IMG/VR virus record: IMGVR_UViG_3300031857_000360
Coordinates: 1 to 46,123 of that record
Length of the DNA stretch: 46,123 nt
From: a virus
Direction: 5' to 3' (one strand)
Each line of letters opens with the position of its first letter. The first letter of the stretch is position 1. The notes under the pieces are model-generated. The model was not told the DNA's origin and did no database searches. It saw only the letters and a program-made list of their open reading frames with translations. Shown here piece after piece: positions 1-46,123 of this stretch. The position numbers and the translations under genes were made by a program.

Positions 1-95
1 ACGCCCATGATCGACGCCTCCGTCTCCAGCCACACGCGCTCGAAGCCGGTGGTGCTGTTGATGGTCTTACGCAGGCGGATGGTGAAAGTCTTCAT
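1..95 (-). CDS. Start of an unknown leftward gene (runs off the left edge)
   Basis: Thirty-one codons are visible, beginning MKTFTIRLRKTINSTTGF. The ATG at 95-93 is preceded on the minus strand by CAGGAG seven bases upstream, a strong ribosome binding site, which fixes the start. I do not recognise the product; the alternating polar and hydrophobic residues look like the first beta strands of a small protein. It is the first leftward gene after the large non-coding region and points the same way as the replication genes at the right edge. If the genome is circular or permuted it could head that operon, which is inference. Confidence 0.6.
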   Translation of the reverse strand, partial: MKTFTIRLRKTINSTTGFERVWLETEASIMG

Positions 96-346
96 AGCAA
101 ACTCCTGAAACAAGATGTGGTGGGTCGAAGCCGCAGACACAACATGCGCTGCAGTCGCATCAACCCCCTCATCACCCGGGGGAAACTCCCATTTACGAGG
201 CCCAGCCATCCAAGGACCCATAATTGTAAAAGCGGTACCAGTGGCTGTGGGCTCGTCGGGTACCCCCCACGACCCCCCTGACTGGACGGCGAAGCAGGAA
301 ATGAAAGGGGGAACCCCTCCCAAAATTTCCCTTCTTATTCCGCGAT

Positions 347-519
347 GACCACCCGACCACCCCGACCATGTCTCCAGAAAACCGTACTCCCTATAGCCCC
401 ACCGCTAGCTAGTTTTTCTATTTCTATGGTCTTCCTGGTCAGAAGAGAGATAAGAGTAGGAAAGACAAGCACTTAACCTAGACCACACCACGTGGTCATA
501 ACCTGGTCGGACGTGGTCA
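347..519. promoter_or_regulatory. Cluster of GACCAC/GTGGTC words, operator- or origin-like
   Basis: GACCAC occurs at 347-352 and 355-360, with GACCAT at 364-369. Further on there is an inverted pair GACCAC...GTGGTC at 481-497, containing the palindrome CCACGTGG, and a direct repeat CGTGGTCA at 491-498 and 512-519, about two helical turns apart. Clustering in the only long non-coding region suggests binding sites for a regulator or initiator. No protein partner can be named. Confidence 0.35.
387..396 (-). promoter_or_regulatory. CTATAGGGAG element resembling a T7-type initiation region
   Basis: Read leftward, the sequence is CTATAGGGAG, identical to the -5 to +5 part of the T7 class III promoter. 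The upstream recognition half of the T7 promoter does not match, and no single-subunit RNA polymerase gene is visible in the window. It lies upstream of the leftward gene at 1-95. This is a weak candidate promoter only. Confidence 0.15.
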
Positions 520-549
520 CCCCCCACCCCCCTACCCCCGATATTCCCC

Positions 550-577
550 AAAAAACAAGGGTGACCCCCTGTCACCC
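550..577 (-). terminator. Intrinsic terminator after the D5-like helicase gene
   Basis: On the minus strand the sequence forms a perfect 7-bp stem, GGGTGAC/GTCACCC, with a five-base loop (AGGGG), followed at once by TTGTTTTTT. It lies about 40 bases beyond the stop codon of the leftward helicase gene. Stem, short loop and T tract are the classic rho-independent arrangement. Confidence 0.85.
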
Positions 578-616
578 TCGTCTGATAACACCAGTTTGTC
601 TCTCCCCGATAACACC

Positions 617-2014
617 CTATTCGGACCTTACGGCCAGCCCCCTCACACCCCTAATCCGTTCCTCGCCCAATCTCGCCCTGGTAAGCTTCCATGCGCTCTC
701 CTCCACCATCCGATGCACCAACTGGGCCTGGCTAAGCTCCTCCCTATACCCCACATGCGCCTTCCACCGCTTCCAGATCCCCCAGACGTTGGTCGTACTC
801 ACGAACCCAGTCCCGTTCTCCACGAAATGGGCCTCCAAGAAGTCCTGCACGGGGTTGTTCAGGGACTGGAACCGGCCCATAACCTCCTCTGCAAGCGTTG
901 GAACAGGCCACAACTGACCCGCATCCGCCTCCTCAAGCAGTTCCTTCGCGCCCTGCATGGCCCAAGCCGCAATGCCCGCCGTCTCCTGAGCCAGCTTTGA
1001 CCCCAACTGCAGGTCTTCCTTGCCCAAGAAGCTGTTCGAGAAGGGCAAAACCAGCATCTTGCTCGCCAAACCCTGCCCCCTATTAGGCAACTTGGGAATC
1101 TCGTTGCTCTGAACCACCAAGAAACCCGGCAACACCACGTCCCGGATGGGCTCCATGTACTTCCGATCAATCGTGACCGGGTCCCCACCCACAATGTTCT
1201 TCATGTTGGCCACAGCCAGCTCGCTTTCCCTGCTGTTCAGCGCCCCAAACTCGCTCACACTCAGCACCCGGGCCGCCTCAGCACCCCAAAGTCCGAACTG
1301 ACTGGCAATCTGAGCCATGCTCAGGCCCCTGAACCCGTCCCCCACGAGGTTCTTCACGACCCGCATGATCGTTCCCTTGCCGCCACGCACCCGGCCCTGC
1401 ATCAGCAGCCACCGTTGCCACTGTCGCGTGGGCATAAGCATCGCGCCCATCGCCCTTTGCAGCAGTTTCACCCACTTCTCATCCCCACCACTCCACTGTT
1501 CCAAGCACTGCTTCCACGTCGGACACTCCGCCGCCGGATCCCACGCACAATTCACCACTACGGGCTCAAAGAACAGCTCATCCCGCACCACAGTCTTGCC
1601 CGTGAGCGCATCCACCACGACATCCTCAAACGCCACGCACCGATCCATCACGGGCGCATCCGTTACCGTGCCCAACCACGCAGGCGCATAGCTCTGCTTC
1701 AGCCGGATCAGCGCCCTGAGCGCTGCCTGCACGTTCATCACGGTCTGCGTCGTCGGCCCCAACCTCCGAGTCACCACACCCGCCGCCGTTGGCGTCTGCA
1801 CATGGGCATCCTCCATAGCTAGCCACAGCGCTTCCTCCAGCCACCGCTCATCCCGCCTTACCCACGTACCAGCGTACCACTCCCACGGCTCGCCCCGCCA
1901 CTCCCACAGACCCAACCGGCCCTGCGGCGTCGTCCACCGTGCCCGCAGAATCGCACGAGCAATCACCATCGGCTCCGCACTGTTCAGCGGGTTCCGTTGC
2001 GTCAACACTTTCAT
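617..2014 (-). CDS. D5-like superfamily 3 helicase (phage/plasmid primase family C-terminal type)
   Basis: This 465-residue protein probably unwinds DNA at the replication fork. A D5_N-like N-terminal region is followed by an SF3 ATPase core. The Walker A loop GRVRGGKGT is at about residues 207-215, a Walker B-like strand (VLSVSEFG) at 250-257, and a sensor SNEIPKLPN at 303-311, followed by ASKMLVLPF. The last segment aligns with the arginine-finger region of D5 proteins, but the usual Arg is Lys (residue 319). No primase domain is evident, so priming would need another protein. GGAGG nine bases before the ATG supports the start. The gene is divergent from the late region, with only 16 bases between the two start codons, and ends in its own terminator. 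Confidence 0.85.
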   Translation of the reverse strand: MKVLTQRNPLNSAEPMVIARAILRARWTTPQGRLGLWEWRGEPWEWYAGTWVRRDERWLEEALWLAMEDAHVQTPTAAGVVTRRLGPTTQTVMNVQAALRALIRLKQSYAPAWLGTVTDAPVMDRCVAFEDVVVDALTGKTVVRDELFFEPVVVNCAWDPAAECPTWKQCLEQWSGGDEKWVKLLQRAMGAMLMPTRQWQRWLLMQGRVRGGKGTIMRVVKNLVGDGFRGLSMAQIASQFGLWGAEAARVLSVSEFGALNSRESELAVANMKNIVGGDPVTIDRKYMEPIRDVVLPGFLVVQSNEIPKLPNRGQGLASKMLVLPFSNSFLGKEDLQLGSKLAQETAGIAAWAMQGAKELLEEADAGQLWPVPTLAEEVMGRFQSLNNPVQDFLEAHFVENGTGFVSTTNVWGIWKRWKAHVGYREELSQAQLVHRMVEESAWKLTRARLGEERIRGVRGLAVRSE

Positions 2015-2030
2015 CGCGTATCCTCCAACT

Positions 2031-3272
2031 ATGTCTTCCTTTCCGCAAAACCCGATTGGTCCGACGTCGAACCCTTATGCCGCAGGCTCGCGGTATCTGA
2101 CTTCCCCGAATGCAAACTTGGTTTCAGCTGGATCGAGTGGAGGAGGCGGTGGAGGAGGAGGAATGGCACCGACTATTGAGGAGCGCATCGCAGACCTCAC
2201 GGCCCAGTGCGCTCAGATTCCGAAGGATAGCCCAAGCAAAGAGGATTGCGAGCGACGACTTGCAGAAATGATTAAGTACTCGCAGCCTGGACAGCAGGCT
2301 GCCTCGGGTAGCACTCTCGGCGGCCTCGGTACTCCGATGCGACCCGCTGCTGCACCTGCCGGTCTCGGAACTAACGCTGCCGCTCCTGCTACCCCTGCTG
2401 CTACCACGCCTACTGGTCAGACTGGTCAGACTGGTCAGACAGGTCAGACAGCCCGGCCAGCTCAGTCCAGTGCAGACACCGGTATTCCACAGGCAGCTCT
2501 TACCCTGATGGAGGAAGCTCGAAATACACAAGATCCGCAAATGCGTGAATTCCTTCAGCGCCGCGCTAAGGAGATCATTCAAAAGGATCGTGCCGATGAG
2601 ATGGAGAGGCGTCGAAGGGGGGAACTTGGTGAACGCACCGAGAACCTAGCGGCTCAGGCTGAGGCTCGCGACCAGGATCGTCGACGTCGGTACATTGAGC
2701 GTACGGGCGACACCAGCGATGCGGGTTATGCGCGCTACAAGCGGGCTGCTGGAATGGTTGACTACACCCAGCCTTCTGAACAGGCAGCCATCAATGCAGC
2801 ACGAATGGCCGATACCGCTGCTGCCCGTGAAGCCAACGAAGATGTGCGGGCTGCTCGGAACGTCAATCCCTTTGAGCCTGTGACCACTCAGCGTGTTCCA
2901 AGCCCCACTGCCATTCCGGACATCAATAAAGCAGTGGATCGCGGCGACGCCAATGCGATCCGCGAAGCAAACAAGCTCAACCAGAAGCTCGCTGAGAGTC
3001 CTGTGGGTCAGCAGATGGTGGTGCTAAAGCAGGAAATGGACAGGTCTGGTGCTCCGTTTGACACCCAGGTTCGACTGCTTCGCGCTGTGCAGAACGGGGA
3101 GATGACGATCGAGACCGCAATGCGTGTCCTTCGTGGAGAAAGCACCAGTGGCCCCCGTGAGCAAGCAGCTCGCCAGTATGTCGGCGCTGCCGATGCGTAC
3201 TACGACGCGCTTCAAAGCGGTCAGATCACTCCCGAGGAATACCGCAGGTTGACCGAAGGTGGCGCCTACTAA
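2031..3272 (+). CDS. Unknown low-complexity protein, first gene of the late region
   Basis: I do not recognise this 413-residue protein. Its first 44 residues are rich in Ser, Asn, Pro and Gly and end in eight consecutive Gly. Next come a short helical segment with two Cys, an Ala/Pro/Thr/Gly stretch with TGQ repeats, and a long charged, probably helical part rich in Arg, Glu and Ala. Such composition fits a virion-internal or scaffold-like protein. The start is uncertain: the ATG at 2031 has no ribosome binding site and lies 16 bases from the divergent helicase start. An in-frame ATG at 2163 follows a GGAGGAGGAGGA purine tract and could be used instead. Confidence 0.65.
   Translation: MSSFPQNPIGPTSNPYAAGSRYLTSPNANLVSAGSSGGGGGGGGMAPTIEERIADLTAQCAQIPKDSPSKEDCERRLAEMIKYSQPGQQAASGSTLGGLGTPMRPAAAPAGLGTNAAAPATPAATTPTGQTGQTGQTGQTARPAQSSADTGIPQAALTLMEEARNTQDPQMREFLQRRAKEIIQKDRADEMERRRRGELGERTENLAAQAEARDQDRRRRYIERTGDTSDAGYARYKRAAGMVDYTQPSEQAAINAARMADTAAAREANEDVRAARNVNPFEPVTTQRVPSPTAIPDINKAVDRGDANAIREANKLNQKLAESPVGQQMVVLKQEMDRSGAPFDTQVRLLRAVQNGEMTIETAMRVLRGESTSGPREQAARQYVGAADAYYDALQSGQITPEEYRRLTEGGAY
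2412..2447 (+). repeat. Four tandem 9-base repeats coding Thr-Gly-Gln
   Basis: ACTGGTCAG occurs three times in a row, then ACAGGTCAG, giving TGQTGQTGQTGQ inside the gene at 2031-3272. The in-frame unit length suggests copy-number change is tolerated in a flexible linker. Confidence 0.85.
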
Positions 3273-3276
3273 TCTG

Positions 3277-3693
3277 ATGTACATCTCCTTCGGTGGGGGG
3301 ATGCGGCTCGTGGGTGAGGACTACATCATCCGCGAGCTGGCTGCCCTCGGCCTCACGCGCCGAGGCTTTCGTCAGCTCTGCCGCCAGCTCAACGTCCCCC
3401 TCATCCACGCACGCGGCGATCGCGTGCTTGTAGACCTCATCGCCTTCATGCTGGCGATGCGCACCATCACGCGCCCCGGCGCACCCGACTTCTCACTACC
3501 CGGCTCCCAGCACCGACCAGGCACCCGAAACTCCCTGCCCCCACAGGAGATCATCGACAACCTTGATGAGACGGTCTCCATGTTGGAGCAGGGCCGCAAG
3601 ATGTTTGGCATAGTCAAACCTGGCACATTAAGATCTGCAGCGGGCGAAGTTGTCGCCCGACTGAAAGACACGCAAGCCAAGGTACGACCGTAA
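3277..3693 (+). CDS. Small protein with a helix-turn-helix-like segment
   Basis: The 138-residue product (from the ATG at 3277) contains LTRRGFRQLCRQLNVPLIHA followed by a hydrophobic helix. That pattern resembles a winged-helix or excisionase-like DNA-binding fold. The C-terminal half is polar with a helical EIIDNLDETVSMLEQGRK segment. No start has a good ribosome binding site: GTG 3259 overlaps the previous gene, ATG 3277 follows its stop, and ATG 3301 directly follows GGTGGGGGG. It ends in TAATG, sharing bases with the next start. A DNA-binding or packaging-accessory role is possible but unproven. Confidence 0.6.
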   Translation: MYISFGGGMRLVGEDYIIRELAALGLTRRGFRQLCRQLNVPLIHARGDRVLVDLIAFMLAMRTITRPGAPDFSLPGSQHRPGTRNSLPPQEIIDNLDETVSMLEQGRKMFGIVKPGTLRSAAGEVVARLKDTQAKVRP

Positions 3694-6203
3694 TGGCCAA
3701 GATCCCCACACCACCAGTCAAGTTCCTGGAACTGATTAGCAAGCTGCCGAAGGAATTTCAGCAGTTGGTCAATCCTTCTCGTGGTCGGGCACGCGGTGTC
3801 ACCGAGGGCGATCCCAGGTTCCAGTTTGCAGGTGAGGCCATCTTTGGTGGCAAGACTCTGACCGATGAGGCCATTGCCCTTGCTCTCCAAGCCAAGGCAA
3901 AGCGACTGCTGGCAGGCAAGCCAAGCCCGGAAGATCAGAAGCTGGCAAGGGCCATGCTTCGCGCTGCGTCTATTGCAACTGCAAACGTCAAGGGTCGAAT
4001 GGGTGCACGTCAGGCCAAGGACATTGGCTATGGCATTGAGCAGGGACAGAAGACTCCAGCTCGAAAGGCTGGTGCCCAGATCTTTGATCCGGAAGACGCA
4101 CGTCAGGCCAAGCTCGCTGAGCTTCTTGGCGAGCGCAACGTGGTCACCAAGGAAGAGATGATCGAGGTGGCCAAGAAGGTACTGGCAGGCGCAGTGCCCT
4201 CGTACGGCTACCGAGAGAAGACCATTGCCCGTGGCGATCCACTTGGCGTCATCATGCGCCCCGAGGAGATCGAGTCGATCCAGCGGACCATCATGATGTC
4301 TCGACGTCCGGAGCTTCGAAAGCTGAAGGAAGCTGGACAGTACAAGCGTCCCCCCAAGGGCAAGCTGGGTCGAGCTCCTTCTGATCCAGAGGAACGGATC
4401 CAGATTCAACGCGCTGCCAAGTTTGGCGCACGAGGTGGATATCAGCCCGTGCTCAAGGAGCGTCCGGGCGTTGTCGATTATCCAAAGGTTACTCAGACCC
4501 TTGGGTACTTCCTGCGTGGTGCCAAGTTTGAAGTCGACCGTTCTTCCGGCCGGCCCATGCTCAAGCACGCTGGCATTGACAAAGCAGTTCCCGCAGAGGA
4601 CGTGCTCAAGCAGGCTGAGGAAGCGCTGCCCAAGCTGAAGAGTGCAGAGTCTGCAGCTCGCAAGGCATGGCTGCAAGGTGGACGCACGGCAAGTTTGCAG
4701 TCCAAGCTTGTTGATGCTGAACGCGCCTCCACTCGAATGGAGGAGATTGTCAAGAAGATCTCTGCAATCTCAGGGCTTGTCACCACTGCCGAGAAGCTGC
4801 CCATTGCCCGGGAGGGTCTGGCTTCCATTGCCAAGGCAGCAGAAATGCGCCGCGAGAAGGCACAGCGGGGGGACGACTCCCGTCACTTTGATAGCCCCAA
4901 GGAATCACTTGAACGAGCCATGGAGGAGTCTGGCGCCGTTGAAAGCGCAGCTCGCAGCGTCAAGTCCAAGGGCCGGTCGGGCGGGGAACTGAAGCCACAA
5001 GGCCTGAGCAAGGAAGCTGTTTCCAAGCTTCAGGAAGCTGCAGGTAAGCGACCTCTCGTCATCCCGCGAGAGGTGCAGATGGCGCGTAAGGAAGCTGGAC
5101 TGCCACCCATCAAGAGCGTCAAAGATATTCGACGTCTTGTTGGCGCAAAGGATCTGAAGGCTCTTGGCATCACACTGCCAAAGAATCCGCGCATGAGCTA
5201 TGGCGAGCAGCTGCGCAGCTCTCGGGACTACAAGAAGAGCCTGGTGGGTGGATTCACCATCCCTAGTGGCATCACCCCATCAGGACTGGATCTGGTTCGA
5301 GCCCCAGATGCGGTGTCGTTGACCAAGATGGGTCGAGAGCTCATTGACAATCTGGATACGCGAAGCCCACGTCAGCTGTCTGTGGACTTCCTCAAGATGC
5401 GTCGCTTTGCCGCTCAGGCCGTGCGCAAGAAGGCTTTGAGCCAGGAGAACGCCGACTCAATCCTCAACACGACCGTGGAGTCTCTGCTGTCTGTTCCTGG
5501 TGGCGAGGCTGTGCTTTCGCAGCTTGGTTCTCGAAAGGTACGAGGCCGATACATTCGCCCATTGGCTCAGGACGTGCGGGGCAAGATCATTCCGCAGTCC
5601 ATGAGCAAGCCTGGCACCCTTGACATTCCAGAAGAGGATGCTGCTCGAATTCGGGAAGCACTGTTGAATCCAATCCAGCGACGTGGCGATGTGCGTCGAT
5701 TGCCGACCGGTCGCGCAATGTTTGAGGGCCAGTCGAGTCCCTACCCACGTGGCAGTCGACCCAAGTCCAAGCCCCAAAAGAAAGCGGTTGAGCCAAGGGA
5801 AACTCCACCCTCGCTTGAGAGCTCCGTCGATGCAGGCTCGCCGCCGGAGCCCGTTGGCAAGGGGATGAAGCCACTGGGCCCGCCAAACAAGAGGTTCTCA
5901 CGTCGCGAACTGAAGGAGCTTCGTCAGCTTGGTATCAGTCTGACTGAGCCTCTGCCACCCAAGGCTGAGGGTGGCAAGCAGCGTAGTGGCATCAGGGGAG
6001 CTGAACTTACGGTCAAGGGCAATCCACTTCAGGCGTTGCAGGCAATGCTGGAAGAGGCACAAACACAGCGAGCTGGCCGTCCGGTGCAGGGACCACAGCC
6101 CAAGGCCAAGTTGACGCCAGATGAAATCAAGCAGCTTTTGAGGATTGCACGTGCGCAACGACAGAAGGGCACGTACCGTGGTGTTCGACGTCCCCTGGAT
6201 TGA
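3693..6203 (+). CDS. Large basic protein of unknown function, likely virion-associated
   Basis: This 836-residue protein is rich in Lys, Arg, Ala and Pro. It is probably mostly helical in the first half and more linker-like from about residue 640, where Pro, Ser and Lys dominate. No enzymatic motif or membrane segment is visible. The ATG overlaps the previous stop as TAATG, so translation is probably coupled. Its place just before the terminase genes and its Lys-rich character would suit a DNA-associated structural protein, but I cannot assign a family. Confidence 0.7.
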   Translation: MAKIPTPPVKFLELISKLPKEFQQLVNPSRGRARGVTEGDPRFQFAGEAIFGGKTLTDEAIALALQAKAKRLLAGKPSPEDQKLARAMLRAASIATANVKGRMGARQAKDIGYGIEQGQKTPARKAGAQIFDPEDARQAKLAELLGERNVVTKEEMIEVAKKVLAGAVPSYGYREKTIARGDPLGVIMRPEEIESIQRTIMMSRRPELRKLKEAGQYKRPPKGKLGRAPSDPEERIQIQRAAKFGARGGYQPVLKERPGVVDYPKVTQTLGYFLRGAKFEVDRSSGRPMLKHAGIDKAVPAEDVLKQAEEALPKLKSAESAARKAWLQGGRTASLQSKLVDAERASTRMEEIVKKISAISGLVTTAEKLPIAREGLASIAKAAEMRREKAQRGDDSRHFDSPKESLERAMEESGAVESAARSVKSKGRSGGELKPQGLSKEAVSKLQEAAGKRPLVIPREVQMARKEAGLPPIKSVKDIRRLVGAKDLKALGITLPKNPRMSYGEQLRSSRDYKKSLVGGFTIPSGITPSGLDLVRAPDAVSLTKMGRELIDNLDTRSPRQLSVDFLKMRRFAAQAVRKKALSQENADSILNTTVESLLSVPGGEAVLSQLGSRKVRGRYIRPLAQDVRGKIIPQSMSKPGTLDIPEEDAARIREALLNPIQRRGDVRRLPTGRAMFEGQSSPYPRGSRPKSKPQKKAVEPRETPPSLESSVDAGSPPEPVGKGMKPLGPPNKRFSRRELKELRQLGISLTEPLPPKAEGGKQRSGIRGAELTVKGNPLQALQAMLEEAQTQRAGRPVQGPQPKAKLTPDEIKQLLRIARAQRQKGTYRGVRRPLD

Positions 6204-6205
6204 CC

Positions 6206-6787
6206 ATGCCTCCAGCTCTACCTGAGCCCAACAAGCCGCAGGATCCACTGACTTCGTTCTTCGCCTCCGACTCCGTGGGGGGCGCGTTGCAGGCCTCGGG
6301 CTTCGACGTCCACGAGGAGATGGAAACGCTAATCCGTCACTTTCGTGACACAGACCCCAACGTATCCCTCCGAGCTCATGCTAGACTGCGCCATGTACTC
6401 AAGGAGGTCGCTCAGGCATCGGGCCTGATCCAGCGCCAGAGCGCTGAAGCAATCGAGACGCACGAGGGCCGCAAGGTGAAGGTTTCCTTCGAGACCAACA
6501 AGCTGGTGGCCCGCATCAACCAGGAGAACATCCATGGCATCGTCAACCAAGACCGTCCGGAATTCGCCAGCACCTACCTCCCAGCCGCAACCGACGCCAT
6601 CCCTGCCGGAGGATCCGCTGGTGGTGCAGGCAGCAATCCAGATCCAGGCGATGGACGAGGGCCAGTTTGCGAGGAACGCGGGCCAGATCCTGTACGACAT
6701 TGCGATCCAGGATCCGACGATCACGATTGCAAGCCCGGAGATTCTGGGGATGACTCTGAAGAAGACGATTTTGAGCGACTCCGGTGA
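6206..6787 (+). CDS. Possible small terminase subunit; 3' part overlaps another gene
   Basis: The first ~125 residues look like a genuine helical protein (DVHEEMETLIRHFRDTDPN, then an Arg/Ala-rich helix). By position, two genes before the large terminase, it could be the small terminase subunit that recognises the packaging site. No clear helix-turn-helix is seen. From about residue 130 the composition changes to Gly/Asp/Pro-rich, while a different frame (6534-6953) becomes the protein-like one. Either two genes overlap by 254 bases or the two frames are parts of one product. ATG 6206 follows the preceding TGA by two bases. Confidence 0.5.
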   Translation: MPPALPEPNKPQDPLTSFFASDSVGGALQASGFDVHEEMETLIRHFRDTDPNVSLRAHARLRHVLKEVAQASGLIQRQSAEAIETHEGRKVKVSFETNKLVARINQENIHGIVNQDRPEFASTYLPAATDAIPAGGSAGGAGSNPDPGDGRGPVCEERGPDPVRHCDPGSDDHDCKPGDSGDDSEEDDFERLR

Positions 6788-6953
6788 GCTGCTGCCTGAG
6801 TGGCTTCCCCTGCTTCGGCGCTACGTAAAGCACTCGCTCGTGGCCAAGGATCCGCGTCTCGTTGCGATGGCCTTCTCTCGGATCGTCACGCTGCAGCTCT
6901 ACACGGCTGGCACGCTCGACAATGCAAATCAAGCGAATAACGCCAGCGCCTGA
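6534..6953 (+). CDS. Unknown 139-residue protein overlapping the candidate small terminase
   Basis: The ATG is preceded by AGGAG eight bases upstream, a strong ribosome binding site inside the previous gene. The first 30 residues are Ser/Pro/Thr-rich. From about residue 30 the sequence is a convincing folded, helical protein (GQFARNAGQILYDIAIQDPT and LLPEWLPLLRRYVKHSLVA). The frame is +1 relative to the gene at 6206, and its 3' end overlaps the large terminase start by 32 bases. It may be a terminase accessory or the C-terminal part of a split small subunit. I do not recognise a family. Confidence 0.6.
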   Translation: MASSTKTVRNSPAPTSQPQPTPSLPEDPLVVQAAIQIQAMDEGQFARNAGQILYDIAIQDPTITIASPEILGMTLKKTILSDSGELLPEWLPLLRRYVKHSLVAKDPRLVAMAFSRIVTLQLYTAGTLDNANQANNASA

Positions 6954-8856
6954 GAATCCGCTGTATCCGCTTCCTGCGGACTATGACACACTCTCGCAAG
7001 AGGGCCAGCGGCTGGCTAGGCTGAACGCATGCCGCCAGTGGCTCCTTCCAGCGACCGACCTGAAGCAGCGGGCTATCGACTTCATCTCGTCGATGCGCTT
7101 CTTCGAGGCGTGGTACCTGTGGCCGGATCCGGACGCGGACTTCAATCCCCTGTTCTTCGACGACAACCCAGTCGCGACACCCAAGGGCCATATCTCTATC
7201 TACAAAGAATGGTCTACTTCCAGAAGCAGCATTGCGGTGGCCCCGCGCGGTTACGCGAAGAGCAACTGCATCCGCAAGTCCATCCTGTTGCAGATGCTGA
7301 CCCGCCCGGCCTTCTCCTTTATCTACGCTACGAGCTCGCACGACAACGCGCAGCAGACCAGCCAGATCATCAAGAGCCAGTTCAGCGACAACTCGCGCAT
7401 CTTCGACGACTTTTCTCCTGACTTCCCAGACGGCCGCATCGTCCCCCGACGAGGCGAAGCTTCATACGGTCTGGAGATGATGTACTTGAAGAACGGGTCG
7501 TGGCTCCGCGCCATTTCCGCCTCCAGCAAGCAGCGTGGTGGTCGTCCCCGGTGCTACATCCTGGACGACCCAGAGTACGATCCCAAGGCATCCACCTCGA
7601 TGGCCATTCTCCGCGACTACGTGGAGAACCTGCTGTTCAAGATCGTAATGCCCATGCTCACCCGCCCCGATACTTCGGTGCGGTGGCTGGCCACTTTCGT
7701 CTCCCGACGTCACTACGCATGGCACGCCATGCAGACCGAGCAGACGCCCTCAGGACCCCGTGCCCGTGACGGGCGCTTTGAATTCTGGTCCCGAATGCTT
7801 CTTGACTCGGAGTACGAAAAAGATGGAAAGCTTCACTCCTGCTGGCCCGAGATGTGGCCCCTCAGCCGTGCAGACAAACTTGCGCGACCAGATCTTGCGA
7901 ACCGTCTTTCCCTTGAGGAAATCAAGGAACGAATCGGCAATAGTGTCTATCTGGCGGAGTATCGCGGACGCCCCGGTGAGAGCGGCGAAAACTTCTTCCC
8001 GCCCCTCGTCCGTGAAGACCACGGGTGGTGGATTGAGGATCCGGATCCGTCCTTCGACACGGACCCAGTGACCTCCAATACAAAGATCGCGTGGGGGGAG
8101 AAAACCGGAGTCAAGGTGCTCCCCATCCGGGACTTCCTGCTCAACGCTTTCACCTTTATGGCTGTCGATACGTCGTACACTCATGGTCCTGACTCTGACT
8201 ATAAGGTAGCAGTCGTGATGGCTGTTACCAGCGACAACTGCCTGTTTGTTCTAGATATGTGGGCAGGCCAGACGCCCGAGGACCAGCTGATCCGAAACGT
8301 GTTCCGACTGGCCGACAAGTGGAAGGTGCCCACTATCCACCCCGAAGTCGTGCGTGAGTCCGTCAACCTGTACCAGCAGCTGGAAACCCTTGTCCGCCAG
8401 CGAGCTACGGACATGATGGGAGTCCAGCACATTCCGAAGATCGTGCCCCTCCGGGTGGGCATGCTCAAGAAGGAATCCAAGATCTCCGGCATGCTGTTCC
8501 GCTTCGAGCACAAGCTCCTGAAGCTGCCCATGTGGAAGCGGATGGACAAGCCCTGGCGCGAGCTCTTTGACCAGATCGAGCAGTTCAACCCCGAGGCCCG
8601 AGACGGCGGCCTGTCCCACGACGACCACATCGACGCCGTGGCCATGTCCTCCATGATCCTTAAGTTCCGCCTCCCCAAGCGGGCAATCGACCCCGTGGGG
8701 GGACTTTCCGCCATGGACCGCCTGAAGGCTGGGGAACTGCAGACTATGGGGGTTCCCACCCTTGCAATGGTTGACTGGAACAAGATCAACACCGAAGATG
8801 TCCTTGACATCCTGAAGCCAGAGGAGCCCCTTGACGATGGCGAAACCCGAGTCTGA
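6922..8856 (+). CDS. terL: Terminase large subunit
   Basis: This 644-residue protein is the ATP-driven motor and headful or end-cutting nuclease that packages phage DNA into the prohead. The N-terminal ATPase has a Walker A-type APRGYAKS at about residues 107-114 and a Walker B strand CYILDDPEYD at 211-220. The C-terminal RNase H-like nuclease starts with FMAVDTSYTHGPDSDYKVA (catalytic Asp about 416) and ends with LSHDDHIDAVA. Length and domain order are normal for the family. An in-frame ATG at 6862 exists, but its first 20 residues read like out-of-frame sequence, so ATG 6922 is preferred. The portal gene follows after one small gene. Confidence 0.93.
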   Translation: MQIKRITPAPENPLYPLPADYDTLSQEGQRLARLNACRQWLLPATDLKQRAIDFISSMRFFEAWYLWPDPDADFNPLFFDDNPVATPKGHISIYKEWSTSRSSIAVAPRGYAKSNCIRKSILLQMLTRPAFSFIYATSSHDNAQQTSQIIKSQFSDNSRIFDDFSPDFPDGRIVPRRGEASYGLEMMYLKNGSWLRAISASSKQRGGRPRCYILDDPEYDPKASTSMAILRDYVENLLFKIVMPMLTRPDTSVRWLATFVSRRHYAWHAMQTEQTPSGPRARDGRFEFWSRMLLDSEYEKDGKLHSCWPEMWPLSRADKLARPDLANRLSLEEIKERIGNSVYLAEYRGRPGESGENFFPPLVREDHGWWIEDPDPSFDTDPVTSNTKIAWGEKTGVKVLPIRDFLLNAFTFMAVDTSYTHGPDSDYKVAVVMAVTSDNCLFVLDMWAGQTPEDQLIRNVFRLADKWKVPTIHPEVVRESVNLYQQLETLVRQRATDMMGVQHIPKIVPLRVGMLKKESKISGMLFRFEHKLLKLPMWKRMDKPWRELFDQIEQFNPEARDGGLSHDDHIDAVAMSSMILKFRLPKRAIDPVGGLSAMDRLKAGELQTMGVPTLAMVDWNKINTEDVLDILKPEEPLDDGETRV

Positions 8857-9106
8857 TGGCAGTTACGTCACCATCCCCTACTTCCTGTATGAGGCGATGG
8901 CCCGAGCGTACTACGGACGGGTGGCTGGAGACTTTCCGGTGACTCGCCCCATTGCGAGTGAGTCCCCCCAGCCGAAGTTCACGGGTGACTTTGTTCTGGA
9001 CGAGGAAGAGATCCCCACTACCTGGAAGCCCCAGGGACTCGCAGCTGAACTGAGAAAGAAGAAGACCCGTGCCACAGATTCCGCTAAGCCTGCCGAAGAA
9101 GCCTGA
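8837..9106 (+). CDS. Small unknown protein between terminase and portal
   Basis: This 89-residue acidic-then-basic protein overlaps the end of the terminase gene by 20 bases and the start of the portal gene by 38. It has an aromatic N-terminal part (YVTIPYFLYEAMARAYYGR) and a Lys/Ala-rich tail. An upstream in-frame TTG at 8831 is possible, but ATG 8837 is more likely. I do not recognise a family. The position suggests a head-assembly or packaging accessory. Confidence 0.6.
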   Translation: MAKPESDGSYVTIPYFLYEAMARAYYGRVAGDFPVTRPIASESPQPKFTGDFVLDEEEIPTTWKPQGLAAELRKKKTRATDSAKPAEEA

Positions 9107-11063
9107 AGACATCGCAAAGCTCCTTCGGATGCACACCGATCGGGAGCGGCTGCGCTACAACTATCGCCGTTCCATCTGGCTGCTCGCGTGGCACTACCTG
9201 AATGGCGCTCGCCGGTTCGACGTCTTCGATCCGCTGACCGGTCGCTTGACCCCTCAGTACATGGACAAGGAAGGGAACATGGAGTTCCAGTCCCAGGATC
9301 TCCTGTCCATGATCGACCGTACCGTGGCCCGCATCGCCTCCATGGACCTGCGGCCCAAGGTCATCCGACAGGGCACCAGCCTGCGAATGATTCGTGAGCG
9401 ATCCAGCGCCCAGATCATCGCGGACTCCCTCGTGTCAGAGCACCAGCTGTCGCAGGTGGTCAGCGACTTCGCGCACATCTTTGTGACTCTTGGCTGCTGT
9501 GGCATCACCGGCCACATCGTGGATGTGCCCACTGTTGGTCTGACTGCCGATCTTGAAGTGGTTCACCCTAAGGAGCTGTTCCCCTTCCCTGCTCTGCATC
9601 AGGACCACACCAAGCAGAGCGGCATGATCCGCCAGCGCGTGGTGCCGTTCGACATGCTGGAGGAGAAGTTTGGCGCTATCTCCAAGACCAAGAAGGACAA
9701 GATGGAGTGGTGGAAGGTTGACCATGGCGACGTCCATACGGATGTCGGCCTGGACGAGCCCGGATCCATGCTCCGTAATCCGTTTGACAACAGCGCAGTG
9801 ACTACGGGTTCCAGTGCTGGTGGTGGTAGTTCCACTGATGTTGCTCGAATCCGCGAGCTGTGGATCAATGGGCCTCGTGACACCTGTGTGCGATACGTAG
9901 TGACGAGTGGTGATGTCGTGATTGTGGATGAGCAGTACAACGATGCTGCGATGTACTGCCCTATTGGATGGGCCCGCTTCTGCGATACCGGTACTTTCTA
10001 TGGCGCTGGTCTGTTCGACATGCTCTTCGGCATCTCTCGCGAGGCCGAGCGCATGATGAAGAGCCTGTTCAACAACATTCGCGACATGGACCGCTACGGT
10101 GTTATGGTCCTGCCGCAGGGCAGTATGAACGAGCGCACCCTGCTCAAGGATGTGGGCCGTGGCCTGCGCGTCATGAGCTACACGCCGGATCCGCTCAACG
10201 AGAACTTCAAGCCGTTCGTTGTGCAGCCCTACAACGCAGGCGATGCACCGGGCAAGGTAGCCCAGTTTGCCCGTACCGTGATGCAGCAGATCGCACCCAT
10301 CCAGGATCTGATCCAGGAGAAGGGTCGAGTGGAGAGCGCCACGGGTCTGCAGTTCCTTGACGAGCAGATCACCCGTGCGATGACCAATCCGAGCATCAGC
10401 ATCCAGAGGGCCTTCGGCAACATGTACCGATCGGTGACCGCCAAGGCCGTTGGCGAACTCGTCAAGGCCCCACGCACCATCCCGGTGAACAACGTGACGC
10501 TGGATCTGGCTGGTGCAGTGCTGGATCTGGACAAGTCCGTCGTGACGTTTGACCAGAACCCGCTGCCTGATGTTCCGCATCTGACGTTTACGGTGCGCCA
10601 GATCAATCCTCGTAGCGAGGTGGCTCGTAAGGAAGAAGCCATGGCTCTTCTGAAGTCTGGAATGACGGACCCTATGGCAGTCAAGATCTTCTCGCTGAAG
10701 GAGGGTCTGGACTTTGCCCTTTGGATGGACGAGGACAAGGGTGCCTACGAGACCATCGTGCAGAACATCCTCCTGCTCTACGGCAACGGCCAAGACCCGG
10801 GCCAGATCGTGGTCGCGCCTCACATGGTGCGGCCGGATCTGCAGCTGCGTGTGCTTAGCGGATTCATGACCAGTCCTCTGCTGTCTGCCGCCAGTGCGGA
10901 GGTGCAGGAGGAGTTCAAGAAGTTCAGGGATGCCATGCTGCGGTTCATGGGCCAGACGCTCCCGCAGCAGATCCCGACACCTGATGAGGCAGCCGCCATG
11001 GGCATGCAGCCTCAGCAGCCACAACCAATGCCCATGATGCAAGGAATGATGCCCAATGGCTGA
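9069..11063 (+). CDS. Portal (head-tail connector) protein
   Basis: The 664-residue product is assigned as the portal, the ring through which DNA enters and leaves the head. Support comes from its place between terminase and scaffold/capsid genes, its length (typical for podovirus portals), and its helical N-terminal part with a WLLAWHYLNGARRFDVFDP segment and an aromatic, Arg-rich core. The C terminus is Gln/Met/Pro-rich (QPQQPQPMPMMQ). The start is GTG at 9069, with a weak GAAGAAG upstream; the next in-frame ATG would remove a well-formed N-terminal region. It overlaps the scaffold-like gene by eight bases. Confidence 0.85.
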   Translation: MPQIPLSLPKKPEDIAKLLRMHTDRERLRYNYRRSIWLLAWHYLNGARRFDVFDPLTGRLTPQYMDKEGNMEFQSQDLLSMIDRTVARIASMDLRPKVIRQGTSLRMIRERSSAQIIADSLVSEHQLSQVVSDFAHIFVTLGCCGITGHIVDVPTVGLTADLEVVHPKELFPFPALHQDHTKQSGMIRQRVVPFDMLEEKFGAISKTKKDKMEWWKVDHGDVHTDVGLDEPGSMLRNPFDNSAVTTGSSAGGGSSTDVARIRELWINGPRDTCVRYVVTSGDVVIVDEQYNDAAMYCPIGWARFCDTGTFYGAGLFDMLFGISREAERMMKSLFNNIRDMDRYGVMVLPQGSMNERTLLKDVGRGLRVMSYTPDPLNENFKPFVVQPYNAGDAPGKVAQFARTVMQQIAPIQDLIQEKGRVESATGLQFLDEQITRAMTNPSISIQRAFGNMYRSVTAKAVGELVKAPRTIPVNNVTLDLAGAVLDLDKSVVTFDQNPLPDVPHLTFTVRQINPRSEVARKEEAMALLKSGMTDPMAVKIFSLKEGLDFALWMDEDKGAYETIVQNILLLYGNGQDPGQIVVAPHMVRPDLQLRVLSGFMTSPLLSAASAEVQEEFKKFRDAMLRFMGQTLPQQIPTPDEAAAMGMQPQQPQPMPMMQGMMPNG

Positions 11064-11985
11064 CGAGACGACGCCAAATCAGGAGACTCAGGAAACTCAG
11101 ACCACGACGAACAACGTCGTGGACATGGACGCAAAGATTCGTGCGGGGGGACAGGAAATCCCAGTTGCAGATCTGCTCAAGGCAAAGGAGGACCTGGAGT
11201 ATCTGCGACAGGACTACGGAAAGCTGGTCGCTTTTCGCGACGCGACTACTAAGGTCATGCGACCGGACGTGGACCCCTCGGTGAAGGAGCAGGCCGCCCG
11301 TCAGCTCCTCGTTGACATGGGCTATCGCGGCGAAGAGGTGGACCAGTACGTTCAGGATTGGATGAACAACCAGCAAGGAGAGACCGTGACCGACAACACC
11401 GAAGACGTGGGGGGCGATGAAGACGACCGTAGTGCAGAGGAGGTGGCAAACGCCATTCTCCGTGCGCAGCAGGAAGCTCAGCGGGCCCAGGAAGAGCTGC
11501 AGCGGATGAAGGCCGATCAGCTCAACAGCCGACTCAATGCCCAGATTGTCATGGGGCTTGAGATGGACCAGAACGCCCGTACAATGCTGGGCAAGCTCGA
11601 AGAGATCAACGGAAAGGAAGCCCTTTCTGGTGCACGAGCCGCGATCGAGAGGGACATTCGCCAGCAGACGCTGGACAACCTCCGAGCCCGGCGCACTCAG
11701 GCAGGGGTTTTCGAAGAAGCGTGGATCAATGAAGAGTCAGCCAAGGCCACTCAACAGGTTTTGGCGAAGTACCGCTCGGTAATCGGCGACCCGAACCGTC
11801 TTGGTCGGGCCCCGGAAACAGACAGTGGTGCGGGTTCCATCTTTAACCGTCCTGCCGTCCCGGCTCCGCGTTGGAAGCCCGGGGTCACTGCTGGCGACAT
11901 GGAGTCTGCTCTTGACGCATTCAACAAGGATGCACTGAGCCGACTGGCCGCCGGTCTTGACAGCGGTAGCGACACTCGTGCCTGA
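11056..11985 (+). CDS. Scaffold-like coiled-coil protein
   Basis: The 309-residue protein is very acidic at its N terminus (DETTPNQETQETQTTTNN). It carries a long Gln/Glu/Ala coiled coil at about residues 125-160 (ILRAQQEAQRAQEELQRMK) and ends in a Pro-containing, then helical tail. Acidic, coiled-coil proteins immediately upstream of the capsid gene are usually scaffolding proteins that shape the prohead and leave before or during packaging. The start overlaps the portal stop (AATGGCTGA), so translation is probably coupled. The assignment is by position and composition, not by a diagnostic motif. Confidence 0.75.
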   Translation: MADETTPNQETQETQTTTNNVVDMDAKIRAGGQEIPVADLLKAKEDLEYLRQDYGKLVAFRDATTKVMRPDVDPSVKEQAARQLLVDMGYRGEEVDQYVQDWMNNQQGETVTDNTEDVGGDEDDRSAEEVANAILRAQQEAQRAQEELQRMKADQLNSRLNAQIVMGLEMDQNARTMLGKLEEINGKEALSGARAAIERDIRQQTLDNLRARRTQAGVFEEAWINEESAKATQQVLAKYRSVIGDPNRLGRAPETDSGAGSIFNRPAVPAPRWKPGVTAGDMESALDAFNKDALSRLAAGLDSGSDTRA

Positions 11986-12010
11986 ACACCTCACTACAAG
12001 GAATTGAAAC

Positions 12011-13627
12011 ATGCCTGCAACCTCTGGATCCCTTTTCGATCGTCACAGTAAGCAGATCGAGGAGGTCATCAATAAGAACGTCGACACCATCCTGCCGACG
12101 CTCGACGCCGCTTGGCGTGACACCATCGTTACCTCTCAGGGCGTGGGCCCCGCCAGCGCGATCGGTCGCGATATGCACATCCTCAAGCTCTATCGCGGCG
12201 GTCTCACCGGCGTGATCGAGAACGCTGCCCAGTACAACGACTTCGTGCTGTACGGCGACAACACCACGCTGCTTGGTGACAACACCGACGCGGGTACTCG
12301 CAACAATGCGAAGCTGTATCGGCAGTCTGCAACTCAGACTTGGCCGAGCGCTCTTGAGGGTCCGGCCATCAACACTTATCGCCTCGGTATCGGCATGCGC
12401 GCCATGCTGACCAACCTGGCGATGACGATGGGCGAGCTGCAGGCGGAGGCCACTCCGGCCTTCATCGGCGACGTGATTGCTCCGAAGCTCAAGGGCTTCG
12501 CGCAGAACCTGTCGCACACGCTCTGCAACTACTGGTACGTCAGCCAGAACAGCGGTTATGCTCTGGCCTCGTTCAACGCTGGAACTTACAACATTCCGGC
12601 TGTGACCAATGGCGCCCAGGATTCGTTCTCGTTCATTCCCAGCAATCAGGCTGTGGACCGCTTCTATGTGGGTCAGCGTGTGGATCTGTACAAGGCGACT
12701 GCTGGCGTGCCCAGCACCGCCGCGACGGCCACCGACCTCATTAACTCCAGCAGCAGCGGTACGCTTCGCGTGAAGTGCTTCGTGAGCGCTGTGGATGAAC
12801 TGACCGGTACGGTCACCATCCGCATCGTGAACGATTCGGGCGCCAACATGTCGGCCTTCTCGACGAGCGCGGCCAACAATGTTGCTGTCTGCTACGCGAA
12901 CAGCAAGCTGCAGGGCGGCGCTGCCTTCACCGGCATCGCTGGCATCAACAGCTGGATGAAGTTTGGTGACAGCTCGGGCGCTAGTCCCACTGACGCGAAC
13001 TGCCTCCTTGGTGCTGAGCGAGTCACCAACGAGCAGATCAACGTCAACCAGCACCCCGAGTTCAAGTCCTTCCGCGTGCAGAACGTCGGCGCCCTGACTG
13101 AGCACAAGCTCCGCCAGTACGTCCGTCGCTTCCACGCTGCGAAGAACAAGTACGGTCAGACGATCGACTGCCTCATCGCCAGCGATGGCGTGTGGCTGGC
13201 CTACGAGGCGCAGAAGATCGGTCAGTACACCCTGGAGCGCACGGGTCGTCTGTCGAACCTCAACAGCGAGGGCAGCGACCAGGGCTTCAAGTTCACCTTC
13301 GAAGGCCGCACCTACAACGGCTACACCTCGACCTACATCGAGGACGGCGTTGTGTACGGTCTGAAGAAGGGCGGCAACAACTGGAAGCGTTACGTGCCGC
13401 CCGATCCGAAGGGCGTGCAGAAGTTCAGTGAGGCCGACAGCTTCGTTCCCTTCAGCTTCGTGGTCCCGGCTCTGACCGGCACCTCGTCGACGAAGTGGCC
13501 GATCCTGAACGGCAGCAACCTCACTGAGGCGATGCAGATGCCGGGCATGCTGCGTATGCAGCTCGTCCCGGATCAGCCTACGGGCCTGAAGCTCGAAGGC
13601 GTGACCACGGATCGCGTCTGGATGTGA
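12011..13627 (+). CDS. Major capsid protein
   Basis: The 538-residue product begins MPATSGSLFDRHSKQIEE and continues with a long mixed alpha/beta sequence, consistent with a HK97-fold capsid protein of the podovirus size class. It follows the scaffold-like gene, has AAGGAA about seven bases before its ATG, and is followed by two strong hairpins, an arrangement common after highly expressed capsid genes. Codon use is notably G/C-ending and even, as expected for high expression. A Ser/Thr/Ala-rich stretch near residues 235-300 (TAATATDLINSSSSG) may be a surface insertion. No decoration domain is clearly separable. Confidence 0.85.
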   Translation: MPATSGSLFDRHSKQIEEVINKNVDTILPTLDAAWRDTIVTSQGVGPASAIGRDMHILKLYRGGLTGVIENAAQYNDFVLYGDNTTLLGDNTDAGTRNNAKLYRQSATQTWPSALEGPAINTYRLGIGMRAMLTNLAMTMGELQAEATPAFIGDVIAPKLKGFAQNLSHTLCNYWYVSQNSGYALASFNAGTYNIPAVTNGAQDSFSFIPSNQAVDRFYVGQRVDLYKATAGVPSTAATATDLINSSSSGTLRVKCFVSAVDELTGTVTIRIVNDSGANMSAFSTSAANNVAVCYANSKLQGGAAFTGIAGINSWMKFGDSSGASPTDANCLLGAERVTNEQINVNQHPEFKSFRVQNVGALTEHKLRQYVRRFHAAKNKYGQTIDCLIASDGVWLAYEAQKIGQYTLERTGRLSNLNSEGSDQGFKFTFEGRTYNGYTSTYIEDGVVYGLKKGGNNWKRYVPPDPKGVQKFSEADSFVPFSFVVPALTGTSSTKWPILNGSNLTEAMQMPGMLRMQLVPDQPTGLKLEGVTTDRVWM

Positions 13628-13636
13628 TCCTCCTGA

Positions 13637-13691
13637 GGGGGCTGCGGTGCCCCCGGCGTCTCGATGGGGGGTGGACTTCGGTCCACCCCCC
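13637..13691 (+). terminator. Double hairpin after the capsid gene, second with a UUCG tetraloop
   Basis: The first hairpin pairs GGGGGC (13637-13642) with GCCCCC (13649-13654). The second has an 11-bp stem, GGGGGGTGGAC (13666-13676) with GTCCACCCCCC (13681-13691), closed by the extra-stable C(UUCG)G loop. No T tract follows, so it may act less as a terminator than as an RNA-stabilising or processing element that keeps capsid mRNA abundant. Confidence 0.7.
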
Positions 13692-13720
13692 GCGAGCGCA
13701 CAGGCCCAATAGGAGACCAG

Positions 13721-14488
13721 ATGCCAACCAGGATCGCCGCAATTTCGTGCACTCACTCTCCGTTCACTCCGCAAAGCGTCCATCACTGGCTGTTGGAAAC
13801 CCTGTCCGCTCTGGACGGGGTTACGCACTTTGTGCACCTCGGAGACATCTTCGAGGCCTCAGCAGCCTCCGTGCACCCCGACGAACACGACCACACCCTG
13901 CTTGACGAGTACCGTCACGCCTCCGCATTCCTTGCCTCCATCCGATCTGTCCTTCCTAAACGGACACATTTCCACGCCATCATGGGCAACCACGACGACA
14001 ACCTCCGTTCCCAAGACCCCCGCCGTATCCCCAAGGCCCTGCGCGACGTAACCGACTTCATGCGCACGGAGCCCTTCTCCCACGAAGCCAAGTTCTGGCA
14101 CTGGACCCCGTACCGTAAGGACAAGCGCGGATGCCTCGAAATCGGCCCCGTCGTCCTGACCCACGGCTTCGACGTCGGCCAGAACTCCGACGAGCTGGAA
14201 GCCCTCCAATTCATGAACATGACTGGTGGGGCTGCCCACCGCCTGTTCATCCGTGGCCACACCCACCGGCCCGTGCCCCCCACGCAGTGCCACCGTACCC
14301 GTTCCATCCCCCTCCCGTGGTGGTACATGAACGCCGGTACGTGCGGCCCGCTCTCCCCCTCTTGGATGGCCCGACGCGACACCTCTCAGTGGGGGGCCGC
14401 GATCGCCGTAGTGGACATGGTCCGCGATCCCTCACACCGCAATCGAGGACGCCAATGGGAAGCACGGTTGATTCAAATGGACGAGTGA
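13721..14488 (+). CDS. Calcineurin-like metallophosphoesterase
   Basis: The 255-residue protein has the metal-binding motifs of the family in order: HLGDIFEA (Asp 42), GNHDD (residues 89-93), LTHGFD and RGHTHRP. The usual first motif, D-x-H, reads SCTHSPF here, with Cys 10 where Asp is expected. It would hydrolyse a phosphoester; the substrate is unknown, and phage members are thought to act on nucleic-acid ends or nucleotides. AGGAG eight bases before ATG 13721 sets the start, just after the double hairpin. The 3' end overlaps the next gene by 34 bases. Confidence 0.85.
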   Translation: MPTRIAAISCTHSPFTPQSVHHWLLETLSALDGVTHFVHLGDIFEASAASVHPDEHDHTLLDEYRHASAFLASIRSVLPKRTHFHAIMGNHDDNLRSQDPRRIPKALRDVTDFMRTEPFSHEAKFWHWTPYRKDKRGCLEIGPVVLTHGFDVGQNSDELEALQFMNMTGGAAHRLFIRGHTHRPVPPTQCHRTRSIPLPWWYMNAGTCGPLSPSWMARRDTSQWGAAIAVVDMVRDPSHRNRGRQWEARLIQMDE

Positions 14489-14769
14489 TCCACCGGGTCA
14501 AGATCAACGGTCGTACCTGGCGGGTTGCCCTCACGCCACCCCGACAGATGGGTACCGACTGGGGTCGCTGCTGGGACAAGGAGAAGCCTGGCCGCCACCC
14601 ACTCATCGAGGTCCGACGTTCCCTCGGCGAGTACAACCTCCTCGACACTGTTGTCCACGAGGTCCTGCATGCTGCCCGTCCCGAACTGGACGAGCACGCT
14701 GTCGACGCCACAGCACGTTCCATTGCCCGGGCTCTTTACCAGATGGGATGGCGCCGTAAACTGGACTGA
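14455..14769 (+). CDS. Small HExxH zinc metallopeptidase-like protein
   Basis: This 104-residue protein contains HEVLH (residues 68-72), and a few residues later DEHAVD, giving the H-E-x-x-H plus downstream acidic pattern of zinc-dependent peptidases. The helix ending ALYQMGWRRKLD is typical of small phage proteins of this type. It may process virion proteins or act in lysis; neither is shown. GAGGA six bases before ATG 14455 supports the start, which lies inside the phosphoesterase gene. Confidence 0.7.
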   Translation: MGSTVDSNGRVIHRVKINGRTWRVALTPPRQMGTDWGRCWDKEKPGRHPLIEVRRSLGEYNLLDTVVHEVLHAARPELDEHAVDATARSIARALYQMGWRRKLD

Positions 14770-14771
14770 CC

Positions 14772-14993
14772 ATGTATAACTTCAACAAGCCCAAGATGTC
14801 CAAGCCAGCCGCCCTGCCCATGAAGAAGGGCCCTGTGTCCAAGAAGTCCGGCAATCCTCAGAGTGCCAAGTCGATTCTGGCCATGATCCGAAAGCTGCCT
14901 AACAAGATGGTGCAGCAGATCTACAAGGGTCTTGAGTCGCTGGAGCCTGATGATCTCGACATGCTCGGCAAGAAGAAGTATCCGGGAGAGTGA
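14772..14993 (+). CDS. Small Lys-rich protein
   Basis: The 73-residue product is strongly basic in its first half (KKGPVSKKSGNPQSAK) and has a helical, more acidic second half (LESLEPDDLDMLG). It starts two bases after the previous stop and has no clear ribosome binding site, so it is probably translated by re-initiation. It is the first of four consecutive tiny basic proteins. No family is recognised. Confidence 0.65.
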   Translation: MYNFNKPKMSKPAALPMKKGPVSKKSGNPQSAKSILAMIRKLPNKMVQQIYKGLESLEPDDLDMLGKKKYPGE

Positions 14994-14994
14994 C

Positions 14995-15249
14995 GTGGCC
15001 AGCGCCAAGCCTAAGTTCCAGTTCAAGGCCAAGCACAAGAACCCCATGGGTGGGCTCTCGGAGCTTGGTCGCCGTGCCTACAACAAGGCTACGGGCGGCA
15101 ACCTCAAGCGCCCGCAGCCTGAGGGTGGCAAGCGCCGCAACTCCTTCTGCGCCCGCATGAAGGGCATGAAGGCGAAGCTCACCAGCTCCAAGACTGCGAA
15201 CGACCCGAACTCCCGCATCAACAAGTCCCTGCGCGCCTGGAACTGCTGA
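14995..15249 (+). CDS. DUF6321-like small basic protein
   Basis: The 84-residue protein ends with RNSFCARMKGMKAK...SRINKSLRAWNC. I recognise this as the DUF6321 type (SFCARM-x-GM, then a C-terminal RxWxC), a family seen in many aquatic phages with no known role. It is highly basic, with two conserved Cys. The GTG start at 14995 is chosen because GGGAG lies about eight bases upstream and the frame before it overlaps the previous gene. It is followed one base later by another small basic gene. Confidence 0.75.
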   Translation: MASAKPKFQFKAKHKNPMGGLSELGRRAYNKATGGNLKRPQPEGGKRRNSFCARMKGMKAKLTSSKTANDPNSRINKSLRAWNC

Positions 15250-15250
15250 T

Positions 15251-15640
15251 ATGGCGAAGGACGCCTGTTACAACAAGGTGATGGCGTCCTATGGCAAGTG
15301 GTCAGCCCGTGCGGCTCAGGCCACCGCCAAGTGCCGTAAGGCCAAGGGCCAGGTTCGTAAGACGCAGGCGGGAGCCAACCTCAAGCGATGGACTGCCGAG
15401 AAGTGGGTGGACACCCGCACGGGCAAGGCTTGTGGTGCTGGTGGCGACAACGAGTATTGCCGCCCCAGCAAGCGCGTGAGCAGCAAGACGCCCGTCACCC
15501 GTGGCGAGATGTCAGGTTCCCAGCTGGCTGCGAAGAAGGCTGAGAAGTCCCGTGTTGGTATGCAGGGTGCCTTTGGCAAGAAGGTCTCTGCCGTCCGTAA
15601 GAATCCACTCCGTTCACTTGGAGGACTCTCCCGTGGCTAA
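15251..15640 (+). CDS. DUF5872-like small basic protein
   Basis: The 129-residue protein contains KRWTAEKWVDTRTGKACGAG followed by EYCRPSKRVSSKTP, the signature I associate with DUF5872, a short Cys-containing basic domain found in phages and large viruses of aquatic origin. The N-terminal third is a basic helix (ARAAQATAKCRKAKGQ). Nucleic-acid binding is plausible from charge but is inference. It overlaps the next gene by eight bases, and the GGAGG of that gene lies inside its 3' end. Confidence 0.75.
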   Translation: MAKDACYNKVMASYGKWSARAAQATAKCRKAKGQVRKTQAGANLKRWTAEKWVDTRTGKACGAGGDNEYCRPSKRVSSKTPVTRGEMSGSQLAAKKAEKSRVGMQGAFGKKVSAVRKNPLRSLGGLSRG

Positions 15641-15788
15641 GAAATGGATCCAGAAGGTGGCTGCCAGCATCAAGCGTCGTGGCACCGAGGGCGTCTGCAC
15701 CGGCCCTAAGTTCGGCGGCCCGACGTGCAAGCCCGGCTCCCGTCGCTACAATCTCGCCAAGACGTTCCGCAAGATGGCGAAGAAGTGA
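15633..15788 (+). CDS. 51-residue basic Cys protein
   Basis: The product begins VAKKWIQKVAASIKRRGTEG and continues with VCTGPKFGGPTCKPGSRRYN and a Lys-rich C-terminal helix. Two Cys nine residues apart between basic helices suggest a tiny metal-binding or nucleic-acid-binding fold. The GTG at 15633 follows GGAGG by about nine bases, an excellent ribosome binding site; other in-frame starts upstream lie in the previous gene. It closes the run of four small basic proteins. Confidence 0.7.
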   Translation: MAKKWIQKVAASIKRRGTEGVCTGPKFGGPTCKPGSRRYNLAKTFRKMAKK

Positions 15789-15794
15789 GGCGCT

Positions 15795-17039
15795 TTGCCC
15801 CCAGTTCGCCGACTGCCTACAGATGTGCAAATGCTACCGCCTCCGATGCGGTTGCTGCCCGTTACCCGAGATGTACCGGGAACTCGTAACCCAAGCACAC
15901 TGAAGGTTCAGGGGGCAAAGAAGATTCTGAGTGGAGAGCTGAACGAAGAGACATACGTTCGCGCTCTTACTAATGAACTGCTTGGCCAAAGTGAGGAGTT
16001 CTACAAACTCTTAGGTGGAGGTCAGGATTGGACTGATCGTTTGGGTCAGACCCAAAAGATGAGTCGAGCGGATATCTACAAGGCCTACCTTCTGGCCTCC
16101 AGGATGAATACTGCTGCAGACGCGAGCGCTCGCGGGGTTCGCCAACTCACGCGATTGCCTCCCCGCATGTTTGCTTTTTCGCAACGAGATGCAGATCTTG
16201 CTGGTCAAGTTGTTAGCTCAGCATTCCGTCCCAGGCCTGACGCTGAGATCTACGAGCTTCTTGCGTCCACCCCAAAGACTGGGCCTCTTGAACTCATCAA
16301 GACTGCCCGCATTCCATTTGTTGACGTGGACACCCCTAGCACTGGCAGGTTCAAAGAAGTCCACCCCAAGTCAGGAATCACCGCCTCCTCCAAGGCTGAA
16401 GCCCTGGACATTTTGCAGCAGTTGTCAAACCAGTTGGGGTCAACCCTCCGAGCCTACGTCTCACCTGGTGGACTGCGGGCTTTTGACGTCTCCCGTGAGC
16501 GTAATCCAATGGACTTCTACCGAGCCGTGGGGGGACGTCTCTTGAAGAAACTGGATCCCAACTACGTTGCTGGAAGTCAGCGTGAGGGATGGTTTACCCC
16601 GGTTGGTAGAGCTGTTCGTAGATGGGATCCTAAGAGCAAGAGCTATTACGCTTTCTCCTTGGAGAACGTGTATGACTTCCCTGGCTTCCCTGTCCGTACC
16701 GGACCCAAGTTCAACAGGAACCCACTGGATGACTACATTGCAGCATCCATTGGTAACATTACCCCACAAGGTACGAAGGCTGGACAGGGCACCATAAACC
16801 CCGCCATGTTGGAAACTGTGCTTCAAATGCACGACGTGCGGGCAGCTGCAAACCGAACTCCGCAGTCCCGTAGCGCTATGATGGGAGATCTGAAGGAGCT
16901 CATTGGTCAGGGCATCAAGGGACCAACTTTGGAGTTCATCAAGAAGAACTACAGACTCTTGGTAGCTTTGGGCCTGTTGCCCGCAGCAGCCATGGGAGTA
17001 AACACACCAAATGGAACAGACCAACGAAGCGCCGCTTGA
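15795..17039 (+). CDS. Unknown protein with hydrophobic C-terminal segment
   Basis: Up to 414 residues; no family is recognised. The middle is mixed alpha/beta with repeated aromatic and Pro residues. Near the end the segment YRLLVALGLLPAAAMGV could insert in a membrane. The gene uses more A/T-ending codons than the capsid gene. The start is unsure: TTG 15795 follows GAGGCGC closely, while ATG 15831 or ATG 15846 would remove an Arg/Pro-rich leader. It overlaps the next gene by 29 bases. A virion or ejection role is possible. Confidence 0.6.
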   Translation: MPPVRRLPTDVQMLPPPMRLLPVTRDVPGTRNPSTLKVQGAKKILSGELNEETYVRALTNELLGQSEEFYKLLGGGQDWTDRLGQTQKMSRADIYKAYLLASRMNTAADASARGVRQLTRLPPRMFAFSQRDADLAGQVVSSAFRPRPDAEIYELLASTPKTGPLELIKTARIPFVDVDTPSTGRFKEVHPKSGITASSKAEALDILQQLSNQLGSTLRAYVSPGGLRAFDVSRERNPMDFYRAVGGRLLKKLDPNYVAGSQREGWFTPVGRAVRRWDPKSKSYYAFSLENVYDFPGFPVRTGPKFNRNPLDDYIAASIGNITPQGTKAGQGTINPAMLETVLQMHDVRAAANRTPQSRSAMMGDLKELIGQGIKGPTLEFIKKNYRLLVALGLLPAAAMGVNTPNGTDQRSAA

Positions 17040-17568
17040 CATTGAAATGATCTACGACCCGGTGGCCGAGGCCCATGGCGAGGGTCTGGTCATCGACGCA
17101 TCCCGACACCGCATCATGGCGGATGGCGACTTCATCCTGTGGGCCCGCCGCCACTACAAGCGGCCTACCCTGTTTGAGTACCACCACCTGGAATCGGACA
17201 ACATCGTGCTCTGTGACTGGCTGATCCGTGGCCGTGTGGCCCAGGAGCTGGAGGCATACGAGTATGGCAACCGCCCAAGTCGAGCCTTTCTAGACAGTAG
17301 AATTATTTTGTGTGACGAGTCAGCAGCGGCCATCAAGCGGAAGATGAGACGATCGGCAGAGGCTCGTCAGCGTGTACGGGATGAAGCCATGGAGGAGCGA
17401 AAGCAGACCGCCAAGCACCTTCGACGCCAAGGATTTGAACGAGAGGCGAAGAGCATGGAAATGGGCTTGTCCCACTTTACTGGTACGCTGGAGGGTGGTG
17501 AGGAACTGGCTGCCATGAAGGAGGACTTGGTTAACATGGCTCGTGGCCGTATCATCACCCACGGCTAA
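17011..17568 (+). CDS. Unknown 185-residue protein
   Basis: The N-terminal half has a compact, aromatic sequence (ADGDFILWARRHYKRPTLFE). The C-terminal half is a long charged helix (KRKMRRSAEARQRVRDEAME). No motif identifies an activity. It starts inside the end of the previous gene and is followed by a good ribosome binding site for the next. Placement between head and connector genes suggests a structural or assembly role, without direct evidence. Confidence 0.6.
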   Translation: MEQTNEAPLDIEMIYDPVAEAHGEGLVIDASRHRIMADGDFILWARRHYKRPTLFEYHHLESDNIVLCDWLIRGRVAQELEAYEYGNRPSRAFLDSRIILCDESAAAIKRKMRRSAEARQRVRDEAMEERKQTAKHLRRQGFEREAKSMEMGLSHFTGTLEGGEELAAMKEDLVNMARGRIITHG

Positions 17569-17582
17569 CGAAAGGACCCTCC

Positions 17583-18065
17583 ATGAGCATGATGGGCAAC
17601 TACAACCCATTTGAAATTGCAAAGCAAATGACCGCCGCTAAGGAGGGAAAGTTCTACGGGGGCGGTCTTTACAACCCAATGAGTGGTGGCTTTCAGGCCC
17701 CTATGAGCACAAGCTTTAACCCTGGTGCAAAGGTTGCCACAGCTGGGAGTGGACCAGTTACTTACGGTTCCGGTGGACAGAACAACTCAAATCAGGGTTT
17801 GGGTAGTCTTCTTTCGTCTGGAAATTTTTTCACCAACATGAGCAATCCCCTTAGCATGCTTATGGGCATGATGCCTGCTCCTGGTCAAAGGATCAATCCA
17901 CTTGGTCCAGCCCAATACATGACCAGTCTGTTGGGTCGACTCAGTCAACCTAACTATGTGTCCAAGTCCCCCAGTATGAGCTTCACTCCTACTAATCCTA
18001 TGAGGCTCCAGGGCCCCGTGACTTTTGGCGGTATTGGTGGTCCTAACACGGTCATTGTGGATTAA
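17583..18065 (+). CDS. Gly/Met/Asn-rich protein
   Basis: This 160-residue protein has almost no charged residues in its centre and is rich in Gly, Ser, Asn, Pro and Met, including a Met-rich segment NPLSMLMGMMPAPGQ. AAAGGA about seven bases before the ATG supports the start. Such flexible, low-charge proteins often coat or stabilise virion joints, but no family is recognised. It ends two bases before the connector-like gene. Confidence 0.6.
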   Translation: MSMMGNYNPFEIAKQMTAAKEGKFYGGGLYNPMSGGFQAPMSTSFNPGAKVATAGSGPVTYGSGGQNNSNQGLGSLLSSGNFFTNMSNPLSMLMGMMPAPGQRINPLGPAQYMTSLLGRLSQPNYVSKSPSMSFTPTNPMRLQGPVTFGGIGGPNTVIVD

Positions 18066-18067
18066 CT

Positions 18068-19024
18068 ATGGATCCCACCGGCTCGTTCCTGAAGACGGTT
18101 ATTGAGCGCGTCCGAGGCTACCTCGACGACGGCGACTTTGACGCCAAGTACACGGACCAGTTCTTGGTCAACCATGTCATCATGCCAGGCCTGGTGGATG
18201 TGTGGTCACGCTGCTCCCTGAGCGCTGACAACCCCGTCATGCTGTCCTATGGCATCACCTTGGTCAATGACCAGGAGTGTTACGTCATCCCACCCTGCGT
18301 AGGCGAAGTGCACGAGATCGTGCAGTACACAGGAAACACTGGGTCCCAGGTCAACGATGGAATTCCCACTGCTGATCTCTACCCTGCCCACCGAATGAGC
18401 GTGGGGGGACAGAACTGGGCCATTGAAGGGAACATGATCTGCTTCCGTCCGTTCCCGCAGAACCTCAGCGGCAACACGACGTGGACGATCCGCTACACCA
18501 CCAATGGTGACATGATGCCGCACTACTGCGCACTTACAGATGCCAATGGTGGAACGCTCACTACAACCAGTAGCTTTACACTTCCATCTGCTGTTGGCAC
18601 TGGCGGACTGGGCCAGATTGACATCCGCGAGAACGCCTACGCAGGCCAGGTGCTCCGACTTCTAAATAAGGCTGGAAGTCCAGGACTCACGGTTCGTGAG
18701 GAGCGGGTCATTGAGTCGTACAATCCTGCCACTCGCGTGTGCACGCTGCGTCATCCATTCACGACCAATACAGCTGGTGCCTCATCGTACTACGCATATG
18801 AGATCTGCCCCCCACAATCTCAGGGCATGGTCGAGGCGGTGTCGCTGGCCTGCTCGTTGAAGCTGGGCGCGTGGCGTAAGATTGCCCAGTCCCACGCTCA
18901 GATGCTGAACATGCAGTACCGATCAGCCATCAAGACCATCGGTGACAACCTGTCTAACATGCAGATGCGTACGGGCAAGGGCTGGGCCAAGGACACCCGA
19001 GACAGCTCAGGCTGGTATCCGTAA
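18068..19024 (+). CDS. Head-tail connector (adaptor)-like protein
   Basis: The 318-residue protein starts with a helical region (FLKTVIERVRGYLDDGDFDA) followed by beta-rich sequence and a C-terminal helical part (LKLGAWRKIAQSHAQMLNMQ). An N-terminal helix bundle with a long beta insertion resembles podovirus adaptor proteins that sit under the portal. Its position between capsid and tail genes fits. The family assignment rests on overall pattern only; a structure prediction would be decisive. Confidence 0.55.
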   Translation: MDPTGSFLKTVIERVRGYLDDGDFDAKYTDQFLVNHVIMPGLVDVWSRCSLSADNPVMLSYGITLVNDQECYVIPPCVGEVHEIVQYTGNTGSQVNDGIPTADLYPAHRMSVGGQNWAIEGNMICFRPFPQNLSGNTTWTIRYTTNGDMMPHYCALTDANGGTLTTTSSFTLPSAVGTGGLGQIDIRENAYAGQVLRLLNKAGSPGLTVREERVIESYNPATRVCTLRHPFTTNTAGASSYYAYEICPPQSQGMVEAVSLACSLKLGAWRKIAQSHAQMLNMQYRSAIKTIGDNLSNMQMRTGKGWAKDTRDSSGWYP

Positions 19025-19026
19025 CC

Positions 19027-19326
19027 ATGTGGTATCAGACCTCCCACCTGATGACTTCTCCCCCAAGTGAGACTCAGCGGTGGGGGTTTAGTGCCATTCC
19101 AAACTATACACGATCTCCCTTTGGGTCTGTGGTAGATGGAGAAGGCCCGATGTCAACCAGTGGGTTCTACGGACTGGTCCCCAACAACAAGCAGAGCTAC
19201 GGTTACAATATCAGCATCAACAAGGACCCGGTTGACGAGTTTGACTATGCCAGCCTGTCTTTCCGTCCTGGTGGATATGCTGCCAATCCGCTGGCTGGCA
19301 TGCAGTTTACTGACTGCACCACATGA
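19027..19326 (+). CDS. Unknown 99-residue aromatic protein
   Basis: The protein is rich in Tyr, Ser, Pro and Gly with few charges, has no recognisable domain and looks beta or irregular. It starts two bases after the previous stop, and its own stop overlaps the next start (ACATGAGCC). It is probably a minor virion protein by context. Confidence 0.6.
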   Translation: MWYQTSHLMTSPPSETQRWGFSAIPNYTRSPFGSVVDGEGPMSTSGFYGLVPNNKQSYGYNISINKDPVDEFDYASLSFRPGGYAANPLAGMQFTDCTT

Positions 19327-19739
19327 GCCTCTACATCAAGAACGGTAAGATCGTTACGATCAACGGCCAACTTGCCGCTGGTGGCGACTGTTGTGGTGCT
19401 CTGTCAAACTGCGACAGTGATGGTGGTGGCGGCGGTGGTGGTGGTGGCGGTGGCGTGAACGGTGCATGCTGCACTCTTGACACCAACGGCATTCCCGTGT
19501 GCACGCAAACTGACGATGCCGGGTGCAATAGTCTCAATGGTGTTTTTAAACCAGACAAGGTTTGTGGTTGCCAATCGGGTGACTGTAGGGACGTATGTGG
19601 TAAAGTCTGCGGCACGCCAGGAACTACCTCCTTTGATCCGTGTCAATCGTGTAACTTCTTTGGGAGTGCTGCAGCGAATGCCACGGGCGGCATTCCTGGG
19701 TGTCCTGGTTATGGTGGTGGTTTCGGATTGGGGTTCTAA
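19323..19739 (+). CDS. Cys-rich protein with polyglycine linker and GACC-type repeat
   Basis: The 138-residue product has 15 Cys. After a short N-terminal beta segment and an 11-Gly linker comes GACCTLDTNGIPVCTQTDDA and then GCNSLNGVF...C. This matches the small Cys-rich GACC-x(n)-C-x-C repeat found in many secreted or surface proteins of aquatic bacteria and their phages. A second Cys cluster (CGCQSGDCRDVCGKVC) follows. It is likely an exposed virion appendage stabilised by disulfides or metal. The start ATG overlaps the previous stop; the stop TAA overlaps the glycosyltransferase ATG. Confidence 0.65.
   Translation: MSLYIKNGKIVTINGQLAAGGDCCGALSNCDSDGGGGGGGGGGGVNGACCTLDTNGIPVCTQTDDAGCNSLNGVFKPDKVCGCQSGDCRDVCGKVCGTPGTTSFDPCQSCNFFGSAAANATGGIPGCPGYGGGFGLGF
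19422..19454 (+). repeat. Eleven-codon Gly tract (GGT/GGC)
   Basis: GGT and GGC codons alternate irregularly, so the run is a true polyglycine linker at codon level rather than a simple nucleotide repeat. A similar eight-Gly run occurs in the gene at 2031. Confidence 0.9.
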
Positions 19740-20746
19740 TGAAGACTTACCATTCGTATTGGAGTTCTGGGTGGGCTGGAAAGCCATCCCCATTCATACT
19801 TGATCTGCATCGACTCTCGGCTTTCTTGGCCAAGAAGCACTACGGAGAAGTCCACTTGGTGACGGACTCCGAAGGTGCGGAGTCTCTTGGTCACTTGGGC
19901 TACACCACTGTGAGCACCGAGTTGGATCAGTTGCCCAAGGAATACTACAACGTTTGGTCCCTTGGAAAGATCTGGACCTACAAGAAGGCAGCCGCAGAGG
20001 GCGTCCCCTTCATGCACATTGACTACGATGTGCTTCTTTGGAAACCACTCCCGGTTGAATTTACAAGTAGCCCTGTCTTTGTAGAGCGCATCGAGCACGA
20101 TGTAAACCGCCTGTACAACGTGCCTGCTTTTTACGACAACTGTCCAAAGCTTCACGATCTTGAGGGCTCACGTGATTTGGATAGAGCAATCAATGCCGGA
20201 GTAGTTGGGGGGACCAACACGGCATTCTTGGGCGAGGTGTATGGCAAAGCTTGGGACTTTGTCATGGACCCAGAGAATCGGGAGTTCATGACTTCAAATG
20301 GCGTTCTCGATGGGCCTAGTTGGCTTCGTGCAACTGTTGCTGAGCAACTGTACTTCTACTGGTATGCCAACCTACGAAACCAACCCCTTGTGTCTCTCTT
20401 GACTGCTTTCCCGAACGCAGTCAAAAATGAACAAGCAGATCAACTTGGCTACACCCACTTGTGGGGGGCAAAGTCATACCCCGATATTCAGAAACGCATT
20501 TTGGCCAAGTGCAAGGAGTTTGGTCTCCCTACTGCTAGTGATCCTCACGACACACAGTGGGCTGTAAAGGGGGTCAAGAGTCTTATCAAAGCCATGGCCC
20601 TACCAGATACCGACCAATCCAATGCCCGCCTAGAGATCTGCAAGACGTGTCCCGAGTGGACTGGAAGCCGATGCAAGGTGTGTGGCTGCTTTACCAAGTT
20701 CAAGGTAAGGATCGAAAAGGAACACTGCCCCATCGGCAAGTGGTGA
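19739..20746 (+). CDS. DUF6734-like glycosyltransferase fused to a zinc ribbon
   Basis: The 335-residue protein has a glycosyltransferase-type N-terminal domain with a D-x-D motif in FMHIDYDVLLWKPLP (about residues 95-109) that would hold the metal and nucleotide sugar. Other conserved-looking segments are INAGVVGGTNTAFL and YTHLWGAKS. The last ~40 residues carry CKTCPEWTGSRCKVCGC and end HCPIGKW, a zinc-ribbon-like module usually found alone or appended to other phage proteins. The sugar acceptor is unknown; a virion protein or host surface are both possible. The ATG overlaps the previous stop (TAATG). Confidence 0.75.
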   Translation: MKTYHSYWSSGWAGKPSPFILDLHRLSAFLAKKHYGEVHLVTDSEGAESLGHLGYTTVSTELDQLPKEYYNVWSLGKIWTYKKAAAEGVPFMHIDYDVLLWKPLPVEFTSSPVFVERIEHDVNRLYNVPAFYDNCPKLHDLEGSRDLDRAINAGVVGGTNTAFLGEVYGKAWDFVMDPENREFMTSNGVLDGPSWLRATVAEQLYFYWYANLRNQPLVSLLTAFPNAVKNEQADQLGYTHLWGAKSYPDIQKRILAKCKEFGLPTASDPHDTQWAVKGVKSLIKAMALPDTDQSNARLEICKTCPEWTGSRCKVCGCFTKFKVRIEKEHCPIGKW

Positions 20747-20794
20747 TATACTGGCCCGACCCCTCACATACCGTGGGGGGACAAGGAGTCACAC

Positions 20795-20929
20795 ATGATG
20801 CTTGCTTCGATTGAGTCGCTCATTGGCAGCACGTGGGCTGCCCTCGCCACCTTTGCCATCGGCTACGTGGCCGGTCACCTGGTCCCTATCGGGAAGATCG
20901 CCTCGTGGATCCCCGGCAAGCGGGACTGA
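20795..20929 (+). CDS. 44-residue single-span membrane protein (holin-like)
   Basis: The peptide begins MMLASIESLIGSTWAALATF and contains one hydrophobic segment (about residues 12-32), then a short basic tail ending PGKRD. AAGGAG six bases before the ATG is a strong ribosome binding site. The 25-base overlap with the lipoprotein-like gene that follows, and the membrane protein further on, suggest a lysis cassette. A holin or a small membrane regulator would both fit. Confidence 0.65.
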   Translation: MMLASIESLIGSTWAALATFAIGYVAGHLVPIGKIASWIPGKRD

Positions 20930-21447
20930 TCCTCGTCTGCTTTCTGAGTCTGGGGTGTTCGGCCTCCCGGCGTATCGCTGAGGAGGCCAACACCATTTCA
21001 GATCGGGCCGATCGGATCGCGCACATCTCGGAGCAAATCGGCCACACTTCCAAGGAAGTGGAGTCAATTCGATCCGCCACTGAGATCCAGTTGGAAGCCA
21101 GGAAGATTCGTCAGTCGGTGGCAGAAATACATGGTCAGCTTCCGGGGGTAACGGACAAGACACCATGGTGGGCAGACATTATCCGCTGGCTCCTTATTGC
21201 ATCCGCAGGCGCTGCCCTTGTGTGGGTCCTCTACGCAACGGGGGCCGCCTCTGCCATCCGAGTTGCCATTGGGTGGATCCCCCGACGGAAGGTCAACGAA
21301 GCGGAGATGGCAGCGGCCACCCTAGCCCAGGACAAACCCGAGACCCTGCGGGAGTGGATAGCCATGAAGAGGGCATCCGACAGGGAGTTTGACGCAGCAT
21401 GGCGCAAAGCGCAGGAGACCAACAATGCGAACCGAGGACATCCTTGA
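20905..21447 (+). CDS. Lipoprotein with coiled coil and C-terminal membrane span (spanin-like)
   Basis: From the GTG at 20905 the 180-residue product has a hydrophobic signal ending in a lipobox, FLSLGC (Cys 18). A charged, probably coiled-coil stretch follows (residues 20-80), then a transmembrane helix at about 90-112 and a 65-residue helical tail. A lipidated N terminus plus an inner-membrane span on one chain is the plan of unimolecular spanins, which join outer and inner membranes during lysis of Gram-negative hosts. The start codon is uncertain because its upstream GGGAAGA is weak. It overlaps both neighbours. Confidence 0.6.
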   Translation: MDPRQAGLILVCFLSLGCSASRRIAEEANTISDRADRIAHISEQIGHTSKEVESIRSATEIQLEARKIRQSVAEIHGQLPGVTDKTPWWADIIRWLLIASAGAALVWVLYATGAASAIRVAIGWIPRRKVNEAEMAAATLAQDKPETLREWIAMKRASDREFDAAWRKAQETNNANRGHP

Positions 21448-21868
21448 CATCCACCGTGACCTGTGCAGCCAAGCCCAGGAGCTGATGTGCCGCAAGCAGG
21501 CTGACTACACCAACGGGACAGACGACCCGTTCCGCAACTTCCAACTTGGACCCAGCATGGGCGTGGGCACCATCCCCTCTGGCATCTTCATCCGCTTCCT
21601 GGACAAGGTCTCTCGTCTTGCCACGTTCATCCACAAGGGAAAGTTCCAGGTGAACGAGTCCCTACAAGATACAGTGGTGGACGGAATCAACTACTTGGTT
21701 CTGCTGCAGGCGTCGGTTATCTTGGAGGAACGAAGGAAGTCCCCCCACAATGCCAGCCAAATCCCCCAAGTTGACGTTCGGTCAGATCTGGAACACCATC
21801 ACGCAAACGGGGACCTTTGCGTCAGTCGTCACGGGCGTGATTATGATTCCCGTGGAGATCGGGCGTAG
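21425..21868 (+). CDS. MazG-like / Nmad1 (DUF1599) nucleotide pyrophosphohydrolase
   Basis: The 147-residue protein contains the all-alpha NTP-pyrophosphatase pattern: RKQADYTNGTDDPFRNFQLG, then FIRFLDKVSRLATF and VNESLQDTVVDGINYLVLL. This corresponds to the K-x-x-DY, R-x-x-DK-x-x-RL and E-x-x-xDT-x-D motifs of DUF1599 proteins, which hydrolyse or adjust nucleotide pools and occur with modified-base phages. The last ~40 residues have His/Arg/Asp-rich composition and overlap the next gene by 119 bases, so the functional domain probably ends near residue 105. It starts inside the spanin-like gene. Confidence 0.75.
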   Translation: MRTEDILDIHRDLCSQAQELMCRKQADYTNGTDDPFRNFQLGPSMGVGTIPSGIFIRFLDKVSRLATFIHKGKFQVNESLQDTVVDGINYLVLLQASVILEERRKSPHNASQIPQVDVRSDLEHHHANGDLCVSRHGRDYDSRGDRA

Positions 21869-22034
21869 GGACCAGATCCTGACCCAGCAACAGCAGACGG
21901 TGCAGGAACTGCGGGGTGTCGTGAGCGACTTGGTGAAGACGACGATCAACCTGACGGGCAGTGACCGGGTCCACGACCGGGACCTGAATGATCTTCGTGC
22001 TCGGATTGACAAGCTTGAGGCAAGGCGTGGCTGA
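21750..22034 (+). CDS. Small membrane-anchored coiled-coil protein
   Basis: The 94-residue protein has a hydrophobic segment FASVVTGVIMIPVEIG (about residues 23-38) followed by a Gln/Leu/Asp-rich coiled coil (LTQQQQTVQELRGVVSDLVK). This resembles haemolysin-XhlA-like or inner-membrane spanin/holin accessory proteins. It lies in an alternative frame over the end of the MazG-like gene and overlaps the next gene by eight bases. Lysis is the most likely role, by context only. Confidence 0.6.
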   Translation: MPAKSPKLTFGQIWNTITQTGTFASVVTGVIMIPVEIGRRDQILTQQQQTVQELRGVVSDLVKTTINLTGSDRVHDRDLNDLRARIDKLEARRG

Positions 22035-24567
22035 CCAAGATACAAGCTGGACATGGAACTTCTCTGGGCCAACGACCATGTCGAAGGCCCATTCGCGTGC
22101 CATTCTTCCCAAGGAAGTGGCATGGGATCTTGTCGGCTTTGACGGCAATGAGACCGGCTCTCTTCGCACCCATCCTGGATTCAAGCGCCTAGCTGGAGAT
22201 GGGGGCACCTTCACCCCCACCACTGGCGGTGCAGGCATGGGCAAGGTCCGTGGCTTCTGGCCCGTGACGGTCATCACAAGCAGCTCCTCATACCTGTACG
22301 GCTACGTCTGGGCAGAGTACACCCTCGTCTCAAGCACCACCCACACCATCACCTTCTACGGAAAGTTCCACAACGGCACGGACTGGGTCAGTCCACAAGT
22401 TGCAAATACGACCCACAAGGTTCTGGAGCTGGAAGCAACGACCGATGGGTCAGACACTACTGAGATTGATGTGCAGTCCAGTGGTCGGTTCCTTTACTTC
22501 TTTGCTCGTGGTTACAAACCAGAGATGGCGACGTTCGCAACTTCTGGTTCGCCACTTCGCTGGAGTGTGTCCTTTAGTGACGTTGGTCCTGGCAACCCAC
22601 CCAAGGCCATCAGTGCAGCTACAGAAACAGATGCGAACGCCATCACCATTGCCACGGTGGATGTTGGTGGTACTGGTGAATATGACCTTGTTGTGTTTGG
22701 TGACAACGACAATTCAGTGACAACTGGAATTGGCCCCACTGCCCCTACACGGGAAGAGGGTAACTACACCTTTGCAGTTCAGTACATCAATACGGACACT
22801 GGTCGTAAGTCGCCAATCTCCAACACGACTACCCTGAATGTCACATCAACCCACAACCACGTCAAGTTCAGAGTTGGTCGCTTCCGTGGTCTGTACAACC
22901 GGGCTTTGATCTACCGCACGGTCAACTTGGGCGCGGGTGTTGGTGGCACCACGTTCTATGGATCAGGTACCCTGCACTTGGAGAAGGTGATTGACATCAC
23001 CACAACGCCAAGTCCAGCTGTTTCCCTAGACGGTCCTGATGTCTACTACTCATGTGGTACTGCAAGTACCGATATTGGATGCGATACTGATGCCACGGCA
23101 ATCATTAGGACTATGGCTATTTCGCTGACGGACTCGCAGCTCGTTTACCAGGATGTCTTCATTGACAAGACCAGGGCAGACAGCGTGGGTCCCAAGGGCG
23201 GAGTGGCACAGTTCCTGTCCAATGTTCTCTTTGTGTCTCGCCTGAAGGACAGCAACTTTGCTGGGTCTGTAGCCAGTTCTGAAACTCCAATCACGCCCGA
23301 GTACCCCCCACGATCACTGGGTGATCTGCGGTGGAGTGCCACGAATGAACTAGTTGCGGACAACTTTACGCCATTCAATCGGTGGGTGCCGAAGACTCCC
23401 GGCAATGAGATCATCGGCATGCGGCAGGTTGGCAACTTCATGATTGGGTTCAGCAGCGACCGCATCTACCGCATTGGGCGCCAGAACAACTTTGTGCGTG
23501 TGGAAGAGGGGCACATTGGTTATGGTCTGATTGGCCCGAATGCTTTGGAAAGTGTGGGCACAACGGTCTACTTTGTGTCAGGTGGCGGACTGAAGGCCGT
23601 GTCCATGGATGGTGCCATTGAGGATGTCACCGGACTGGACAACCTTGTCAACGTCACGTGGGCAAGTGCCAAGTCGTCCATCCAGATGGCCTACGATGCC
23701 AGGGGTCAGTGCCTCACAATCTACAAGCCAGCTACTGGAGCCCTGACCGCCACTACAGGCAGTGCAGATGGTTATGCCGCGATTCTGTGGTTCGGTACCA
23801 ACCGGATGACGCAGCTTGTGGATCTGCCCTTCCGCTATGTGAAGACAGGCAACGTCCATTCGGGCGCGTATCTGGAGCGTCGTGCCATCTTCGTCAAGCG
23901 TGACTCCCTCACCACATTTGGTGTGTACATCGTGGACCACGAGCGATCCAACGCGAACAAGAACCTCTGTGGGGGGACTGCACGCAACCCTCAGGTCAGT
24001 GGTTCGACACCGAGTCCAGCAGTCGATACTACGGAGTTTGACTGCAACGCATACACGTTCACGTCAGTCAGTGGGTCCAGCGAATCCATCTCGACCAACA
24101 ACTCATGGGTCCAGAACTACAGCTGGAGTGCCGTTGCCAACACCTATGCGTCCCTGGCTCCCATCGTCCAGCGGTGGGTAGGCGGCAACCTTGGTGTGCA
24201 GTTCCAACCGGGTACACCGGAGTTCAAGGACTTCTTCCGTCAGAAGCAGGTCTCGTCGGTTGCTCCGTACTATGAGGTGGTGGGCACCGAAAGTCTGCCG
24301 ACCTACGGAACGTGGTGGGGACTGCTTTACAGGGGAGCCGAGGAGTCTGTGTACATTTCCTCCAGACCACTTGGTCGCGATGGGAGTGTTCAGAACATCA
24401 CTGCTGGGGTAGGGGTGGCGGCGTCGAATGCCCCCTTCCGTACCCATGGTGCCGTGTGGTCCAGCTTGAGCCCCGGCTTCCAGTGCAACATTGCTGGTGC
24501 TGATCTGCGTCTGCTTGCGTTCTCGGTTACTGGCCGGATACTGGACACCGATCGGAGATTCACCTAA
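22027..24567 (+). CDS. Large beta-rich tail protein, tail-nozzle-like
   Basis: The 846-residue protein is beta-rich throughout. Repeated blade-like segments in the middle (IIGMRQVGNFMIGFSSDRIY, VEEGHIGYGLIGPNALESVG, YFVSGGGLKAVSMDGAIEDV) suggest a propeller such as in podovirus nozzle proteins (T7 gp12-like). Early Fn3-like and late Ser/Thr-rich regions flank it. The GTG at 22027 follows GAGG by six bases and overlaps the previous stop. It directly precedes the internal virion proteins, as the nozzle gene does in podoviruses. The T7-type role is inferred from fold-like pattern and position. Confidence 0.65.
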   Translation: MADQDTSWTWNFSGPTTMSKAHSRAILPKEVAWDLVGFDGNETGSLRTHPGFKRLAGDGGTFTPTTGGAGMGKVRGFWPVTVITSSSSYLYGYVWAEYTLVSSTTHTITFYGKFHNGTDWVSPQVANTTHKVLELEATTDGSDTTEIDVQSSGRFLYFFARGYKPEMATFATSGSPLRWSVSFSDVGPGNPPKAISAATETDANAITIATVDVGGTGEYDLVVFGDNDNSVTTGIGPTAPTREEGNYTFAVQYINTDTGRKSPISNTTTLNVTSTHNHVKFRVGRFRGLYNRALIYRTVNLGAGVGGTTFYGSGTLHLEKVIDITTTPSPAVSLDGPDVYYSCGTASTDIGCDTDATAIIRTMAISLTDSQLVYQDVFIDKTRADSVGPKGGVAQFLSNVLFVSRLKDSNFAGSVASSETPITPEYPPRSLGDLRWSATNELVADNFTPFNRWVPKTPGNEIIGMRQVGNFMIGFSSDRIYRIGRQNNFVRVEEGHIGYGLIGPNALESVGTTVYFVSGGGLKAVSMDGAIEDVTGLDNLVNVTWASAKSSIQMAYDARGQCLTIYKPATGALTATTGSADGYAAILWFGTNRMTQLVDLPFRYVKTGNVHSGAYLERRAIFVKRDSLTTFGVYIVDHERSNANKNLCGGTARNPQVSGSTPSPAVDTTEFDCNAYTFTSVSGSSESISTNNSWVQNYSWSAVANTYASLAPIVQRWVGGNLGVQFQPGTPEFKDFFRQKQVSSVAPYYEVVGTESLPTYGTWWGLLYRGAEESVYISSRPLGRDGSVQNITAGVGVAASNAPFRTHGAVWSSLSPGFQCNIAGADLRLLAFSVTGRILDTDRRFT

Positions 24568-25688
24568 TGAGCCTTGGATACCAACCTGGTATGAGCACCC
24601 TGCCGAACTTCAACGCCCCCAACTTTTCGGGTGTTGGTTCGCAGCAGTTCAACTTCCAGCAGCCGAACATCCGACAGTTCCTGCCCAGCTTTGAGCAGAC
24701 TTATAGCCCGGCAGGTATGGGGGCTTATCGTCAGAATCCTCTGACTGGTCCTAGTGTCCAGCAGTTTTGGGGTTCGATGCTTAACGATTACAACCTGGCC
24801 AACCAGCTGAACCAGGCGAATTTTGGCCGTAACCAACAGGCTGCAGACATGTTCTTGGGTGCCACCCAGGCATCTCTTCAGGACATGTACCGAAATGTCA
24901 CGCCTGGAGTTCAGACTGCCTTTGCCTTCCAGCAGGCTGGACAGCAGCAGGCGGAGCAGGACTATCAGCTGTATTTGCAAAACCTTGCTCGTACTCGCCA
25001 GGGTATGGATCAAGTGCAGCAGAATGTGGCGAACGCATATGAACAGGCGCTTCAGCAGGCTGGCCAGGGTTACAACCAAGTTGCTTCGGACATGGCTCGC
25101 GCCATTGCCCAGCGCAAGGAGTCTGACCTTGAGCAGATGATGGGTGAGATTGGTGCGTTTGCTGGTACTGAAAGTCAGCTGGAGGAGGCCAAGCGTCAGC
25201 GTGGTGCCAGCTACGATCGTGAGATGTTCGGCACCCTTGCTGGTCTGCAGGCGCAGACTTCCAAGGAGAAGGCTGACATCTTGCAGCGCAAGGGCGACGT
25301 GTTTGCCAACCTTGGCACCGCGATGTCCAACTTGTCTGCAACGCTGGACAAGACCACCTTTGACGTTGGTGAGCGTCGTAATGCGTGGAATGAACTGGGT
25401 TCCAACCTTGGCATGGCATCGGCCCAGTTGTTTGGCAGTATCTCTGGTAACGTGGCCCAGCTGACTCAGGCTGGCTATAGCCAGTATGCCAACATGATTC
25501 AGTCCAACCCAATCCTGGGTGCGACGTTTACGCCCACCCTGATCTCCATGGCGGAAGTGGCTCAGCGTTACGGTCAGCCAGGTGGCTTCATTAGTCCGGA
25601 CTTCATTGGTCCGGGTGGGCCAGTCTACGGTCGCAATACCCGCGTGCCTCGTCTGATGCCTGATGGCACTTACCGTCTTACTCCCTAA
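24567..25688 (+). CDS. Gln/Ala-rich internal virion-type protein
   Basis: The 373-residue protein starts with an extended Asn/Phe/Gln/Pro leader (GSQQFNFQQPNIRQFLPSF). It continues as long amphipathic helices rich in Gln, Ala and Glu (residues ~70-260) and ends in a Gly/Pro tail. There are no enzymatic motifs. Helical Gln-rich proteins after the nozzle gene in podoviruses are typically ejected with the DNA. The start shares bases with the previous stop (TAATG). Confidence 0.6.
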   Translation: MSLGYQPGMSTLPNFNAPNFSGVGSQQFNFQQPNIRQFLPSFEQTYSPAGMGAYRQNPLTGPSVQQFWGSMLNDYNLANQLNQANFGRNQQAADMFLGATQASLQDMYRNVTPGVQTAFAFQQAGQQQAEQDYQLYLQNLARTRQGMDQVQQNVANAYEQALQQAGQGYNQVASDMARAIAQRKESDLEQMMGEIGAFAGTESQLEEAKRQRGASYDREMFGTLAGLQAQTSKEKADILQRKGDVFANLGTAMSNLSATLDKTTFDVGERRNAWNELGSNLGMASAQLFGSISGNVAQLTQAGYSQYANMIQSNPILGATFTPTLISMAEVAQRYGQPGGFISPDFIGPGGPVYGRNTRVPRLMPDGTYRLTP

Positions 25689-25702
25689 CTTGAGGACACC
25701 AC

Positions 25703-27586
25703 ATGGCTAAGGACTACACTGCCTCTCCGTACACGGTTGCACCCAACCAGGATCTTGCCTTTCAGCTTGCTGCTTTGAATCAGCAGGACCGGGCAATTCG
25801 GGCGGGCATCGGTGGTTCGTCCTCAGGTTCCGAGGTCAACATCAATGACTCTCTTGCCCTTGAAGAGTTGATGAACCAGCGTGCTGAAGAGCGCAGCATT
25901 CGCCAGCGTGCATTGGACGCTGATGCTCGCCGCCGCCTGGAACGAGAGCAACTTGGCTTTGACCTGGAGCGTCAGAGGCAGACGGGGCTTGGTGCTCTTG
26001 ATCTTGAAGCTGCAGGCATCCGCCAGAAGGAAGCACTGAACAAGGAACTGTGGCCTGCTGAACTTCAGCGCATGCGGGATCAGGGCACCACACAGAACGA
26101 CTTGAATCGAATGGCCCAAGAGGAAAGCGCTCGGGTTGCGGCTGAGGCAGCAGCCAAGATCAAGATAATGGAGTTGAAACTGTCTCAGGCTGACACTGAC
26201 TCTCAGGCAGAAGTTGCAGCCAAGTTGCTGAAGAAAAGAGAAGAACTTGCTGCAATGCAAAAGCAAGTGTTGGACGCTCAGGCTCTTGCTGCAGAGAGTG
26301 ACAGTAATGTCAAGAGAGGTGTAATTTCCGCACGTGAACGGACCAAGTCTCTTTACGACGCCACGTCGCAGTATGACAAGACGTTGTCCAGTGCTACCTT
26401 CCAAACCATTGCCGACGACCTGTTGAAGGACCCCAATGTTGCAGGTACTTCCCTTCCTCAAAGCACTCTGCGTAGTTTTGTTACAGGTGTTGGTCGTGCG
26501 GGAGAGTCCTTCATTGAGATGTTTTCTGGAGATCGCACAGCTGATGTTGGGCTAAGGGCTGATTTCCGTCCTAGTACGAAGCTGGCTATTGATTCTGGTT
26601 CTACGGTCATGGGTCCAGCTCAGGAGAACCATCGCAATCTGATTGCGGCTGCTTCTCTTTGGAACGGGGGCGTCTACCGAAAGGACCTTAGTGATGTGTA
26701 TGGGCTGGAGGATCAAGCTGATCCGCTGATTGGTGATGTGCGTCGTGCACAGGAGTTCAGCCACAACATCGTGGCCGAGACCGCTGTTCGCACTTTGATG
26801 CAGGGAGTCTTCTCCCCAACTGCAGGTTCTGGAGGGCAGATGGGTTCTCCTATGGACATTGGCATCTCGAGTCGAGAGGGTGCTCGTGATGCCATCAAGT
26901 TGGTGCTGCGTGAACTCTCGGCGATTCGTGCTGATCCAAGCATCATGCAGGATCCTGACAAGGTGAGAGCTCGACTGGCCCCCATCATCACTCAGGGTAC
27001 CAATCTGATGTTTGGCGAAACCAACCGCGCCGAGTCCAACAAGGAAGGAATCTTTGTCACCATCGTGAATCGCGCACTGGCAAACGCAGCATCAGCCGGT
27101 ACCAAGTATGCGTCTGAGATTGATCCCCGTGGTGCGATTGATGCAAGCACTGTGCAGAAGGCAGCCATGGCTCAGAGCTTCAACATGGTTCGTGAGTTGG
27201 CCCCCATCATGCGGTCGGGTACTTACCTTCAGTACGCTGACGTGGATTCGCTGGCCACCTCCCTTGGCACCTTTAGGGGTGCTCTTGGTGAGGAGATTGA
27301 CCCACTGACTGGAAAGCCGTCTGGCGTCTTCAGCATTGCAGCTCTCCCTGAATCTGGTTCCAAGGATGCAGCTATCCTTGGTCTGATTGCCCCCGAGTTG
27401 CGAGAGCGGTTGTCTAGGTCCAAGGAGGGCGCTCGCAGCCTGAGGGAACGAGAGCTGGCTCTGAAGCAGGCAGAACTTGCCGCGAAGCAGGCAGAAGAGA
27501 ACGAACCCCTGCAGCAGGTTTTGGGCACAGGTAAGCGTACGCAAAAGAAGATTGATATTCTGGAGCGTATGCGAGACAAGAAGTGA
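25703..27586 (+). CDS. Long coiled-coil virion protein
   Basis: The 627-residue protein has a strongly charged helical region at about residues 50-220 (RRLEREQLGFDLERQRQTGL and similar), then a globular-looking middle and a final Lys/Gln/Glu helix (LKQAELAAKQAEENEPLQQ). GAGGA about six bases before ATG 25703 supports the start. It most likely belongs to the set of internal or ejected proteins, with no identified activity. Confidence 0.65.
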   Translation: MAKDYTASPYTVAPNQDLAFQLAALNQQDRAIRAGIGGSSSGSEVNINDSLALEELMNQRAEERSIRQRALDADARRRLEREQLGFDLERQRQTGLGALDLEAAGIRQKEALNKELWPAELQRMRDQGTTQNDLNRMAQEESARVAAEAAAKIKIMELKLSQADTDSQAEVAAKLLKKREELAAMQKQVLDAQALAAESDSNVKRGVISARERTKSLYDATSQYDKTLSSATFQTIADDLLKDPNVAGTSLPQSTLRSFVTGVGRAGESFIEMFSGDRTADVGLRADFRPSTKLAIDSGSTVMGPAQENHRNLIAAASLWNGGVYRKDLSDVYGLEDQADPLIGDVRRAQEFSHNIVAETAVRTLMQGVFSPTAGSGGQMGSPMDIGISSREGARDAIKLVLRELSAIRADPSIMQDPDKVRARLAPIITQGTNLMFGETNRAESNKEGIFVTIVNRALANAASAGTKYASEIDPRGAIDASTVQKAAMAQSFNMVRELAPIMRSGTYLQYADVDSLATSLGTFRGALGEEIDPLTGKPSGVFSIAALPESGSKDAAILGLIAPELRERLSRSKEGARSLRERELALKQAELAAKQAEENEPLQQVLGTGKRTQKKIDILERMRDKK

Positions 27587-27588
27587 AC

Positions 27589-27957
27589 ATGGTCAACTGG
27601 CGCTTACTGAGCGCAGACATCTGCCGAGACCACGCCGCCGATGGGAAGGCCCGCTTGTCCCTCGGCCGGATGCTGGACCTCGACGCCCGCACCGACCTGC
27701 CCATCCTCAACCTCACCCCCCTCCCCCTGGTCGTGGGGGGACCTTACCTTCGCCCGAAGCAGGTCCGGGCCTGGTTCTGGGAGGTGCGCCAGCTCCGTGC
27801 CATGCACCGTCCCTGGTCCATGCTCGTCTCCAACTACGACCCCATCGAGCGGGTATCGACTCTTCACATTGGCACCATTACACTACCGGAAGTGGTGGAG
27901 CGGTATGCCCGCATGTGGCGGGGCCGCACCCATCGCTTTAATCCAATGGTGCTTTGA
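27589..27957 (+). CDS. Unknown 122-residue protein
   Basis: The protein has Trp/Arg-rich segments (KQVRAWFWEVRQLRAMHRPW) and no recognisable domain. It uses more C-ending codons than its neighbours, closer to the phosphoesterase gene. The ATG at 27589 comes two bases after the previous stop; an overlapping GTG at 27583 is less likely. The 3' end is two bases before the next gene. Confidence 0.55.
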   Translation: MVNWRLLSADICRDHAADGKARLSLGRMLDLDARTDLPILNLTPLPLVVGGPYLRPKQVRAWFWEVRQLRAMHRPWSMLVSNYDPIERVSTLHIGTITLPEVVERYARMWRGRTHRFNPMVL

Positions 27958-27959
27958 CA

Positions 27960-28766
27960 ATGCCAGTAGCAGCCCTTGCCCCAATTATCAGAGTTCTTGG
28001 TCCACTGGCAGCGTCATACCTGCTGGAGAACCTGTTCACTTCGGGCCTGCCTGACACTGCATTTACAGACGCATCCGGTAAGATTCGTCCGGGTGGTCTG
28101 GACCCTGCAACTGTGCAGGCCGAGTACAACAAGGCTGTTGCTGCTGCTGGTCGCAAGAAGTTGAAGCCTGGCACCGATCCGTTCAACGAATTTGTGCGGG
28201 GCAAGATGTCCTCCTTCCTTGGCAAGGTGGATGACCCCACATCCATCTTGGGTCGTGCTGCCGGCGCTTACAAGACTCCGCCGGGTAAGGTCCGATCTGG
28301 ACTGGGTAAGGCTGGCAGCATTGGCCTGAGGGGCCTTGGTGGTTTGGGCGCGATTTCAATCGGCCTTTCCTCGGTGCCCATGCTGATGAGCATGTTTGCA
28401 GGAGATGGCGAAGGCGGTGGGATGGCCCAGGGAATGGGTGGTCCCCCCACGGGTGAGGGAGGTGACCTCATGGAGCTGCTGGGTTCCCTGTCAGAGGCAG
28501 GGGCTAGCCCCGAGGAACTTCGTGGGGACTATCTGCAGAGTGAGGCGGCAGTTCGTGGTCTGGATCGTGCGTCGCTGGCCCGTGGTCGAGTGGACTACAG
28601 TGGCGTGGCCCCAGGTCTTGAGACGTTGATCCGTGGCTATGAAGACGAGCTCGGACGGATTTCATATCAGGAGCCCATGTCGCTGGCACAGGCCTATGCA
28701 CTGAAGGGCATCTTTGATCCTTCTCAGTCTGACCTTAGCATGCGCGACGTCATGGGAGGAATGTGA
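27960..28766 (+). CDS. Gly-rich protein with two hydrophobic segments
   Basis: The 268-residue protein begins with a hydrophobic stretch (PVAALAPIIRVLGPLAASYL) and has a second one near residues 125-148 (LGGLGAISIGLSSVPMLMSM), followed by a Gly/Met linker. Both could cross or enter a membrane, fitting a protein that helps form a DNA channel on infection. The C-terminal part is helical and acidic. No family is recognised. The stop overlaps the next start (ATGTGATGG). Confidence 0.6.
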   Translation: MPVAALAPIIRVLGPLAASYLLENLFTSGLPDTAFTDASGKIRPGGLDPATVQAEYNKAVAAAGRKKLKPGTDPFNEFVRGKMSSFLGKVDDPTSILGRAAGAYKTPPGKVRSGLGKAGSIGLRGLGGLGAISIGLSSVPMLMSMFAGDGEGGGMAQGMGGPPTGEGGDLMELLGSLSEAGASPEELRGDYLQSEAAVRGLDRASLARGRVDYSGVAPGLETLIRGYEDELGRISYQEPMSLAQAYALKGIFDPSQSDLSMRDVMGGM

Positions 28767-29287
28767 TGGCCGCAGCCCGCAAGAAGACTCCGGCTAAGAG
28801 GGGCAAGCCAGCTCCTCCGGCTCCGGCTCCGGCTCCAGCTTCAGCTCCAGCGCCTACTGCTCCAGCTGAAACAGCTGGAGCTGTTGCTCGACGTTTGAGC
28901 ATGATCCGTAACAATCCCGGAAAGACGACACTAGCCTTGGGTGGACTGGCTGGTCTTGTCGGTGGACTTGTGCGAGCTTCGCAGACGCCACCGGACTACT
29001 CCAACATTGAGCGTGCAGTGACTGAAGCAACCCGACGAGCAAAGTCGGAACGAGTTGCTCAGATCCTTGAGCGTAGCCGCATGGAACAGGCCATCGCTCA
29101 GAACCAGGCGCGCCTTGCACAGGCCAACCCTACCCTTTACACTTCCGTCATGGCTGGGCGCAAGGTGCCTAGCGGTGCCGTAGTGCTGGGCGGTAGGCCC
29201 CGTACGGATCTGATGAGAGAACTGGCAGCGTCGATGGACAGCGGCGCATTCCAGAAGAAAGACCCGCTGTCCGAACTGATGGGATAA
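28766..29287 (+). CDS. Protein with histone-H1-like Lys/Ala/Pro tail and one hydrophobic segment
   Basis: The first ~40 of 173 residues are ARKKTPAKRGKPAPP followed by alternating Ala-Pro, resembling an H1-like DNA-binding tail. A hydrophobic Gly-rich segment (LALGGLAGLVGGLV) follows, then a charged helix (RRAKSERVAQILERSRMEQA). A basic tail plus a membrane segment would suit a protein that travels with the DNA. A 9-bp hairpin lies within the coding sequence at 28859-28881. No family is recognised. Confidence 0.6.
   Translation: MAAARKKTPAKRGKPAPPAPAPAPASAPAPTAPAETAGAVARRLSMIRNNPGKTTLALGGLAGLVGGLVRASQTPPDYSNIERAVTEATRRAKSERVAQILERSRMEQAIAQNQARLAQANPTLYTSVMAGRKVPSGAVVLGGRPRTDLMRELAASMDSGAFQKKDPLSELMG
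28859..28881 (+). other. Perfect 9-bp hairpin inside a coding region
   Basis: GCTCCAGCT (28859-28867), loop GAAAC, and AGCTGGAGC (28873-28881) form a perfect stem in the mRNA just after the Ala-Pro coding repeats. It has no T tract. It could slow ribosomes between tail and membrane segment, or be a by-product of the repeated GCT/CCA codons. Confidence 0.5.
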
Positions 29288-29291
29288 CCCA

Positions 29292-29804
29292 ATGCCGACC
29301 TCCCTTGTTACGCAGCAGTACCCCGACGACTTCTTCATCCTGCATTACCACGGAACTCTGGCGTCGGACACCATTCTGTTCTGGGCAGATCGTGACTACG
29401 TGATTGACCAGATCTCGGTCACCATGCTGACCATGTCGAGTGCAACTTCGACGAATGGTCGAGTGTCGTTCCTGGTTACCTCCGACGCTAGCGACTTTAC
29501 TCCGTCCAACACCATCTGCACGGCCGACTGCCGAACCGTTGCCAACGATGGTACGGGTGCGGCTGGTACGACCTTTGTGTTTGACAGTGAACGGTTCCCG
29601 TCTGGCGTGACCAAGCAGTTTAATTCTGCTGGTGTTGCGCTGACGTCTGTTGCCACCCTGTCGGCAACTGGTGCAACTACGGCTGTTGCCTTTAGTTCTG
29701 CGAACAACACCCTGCGTCGTGGCCAGTTCCTTACGATGAGTCATACGACCAATACGGGTGCAACTGGTCTTGTTCAGATCCGTCTGCGTTCGCGCATCGT
29801 CTGA
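29292..29804 (+). CDS. Beta-rich virion protein, decoration- or fibre-like
   Basis: The 170-residue protein is rich in Thr, Ser, Ala and Val, with alternating hydrophobic residues and few charges (VAFSSANNTLRRGQFLTMSH). It is similar in length and character to the minus-strand protein at 39311-39820. Such proteins often coat capsids or form short fibres. It precedes the micro-ORF and terminator that close this operon section. Confidence 0.6.
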   Translation: MPTSLVTQQYPDDFFILHYHGTLASDTILFWADRDYVIDQISVTMLTMSSATSTNGRVSFLVTSDASDFTPSNTICTADCRTVANDGTGAAGTTFVFDSERFPSGVTKQFNSAGVALTSVATLSATGATTAVAFSSANNTLRRGQFLTMSHTTNTGATGLVQIRLRSRIV

Positions 29805-29818
29805 AAGGAGGAGACGCC

Positions 29819-29860
29819 ATGAAGAAGAAGGGCCCTAAGAAGGGCGGCGGTTGCCGCTGA
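29819..29860 (+). CDS. 13-residue basic micro-ORF MKKKGPKKGGGCR
   Basis: The ATG is preceded by AAAGGAGGAG, the strongest ribosome binding site seen in the late region, ending four bases before the start. The peptide is six Lys/Arg, four Gly, one Pro, one Cys. It sits between the stop of a virion-protein gene and an intrinsic terminator, so an efficient binding site here is hard to explain unless it is translated. It could be a real micropeptide, a leader that tunes read-through of the terminator, or chance. Confidence 0.5.
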   Translation: MKKKGPKKGGGCR

Positions 29861-29880
29861 TTCACTGATCCCCCGGAACG

Positions 29881-29916
29881 GGCCCCGGTTGCAGAGAAAT
29901 CGCACCGGGGCCTTTT
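29881..29916 (+). terminator. Intrinsic terminator in the late operon
   Basis: GGCCCCGGT (29881-29889) pairs perfectly with ACCGGGGCC (29904-29912) around a 14-base loop, followed directly by TTTT. It lies only four bases before the start codon of the 1349-residue gene, so that gene must be reached by read-through, a nearby promoter, or reduced expression. Confidence 0.85.
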
Positions 29917-29920
29917 CATT

Positions 29921-32900
29921 ATGCCAGAGCAAATCCCACAACTGGACGAAGACGGATTCCCCGCGTTTGAGCCGGTGCGTATTTACGATGCACCGGCCAC
30001 GATCCTCACTCAAATTGCAGATGGAGAGGGATCCCTTGGTCGTGCCATTCGTACGATCATGGCGCAGGAGTCCTTGAGTCCTGCAGAACGAGACTCTTAT
30101 GCCACTCGTTTGAAGAGGTCATATGGGGGCAACCCTTTGGCAGATCTTGCCATTGACTTGGGAACCAATCCCCTCGTTTGGTTGTTGGCTACGGTATCGC
30201 CCATTGGCAAGAAGCAGTTCCTTGCTTCAGAGGGCCGACTTCTTGCAGGCATGTCCGACATGCGCAAGGGTGGCTTTACCAATCGTCAGTTCGTGAAGAT
30301 TGCAGAGAGCTTGCGTACCTTGGGTGGCGTTGGACTTATCAGTGCCACCGAGACACAGGCGCCATCCATCATCGTGCAGGCCATGCAGAGCCGCCTGCAA
30401 AAGTTCCAGAAGGAAGAGGCGAGGATCATCGGTCCCGCTCGTGCTCGCCTTCTGAAGAAGCTTGGCATTGACGACTTTGATCCATCGCGAAGCAATGACC
30501 CACTGCTTCGAGAGCTGAACGTACAGCTGCATTACTGGGGGTCAGGCCATGCCGACAAGGCAACCTACAACCTGCCCAATGTGTTTGACACGGTGGCAGC
30601 CAAGGTCCGTAGTGCTCGTGTCGAGGCAAAGACGGGAGCCAAGATCTTCGATGGGCCTGAGAGTGGGTTGACCCTTCCACAGTCTGTCGTCAACGAACTG
30701 GAGAAGTCCAAGGTTGGACTGAAGCCTGGAGCTCGATTTGCTTTGGATGATGCTGAGTATGAGATTGTGGATGCAGTCCGAGTGGTCAACGAGTCCACGT
30801 TGGAGCAGGCCCGTCAGTTCTTCCCGAAGGCCAAGGCTGGAGAGAAGATGGGAGCCCACAAGTCGGCTGTCAAGTACGCGACTGTTGAGGACAACTTCAA
30901 CAATCTGCTTCACGTTGAGGGCTACGACCGAAATGCAATTCTGGAGTGGGCTCGAGACAACAACATTGAACGGGAGTTCTTGGAGTATGCCCAGGCTTCG
31001 GAGAAGCTACGCAACCACTTCAAGACTCGACTGTTTGGCAAGTTGAATCCTGATGGCAGTGTCCCCCCAACATTTACCTTGGACTCCGACAAGGTGCTGC
31101 GTATCTATTCCCAGTACCAGAAGACCCAGGGCAACCCCGAGATGTTGGCTGAACGCATTGCGCTTCAGGAAACCGTGGGGGGACAGTTCTTCGATGTGAT
31201 GGACAAGATCCTGCCAGGTTGGGTCAAGAAGGAAATCAGGAAGGGCAACTACCGAATTGACCGATCGCAGGTGGACGAGGTGCTTTCAAAGTACCTGACT
31301 CCCCAGTTGGATTCTCCCTACCTGTCTCGAAACACTGGTGTGCTGTTTGGCCGTGGAGAGATGGGTCGTCCAACTCCACTGGGCCCTACGCATACGGATG
31401 CCTTGATGCGTCGTCGTGAGCAGGGCCTGAGCTACGACGAAGTCAACGGCATTGTCTTGCCTCGAAGCAAGAAGGACCTGTTCTACAACCCGGAGGATCT
31501 GCGAGTCCTTCAGGACCTTGCTAGTCGGTATGGTCCTCGAACGGACAAAGCAAAGGTCTTTGTGCCTGGAGGTGCGGTTGGTGATGGGCCGGTGGATCTG
31601 GGCAGGCTCATCAGTTCAACTGACGAGTCCATCCGAAAGGCTGTTGGTACCCAGCGACGTGTGTATGCGTTGAGCATGGACCATGAGCTTTCGATGCGTA
31701 AGTACATGCGTGACTCGCAGGCAATGATTACCCTGCATGCTCAAGCCATCCCCGACAACTTGTGGGGTGTGCTTGAGAAAGCCATCCGTACTCCGGCGAG
31801 GAAGCTGGCAGGCGCAGAGGGGCGAAAGCTTGCTGCAGACCCAGAAGCCTTGCGTGCACTGAAGGAACTTGGAGTACAGGAAGAGGACCTCAAATTCCTT
31901 GACACACAGTCAGGCACTGCACCGGAGGTGTTGACTGCGATTCCAGCACTGCAAGCACGGTGGGACGATCTGCAGAAGATGAAGTCCACACTGCCTGTCC
32001 TGAAGGGCAAGGCCCGTGACACGCTTGCTGCAAAGATTGTTGCGGCTGAGAAGAGGCTGGACAAGTTGGCGTCTGTTACGAGTCCTGACGATGTGACCTT
32101 GTTGAACAAGGCGATGCGTCGAGACATCAGCATGGCAGATGCTTTACGTATCACTCTTCCACGAGAAAGCCTTGAGGTGCAGGAGCACTTCAAGTTGCAC
32201 ACGCTCCCATCCTTGTTTGGTGGTGCCAAGCCGGCTTCGTTGGTGTCGCTGCGTGGTGCACAGCATGCTCGGCAGTTGGCCGGTCGATTTGCTGACACGG
32301 GCATGGCCAAATGGTTGGAAACCAATGGTGGCCAGATTGGCAAGGACATGGTGCGTACGGCTCGTGACTACTCCACAAAGTCGGGGTACGAACTGGATGC
32401 CGCATACCGAGCCAGTGGACTCACTGGCTACCTGTACGCAACCCACCTTGGTTTCAACGTGGTGTCTGCAATGTGGAACGCCATGCAGCCTTTCCAGTGG
32501 GCGACCACCTGGATGGGGGGACGTGAGGTCCTGTCAGCGTACGGCACTGCACTCAAGCAGTTGGGTTCCTATACCAAGGAGAGAGTGACAAAGTACGGTG
32601 TTGGACCTTTGGATCCTCACATCCGTCAGCAGCTGTGGAACAAGCACATCCGTACCTCAAACTTGTTTGGTCGAGACCTGCTTGGTCTTACGGATGACAT
32701 TGTTTCATCCATGGACAGTGCTGCCATCTCGCAGCCTCTGCAGACCAAGCCGAATCTCTTCAAGTACCTGACTGTGGACGCGCCCCTCAAGCTGTTCCAG
32801 AAGGCAGAAGAGCTGAACCGCATCGTCATCGCCGAAGCTGGACTCAAGTGGTATGAGCGTATGCAGCGTGAGAGTGGCCTGCGTATGTCAATGAATGAAG

Positions 32901-33970
32901 TGCTGGACCAGGTGCAGGTCATGCAGTCCCTGGTGAACTTCAGTCCAAGTCCTACCACGCAGCTTCAGATGTTCCAGCGTGGGTTCCTAGCAAACCCCAT
33001 GATGCGGATGTTCATGCAGTATCCCCTGCGTTCCGTGTCGAACGTGCTTGTTGGACAGCAACTGGGTGGAGGCGTTCGAGAGTTTGGCGTTGGACCTCTA
33101 AAGACCGAGATCCCAGCGTTCATCGGTGACCTCTCCCGCATGTTTGGTACGGGTGCAGTCATCTACGAAATCGGCAAGAACGTCCTGAACCTTGATCTCA
33201 CTTCAGGCTTGGGTGCTGCAGCCGTGACGCAGCTTCCTGGTCAGATTGCCATTGGAAACCTGCCGCTGCCACCCACGGTGGACATCCCTGTCAAGTTGCT
33301 GAAGGGCATAGCGACACAGGACATGGACCAGTTCCGACAGGCAGCATTCCGACTGCTACCTGGTGGCCTTGCCCTGCAGAAGACTCTTGGCGTGTTGCCT
33401 GAGATCCCAGGTATTGGAGGCTCCTACGGGATCGTCCAGTCGCAGTACGCTGACTGGTCAAACAAGAATGAACAGGGCCTAGTGCCTGTGTACCAAAGCG
33501 ACGGCACACTTCAGGGGTTCCAGTCTCCGCTGGAGCTTGTGATGCGTGGCATCGGTGCCGACTTCAAGAAGCACCAGTCACCTCAGGAAGCAACGAAGTT
33601 CCTGCTGGCCAACCGCGCTCAGATGGTCGAGTTGCGTCGCCGCTACAAGGACGCGGTGCTTGGCAACAACATGAGTCTGGCCATGAACATCGAGGGCGAA
33701 TACCGCAAGCGCTACGGCGTACCCATGACCGTGAAGCCTGGGGAGTGGGACCGAGCAGTGTTCATGCGTGAAGCATCGGTCAGCGAGCGCATGCTGGACA
33801 CCATGCCATCAGATGTACGCGGTATCTACCAGCAGTCTCTTGAAGGCGCAGCCTTTGCACCGGCGATGGGACTACCCGTGGGGGGACTGTCGCAAGGTGA
33901 GACTGCTAAGCAGCGTGCGTCAATCCGAGGATTCAACGTCGATGTCGTCAACCCCGCCGAGGGGCAGTAG
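29921..33970 (+). CDS. Giant virion protein, probably internal/ejected
   Basis: At 1349 residues this is the largest protein in the window. It is helical and Lys/Arg/Glu-rich for most of its length, with hydrophobic parts at about residues 830-865 (YLYATHLGFNVVSAMW) and 1065-1115 (ALL/GAAAVTQLPGQIAIGN-type segments). I see no confident lytic transglycosylase or peptidase motif. Large helical proteins at the end of podovirus late operons are usually ejected to build the DNA channel. The ATG at 29921 has no ribosome binding site and starts right after the terminator T tract. Its 3' end overlaps the convergent gene by 51 bases. Confidence 0.7.
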   Translation: MPEQIPQLDEDGFPAFEPVRIYDAPATILTQIADGEGSLGRAIRTIMAQESLSPAERDSYATRLKRSYGGNPLADLAIDLGTNPLVWLLATVSPIGKKQFLASEGRLLAGMSDMRKGGFTNRQFVKIAESLRTLGGVGLISATETQAPSIIVQAMQSRLQKFQKEEARIIGPARARLLKKLGIDDFDPSRSNDPLLRELNVQLHYWGSGHADKATYNLPNVFDTVAAKVRSARVEAKTGAKIFDGPESGLTLPQSVVNELEKSKVGLKPGARFALDDAEYEIVDAVRVVNESTLEQARQFFPKAKAGEKMGAHKSAVKYATVEDNFNNLLHVEGYDRNAILEWARDNNIEREFLEYAQASEKLRNHFKTRLFGKLNPDGSVPPTFTLDSDKVLRIYSQYQKTQGNPEMLAERIALQETVGGQFFDVMDKILPGWVKKEIRKGNYRIDRSQVDEVLSKYLTPQLDSPYLSRNTGVLFGRGEMGRPTPLGPTHTDALMRRREQGLSYDEVNGIVLPRSKKDLFYNPEDLRVLQDLASRYGPRTDKAKVFVPGGAVGDGPVDLGRLISSTDESIRKAVGTQRRVYALSMDHELSMRKYMRDSQAMITLHAQAIPDNLWGVLEKAIRTPARKLAGAEGRKLAADPEALRALKELGVQEEDLKFLDTQSGTAPEVLTAIPALQARWDDLQKMKSTLPVLKGKARDTLAAKIVAAEKRLDKLASVTSPDDVTLLNKAMRRDISMADALRITLPRESLEVQEHFKLHTLPSLFGGAKPASLVSLRGAQHARQLAGRFADTGMAKWLETNGGQIGKDMVRTARDYSTKSGYELDAAYRASGLTGYLYATHLGFNVVSAMWNAMQPFQWATTWMGGREVLSAYGTALKQLGSYTKERVTKYGVGPLDPHIRQQLWNKHIRTSNLFGRDLLGLTDDIVSSMDSAAISQPLQTKPNLFKYLTVDAPLKLFQKAEELNRIVIAEAGLKWYERMQRESGLRMSMNEVLDQVQVMQSLVNFSPSPTTQLQMFQRGFLANPMMRMFMQYPLRSVSNVLVGQQLGGGVREFGVGPLKTEIPAFIGDLSRMFGTGAVIYEIGKNVLNLDLTSGLGAAAVTQLPGQIAIGNLPLPPTVDIPVKLLKGIATQDMDQFRQAAFRLLPGGLALQKTLGVLPEIPGIGGSYGIVQSQYADWSNKNEQGLVPVYQSDGTLQGFQSPLELVMRGIGADFKKHQSPQEATKFLLANRAQMVELRRRYKDAVLGNNMSLAMNIEGEYRKRYGVPMTVKPGEWDRAVFMREASVSERMLDTMPSDVRGIYQQSLEGAAFAPAMGLPVGGLSQGETAKQRASIRGFNVDVVNPAEGQ

Positions 33971-34387
33971 CGGCAGGTCCTTCATGTCCCACGCGCCCAT
34001 GGCGTAGGACACAACTTCCTCTGCACGCAGACGCTCGACCCAGTGCATGAACGAGGATCCACGATCCGGCTCGTCCGGCTGTTCTTCACGCCACCGCCGG
34101 TACAGCATGGACACGGTGCTGAGGATCAACCCGGCCTCCTCCACCCGTAGGGTGTGGAGCGCTTCCAGCACACGGATGCGTTCGGCAAAGCGATTGACCA
34201 TACGCTCCAGCATGTCAGCGTGGGCCTGCAGCTCACCCTTCTTCTGGACAGGGCGTGCTGGGGAGCGGGGGCCACCATTGACTCGGTGCCTGTATTGTTC
34301 CCTCGATGACCGCATCTTCTTGGAGTCTAACGGCTGGATAACGGTTTGTGCATAGGCACTGTTGATTTCAATGTTGATCTGGGTCAT
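33920..34387 (-). CDS. Unknown helical protein, last gene of the minus-strand region
   Basis: The 155-residue product is basic at first (KKMRSSREQYRHRVNGG), then has a long helix (ADMLERMVNRFAERIRVLEA) and an acidic C terminus. It starts at an ATGA overlap with the stop of the preceding leftward gene, which fixes the start in the absence of a ribosome binding site. Its 3' end overlaps the convergent late gene by 51 bases. It may be a coiled-coil regulator or assembly factor; no family is recognised. Confidence 0.65.
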   Translation of the reverse strand: MTQINIEINSAYAQTVIQPLDSKKMRSSREQYRHRVNGGPRSPARPVQKKGELQAHADMLERMVNRFAERIRVLEALHTLRVEEAGLILSTVSMLYRRWREEQPDEPDRGSSFMHWVERLRAEEVVSYAMGAWDMKDLPLLPLGGVDDIDVESSD

Positions 34388-34872
34388 ATACGATACCAAA
34401 ACTGGAACTTGGATGCGTCCTCGGTAGCCCGCGCAGACCACCGGATGGCACGAGGGGAAAGTCGTAGGCCCGATCCCAAGACGCCATCCGTAGCGTCCCG
34501 GATCTGGGCTGGAACCTGGAAGGTCGCAACTCGCCAGAAGCCCCCTTCCAGGAAGGCAGTAAAGTCCAGACTTGGCGCCAGACGCACCAGGCTGCCCTTG
34601 GTTGGCTCCGACACGTCCAACCACCCCTCCACCGTCTGCTGGGAGGGGGCCCCGTGGAGGGCATCCCAGGACGCCACAAGCCACTGGGAGCGTCCCCCCA
34701 GCGAGTGGGGGCCTTCCCATAGGTCAAGGGCGCACCGGCTGCGGTGGAGGCACCGGCGGGGGGAGGTGGGGACGGGGGGCACAGGACACTCGCGGGAGTT
34801 CCGCATGGTGGTCCAGAACCTCACGGCCCGGGGATTCCGGGCGTCAGGACGGATCAACTGAATGTGGGCCAA
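34384..34872 (-). CDS. Unknown 162-residue Arg-rich protein
   Basis: The reading frame ends with WYRI and a TGA that overlaps the next gene's ATG, a typical coupled pair, which is the main reason to accept it. The product has Trp-rich segments (SQWLVASWDALHG, EGGFWRVATFQV). The start is uncertain: TTG 34872 follows GGAAGC, while ATG 34806 is an alternative. It begins just after a terminator that would separate it from the SSB-like gene. The function is unknown. Confidence 0.5.
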   Translation of the reverse strand: MAHIQLIRPDARNPRAVRFWTTMRNSRECPVPPVPTSPRRCLHRSRCALDLWEGPHSLGGRSQWLVASWDALHGAPSQQTVEGWLDVSEPTKGSLVRLAPSLDFTAFLEGGFWRVATFQVPAQIRDATDGVLGSGLRLSPRAIRWSARATEDASKFQFWYRI

Positions 34873-34906
34873 GCCGCTTCCGGCATGGCGCCACCTAGAA
34901 ACAGAA

Positions 34907-34940
34907 GCCCCCTGGGTACCGGTCGGGTGACCCAGGGGGC
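34907..34940 (-). terminator. Intrinsic terminator after the SSB-like gene
   Basis: GCCCCCTGGGT (34907-34917) pairs perfectly over 11 bp with ACCCAGGGGGC (34930-34940). On the minus strand it is followed by TTCTGTTTCT. It would end or attenuate leftward transcripts before the last two genes. Confidence 0.75.
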
Positions 34941-35008
34941 GATCGTGGGGGGACGATTGTTCGCCATGGTAGTGACTGCTTCCCACAGGGCAAGTCATGG
35001 CGGTGATG

Positions 35009-35533
35009 TCAGGCGAGGCTGAGCGGCGACACCAGGAACTCCTTGAAGTACTTGGTGCCGGGCTTGACCTTGGACTCGTCGTAACGGCAGCGGCACTTGA
35101 CCGGGATCACGTTGCCGTTGTTGATGCGCTCCTGGATGGTCTGCATAGCGACCTGCAGGTTCTCGGGACGACGACCCAGCAGGGTGGTCAGGTGACCCTT
35201 GAGACGCTCCAGCTCGATACGGTTGCGGGTCTTGGCACCCTCGTCCGTCAGCTGAGTCGGGTCAGCTGGGAGGTTGAAACGGGCACCCGTAAAGCTGCGA
35301 GGCTCGGGGCTGCCCGGATCTTCGACCATCTGGTACTGAAAGGTGACGTCGATGGACGGGAACATCTGGCCGTCCTTCTGCTTGAAGTCACCCTCCTCAA
35401 TGCTCATGCCCGTGACGAGCACAGCATGGTCACCGGCATCGGGACGCCAGCCAGCACCCGATCCCTCGGTGTTGGCCTCGACCGAGGCAAAGGAGGCGTT
35501 GTAGTTCGCGAACATGGTTGACTTGATAGTCAT
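35009..35533 (-). CDS. Single-stranded DNA-binding-like protein (DUF669-type)
   Basis: The 174-residue protein begins MTIKSTMFANYNASFASVEA and contains a beta-rich part (HAVLVTGMSIEEGDFKQKDG, then FPSIDVTFQYQM) consistent with an OB-like DNA-binding fold. A helical part with an Arg-rich segment follows. DUF669-type SSB-like proteins are commonly encoded next to AAA_24 recombination ATPases, as here. ATG 35533 has GAAAGG about nine bases upstream. The 107 bases before it hold two short G/C stems (GGTGGG/CCCACC and ACCCCC/GGGGGT), possibly attenuators. Confidence 0.6.
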   Translation of the reverse strand: MTIKSTMFANYNASFASVEANTEGSGAGWRPDAGDHAVLVTGMSIEEGDFKQKDGQMFPSIDVTFQYQMVEDPGSPEPRSFTGARFNLPADPTQLTDEGAKTRNRIELERLKGHLTTLLGRRPENLQVAMQTIQERINNGNVIPVKCRCRYDESKVKPGTKYFKEFLVSPLSLA

Positions 35534-35640
35534 GGCAGTAAGCCTTTCGTAAAAGGAAATGGAATGGAGTGAGACACGGAACGAAAATTGGAAGGCGGAG
35601 GTGGGACACCGTCGAGGGCCCACCCCCACCCTTCCGGGGG

Positions 35641-36546
35641 TCAGGGAGTGTTGGCGGTCTTGTAGGCCTCTTCGAACAGAGACCACGGATCTGCTGCACC
35701 TGTGACGTCGATGTCGGACATCGGCTTCAGGGTGCGGGTACGGATGAGTCGCAGGTAGCGGGGATCACGGAACGCGATCGTACGAGTGATCGTCTGCTTG
35801 GACACAGTTCGATTCTGTGTCACCTGCTTCCCGGCCACGGTGACGACTGTTGGTTCCAGGGTGGTGACTTCGCGCACTTCTGATCGCATGGGTGCAATGA
35901 TTTCAACCACCTTGGACAGACGCTCCCGTAGGCCGGGAGGCAGAGACAGGTAGTGCTCCTCTACCTTGGATCCTTCGCCGATCTCGACCCAGTCGCGCGA
36001 CAGGTGGGCGAGCAGCCACACACCATAGCCATGCGATCGCAGCCTGTGGGCCACGTCGATGACGGTGTCGTAGAGTCGCTCCCATGCAGCGGGACCGTGC
36101 GCCTGCTCGAACAACTCCTTGCCCATGGTGCGAGCGACCCATGGCTTGAGCAGACGGATCATCGGAATCATCGTGTCGATCACAACCATCGACGGACGCT
36201 CGTCGCCGTTCTTGGCCATGTCGCACAGCTGCTTGATCTTCGCTTCGACGTGATCCCACGTCATGATGAGCGGCTTGCCATCCACATCAATGGGCCGACC
36301 ATCAGCACCGATGCCTGGCCACACCACACACTTGGCGTGGGGGGACACCGTGGATGAGAGATCGAGGTTGATGACGAAGGCATCGGGGCAGGACTGGAAC
36401 AGATAGGACTTGCCGCTGTTCTGCTCACCGACGATCATGCCGAACAAGTTGCGAAGCGAGTAAAGACCGGGGCCTCCTTGGAAGCCGAGGTTCTTATACG
36501 CACGGACTGGCGATGTGCCAGCCGACGTTGTCTGATGGATGCTCAT
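35641..36546 (-). CDS. RecA-like AAA_24 ATPase (Sak4-like)
   Basis: The 301-residue protein has a Walker A motif GEQNSGKS (residues 40-47) and a Walker B strand SMVVIDTM (Asp 124), followed by a sensor strand (GYGVWLLAHLSRDW). This is the RecA-core, AAA_24 or Sak4-like layout of phage recombination ATPases that work with an SSB and a nuclease, both of which are neighbours here. Length is normal for the family. The start ATG overlaps the previous gene's stop (CAATGAGC). Confidence 0.8.
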   Translation of the reverse strand: MSIHQTTSAGTSPVRAYKNLGFQGGPGLYSLRNLFGMIVGEQNSGKSYLFQSCPDAFVINLDLSSTVSPHAKCVVWPGIGADGRPIDVDGKPLIMTWDHVEAKIKQLCDMAKNGDERPSMVVIDTMIPMIRLLKPWVARTMGKELFEQAHGPAAWERLYDTVIDVAHRLRSHGYGVWLLAHLSRDWVEIGEGSKVEEHYLSLPPGLRERLSKVVEIIAPMRSEVREVTTLEPTVVTVAGKQVTQNRTVSKQTITRTIAFRDPRYLRLIRTRTLKPMSDIDVTGAADPWSLFEEAYKTANTP

Positions 36547-36974
36547 TGGAATCCTCCTGAGTTGCGTGCAATCTCACCGAACGCATCACCGAAACCACGA
36601 GAGCGATTGAAGTCGAAACGCTCTTCGTTGTCAAATCGAACTTCTTCCTCGGGCTCCCCCACATCCGGGCGGGGGCCGACCCCGGCCCCGCCCGGGGTGG
36701 GGACACGGTCAGGCATCAGGCCTTCAACTTGCACAGTCTTGCGGAACGCGATGCCGAGGATCTCCAACCACGCATTGAACGTGGAGAAAGAGACGGTGCT
36801 CTGCGTCGTCTTCTTGAACGCGGCATGCAGCAGCGACTTGTTGGTGATGCTACTGTCAAGTTGGATCAACGAAGCCAACTCAGGCTTGATGATCTTGTGC
36901 AGCACGTCGGGCAAGAGGGTGCCGAACTCGCTGCGCTGGAGCTTGGATGGCTCCGGGTAGGGGTCATTGGGCAT
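36543..36974 (-). CDS. Unknown 143-residue protein of the recombination cluster
   Basis: The N-terminal two thirds are helical (LHKIIKPELASLIQLDSSIT, FSTFNAWLEILGIAFRK). The C-terminal third is acidic with Gly and Arg (EPEEEVRFDNEERFDF). An acidic tail is a feature of SSB-like partner proteins, but no OB fold is evident. AGGAG eight bases before ATG 36974 supports the start. It lies between the PD-(D/E)XK nuclease and the AAA_24 ATPase and overlaps both, suggesting a shared complex. Confidence 0.6.
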   Translation of the reverse strand: MPNDPYPEPSKLQRSEFGTLLPDVLHKIIKPELASLIQLDSSITNKSLLHAAFKKTTQSTVSFSTFNAWLEILGIAFRKTVQVEGLMPDRVPTPGGAGVGPRPDVGEPEEEVRFDNEERFDFNRSRGFGDAFGEIARNSGGFQ

Positions 36975-38226
36975 TGGTTGTCTCCTGAACAGGGTCACGA
37001 TCTGCCACGACAAAGCCTTCTTGCATGACGATATCGGGCCACTCCGAAACTGGACGCAACACGAATGGTGCGTATGTGTCCAGTGTACCAGTTCCGTGGA
37101 CTTCTGTGGGCCACGGATACTCATGTGGTTCAAGTGCAGCGATTCGCCACTTATTCACCGCACCCAGCCGGGCCAGGTACTGCTCGTTCCACTGGTGATC
37201 CAGCAGGGCGGTACCCGACGTGAAGGACAGGTCGATGACGGGCTCAGCCAGCCGGTCTCCAGCCATGTGGGCATAGTCCTTCTCGCCCTTGTACCACTGG
37301 CGGCACCGCTCCAGATAGTTCTCAATGCGAGGCTCACCCATATAGACCTTCTCGTTGCGAGGTTCGCCCTTCCGGGGCCCGCTCTTGAAGGGGGTGGTGT
37401 CGAGGGTGTAGTCCCGATCGGCCTGCCCAAACTGGATCGTGGGCTTCCTAATGATGGCGTGGAGCATGCCCCCCACGGATACATCGGAGGGCAGATCGTA
37501 CTGGGCCTGAATCAGTCCGGTCTGGATCGCTCGGTCAAGGATGGTCATGTAGTGCTGGGTCTGCGGCTCGATGGGGCAGGACGCCGCCCGAATGCGTGGG
37601 CTCAGGGCCGTAGTCTTATAGTCCACGATCCACAGGGAGTTCTGGGTGTGGTGGTACAGGAGCATGTCAGGCTGCATCACACAGGGCACCCGCTCCAGAC
37701 GCTTGTCGGGTAGGGTGATCTCCACTTGGATCTTGCACTCGCGGCAGATCAGGGTGAAGTTGGGATCCGTGAGGAACTCATGCAGCGTGCGTCCATTGGA
37801 CAGGGCCCCATTGATGGGCAGGTCCTTAGCGGTCATGGCCCATGCCCAAGCACAGGTGGCGTCCTGTTCTTCGGTAGCAAGGATCTCGCGGGTGCGCTGG
37901 TCACCCATTGCCAGTTCCTTGCACACGCCACGGATCTCATCCATGCGGGCTTCGAGTTTGGCCTGGTACCGAGCGTGGCTTTCATCACCCGTGAGTCCTG
38001 GCGCTAGAAGGATCTCAAGGGCGAGGTGGAACCACGTACCCTGCGAGAGGGCGACGCTGTAGCGCAGCGCTGGGACAAGGCCCAGCTTACGGGTGAGGTA
38101 GTAGTGGAACGGGGATCCGAGCGAACGGAAGTCGGACGAACGAATGGGGGGACGACGCTCAACCAGACCGTGCTGGGCGAGCAGATCGCGCGACCCCGTG
38201 GGGGTCGACCGGAACTCAGGCGGCAT
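36964..38226 (-). CDS. PD-(D/E)XK nuclease, RecB/Cas4-like
   Basis: The 420-residue protein has the nuclease core CVMQPDMLLYHHTQNSLWIV followed by DYKTT: Asp 187 and Asp 202-x-Lys 204, with an upstream GTWFHLALE containing the conserved His (67). The N-terminal helix with SSDFRSLGSPFHYYLTRK is typical of PD-(D/E)XK_1 exonucleases. It probably processes DNA ends for recombination together with the AAA_24 and SSB-like proteins. AAAGG seven bases before the ATG supports the start. Confidence 0.8.
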   Translation of the reverse strand: MPPEFRSTPTGSRDLLAQHGLVERRPPIRSSDFRSLGSPFHYYLTRKLGLVPALRYSVALSQGTWFHLALEILLAPGLTGDESHARYQAKLEARMDEIRGVCKELAMGDQRTREILATEEQDATCAWAWAMTAKDLPINGALSNGRTLHEFLTDPNFTLICRECKIQVEITLPDKRLERVPCVMQPDMLLYHHTQNSLWIVDYKTTALSPRIRAASCPIEPQTQHYMTILDRAIQTGLIQAQYDLPSDVSVGGMLHAIIRKPTIQFGQADRDYTLDTTPFKSGPRKGEPRNEKVYMGEPRIENYLERCRQWYKGEKDYAHMAGDRLAEPVIDLSFTSGTALLDHQWNEQYLARLGAVNKWRIAALEPHEYPWPTEVHGTGTLDTYAPFVLRPVSEWPDIVMQEGFVVADRDPVQETTNAQ

Positions 38227-38240
38227 GTTAAACCTTTCTC

Positions 38241-39311
38241 TTAGGACCAGAAAGCGCTGTCACCAAGTCCACCAGCACCGGCTGAGACTTGACCAGCAAA
38301 GACTTCAAGACTGAAAACTGGAGTGTCATCTGCTGTGTAGACGTGGTAGACGTAACTGCCATCAGTATACGTAAAGCCTCCGCCTTGGCCTTTCAGTTGG
38401 CTTCCTTCATAGCGAATGACAATCAAACCAGAACTGCCTGCACCACCATCAGTGGTGGTCGTTGTGCCCTTTCCACCGCCCCCTCCAGAACCGGTATTTG
38501 GTAGGGCATCTCGATTGACACGACCCAAGATCAAGTCTCCATGGCCGCCAATGTCAGACCCACCTTGACCAACATCCAATTCAGCTACAGCAATGTTATG
38601 ACGGCCACCACCGCCGCCACCAGCAACAAGGAAGCCCCAATGGTTTACCCCGGCTCCGCCATTTCCAGACTTAGTTGAACTGCCGTTGACACCTGCTGCA
38701 CTACGTCCGCCACCACCGCCTGCTGTGCTTGCACTAGCAGTTGCTGCGAAGTTATTACCACCTATGTAACCCCAGATCTCCCCCTCAAGATTGTTGGCCG
38801 CTCCTCCAAGACGAGAGACCGTAGCACCTGCGCCACCGCCTCCACTTGGTCCAGTTCCACCAGCTTGTGCTGTAGCTGTACCTGCACCACCTCGTCCACC
38901 TCGTCCACCACCTTCAACTGAAATGCCCCAAGTGTCATCGGCATTATTCAATGAGGATGCTACTCCAGTGCTTGCGTTTCCAGCGGAACCACCCGCTCCA
39001 CCTGCACCAACGTATACGTTGTAGAAAAAGGAGGACGGATCGCCATAGGCGTGGTCATCCAGGTTTAGGTTCACTGCAGAGAAGATTTTCACACCGCCAG
39101 CTCCGCCACCACCACCGGGGTGTCCTGCAGAACCACTACCTCCTCCGCCGCCACCTCCAACAAGCAGAACATCCACGTTCAAATTGGCTGGGGCTACACC
39201 ACTCCACACAGCAATGTTTGTGGTCGGCAGGGGCACAAGGCGATTCTGTTCATAGGTTGCACCTCGAAGTGTTACAGTGTTCGAACGAACACTTCGAATG
39301 CGAGCGCGCAT
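38241..39311 (-). CDS. Glycine-rich tail-fibre/adhesin-type protein
   Basis: The 356-residue protein has a beta-rich N-terminal part, then many poly-Gly and GGAGG segments (VLLVGGGGGGGSGS, GGGGAGG). The C terminus has SSGLIVIRYEG and YTDGSYVYHVYT. This is the glycine-rich domain type used in phage adhesins, where Gly-rich loops form polyglycine helices that contact the host. It is out of place in the replication region and more A/T-rich than its neighbours. The ATG at 39311 overlaps the previous stop (TAATG). Confidence 0.75.
   Translation of the reverse strand: MRARIRSVRSNTVTLRGATYEQNRLVPLPTTNIAVWSGVAPANLNVDVLLVGGGGGGGSGSAGHPGGGGGAGGVKIFSAVNLNLDDHAYGDPSSFFYNVYVGAGGAGGSAGNASTGVASSLNNADDTWGISVEGGGRGGRGGAGTATAQAGGTGPSGGGGAGATVSRLGGAANNLEGEIWGYIGGNNFAATASASTAGGGGGRSAAGVNGSSTKSGNGGAGVNHWGFLVAGGGGGGRHNIAVAELDVGQGGSDIGGHGDLILGRVNRDALPNTGSGGGGGKGTTTTTDGGAGSSGLIVIRYEGSQLKGQGGGFTYTDGSYVYHVYTADDTPVFSLEVFAGQVSAGAGGLGDSAFWS
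39276..39293. other. 18-bp perfect palindrome near the adhesin start
   Basis: AGTGTTCGAACGAACACT (39276-39293) is AGTGTTCG, AA, CGAACACT, about 20 bases inside the adhesin gene. It could be an operator, a recombination site or a chance feature of the Arg/Ser/Asn codons there. Confidence 0.45.
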
Positions 39312-39820
39312 TAGATGCTGCTCCAAATCACGTTAGCCAGCTTGGTAGTGGTGCTAGACGAGAAGGTGATCTCGATAAGTTCGGCACCTGTTCCATCAAC
39401 AATGAATGCAGCATTGCCAAGGGTACTACTGTTCCAAAGACTCTTGATGTCTCCAACTGTGGCAACAGCAGCAGGTGGGAACATATCAGTTCCATTGACT
39501 GTTGCAGTCTTAGTAGCAGACAGAGAGCTGATTGTCTGAAGACGAGCTGTACTTGCAGAGACCCACACACCAAGATCGGGAAGGTAAGACCACAGGTGCA
39601 CATGGACGATTGGGCTTGTGGTTCCTGATTCAAAGATGGGCATGAACTTCAGGTAGTTTGTCACACCTGGAATCACAATGCGACCCGCAGTCAAGTTGGT
39701 GGTGGGTCGCGTGGCCGTAGCCGTGTTGACGTTTGGCTGCGAAGCAACAGTCGTTGCGTTTGCAACATCGCCAAGGTGCAGATTGCGATGAGGGGTCACG
39801 ATGCTGATGTGGTCGGACAT
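39311..39820 (-). CDS. Beta-rich virion-type protein paired with the adhesin
   Basis: This 169-residue protein is rich in Thr, Ser, Ala and Val with few charges (TKTATVNGTDMFPPAAVATV). It resembles decoration or fibre-base proteins and the plus-strand protein at 29292 in length and character. It overlaps the nuclease gene at its start by 25 bases and the adhesin at its end, so the pair probably moves and is expressed together. No family is recognised. Confidence 0.6.
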   Translation of the reverse strand: MSDHISIVTPHRNLHLGDVANATTVASQPNVNTATATRPTTNLTAGRIVIPGVTNYLKFMPIFESGTTSPIVHVHLWSYLPDLGVWVSASTARLQTISSLSATKTATVNGTDMFPPAAVATVGDIKSLWNSSTLGNAAFIVDGTGAELIEITFSSSTTTKLANVIWSSI

Positions 39821-40362
39821 GCTGGTTCCTCAGAAGTGGGGTTAGCGGGCAGTATAGGGCATTGGGCAGCGTTGACCAAGAGCCGCACTGCCCACTCAGC
39901 CACTGCCCGACGCGCACTCATCGACGTGTTGGGTAAGAGAATCAACCCAATGTTTCTTTCAAGCAGGATGCGGTGCAGTGCATCAACTGCGTTCCACGGA
40001 TCCGGCAGATCCTTCGTGGGATTCATGGTCTCAAGGATGTTCCCCTCTAGCAGGAGGTATGGATACAGGCAGGCATCCTTCAGTCGATCCATGGCAGCCA
40101 CGAACTTCCGACGTCCGTCTGCTGTCAGGCAGTTGCCTGCCACCTCAGAAAGGGATCCCTTGCGCTCGATCAGGCACCCTGCTTCGTGGCCCTTGAGGGC
40201 GTAGTCCCCAGTCTTGAGGGTCACCTTCTCGATGCGGATACGGTGAGTTCGTGAACTCCGGGAGAGAGCAGGCAGGTCCGACCGGAGCGACGGAAGATGC
40301 TCCGGAAAGGGCAGCGGCTTCTTCTCCCTGGAGTCCACGAGGATCGTGAGTTCGTTCTGCAC
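39796..40362 (-). CDS. ERCC4/XPF-type nuclease
   Basis: The 188-residue protein has ILVDSREKKP (Asp 10), LKTGDYALKG (Asp 53) and CLIERKGSLSEV (Glu 66, Arg 67, Lys 68), the V-D-x-R-E, G-D-Y and E-R-K motifs of ERCC4-domain nucleases that cut branched DNA. It could resolve replication or packaging intermediates. The GTG at 40362 is the best start; no Met is available before the first motif. The gene begins nine bases after the polymerase stop. Confidence 0.8.
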   Translation of the reverse strand: MQNELTILVDSREKKPLPFPEHLPSLRSDLPALSRSSRTHRIRIEKVTLKTGDYALKGHEAGCLIERKGSLSEVAGNCLTADGRRKFVAAMDRLKDACLYPYLLLEGNILETMNPTKDLPDPWNAVDALHRILLERNIGLILLPNTSMSARRAVAEWAVRLLVNAAQCPILPANPTSEEPACPTTSAS

Positions 40363-40371
40363 CCCAACATG

Positions 40372-42372
40372 CTAGCTGAAGTCGTACTCCAGGGGAACCG
40401 TGTTGCCGTAGTGGGACTGGAGCTTGGCCCAGTAGCCACGGTCCCGCACTTCCTCAATGTGGAACTTTAACTTCCCCTTCAGGGCCTCAATGTCCACCTC
40501 GGGGTGGAGGTCCAGGTAGACGGCGTCGTAGACCTGCAGGAACATCTTGACCCGGGGTCCAAGGAGGGGGGCGATGGCCCGCTGGATGGCGAGCAGGGTG
40601 TTGCCAGCTTGGGTCTGAATGGGGAAGTTGACGATCTCGTTGAGGTGCTCGGAGCTTCCCCCCACGAAGGTGCGGGACTGGCCGGTGAAGGGCAGGACCA
40701 GGTGGCCGTCCGTGTCCACCCGGCGGAGCAGGGACTGTTGCCAGGCGTGGAGGCCAGGGCGGGCATCGGGACGGGTCTCAGCGACCTGCTCGAAGAACGC
40801 CATGGGCATGAGCTCACCCGTCATTTCGTGGACGGACATGCGCATACGGAATGGGGAGGCGAGGAAGAGGTCGGCGAAGTTCATGGTCTTGCCGACCTGG
40901 CGCTCCCGCTTCTTGAAAGTTGGAGAGGAGAGGACGCCCTTGCCGAAGAGCTGCACGGCCCGGTCAGTGTGGAGATCGAGGCCATCGTTGAAGGCGGCAA
41001 GCAGGGACTTGTCTCCAGAGCACAAGGCAGCAACTCGCAGCTCGATCTGAGACAGGTCGAGAGACAGGATGGTACCACCATGGAACCGGGACTTGATGCA
41101 CTCCTTGATTTCGGGCGGAAAGGTCTGGGCACTGGGACTCTTGCAGGTGATGCGGCCCTGGATGGTGCCGCCCTCAGAACCAGAGGCGTCCTTGGCAGCA
41201 GCGGGTACTGGGTACCAGACTGGGAAGGCGAGCCCGTCAGCCTCGCCGGAGTGTGGGAGTGGCAGCACAACGGATCCCTTGTCCTCGGGCTTGTTGCGCT
41301 TGCCATCGAGGAGGGGCCAGACGTAGGTGGAGAGCATCTTCTGGGCGCGCTGATGAGCGGCTGCAGCTGTGAGTACGGCGATCTCCCTGGTGTCGGTGTC
41401 GAGCAGGGCCCCACGAATGAGGTTGCGGTTCGCATCGGAGAACGAGAAGGCCCTGGTCTTCTCCGTGAACTGAGCCAGTGGGTGGGACAGGATGTCGATG
41501 TTACGAAGGGCCAGCTTCTGAACGCACTCGTCTAGGAAAGCAGCCTTGCTCTTGGCTGAACCGGTACCCTCCAGCTGGACGCCGTGGTGTTCGGCGGACT
41601 TCATGGCCAGGTCGGAGGCGATGAGCAGGGTCTCACGCATGTCGGACAGGGCAGCACGGGACATGGGAATGCCCGCTTCGGACATGGTGATGATGGTCCA
41701 CAGGCAGTCCGAGTAATGCTGTATGCAGAAGGGCGAGAGCTTGTCCGTGTCGGGCCAGTCCTGCTTGATGCGACGGGCCAGTTCGGCTGAGGCAAGCAGG
41801 GTGTTGTGCGTGTCCTGCGCTGCGTAGTCAAGGAACTCCGGATCGTGGGGGGACCTGAACTTCCCGTCCTTGATGGTGCGCTTGTACGCATGAGTACCGA
41901 GGACGGGACCGAGAGACTTGAGCGATCGTTCTGGGCGGAGTTCCGAGTGCAGGTAGTTGAGGATCGAGAGGTCGATCAGCGTCTTGCTGTGGGGGGACAG
42001 CGCAAACTGGAACCGGTGGTCACAGGCACGGAGGAACTGCAAGTCGAACGGCAGGTTCATGCCCAAGATGGTGTCGCACCAGGTGAGCCAGCGGTGCAGG
42101 AGCACCCGGTCCTTTTCCTGGTCCATGTGCAGGGTGAAGGTGCAGCAGGGCTTGGCCTTGTCTAGTGTGACGTGAGCAAGGTAGGTCTTGGCGCAGGGGC
42201 AGGAGTGAACATCGGTGGTGATGGTGCAGGTGAGCACCATGTTGTCACGGGTGACGCCGTCAGTCTGAAGGGCACGCTGCGGATGGAAGGCAGACTGGGA
42301 TGGAAGTGCTTGGCCGCGTGCGTTGTGCGTGCATGCGCCGTATGTCTCGATGTCAAGAGAAATCAGCTTCAT
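40372..42372 (-). CDS. polA: Family A DNA polymerase with 3'-5' exonuclease domain
   Basis: The 666-residue protein (start at ATG 42372, AAGG upstream) replicates the phage genome. The exonuclease motifs are SLDIETYG (Asp 7, Glu 9), NLPFDLQF (Asp 110) and AAQDTHNT (Asp 187). The polymerase motifs are A, LSLDLSQIELRVAAL (Asp 439, Glu 444), and B, RQVGKTMNFADLFLA (Arg 491, Lys 495, Phe 499 at the site of E. coli Phe 762). Motif C is LQVYDAVYLD: Asp 616 is kept, but the usual His-Asp-Glu reads Tyr-Asp-Ala. The Tyr-Gly of motif B is Phe-Leu. It overlaps the small sigma-like gene by 20 bases. Confidence 0.92.
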   Translation of the reverse strand: MKLISLDIETYGACTHNARGQALPSQSAFHPQRALQTDGVTRDNMVLTCTITTDVHSCPCAKTYLAHVTLDKAKPCCTFTLHMDQEKDRVLLHRWLTWCDTILGMNLPFDLQFLRACDHRFQFALSPHSKTLIDLSILNYLHSELRPERSLKSLGPVLGTHAYKRTIKDGKFRSPHDPEFLDYAAQDTHNTLLASAELARRIKQDWPDTDKLSPFCIQHYSDCLWTIITMSEAGIPMSRAALSDMRETLLIASDLAMKSAEHHGVQLEGTGSAKSKAAFLDECVQKLALRNIDILSHPLAQFTEKTRAFSFSDANRNLIRGALLDTDTREIAVLTAAAAHQRAQKMLSTYVWPLLDGKRNKPEDKGSVVLPLPHSGEADGLAFPVWYPVPAAAKDASGSEGGTIQGRITCKSPSAQTFPPEIKECIKSRFHGGTILSLDLSQIELRVAALCSGDKSLLAAFNDGLDLHTDRAVQLFGKGVLSSPTFKKRERQVGKTMNFADLFLASPFRMRMSVHEMTGELMPMAFFEQVAETRPDARPGLHAWQQSLLRRVDTDGHLVLPFTGQSRTFVGGSSEHLNEIVNFPIQTQAGNTLLAIQRAIAPLLGPRVKMFLQVYDAVYLDLHPEVDIEALKGKLKFHIEEVRDRGYWAKLQSHYGNTVPLEYDFS

Positions 42373-42574
42373 GGGGGTAGCCTTGTTCTTCGAGGGCAAT
42401 GCGCAGCTTCTTCAGCGCCATCTGTTCAGCGTGAGTGACTTGGGCCTTGGTGATGCCAAGGATGGCAGCCACTTCATCCTGTGTGCGGATGGGTCGGTGG
42501 GGTAGGTAGGGATGACTGCTGCTTATGCCACGTGAGATCGGGGTGTTGTCTGGTGACAGACGTACTCTGTGCAT
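42353..42574 (-). CDS. 73-residue sigma-70 region-4-like protein
   Basis: The central part, RTQDEVAAILGITKAQVTHA followed by EQMALKKLR, matches the helix-turn-helix of sigma factor region 4 that contacts the -35 element. No region 2 is present, so it cannot be a full sigma factor. It may instead redirect host polymerase or act as a small transcription regulator. The ATG overlaps the previous stop (TGATG), with GGAG upstream. Confidence 0.65.
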   Translation of the reverse strand: MHRVRLSPDNTPISRGISSSHPYLPHRPIRTQDEVAAILGITKAQVTHAEQMALKKLRIALEEQGYPHEADFS

Positions 42575-43026
42575 CAGTCATCTCCGTATGAGCCGCCGTA
42601 GTAGTTGGAGTCCGAGACCAGCTCCTTGAACTCCCGGAAGTTCTTGTTGTAGTATTCGCTGACCAGGCGGCAAAGCATATCAAGGGTCTCAGAGGGGAGG
42701 CTGGACAGATCCAAGATCTGTTCTTTAATCTGCACCTTGGGCATGTTGGGCACGCCTGTGTCCGTGGTGTGTGCTTCGAGGACAATCTCGTCGATCTTCG
42801 CACGCTCCAGTTCCCACGAGGGTGGAAGTGTGGCGTAGGTGTCGCCGTATGGCACACGCTCATCGTCAAGGTATTCGTAGTCGATGGTGCCGATGATGTT
42901 GATGTAGCTGGCCTCAGCCTCATGAGGGAATCGTTCCAGCAGGTGGATCATGGCGCGGCACTCACGTGGTGTATTGCACATACGTTCGAGACTGTCGACG
43001 TCGATGTTGAACTCAACGGTGCTCAT
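42574..43026 (-). CDS. Unknown acidic 150-residue protein
   Basis: The protein starts MSTVEFNIDVDSLERM, is acidic throughout, and ends in a Tyr/Gly/Ser/Asp tail (SNYYGGSYGDD). No motif is recognised. GAGG seven bases before ATG 43026 supports the start. It is coupled to the uracil-DNA glycosylase gene by an ATGA overlap and to the sigma-like gene by a TGATG overlap, so it belongs to the replication operon. Confidence 0.6.
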   Translation of the reverse strand: MSTVEFNIDVDSLERMCNTPRECRAMIHLLERFPHEAEASYINIIGTIDYEYLDDERVPYGDTYATLPPSWELERAKIDEIVLEAHTTDTGVPNMPKVQIKEQILDLSSLPSETLDMLCRLVSEYYNKNFREFKELVSDSNYYGGSYGDD

Positions 43027-43700
43027 GGCGTTACCTCGAAGGGTGAGAATGGGGGGACGACACGCGGGCTGGATGCTACAGGCATCGAGCCAGTGACTGC
43101 GGAGTGGACCAAGGTCATGTGGTCGGCGACCGGGTGCAGGAGGTTGCGGGAACGGAGGACGGCGGCGGGGTGGAAGGTGGTGAAGAGTTGCCAGTCCCCC
43201 CACAGTCCGGTGGGTGTGCCTTGCTTGGTGAAGGCGGAGGCCAGGGACCAGGACTTGCCGTGGGTGAACTTGGTCACGGTGCTGATGGCATGGGCGCCAG
43301 TGCACAGCAGGATCTTGGAGACGTGGGGTTGGATGTACTGGCCGACAGTGTCAAGGTCAGTGGCTGAGAACTTCGGGAAGCAGCAGCGGAAGTGACGGGG
43401 CTTGGGTGGGGCGGCAGCTGGGGTGTAGCAACGGGCGGTGTTGAGGAGGAGGACGGTGGCGTGGGGCAGGATGGCGGGGAGGTAGATCTCCTTGAGCATC
43501 TTGCCTGAGGGCCCGACGAACGGTTCGTTAGAGCGGTCCTCCTGGAAGCCGGGGTTCATGCCGAGCACGGCGACGATGGGCGTGGATGGGGAGAGAGGTT
43601 GGGAGCCAGGAAGAAAAACCCCGGGGACGCCGGGGTTCTTCGCGTACTTGTGCAGGTCGCACGCAGTGCACTGGGGTTGGGGCAGAACCAGGAGATTCAT
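43023..43700 (-). CDS. Uracil-DNA glycosylase, family 4-like iron-sulfur type
   Basis: The 225-residue protein has an N-terminal Cys pair (CTAC, residues 11-14) and further Cys at 91 and 106-107, likely holding an iron-sulfur cluster. The active-site loop is VLGMNPGFQEDRSNEPFVGP (starting about residue 45), followed by LLLNTARCYTP and a TFHPAAVL motif near the end. It would remove uracil from DNA during phage replication. GAAGGA nine bases before ATG 43700 supports the start. Family 4 rather than 5 is a judgement from the motif sequence. Confidence 0.85.
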   Translation of the reverse strand: MNLLVLPQPQCTACDLHKYAKNPGVPGVFLPGSQPLSPSTPIVAVLGMNPGFQEDRSNEPFVGPSGKMLKEIYLPAILPHATVLLLNTARCYTPAAAPPKPRHFRCCFPKFSATDLDTVGQYIQPHVSKILLCTGAHAISTVTKFTHGKSWSLASAFTKQGTPTGLWGDWQLFTTFHPAAVLRSRNLLHPVADHMTLVHSAVTGSMPVASSPRVVPPFSPFEVTP

Positions 43701-43981
43701 GTGGTGGGTTCCTTCTGTGGGGGGATGCACCAATCCCAGATGGCTTCGTACTGCTCAGGCACGATGAGCTTGCGGCACATGTCGTGCAGGTCCTTGTCGA
43801 TCATGAAGGCGTAGGGGAAGAGCTTGTCTCCGTCTGGGTGGGATTCGAGGATGCACAAGGTGGGGACTCGTGCTCCTGTGTCTTCATGGCGCAGATCCAC
43901 AAGTGTGATGGCGGGAGTGGGTCGCTGGCGGAATGCGTGCCACAGAGTACGCAGGTTAGTGGCGTTCGCGTCGGATGGCAT
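43697..43981 (-). CDS. Small unknown protein between VWA and glycosylase genes
   Basis: The 94-residue protein starts MPSDANATNLRTLWHAFRQR and has a beta-rich middle (AITLVDLRHEDTGARVPTLC). No family is recognised. GGAG about nine bases before ATG 43981 supports the start, which is 13 bases after the stop of the VWA gene. It is coupled to the glycosylase by an ATGA overlap. Confidence 0.6.
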   Translation of the reverse strand: MPSDANATNLRTLWHAFRQRPTPAITLVDLRHEDTGARVPTLCILESHPDGDKLFPYAFMIDKDLHDMCRKLIVPEQYEAIWDWCIPPQKEPTT

Positions 43982-43994
43982 GAGCTGTTCTCCA

Positions 43995-46058
43995 TCAGGA
44001 GTTGAGGGACTGACCGATACCACGCACCAGATTGCAGGCGATGGGCACCGCATCGAGCGGGCTCTCGACTGCAAAGCTGTGACCGACATTGTACTGTCGG
44101 TTCAGGGTCTTGGTATCAACTCCGATGCCAACACAGAAGACGGGAGTAGGAATGGCGGACACGAGCTTGCGCACCTCGTCTTCGGTCTCGAAGAACCGCC
44201 TGGTGATTTCGACGGCCGGCATGTAGGGATGCTCGACTCCACCACAGGGTTCGCCATCGGTGAGGATGATGATGATGCGCTGCGCCTCGGGGTACATATG
44301 GGTGAGGTGCTGGTCGAGAGTGAAGAGTGCAGATGCAGTGGGTGTGCCACCGCCTGGCTGAGTGTTGAGCAGATCGTCGTCGGTGTCAAGTCGGCGGAGG
44401 GCGCAGGCTGCCAAGTCTTCGCGAAATCCAGATGCCATGTAGAGATCGCCGACATTGCCACGGTAACAAGGGGAGCTGGGGTTGAGGACGCGGGAGTCGA
44501 AGGCAAACGATTCGACCTTGACGTTGGGGTTGCGAGCCAGTCCGTCACGCAGACCGCCGACGAATGCGCATGCGAGTTGGAGCAGGTTGTGTGGCACGTT
44601 GTCGAGGTGACGGTTCATGGAACCGGAGGAGTCGACGAGCACGCCGATGGCGATCTGACCGGCACCAGACTCGGGGCGAACGGAGAAGATGTTGGGATCG
44701 GAGAAGGCGGCGTAGCGGAGAAGGTTGCCCTCATCGAGTTGGCCGTCAAGGTTACCGTGTTCGAGGGGCGGGGGATTGGGGACGAACCAAGCAGAGGCTG
44801 AGATCTGGTCTGCGATCTGCTTACGGTACTTGGCCTGGCATTCGGTGGAGTCCTTGGCGTAGACCTTGCATCGGTTACGGATCCAATCGGGTGGGGGGAG
44901 GATGACGCCGGGCACGATGGGGTTGGAGTTGTCCTCCTCGGTAGTGGGCTTGGCTTCGACGACTGAGCTCTTGCCATTGAGGATGTGGCCACGGAACTTG
45001 GAGATGGTGCCGTCGAGATTGTTGAAGTTGCTGCCCGTGTTGACGGAGAAGCGCTTGTTCAGTTCCTCGTCGGTGTTGAGCGTGATGGCAAGAGTCTTGA
45101 CGAGGTCGGAGATGGCACGGAGCTTGAGGCCGTCGTCGTCAGGAGTGGCAAGGATCTTGGGCCAGGCAGCGACGGCAGTGTCATAGGCGGACTTGAAGGA
45201 CCGAGGGAAGGTGAGGCGTGTGTTGTGCGGGTTGAGGTTCCACGCCATGGCCATGCAGAAACGGCGAAGGTCAGAGCGGGTGGGCGACTTCTTCGAGACG
45301 TGAGACTGCATTGTGTCTGTCTCGGGCAGGGAGACGGTGTCTTGTGCGGCGAAGATGTCGGACCAGCCAGGCCACGTGGCGAGGATGTGATTGCGGATCT
45401 TCTGGATCTGCGTAGCCCACCAGATGTCGAGAGTGCACGAGGCGATGACTGCATCCCTGTTACGCAGGTTGGGAGTGGCGGGATCGGGGTCGAGATTGCA
45501 GGAACTACGAAGCAGTGTCAATGTCTGGAGCCCCTCAAGACAGAGTGGGGGGATGACCTGACGCAGGGCTTCGAGCGCTTCGAGTCCGTGGCCGGTGATG
45601 GCATCGGCCAGGAGGTAGTGATCGCCGACCTTCTCCAAGGTGCGGGGAGCAAGAAGGTAGTTGGGAAGGACGACGGAGTCTGGATGCTTTACGAAGTCTG
45701 CGTGGTCTGAAACGGCGCGCTCGAAGTCATCGAGACTGAAGAGACCATGATCCTTGCGGATATAGAACACAGCCTTGTGGAGGAGCTCACGCTGGAGGGC
45801 CTTGCTGTTGTAGGCGGGGTCGTTGCGATAGCGCTGCCACAGGATGCCGAAGAGATTGTTGGCGGTGTCAAGGACGGTGTAGCTGGTGTTTGTATCGAAT
45901 GTGAAGGTGGTGGGGGTCTTGACCCACAGACTCCACACGTCCTCGGCTGGTTGGGTGAGAGTTTGGATGTGTGAAGTGCCCATGGAGCCGGGCTCGGAGG
46001 GCATGTCGAACCAGCCATAGGCGTCGATGTCGAAGCTGTCGATGACTTTGCGAAGCAT
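43995..46058 (-). CDS. CobT-like protein with C-terminal VWA domain
   Basis: The 687-residue protein has a large helical N-terminal part and, from about residue 440, LDEGNLLRYAAFSDPNIFSV leading into a VWA domain. That domain has a complete MIDAS site: DSSGS (476-480), GGGTPTASAL (Thr 572/574) and LTDGE (Asp 601). This is the CobT layout. In the cobaltochelatase-like systems the VWA protein works with a CobS/MoxR-type AAA+ ATPase to remodel a target. The upstream gene, of which only the end is visible, may be that ATPase. The TGATG overlap couples the two genes. Confidence 0.75.
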   Translation of the reverse strand: MLRKVIDSFDIDAYGWFDMPSEPGSMGTSHIQTLTQPAEDVWSLWVKTPTTFTFDTNTSYTVLDTANNLFGILWQRYRNDPAYNSKALQRELLHKAVFYIRKDHGLFSLDDFERAVSDHADFVKHPDSVVLPNYLLAPRTLEKVGDHYLLADAITGHGLEALEALRQVIPPLCLEGLQTLTLLRSSCNLDPDPATPNLRNRDAVIASCTLDIWWATQIQKIRNHILATWPGWSDIFAAQDTVSLPETDTMQSHVSKKSPTRSDLRRFCMAMAWNLNPHNTRLTFPRSFKSAYDTAVAAWPKILATPDDDGLKLRAISDLVKTLAITLNTDEELNKRFSVNTGSNFNNLDGTISKFRGHILNGKSSVVEAKPTTEEDNSNPIVPGVILPPPDWIRNRCKVYAKDSTECQAKYRKQIADQISASAWFVPNPPPLEHGNLDGQLDEGNLLRYAAFSDPNIFSVRPESGAGQIAIGVLVDSSGSMNRHLDNVPHNLLQLACAFVGGLRDGLARNPNVKVESFAFDSRVLNPSSPCYRGNVGDLYMASGFREDLAACALRRLDTDDDLLNTQPGGGTPTASALFTLDQHLTHMYPEAQRIIIILTDGEPCGGVEHPYMPAVEITRRFFETEDEVRKLVSAIPTPVFCVGIGVDTKTLNRQYNVGHSFAVESPLDAVPIACNLVRGIGQSLNS

Positions 46059-46123
46059 CAGAAGGGCTCCAGGTTGGTGGTGGTGGCGACGTCACCCATG
46101 ATGCTGGGGAACTTGCCAGCGAT
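46058..46123 (-). CDS. 3' end of an unknown gene, possibly a CobS/MoxR-type ATPase
   Basis: The last 21 residues and stop are visible: IAGKFPSIMGDVATTTNLEP plus Phe. The stop overlaps the VWA gene's start (TGATG). No ATPase motif is inside the window; the suggestion rests only on the usual pairing of CobT-like VWA genes with an adjacent CobS/MoxR gene. It runs off the right edge. Confidence 0.45.
   Translation of the reverse strand: MAGKFPSIMGDVATTTNLEPF

Follow-up and report, generated by a model that had tools for sequence, protein, structure and literature searches.

A fast-diverging VWA protein in a phage replication operon, a likely adaptor of a two-gene remodelling pair of the MoxR/CobS-CobT kind

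The right end of the window (by which we mean the whole stretch of DNA analysed, a 46,123-base IMG/VR virus contig of class linear) carries a gene for a VWA protein, P0001, which on balance is likely to be the adaptor of a two-gene, translationally coupled remodeller of the MoxR/CobS-CobT kind, whose target would be fast-changing and probably host-encoded. At the level of sequence, the pair, its gene order, the complete MIDAS and the complete ATPase of the relatives are established. Phage CobST or MoxR-VWA pairs have already been published, and the pair of the window is a divergent new member of them; what is new with respect to the published accounts is the pattern of evolutionary rates and its dissociation from the tail genes. 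Viral CobST pairs are widespread and usually labelled as vitamin B12 genes, and the family described here represents a testable counter-case, in which the motor and the predicted pore-facing finger are steady while the parts expected to bind the target evolve at almost the pace of tail genes, without tracking them. If the target were a host complex, a class of published 'auxiliary metabolic genes' would consist of host-takeover machines. The features on which the description is based are the following:

46058..46123, minus strand: end of the gene for the partner ATPase (AAA+; MoxR clade, similar to phage CobS), with the C-terminal 21 residues and the stop codon, the remainder being absent from the record
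43995..46058, minus strand: VWA protein P0001, CobT-like, complete open reading frame of 687 amino acids
45675..46058, minus strand: variable N-terminal region, residues 1-128, from identity and dN/dS
45069..45674, minus strand: helical domain, residues 129-330, with a conserved WPGW motif, from the AlphaFold2 model
44874..45068, minus strand: linker, residues 331-395, low-confidence and variable, from the model and the segment rates
44655..44873, minus strand: predicted finger, residues 396-468, from its slow change, its conserved tip and analogy with NorD
43998..44654, minus strand: VWA domain, residues 469-687, from the Foldseek match to NorQ-NorD VWA complexes
44619..44633, minus strand: MIDAS motif 1, D476-x-S478-x-S480, from 26 homologues
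44343..44345, minus strand: MIDAS threonine T572, invariant in nine close-family rows
44256..44258, minus strand: MIDAS aspartate D601, invariant in 26 homologues
43697..43981, minus strand: small gene of about 94 amino acids and no known family, behind the pair in relatives

A preliminary description of this DNA had pointed to a coupled upstream gene running off the window and had taken it for a probable ATPase, and both points were borne out. The TGA of the upstream frame (46060-46058) overlaps the ATG of P0001 (46058-46056) in the sequence TGATG, so that the ATPase and VWA genes look translationally coupled, and the 21 residues lying inside the window read IAGKFPSIMGDVATTTNLEPF, followed by the stop. 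When a hidden Markov model of the relatives' ATPase was run against the window, this remnant was the best of 1391 frames (E 7.5e-6) and aligned at model positions 319-339 of 339, that is, at the final 21 positions; the C-terminus of the ATPase in the relatives has the form ...GKFP...TTTxxEPF. An AAA+ gene was present in every relative holding the upstream gene, with full-length homologues in the relatives L006-L012. Their product of about 339 amino acids matches Pfam AAA_5 (E 1e-22) and phrog_249 (the phage CobS family, PHROG 249, 'porphyrin biosynthesis'; E 1e-30), has CbbQ and NorQ among its best solved relatives, and possesses a complete set of motifs: Walker A GPxGCGKTS, Walker B LDExNR, sensor 1 TTN, arginine finger and sensor 2 STR. 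A scan of 84,980 cellular genomes with short patterns, a weak method, gave no relatives of this ATPase. In the relatives, the order is primase and then the AAA gene, while the primase of the window stands at its left end (617-2014), and window positions 1-616 and 46058-46123 match one and the same primase-to-ATPase interval. Since both ends match this interval, the contig looks opened between primase and AAA, with about 4 kb missing, and, judged by this comparison of gene order, the record probably represents an almost full genome cut open at this point. Several relatives of the window genome reach 48-52 kb.

As regards the association of the two genes, P0001 gave no relatives in a single-sequence search of IMG/VR, nor any match by tblastn against 50,697 phage records (INPHARED) at E 0.01, and therefore the DNA polymerase of the operon was used as the way in. 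This defined the close relatives, seven contigs with a DNA polymerase 86-90% identical to that of the window, all of which carry a VWA homologue (39-47% identity by tblastn) preceded, with the same overlap, by the ATPase gene. In addition, a motor-only search with the ATPase alignment alone retrieved 35 virus contigs, two of which break off within the ATPase; in the remaining 33, where sequence is available, the VWA gene stands directly behind the ATPase in every case, a figure that includes near-duplicate contigs and hence fewer independent cases. The co-occurrence across phage genomes that had been proposed as a check was thereby found. Thirty of these VWA calls were made by HMM and three, near-identical to one another, by the motifs LDQTGSM and TDG; the spacing between the genes goes from a small overlap up to 140 bases, and the contigs span 5 to 479 kb, jumbo genomes included. 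The order ATPase then VWA is shared by two cultured phages, Microcystis phage Mae-Yong1326-1 and Gordonia phage FlyingTortilla; Bacteroides phage BS162P1 holds an unannotated gene of similar size behind its ATPase match, and Rhizobium phages have the two genes in reverse order.

The protein itself is complete, as the preliminary description had stated, with a MIDAS formed by DSSGS (476-480), GGT (570-572, including T572) and TDG (600-602, including D601) in a motif search of the protein; among 26 homologues D476 and S480 are invariant and S478 is kept in at least 90%. Generic models match the VWA domain weakly (VWA_2, E 3.9e-5, under the model cut-off), and the assignment is nevertheless secure thanks to the structure model, the MIDAS and the conservation among homologues. 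The AlphaFold2 model, of moderate quality (pLDDT 73.8, pTM 0.50), has, in order from the N-terminus, a helical domain, a linker modelled with low confidence, a finger of two helices and the VWA domain. The WPGW motif occupies residues 229-232, within a block (residues 200-330) whose pLDDT is mostly 79-93. The linker is non-acidic, with eight D/E and eight K/R in residues 331-396. In the predicted finger, a helix (398-423) is followed by a loop and a second helix (443-450), with the fingertip motif GNLDGQLDEGNL; in the monomer model, residues 396-452 form these two helices with a tip that is conserved but of low confidence. By analogy, the position of this element would match that of the NorD finger. 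Its residues G439, D442 and E443 are kept even in distant phages and, together with those of the MIDAS, belong to the small set of positions that all, or almost all, of the 26 homologues share.

Family placement was approached through profiles. Alone, P0001 gave a weak match to PHROG 1576 (E 3.5e-5), and it matched none of the CobT models PF11775, PF06213 and TIGR01651 at E 0.01, while among its wider relatives PF11775 was matched by 13 of 27 and TIGR01651 by 9 of 27. The close-family profile aligned with that of distant phage VWA proteins with an hhalign probability of 99.9 over 443 columns, starting in the helical region with WPGW and running through to the C-terminus. In turn, solved CobT headed the matches of the wider-family profile (E 1e-27 and 1e-21), ahead of NorD, and it kept this place whether the annotated Rhizobium CobT was included or not. 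The close-family profile on its own matches generic VWA domains only, so that the link to CobT rests on the wider family and its intermediates. Foldseek gave NorQ-NorD VWA complexes as the best PDB matches of the model (E 8.7e-6), and the best viral folds (BFVD) were phage VWA/CobT-like proteins, with ORF892 of Acidianus two-tailed virus (ATV) also listed (E 2.6e-4). Thus, the CobT-type VWA fold expected beforehand was upheld, and no structure contradicting it was seen. Two other candidates were discarded: the phmmer matches of P0001 in the PDB were due to chance (e.g. TOM20), and the NCBIfam model gliding_CglB scored 20.6 bits against a cut-off of 200, reflecting generic VWA similarity. A protein motif search showed the HExxH metallopeptidase motif to be absent from P0001 and its family, HEVGH being present in L004 and L005 only. 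In L004, the Rhizobium phage CobT (4513-6849) bears this metallopeptidase-like motif N-terminally, in the order CobT then CobS.

That MoxR/CobS-VWA pairs are known, as the preliminary description had stated, is confirmed for phages and viruses by the descriptions of CobST (PMC8651126), of the MoxR-vWA chaperone pair of jumbo phages (PMC7824862) and of Hardycor1 and ATV (PMC7911831). The viral CobS-CobT (cobST) clusters used for comparison (PHROG 249 and 1576; Microcystis phage Mae-Yong1326-1, Gordonia phages and HHTV-2; PMC8651126) resemble the window pair in having an AAA_5 ATPase and then a VWA gene, an arrangement that the Microcystis and Gordonia phages share, and there is homology over 443 columns to distant phage VWA proteins; P0001, however, has diverged far from them, as its E value with PHROG 1576 and the lack of a tblastn match indicate. 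The group 2.2 jumbo-phage pair (PMC7824862) likewise has a MoxR ATPase adjoining a vWA protein, but P0001 has no HExxH, whereas the Rhizobium phage CobT has one. The p618/p892 pair of ATV is also a viral MoxR and VWA pair, with ORF892 as a fold match, although it belongs to a different virus type and its reported role is extracellular tail growth. Among cellular systems, NorQ-NorD and CbbQ-CbbO share with P0001 the helical N-terminal domain, the linker, the predicted finger, the VWA domain and a C-terminal helix, the NorD VWA being the best fold match and CbbQ/NorQ counting among the best solved relatives of the ATPase; nevertheless, the NorD fingertip motif GRxLL/I was not seen in P0001, and neither nitric oxide reductase nor rubisco was noticed in the window record. 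In CobT, an acidic linker joins the N-terminal and VWA domains, and such a linker was seen in the Rhizobium phage CobT. With cobaltochelatase CobT (9uka; TIGR01651), the fingertip and VWA segment (LDEGxL, DxSGSM, DGxP) aligns via the family profile, while P0001 differs in falling under the CobT thresholds, in its non-acidic linker and in the lack of CobN in 29 virus records.

The NorQD system offers a working picture. There, the NorD finger enters the pore of the ATPase and the C-terminus touches the post-sensor-1 loop, while turnover twists the VWA against the N-terminal domain, stretching a linker which is required for function (PMC13036017). The same layout is predicted for P0001 from its model. 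By this analogy, the ATPase would form a hexamer, in the pore of which the finger ahead of the VWA strand, with its LDEGxL tip, would sit; ATP turnover would then turn the VWA domain relative to its N-terminal counterpart, and this rotation would exert a pull on the target, which the N-terminal region, linker and MIDAS would bind. That target would be a fast-changing, probably host-encoded protein complex encountered during replication or host takeover.

Compared with its neighbours, the VWA gene evolves much faster. In the relatives, the VWA protein is 40-51% identical to that of the window, as against 85-91% for PolA, and among eight genomes of the phage group the mean identity is 57% for VWA, whereas PolA reaches 91% and the Sak4-like protein 96% (the ATPase, in seven genomes, 79%), only the tail region and a few unassigned genes being as variable as VWA. 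Within the protein, the N-terminal region and the linker are the fastest-changing segments, the former with 23-35% identity between P0001 and L010/L009 and a dN/dS of 0.24-1.37 in six pairs, while the finger is the slowest (dN/dS 0.03-0.36). A slow finger combined with a fast N-terminus and linker would be expected if the motor interface were constant and the target interface variable. A more specific form of this idea, which we put forward tentatively and with limited confidence, is that the VWA protein serves as a specificity factor which faces the host and diversifies quickly: the AAA+ motor and finger would be kept constant and the N-terminal region and linker varied so as to pull apart variable host complexes, for example defence complexes.

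The strongest alternative, a serious one even if somewhat short of probable, is that nothing more lies behind the divergence than recombination swapping old alleles, or a loosening of constraint, without a changing target exerting any selection; this would be compatible with any function. Indeed, the histories of PolA and VWA conflict, the window being nearest to G001 by PolA and nearest to G004 and G014 by VWA, which indicates that recombination is active; moreover, dS is near saturation between window and relatives and is elevated in the VWA gene as well, so that some of the divergence may go back to allele replacement, and the fast change could reflect relaxed constraint instead of an arms race. 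Against this, dN/dS is raised too (0.27 in VWA versus 0.05 in the ATPase for L008-L010, the closest pair analysed by codon), and the rates differ among segments of one gene.

The location of the pair may point to another role. As the preliminary description had it, P0001 belongs to a replication operon, with PolA, a uracil-DNA glycosylase (UDG), an ERCC4 nuclease, a PDDEXK exonuclease and a Sak4-like protein alongside, and replication-type neighbours are found beside the pair in other phages too. The pair might thus help the phage's own replication proteins, e.g. when a polymerase or recombinase complex is loaded or taken apart; we regard this as unlikely, since those operon proteins are 73-100% conserved across the group and the adaptor is not.

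It is less probable still that the pair acts as a chaperone of virion assembly, maturing tail or head proteins. There is precedent in print, a role in virion maturation having been reported for ATV p618/p892 and the same proposed for group 2.2 jumbo phages (PMC7824862), and ORF892 appears among the fold matches, but the pair belongs to the replication operon, and the structural genes are on the other strand. In the co-variation test, the tail-chaperone version lost weight: G006 and G003 are 90% identical in VWA and 30-45% in their tail genes, the VWA type being unchanged by the replacement of the tail module, whereas in G001 the VWA falls to 68% while tail gene g21988 remains at 90% and most structural genes above 80%. 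This independence from tail swaps, in a set of only eight genomes, makes variable tail proteins a less likely target; a substrate conserved in the head or the tail core would be compatible with it. The genes swapped between G006 and G003 correspond to the tail region of the window at 21988-33970, most replication genes of the two being above 75%.

Very doubtful is the reading proposed for tailed viruses (PMC8651126), that the viral CobST pair joins host CobN and raises cobalamin supply: the VWA of CobT type, the ATPase of CobS type and the printed proposal itself, by which a virus using host CobN need not encode CobN, count in its favour, but no CobN turned up in 29 virus records searched over their full length (the window and many relatives are fragments; the same model was positive in 5 of 14 control genomes), no large ribonucleotide reductase was found in the window or near relatives, P0001 fails the CobT models, and a conserved host CobN would not predict a fast-changing adaptor. 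The preliminary view that a role in cobalamin synthesis is unlikely is strengthened by the two absences, short of proof given the fragments and a possible host CobN. For the remodelling pair, a host-encoded target seems more likely than a tail or a cobalt chelatase.

Some further observations concern the surroundings of the pair. At 38241-39820, between the ERCC4 nuclease and the PDDEXK exonuclease, the replication operon includes a protein rich in glycine (PHROG 2295), with a variable one beside it; both are different or missing in the relatives. The small gene downstream of P0001 shows 79-83% identity over 75-85% of the open reading frame in close relatives, and 58% in L055. Also behind the pair, the family-4-like uracil-DNA glycosylase (43023-43733) is kept in this position in the relatives, with 52-91% identity.
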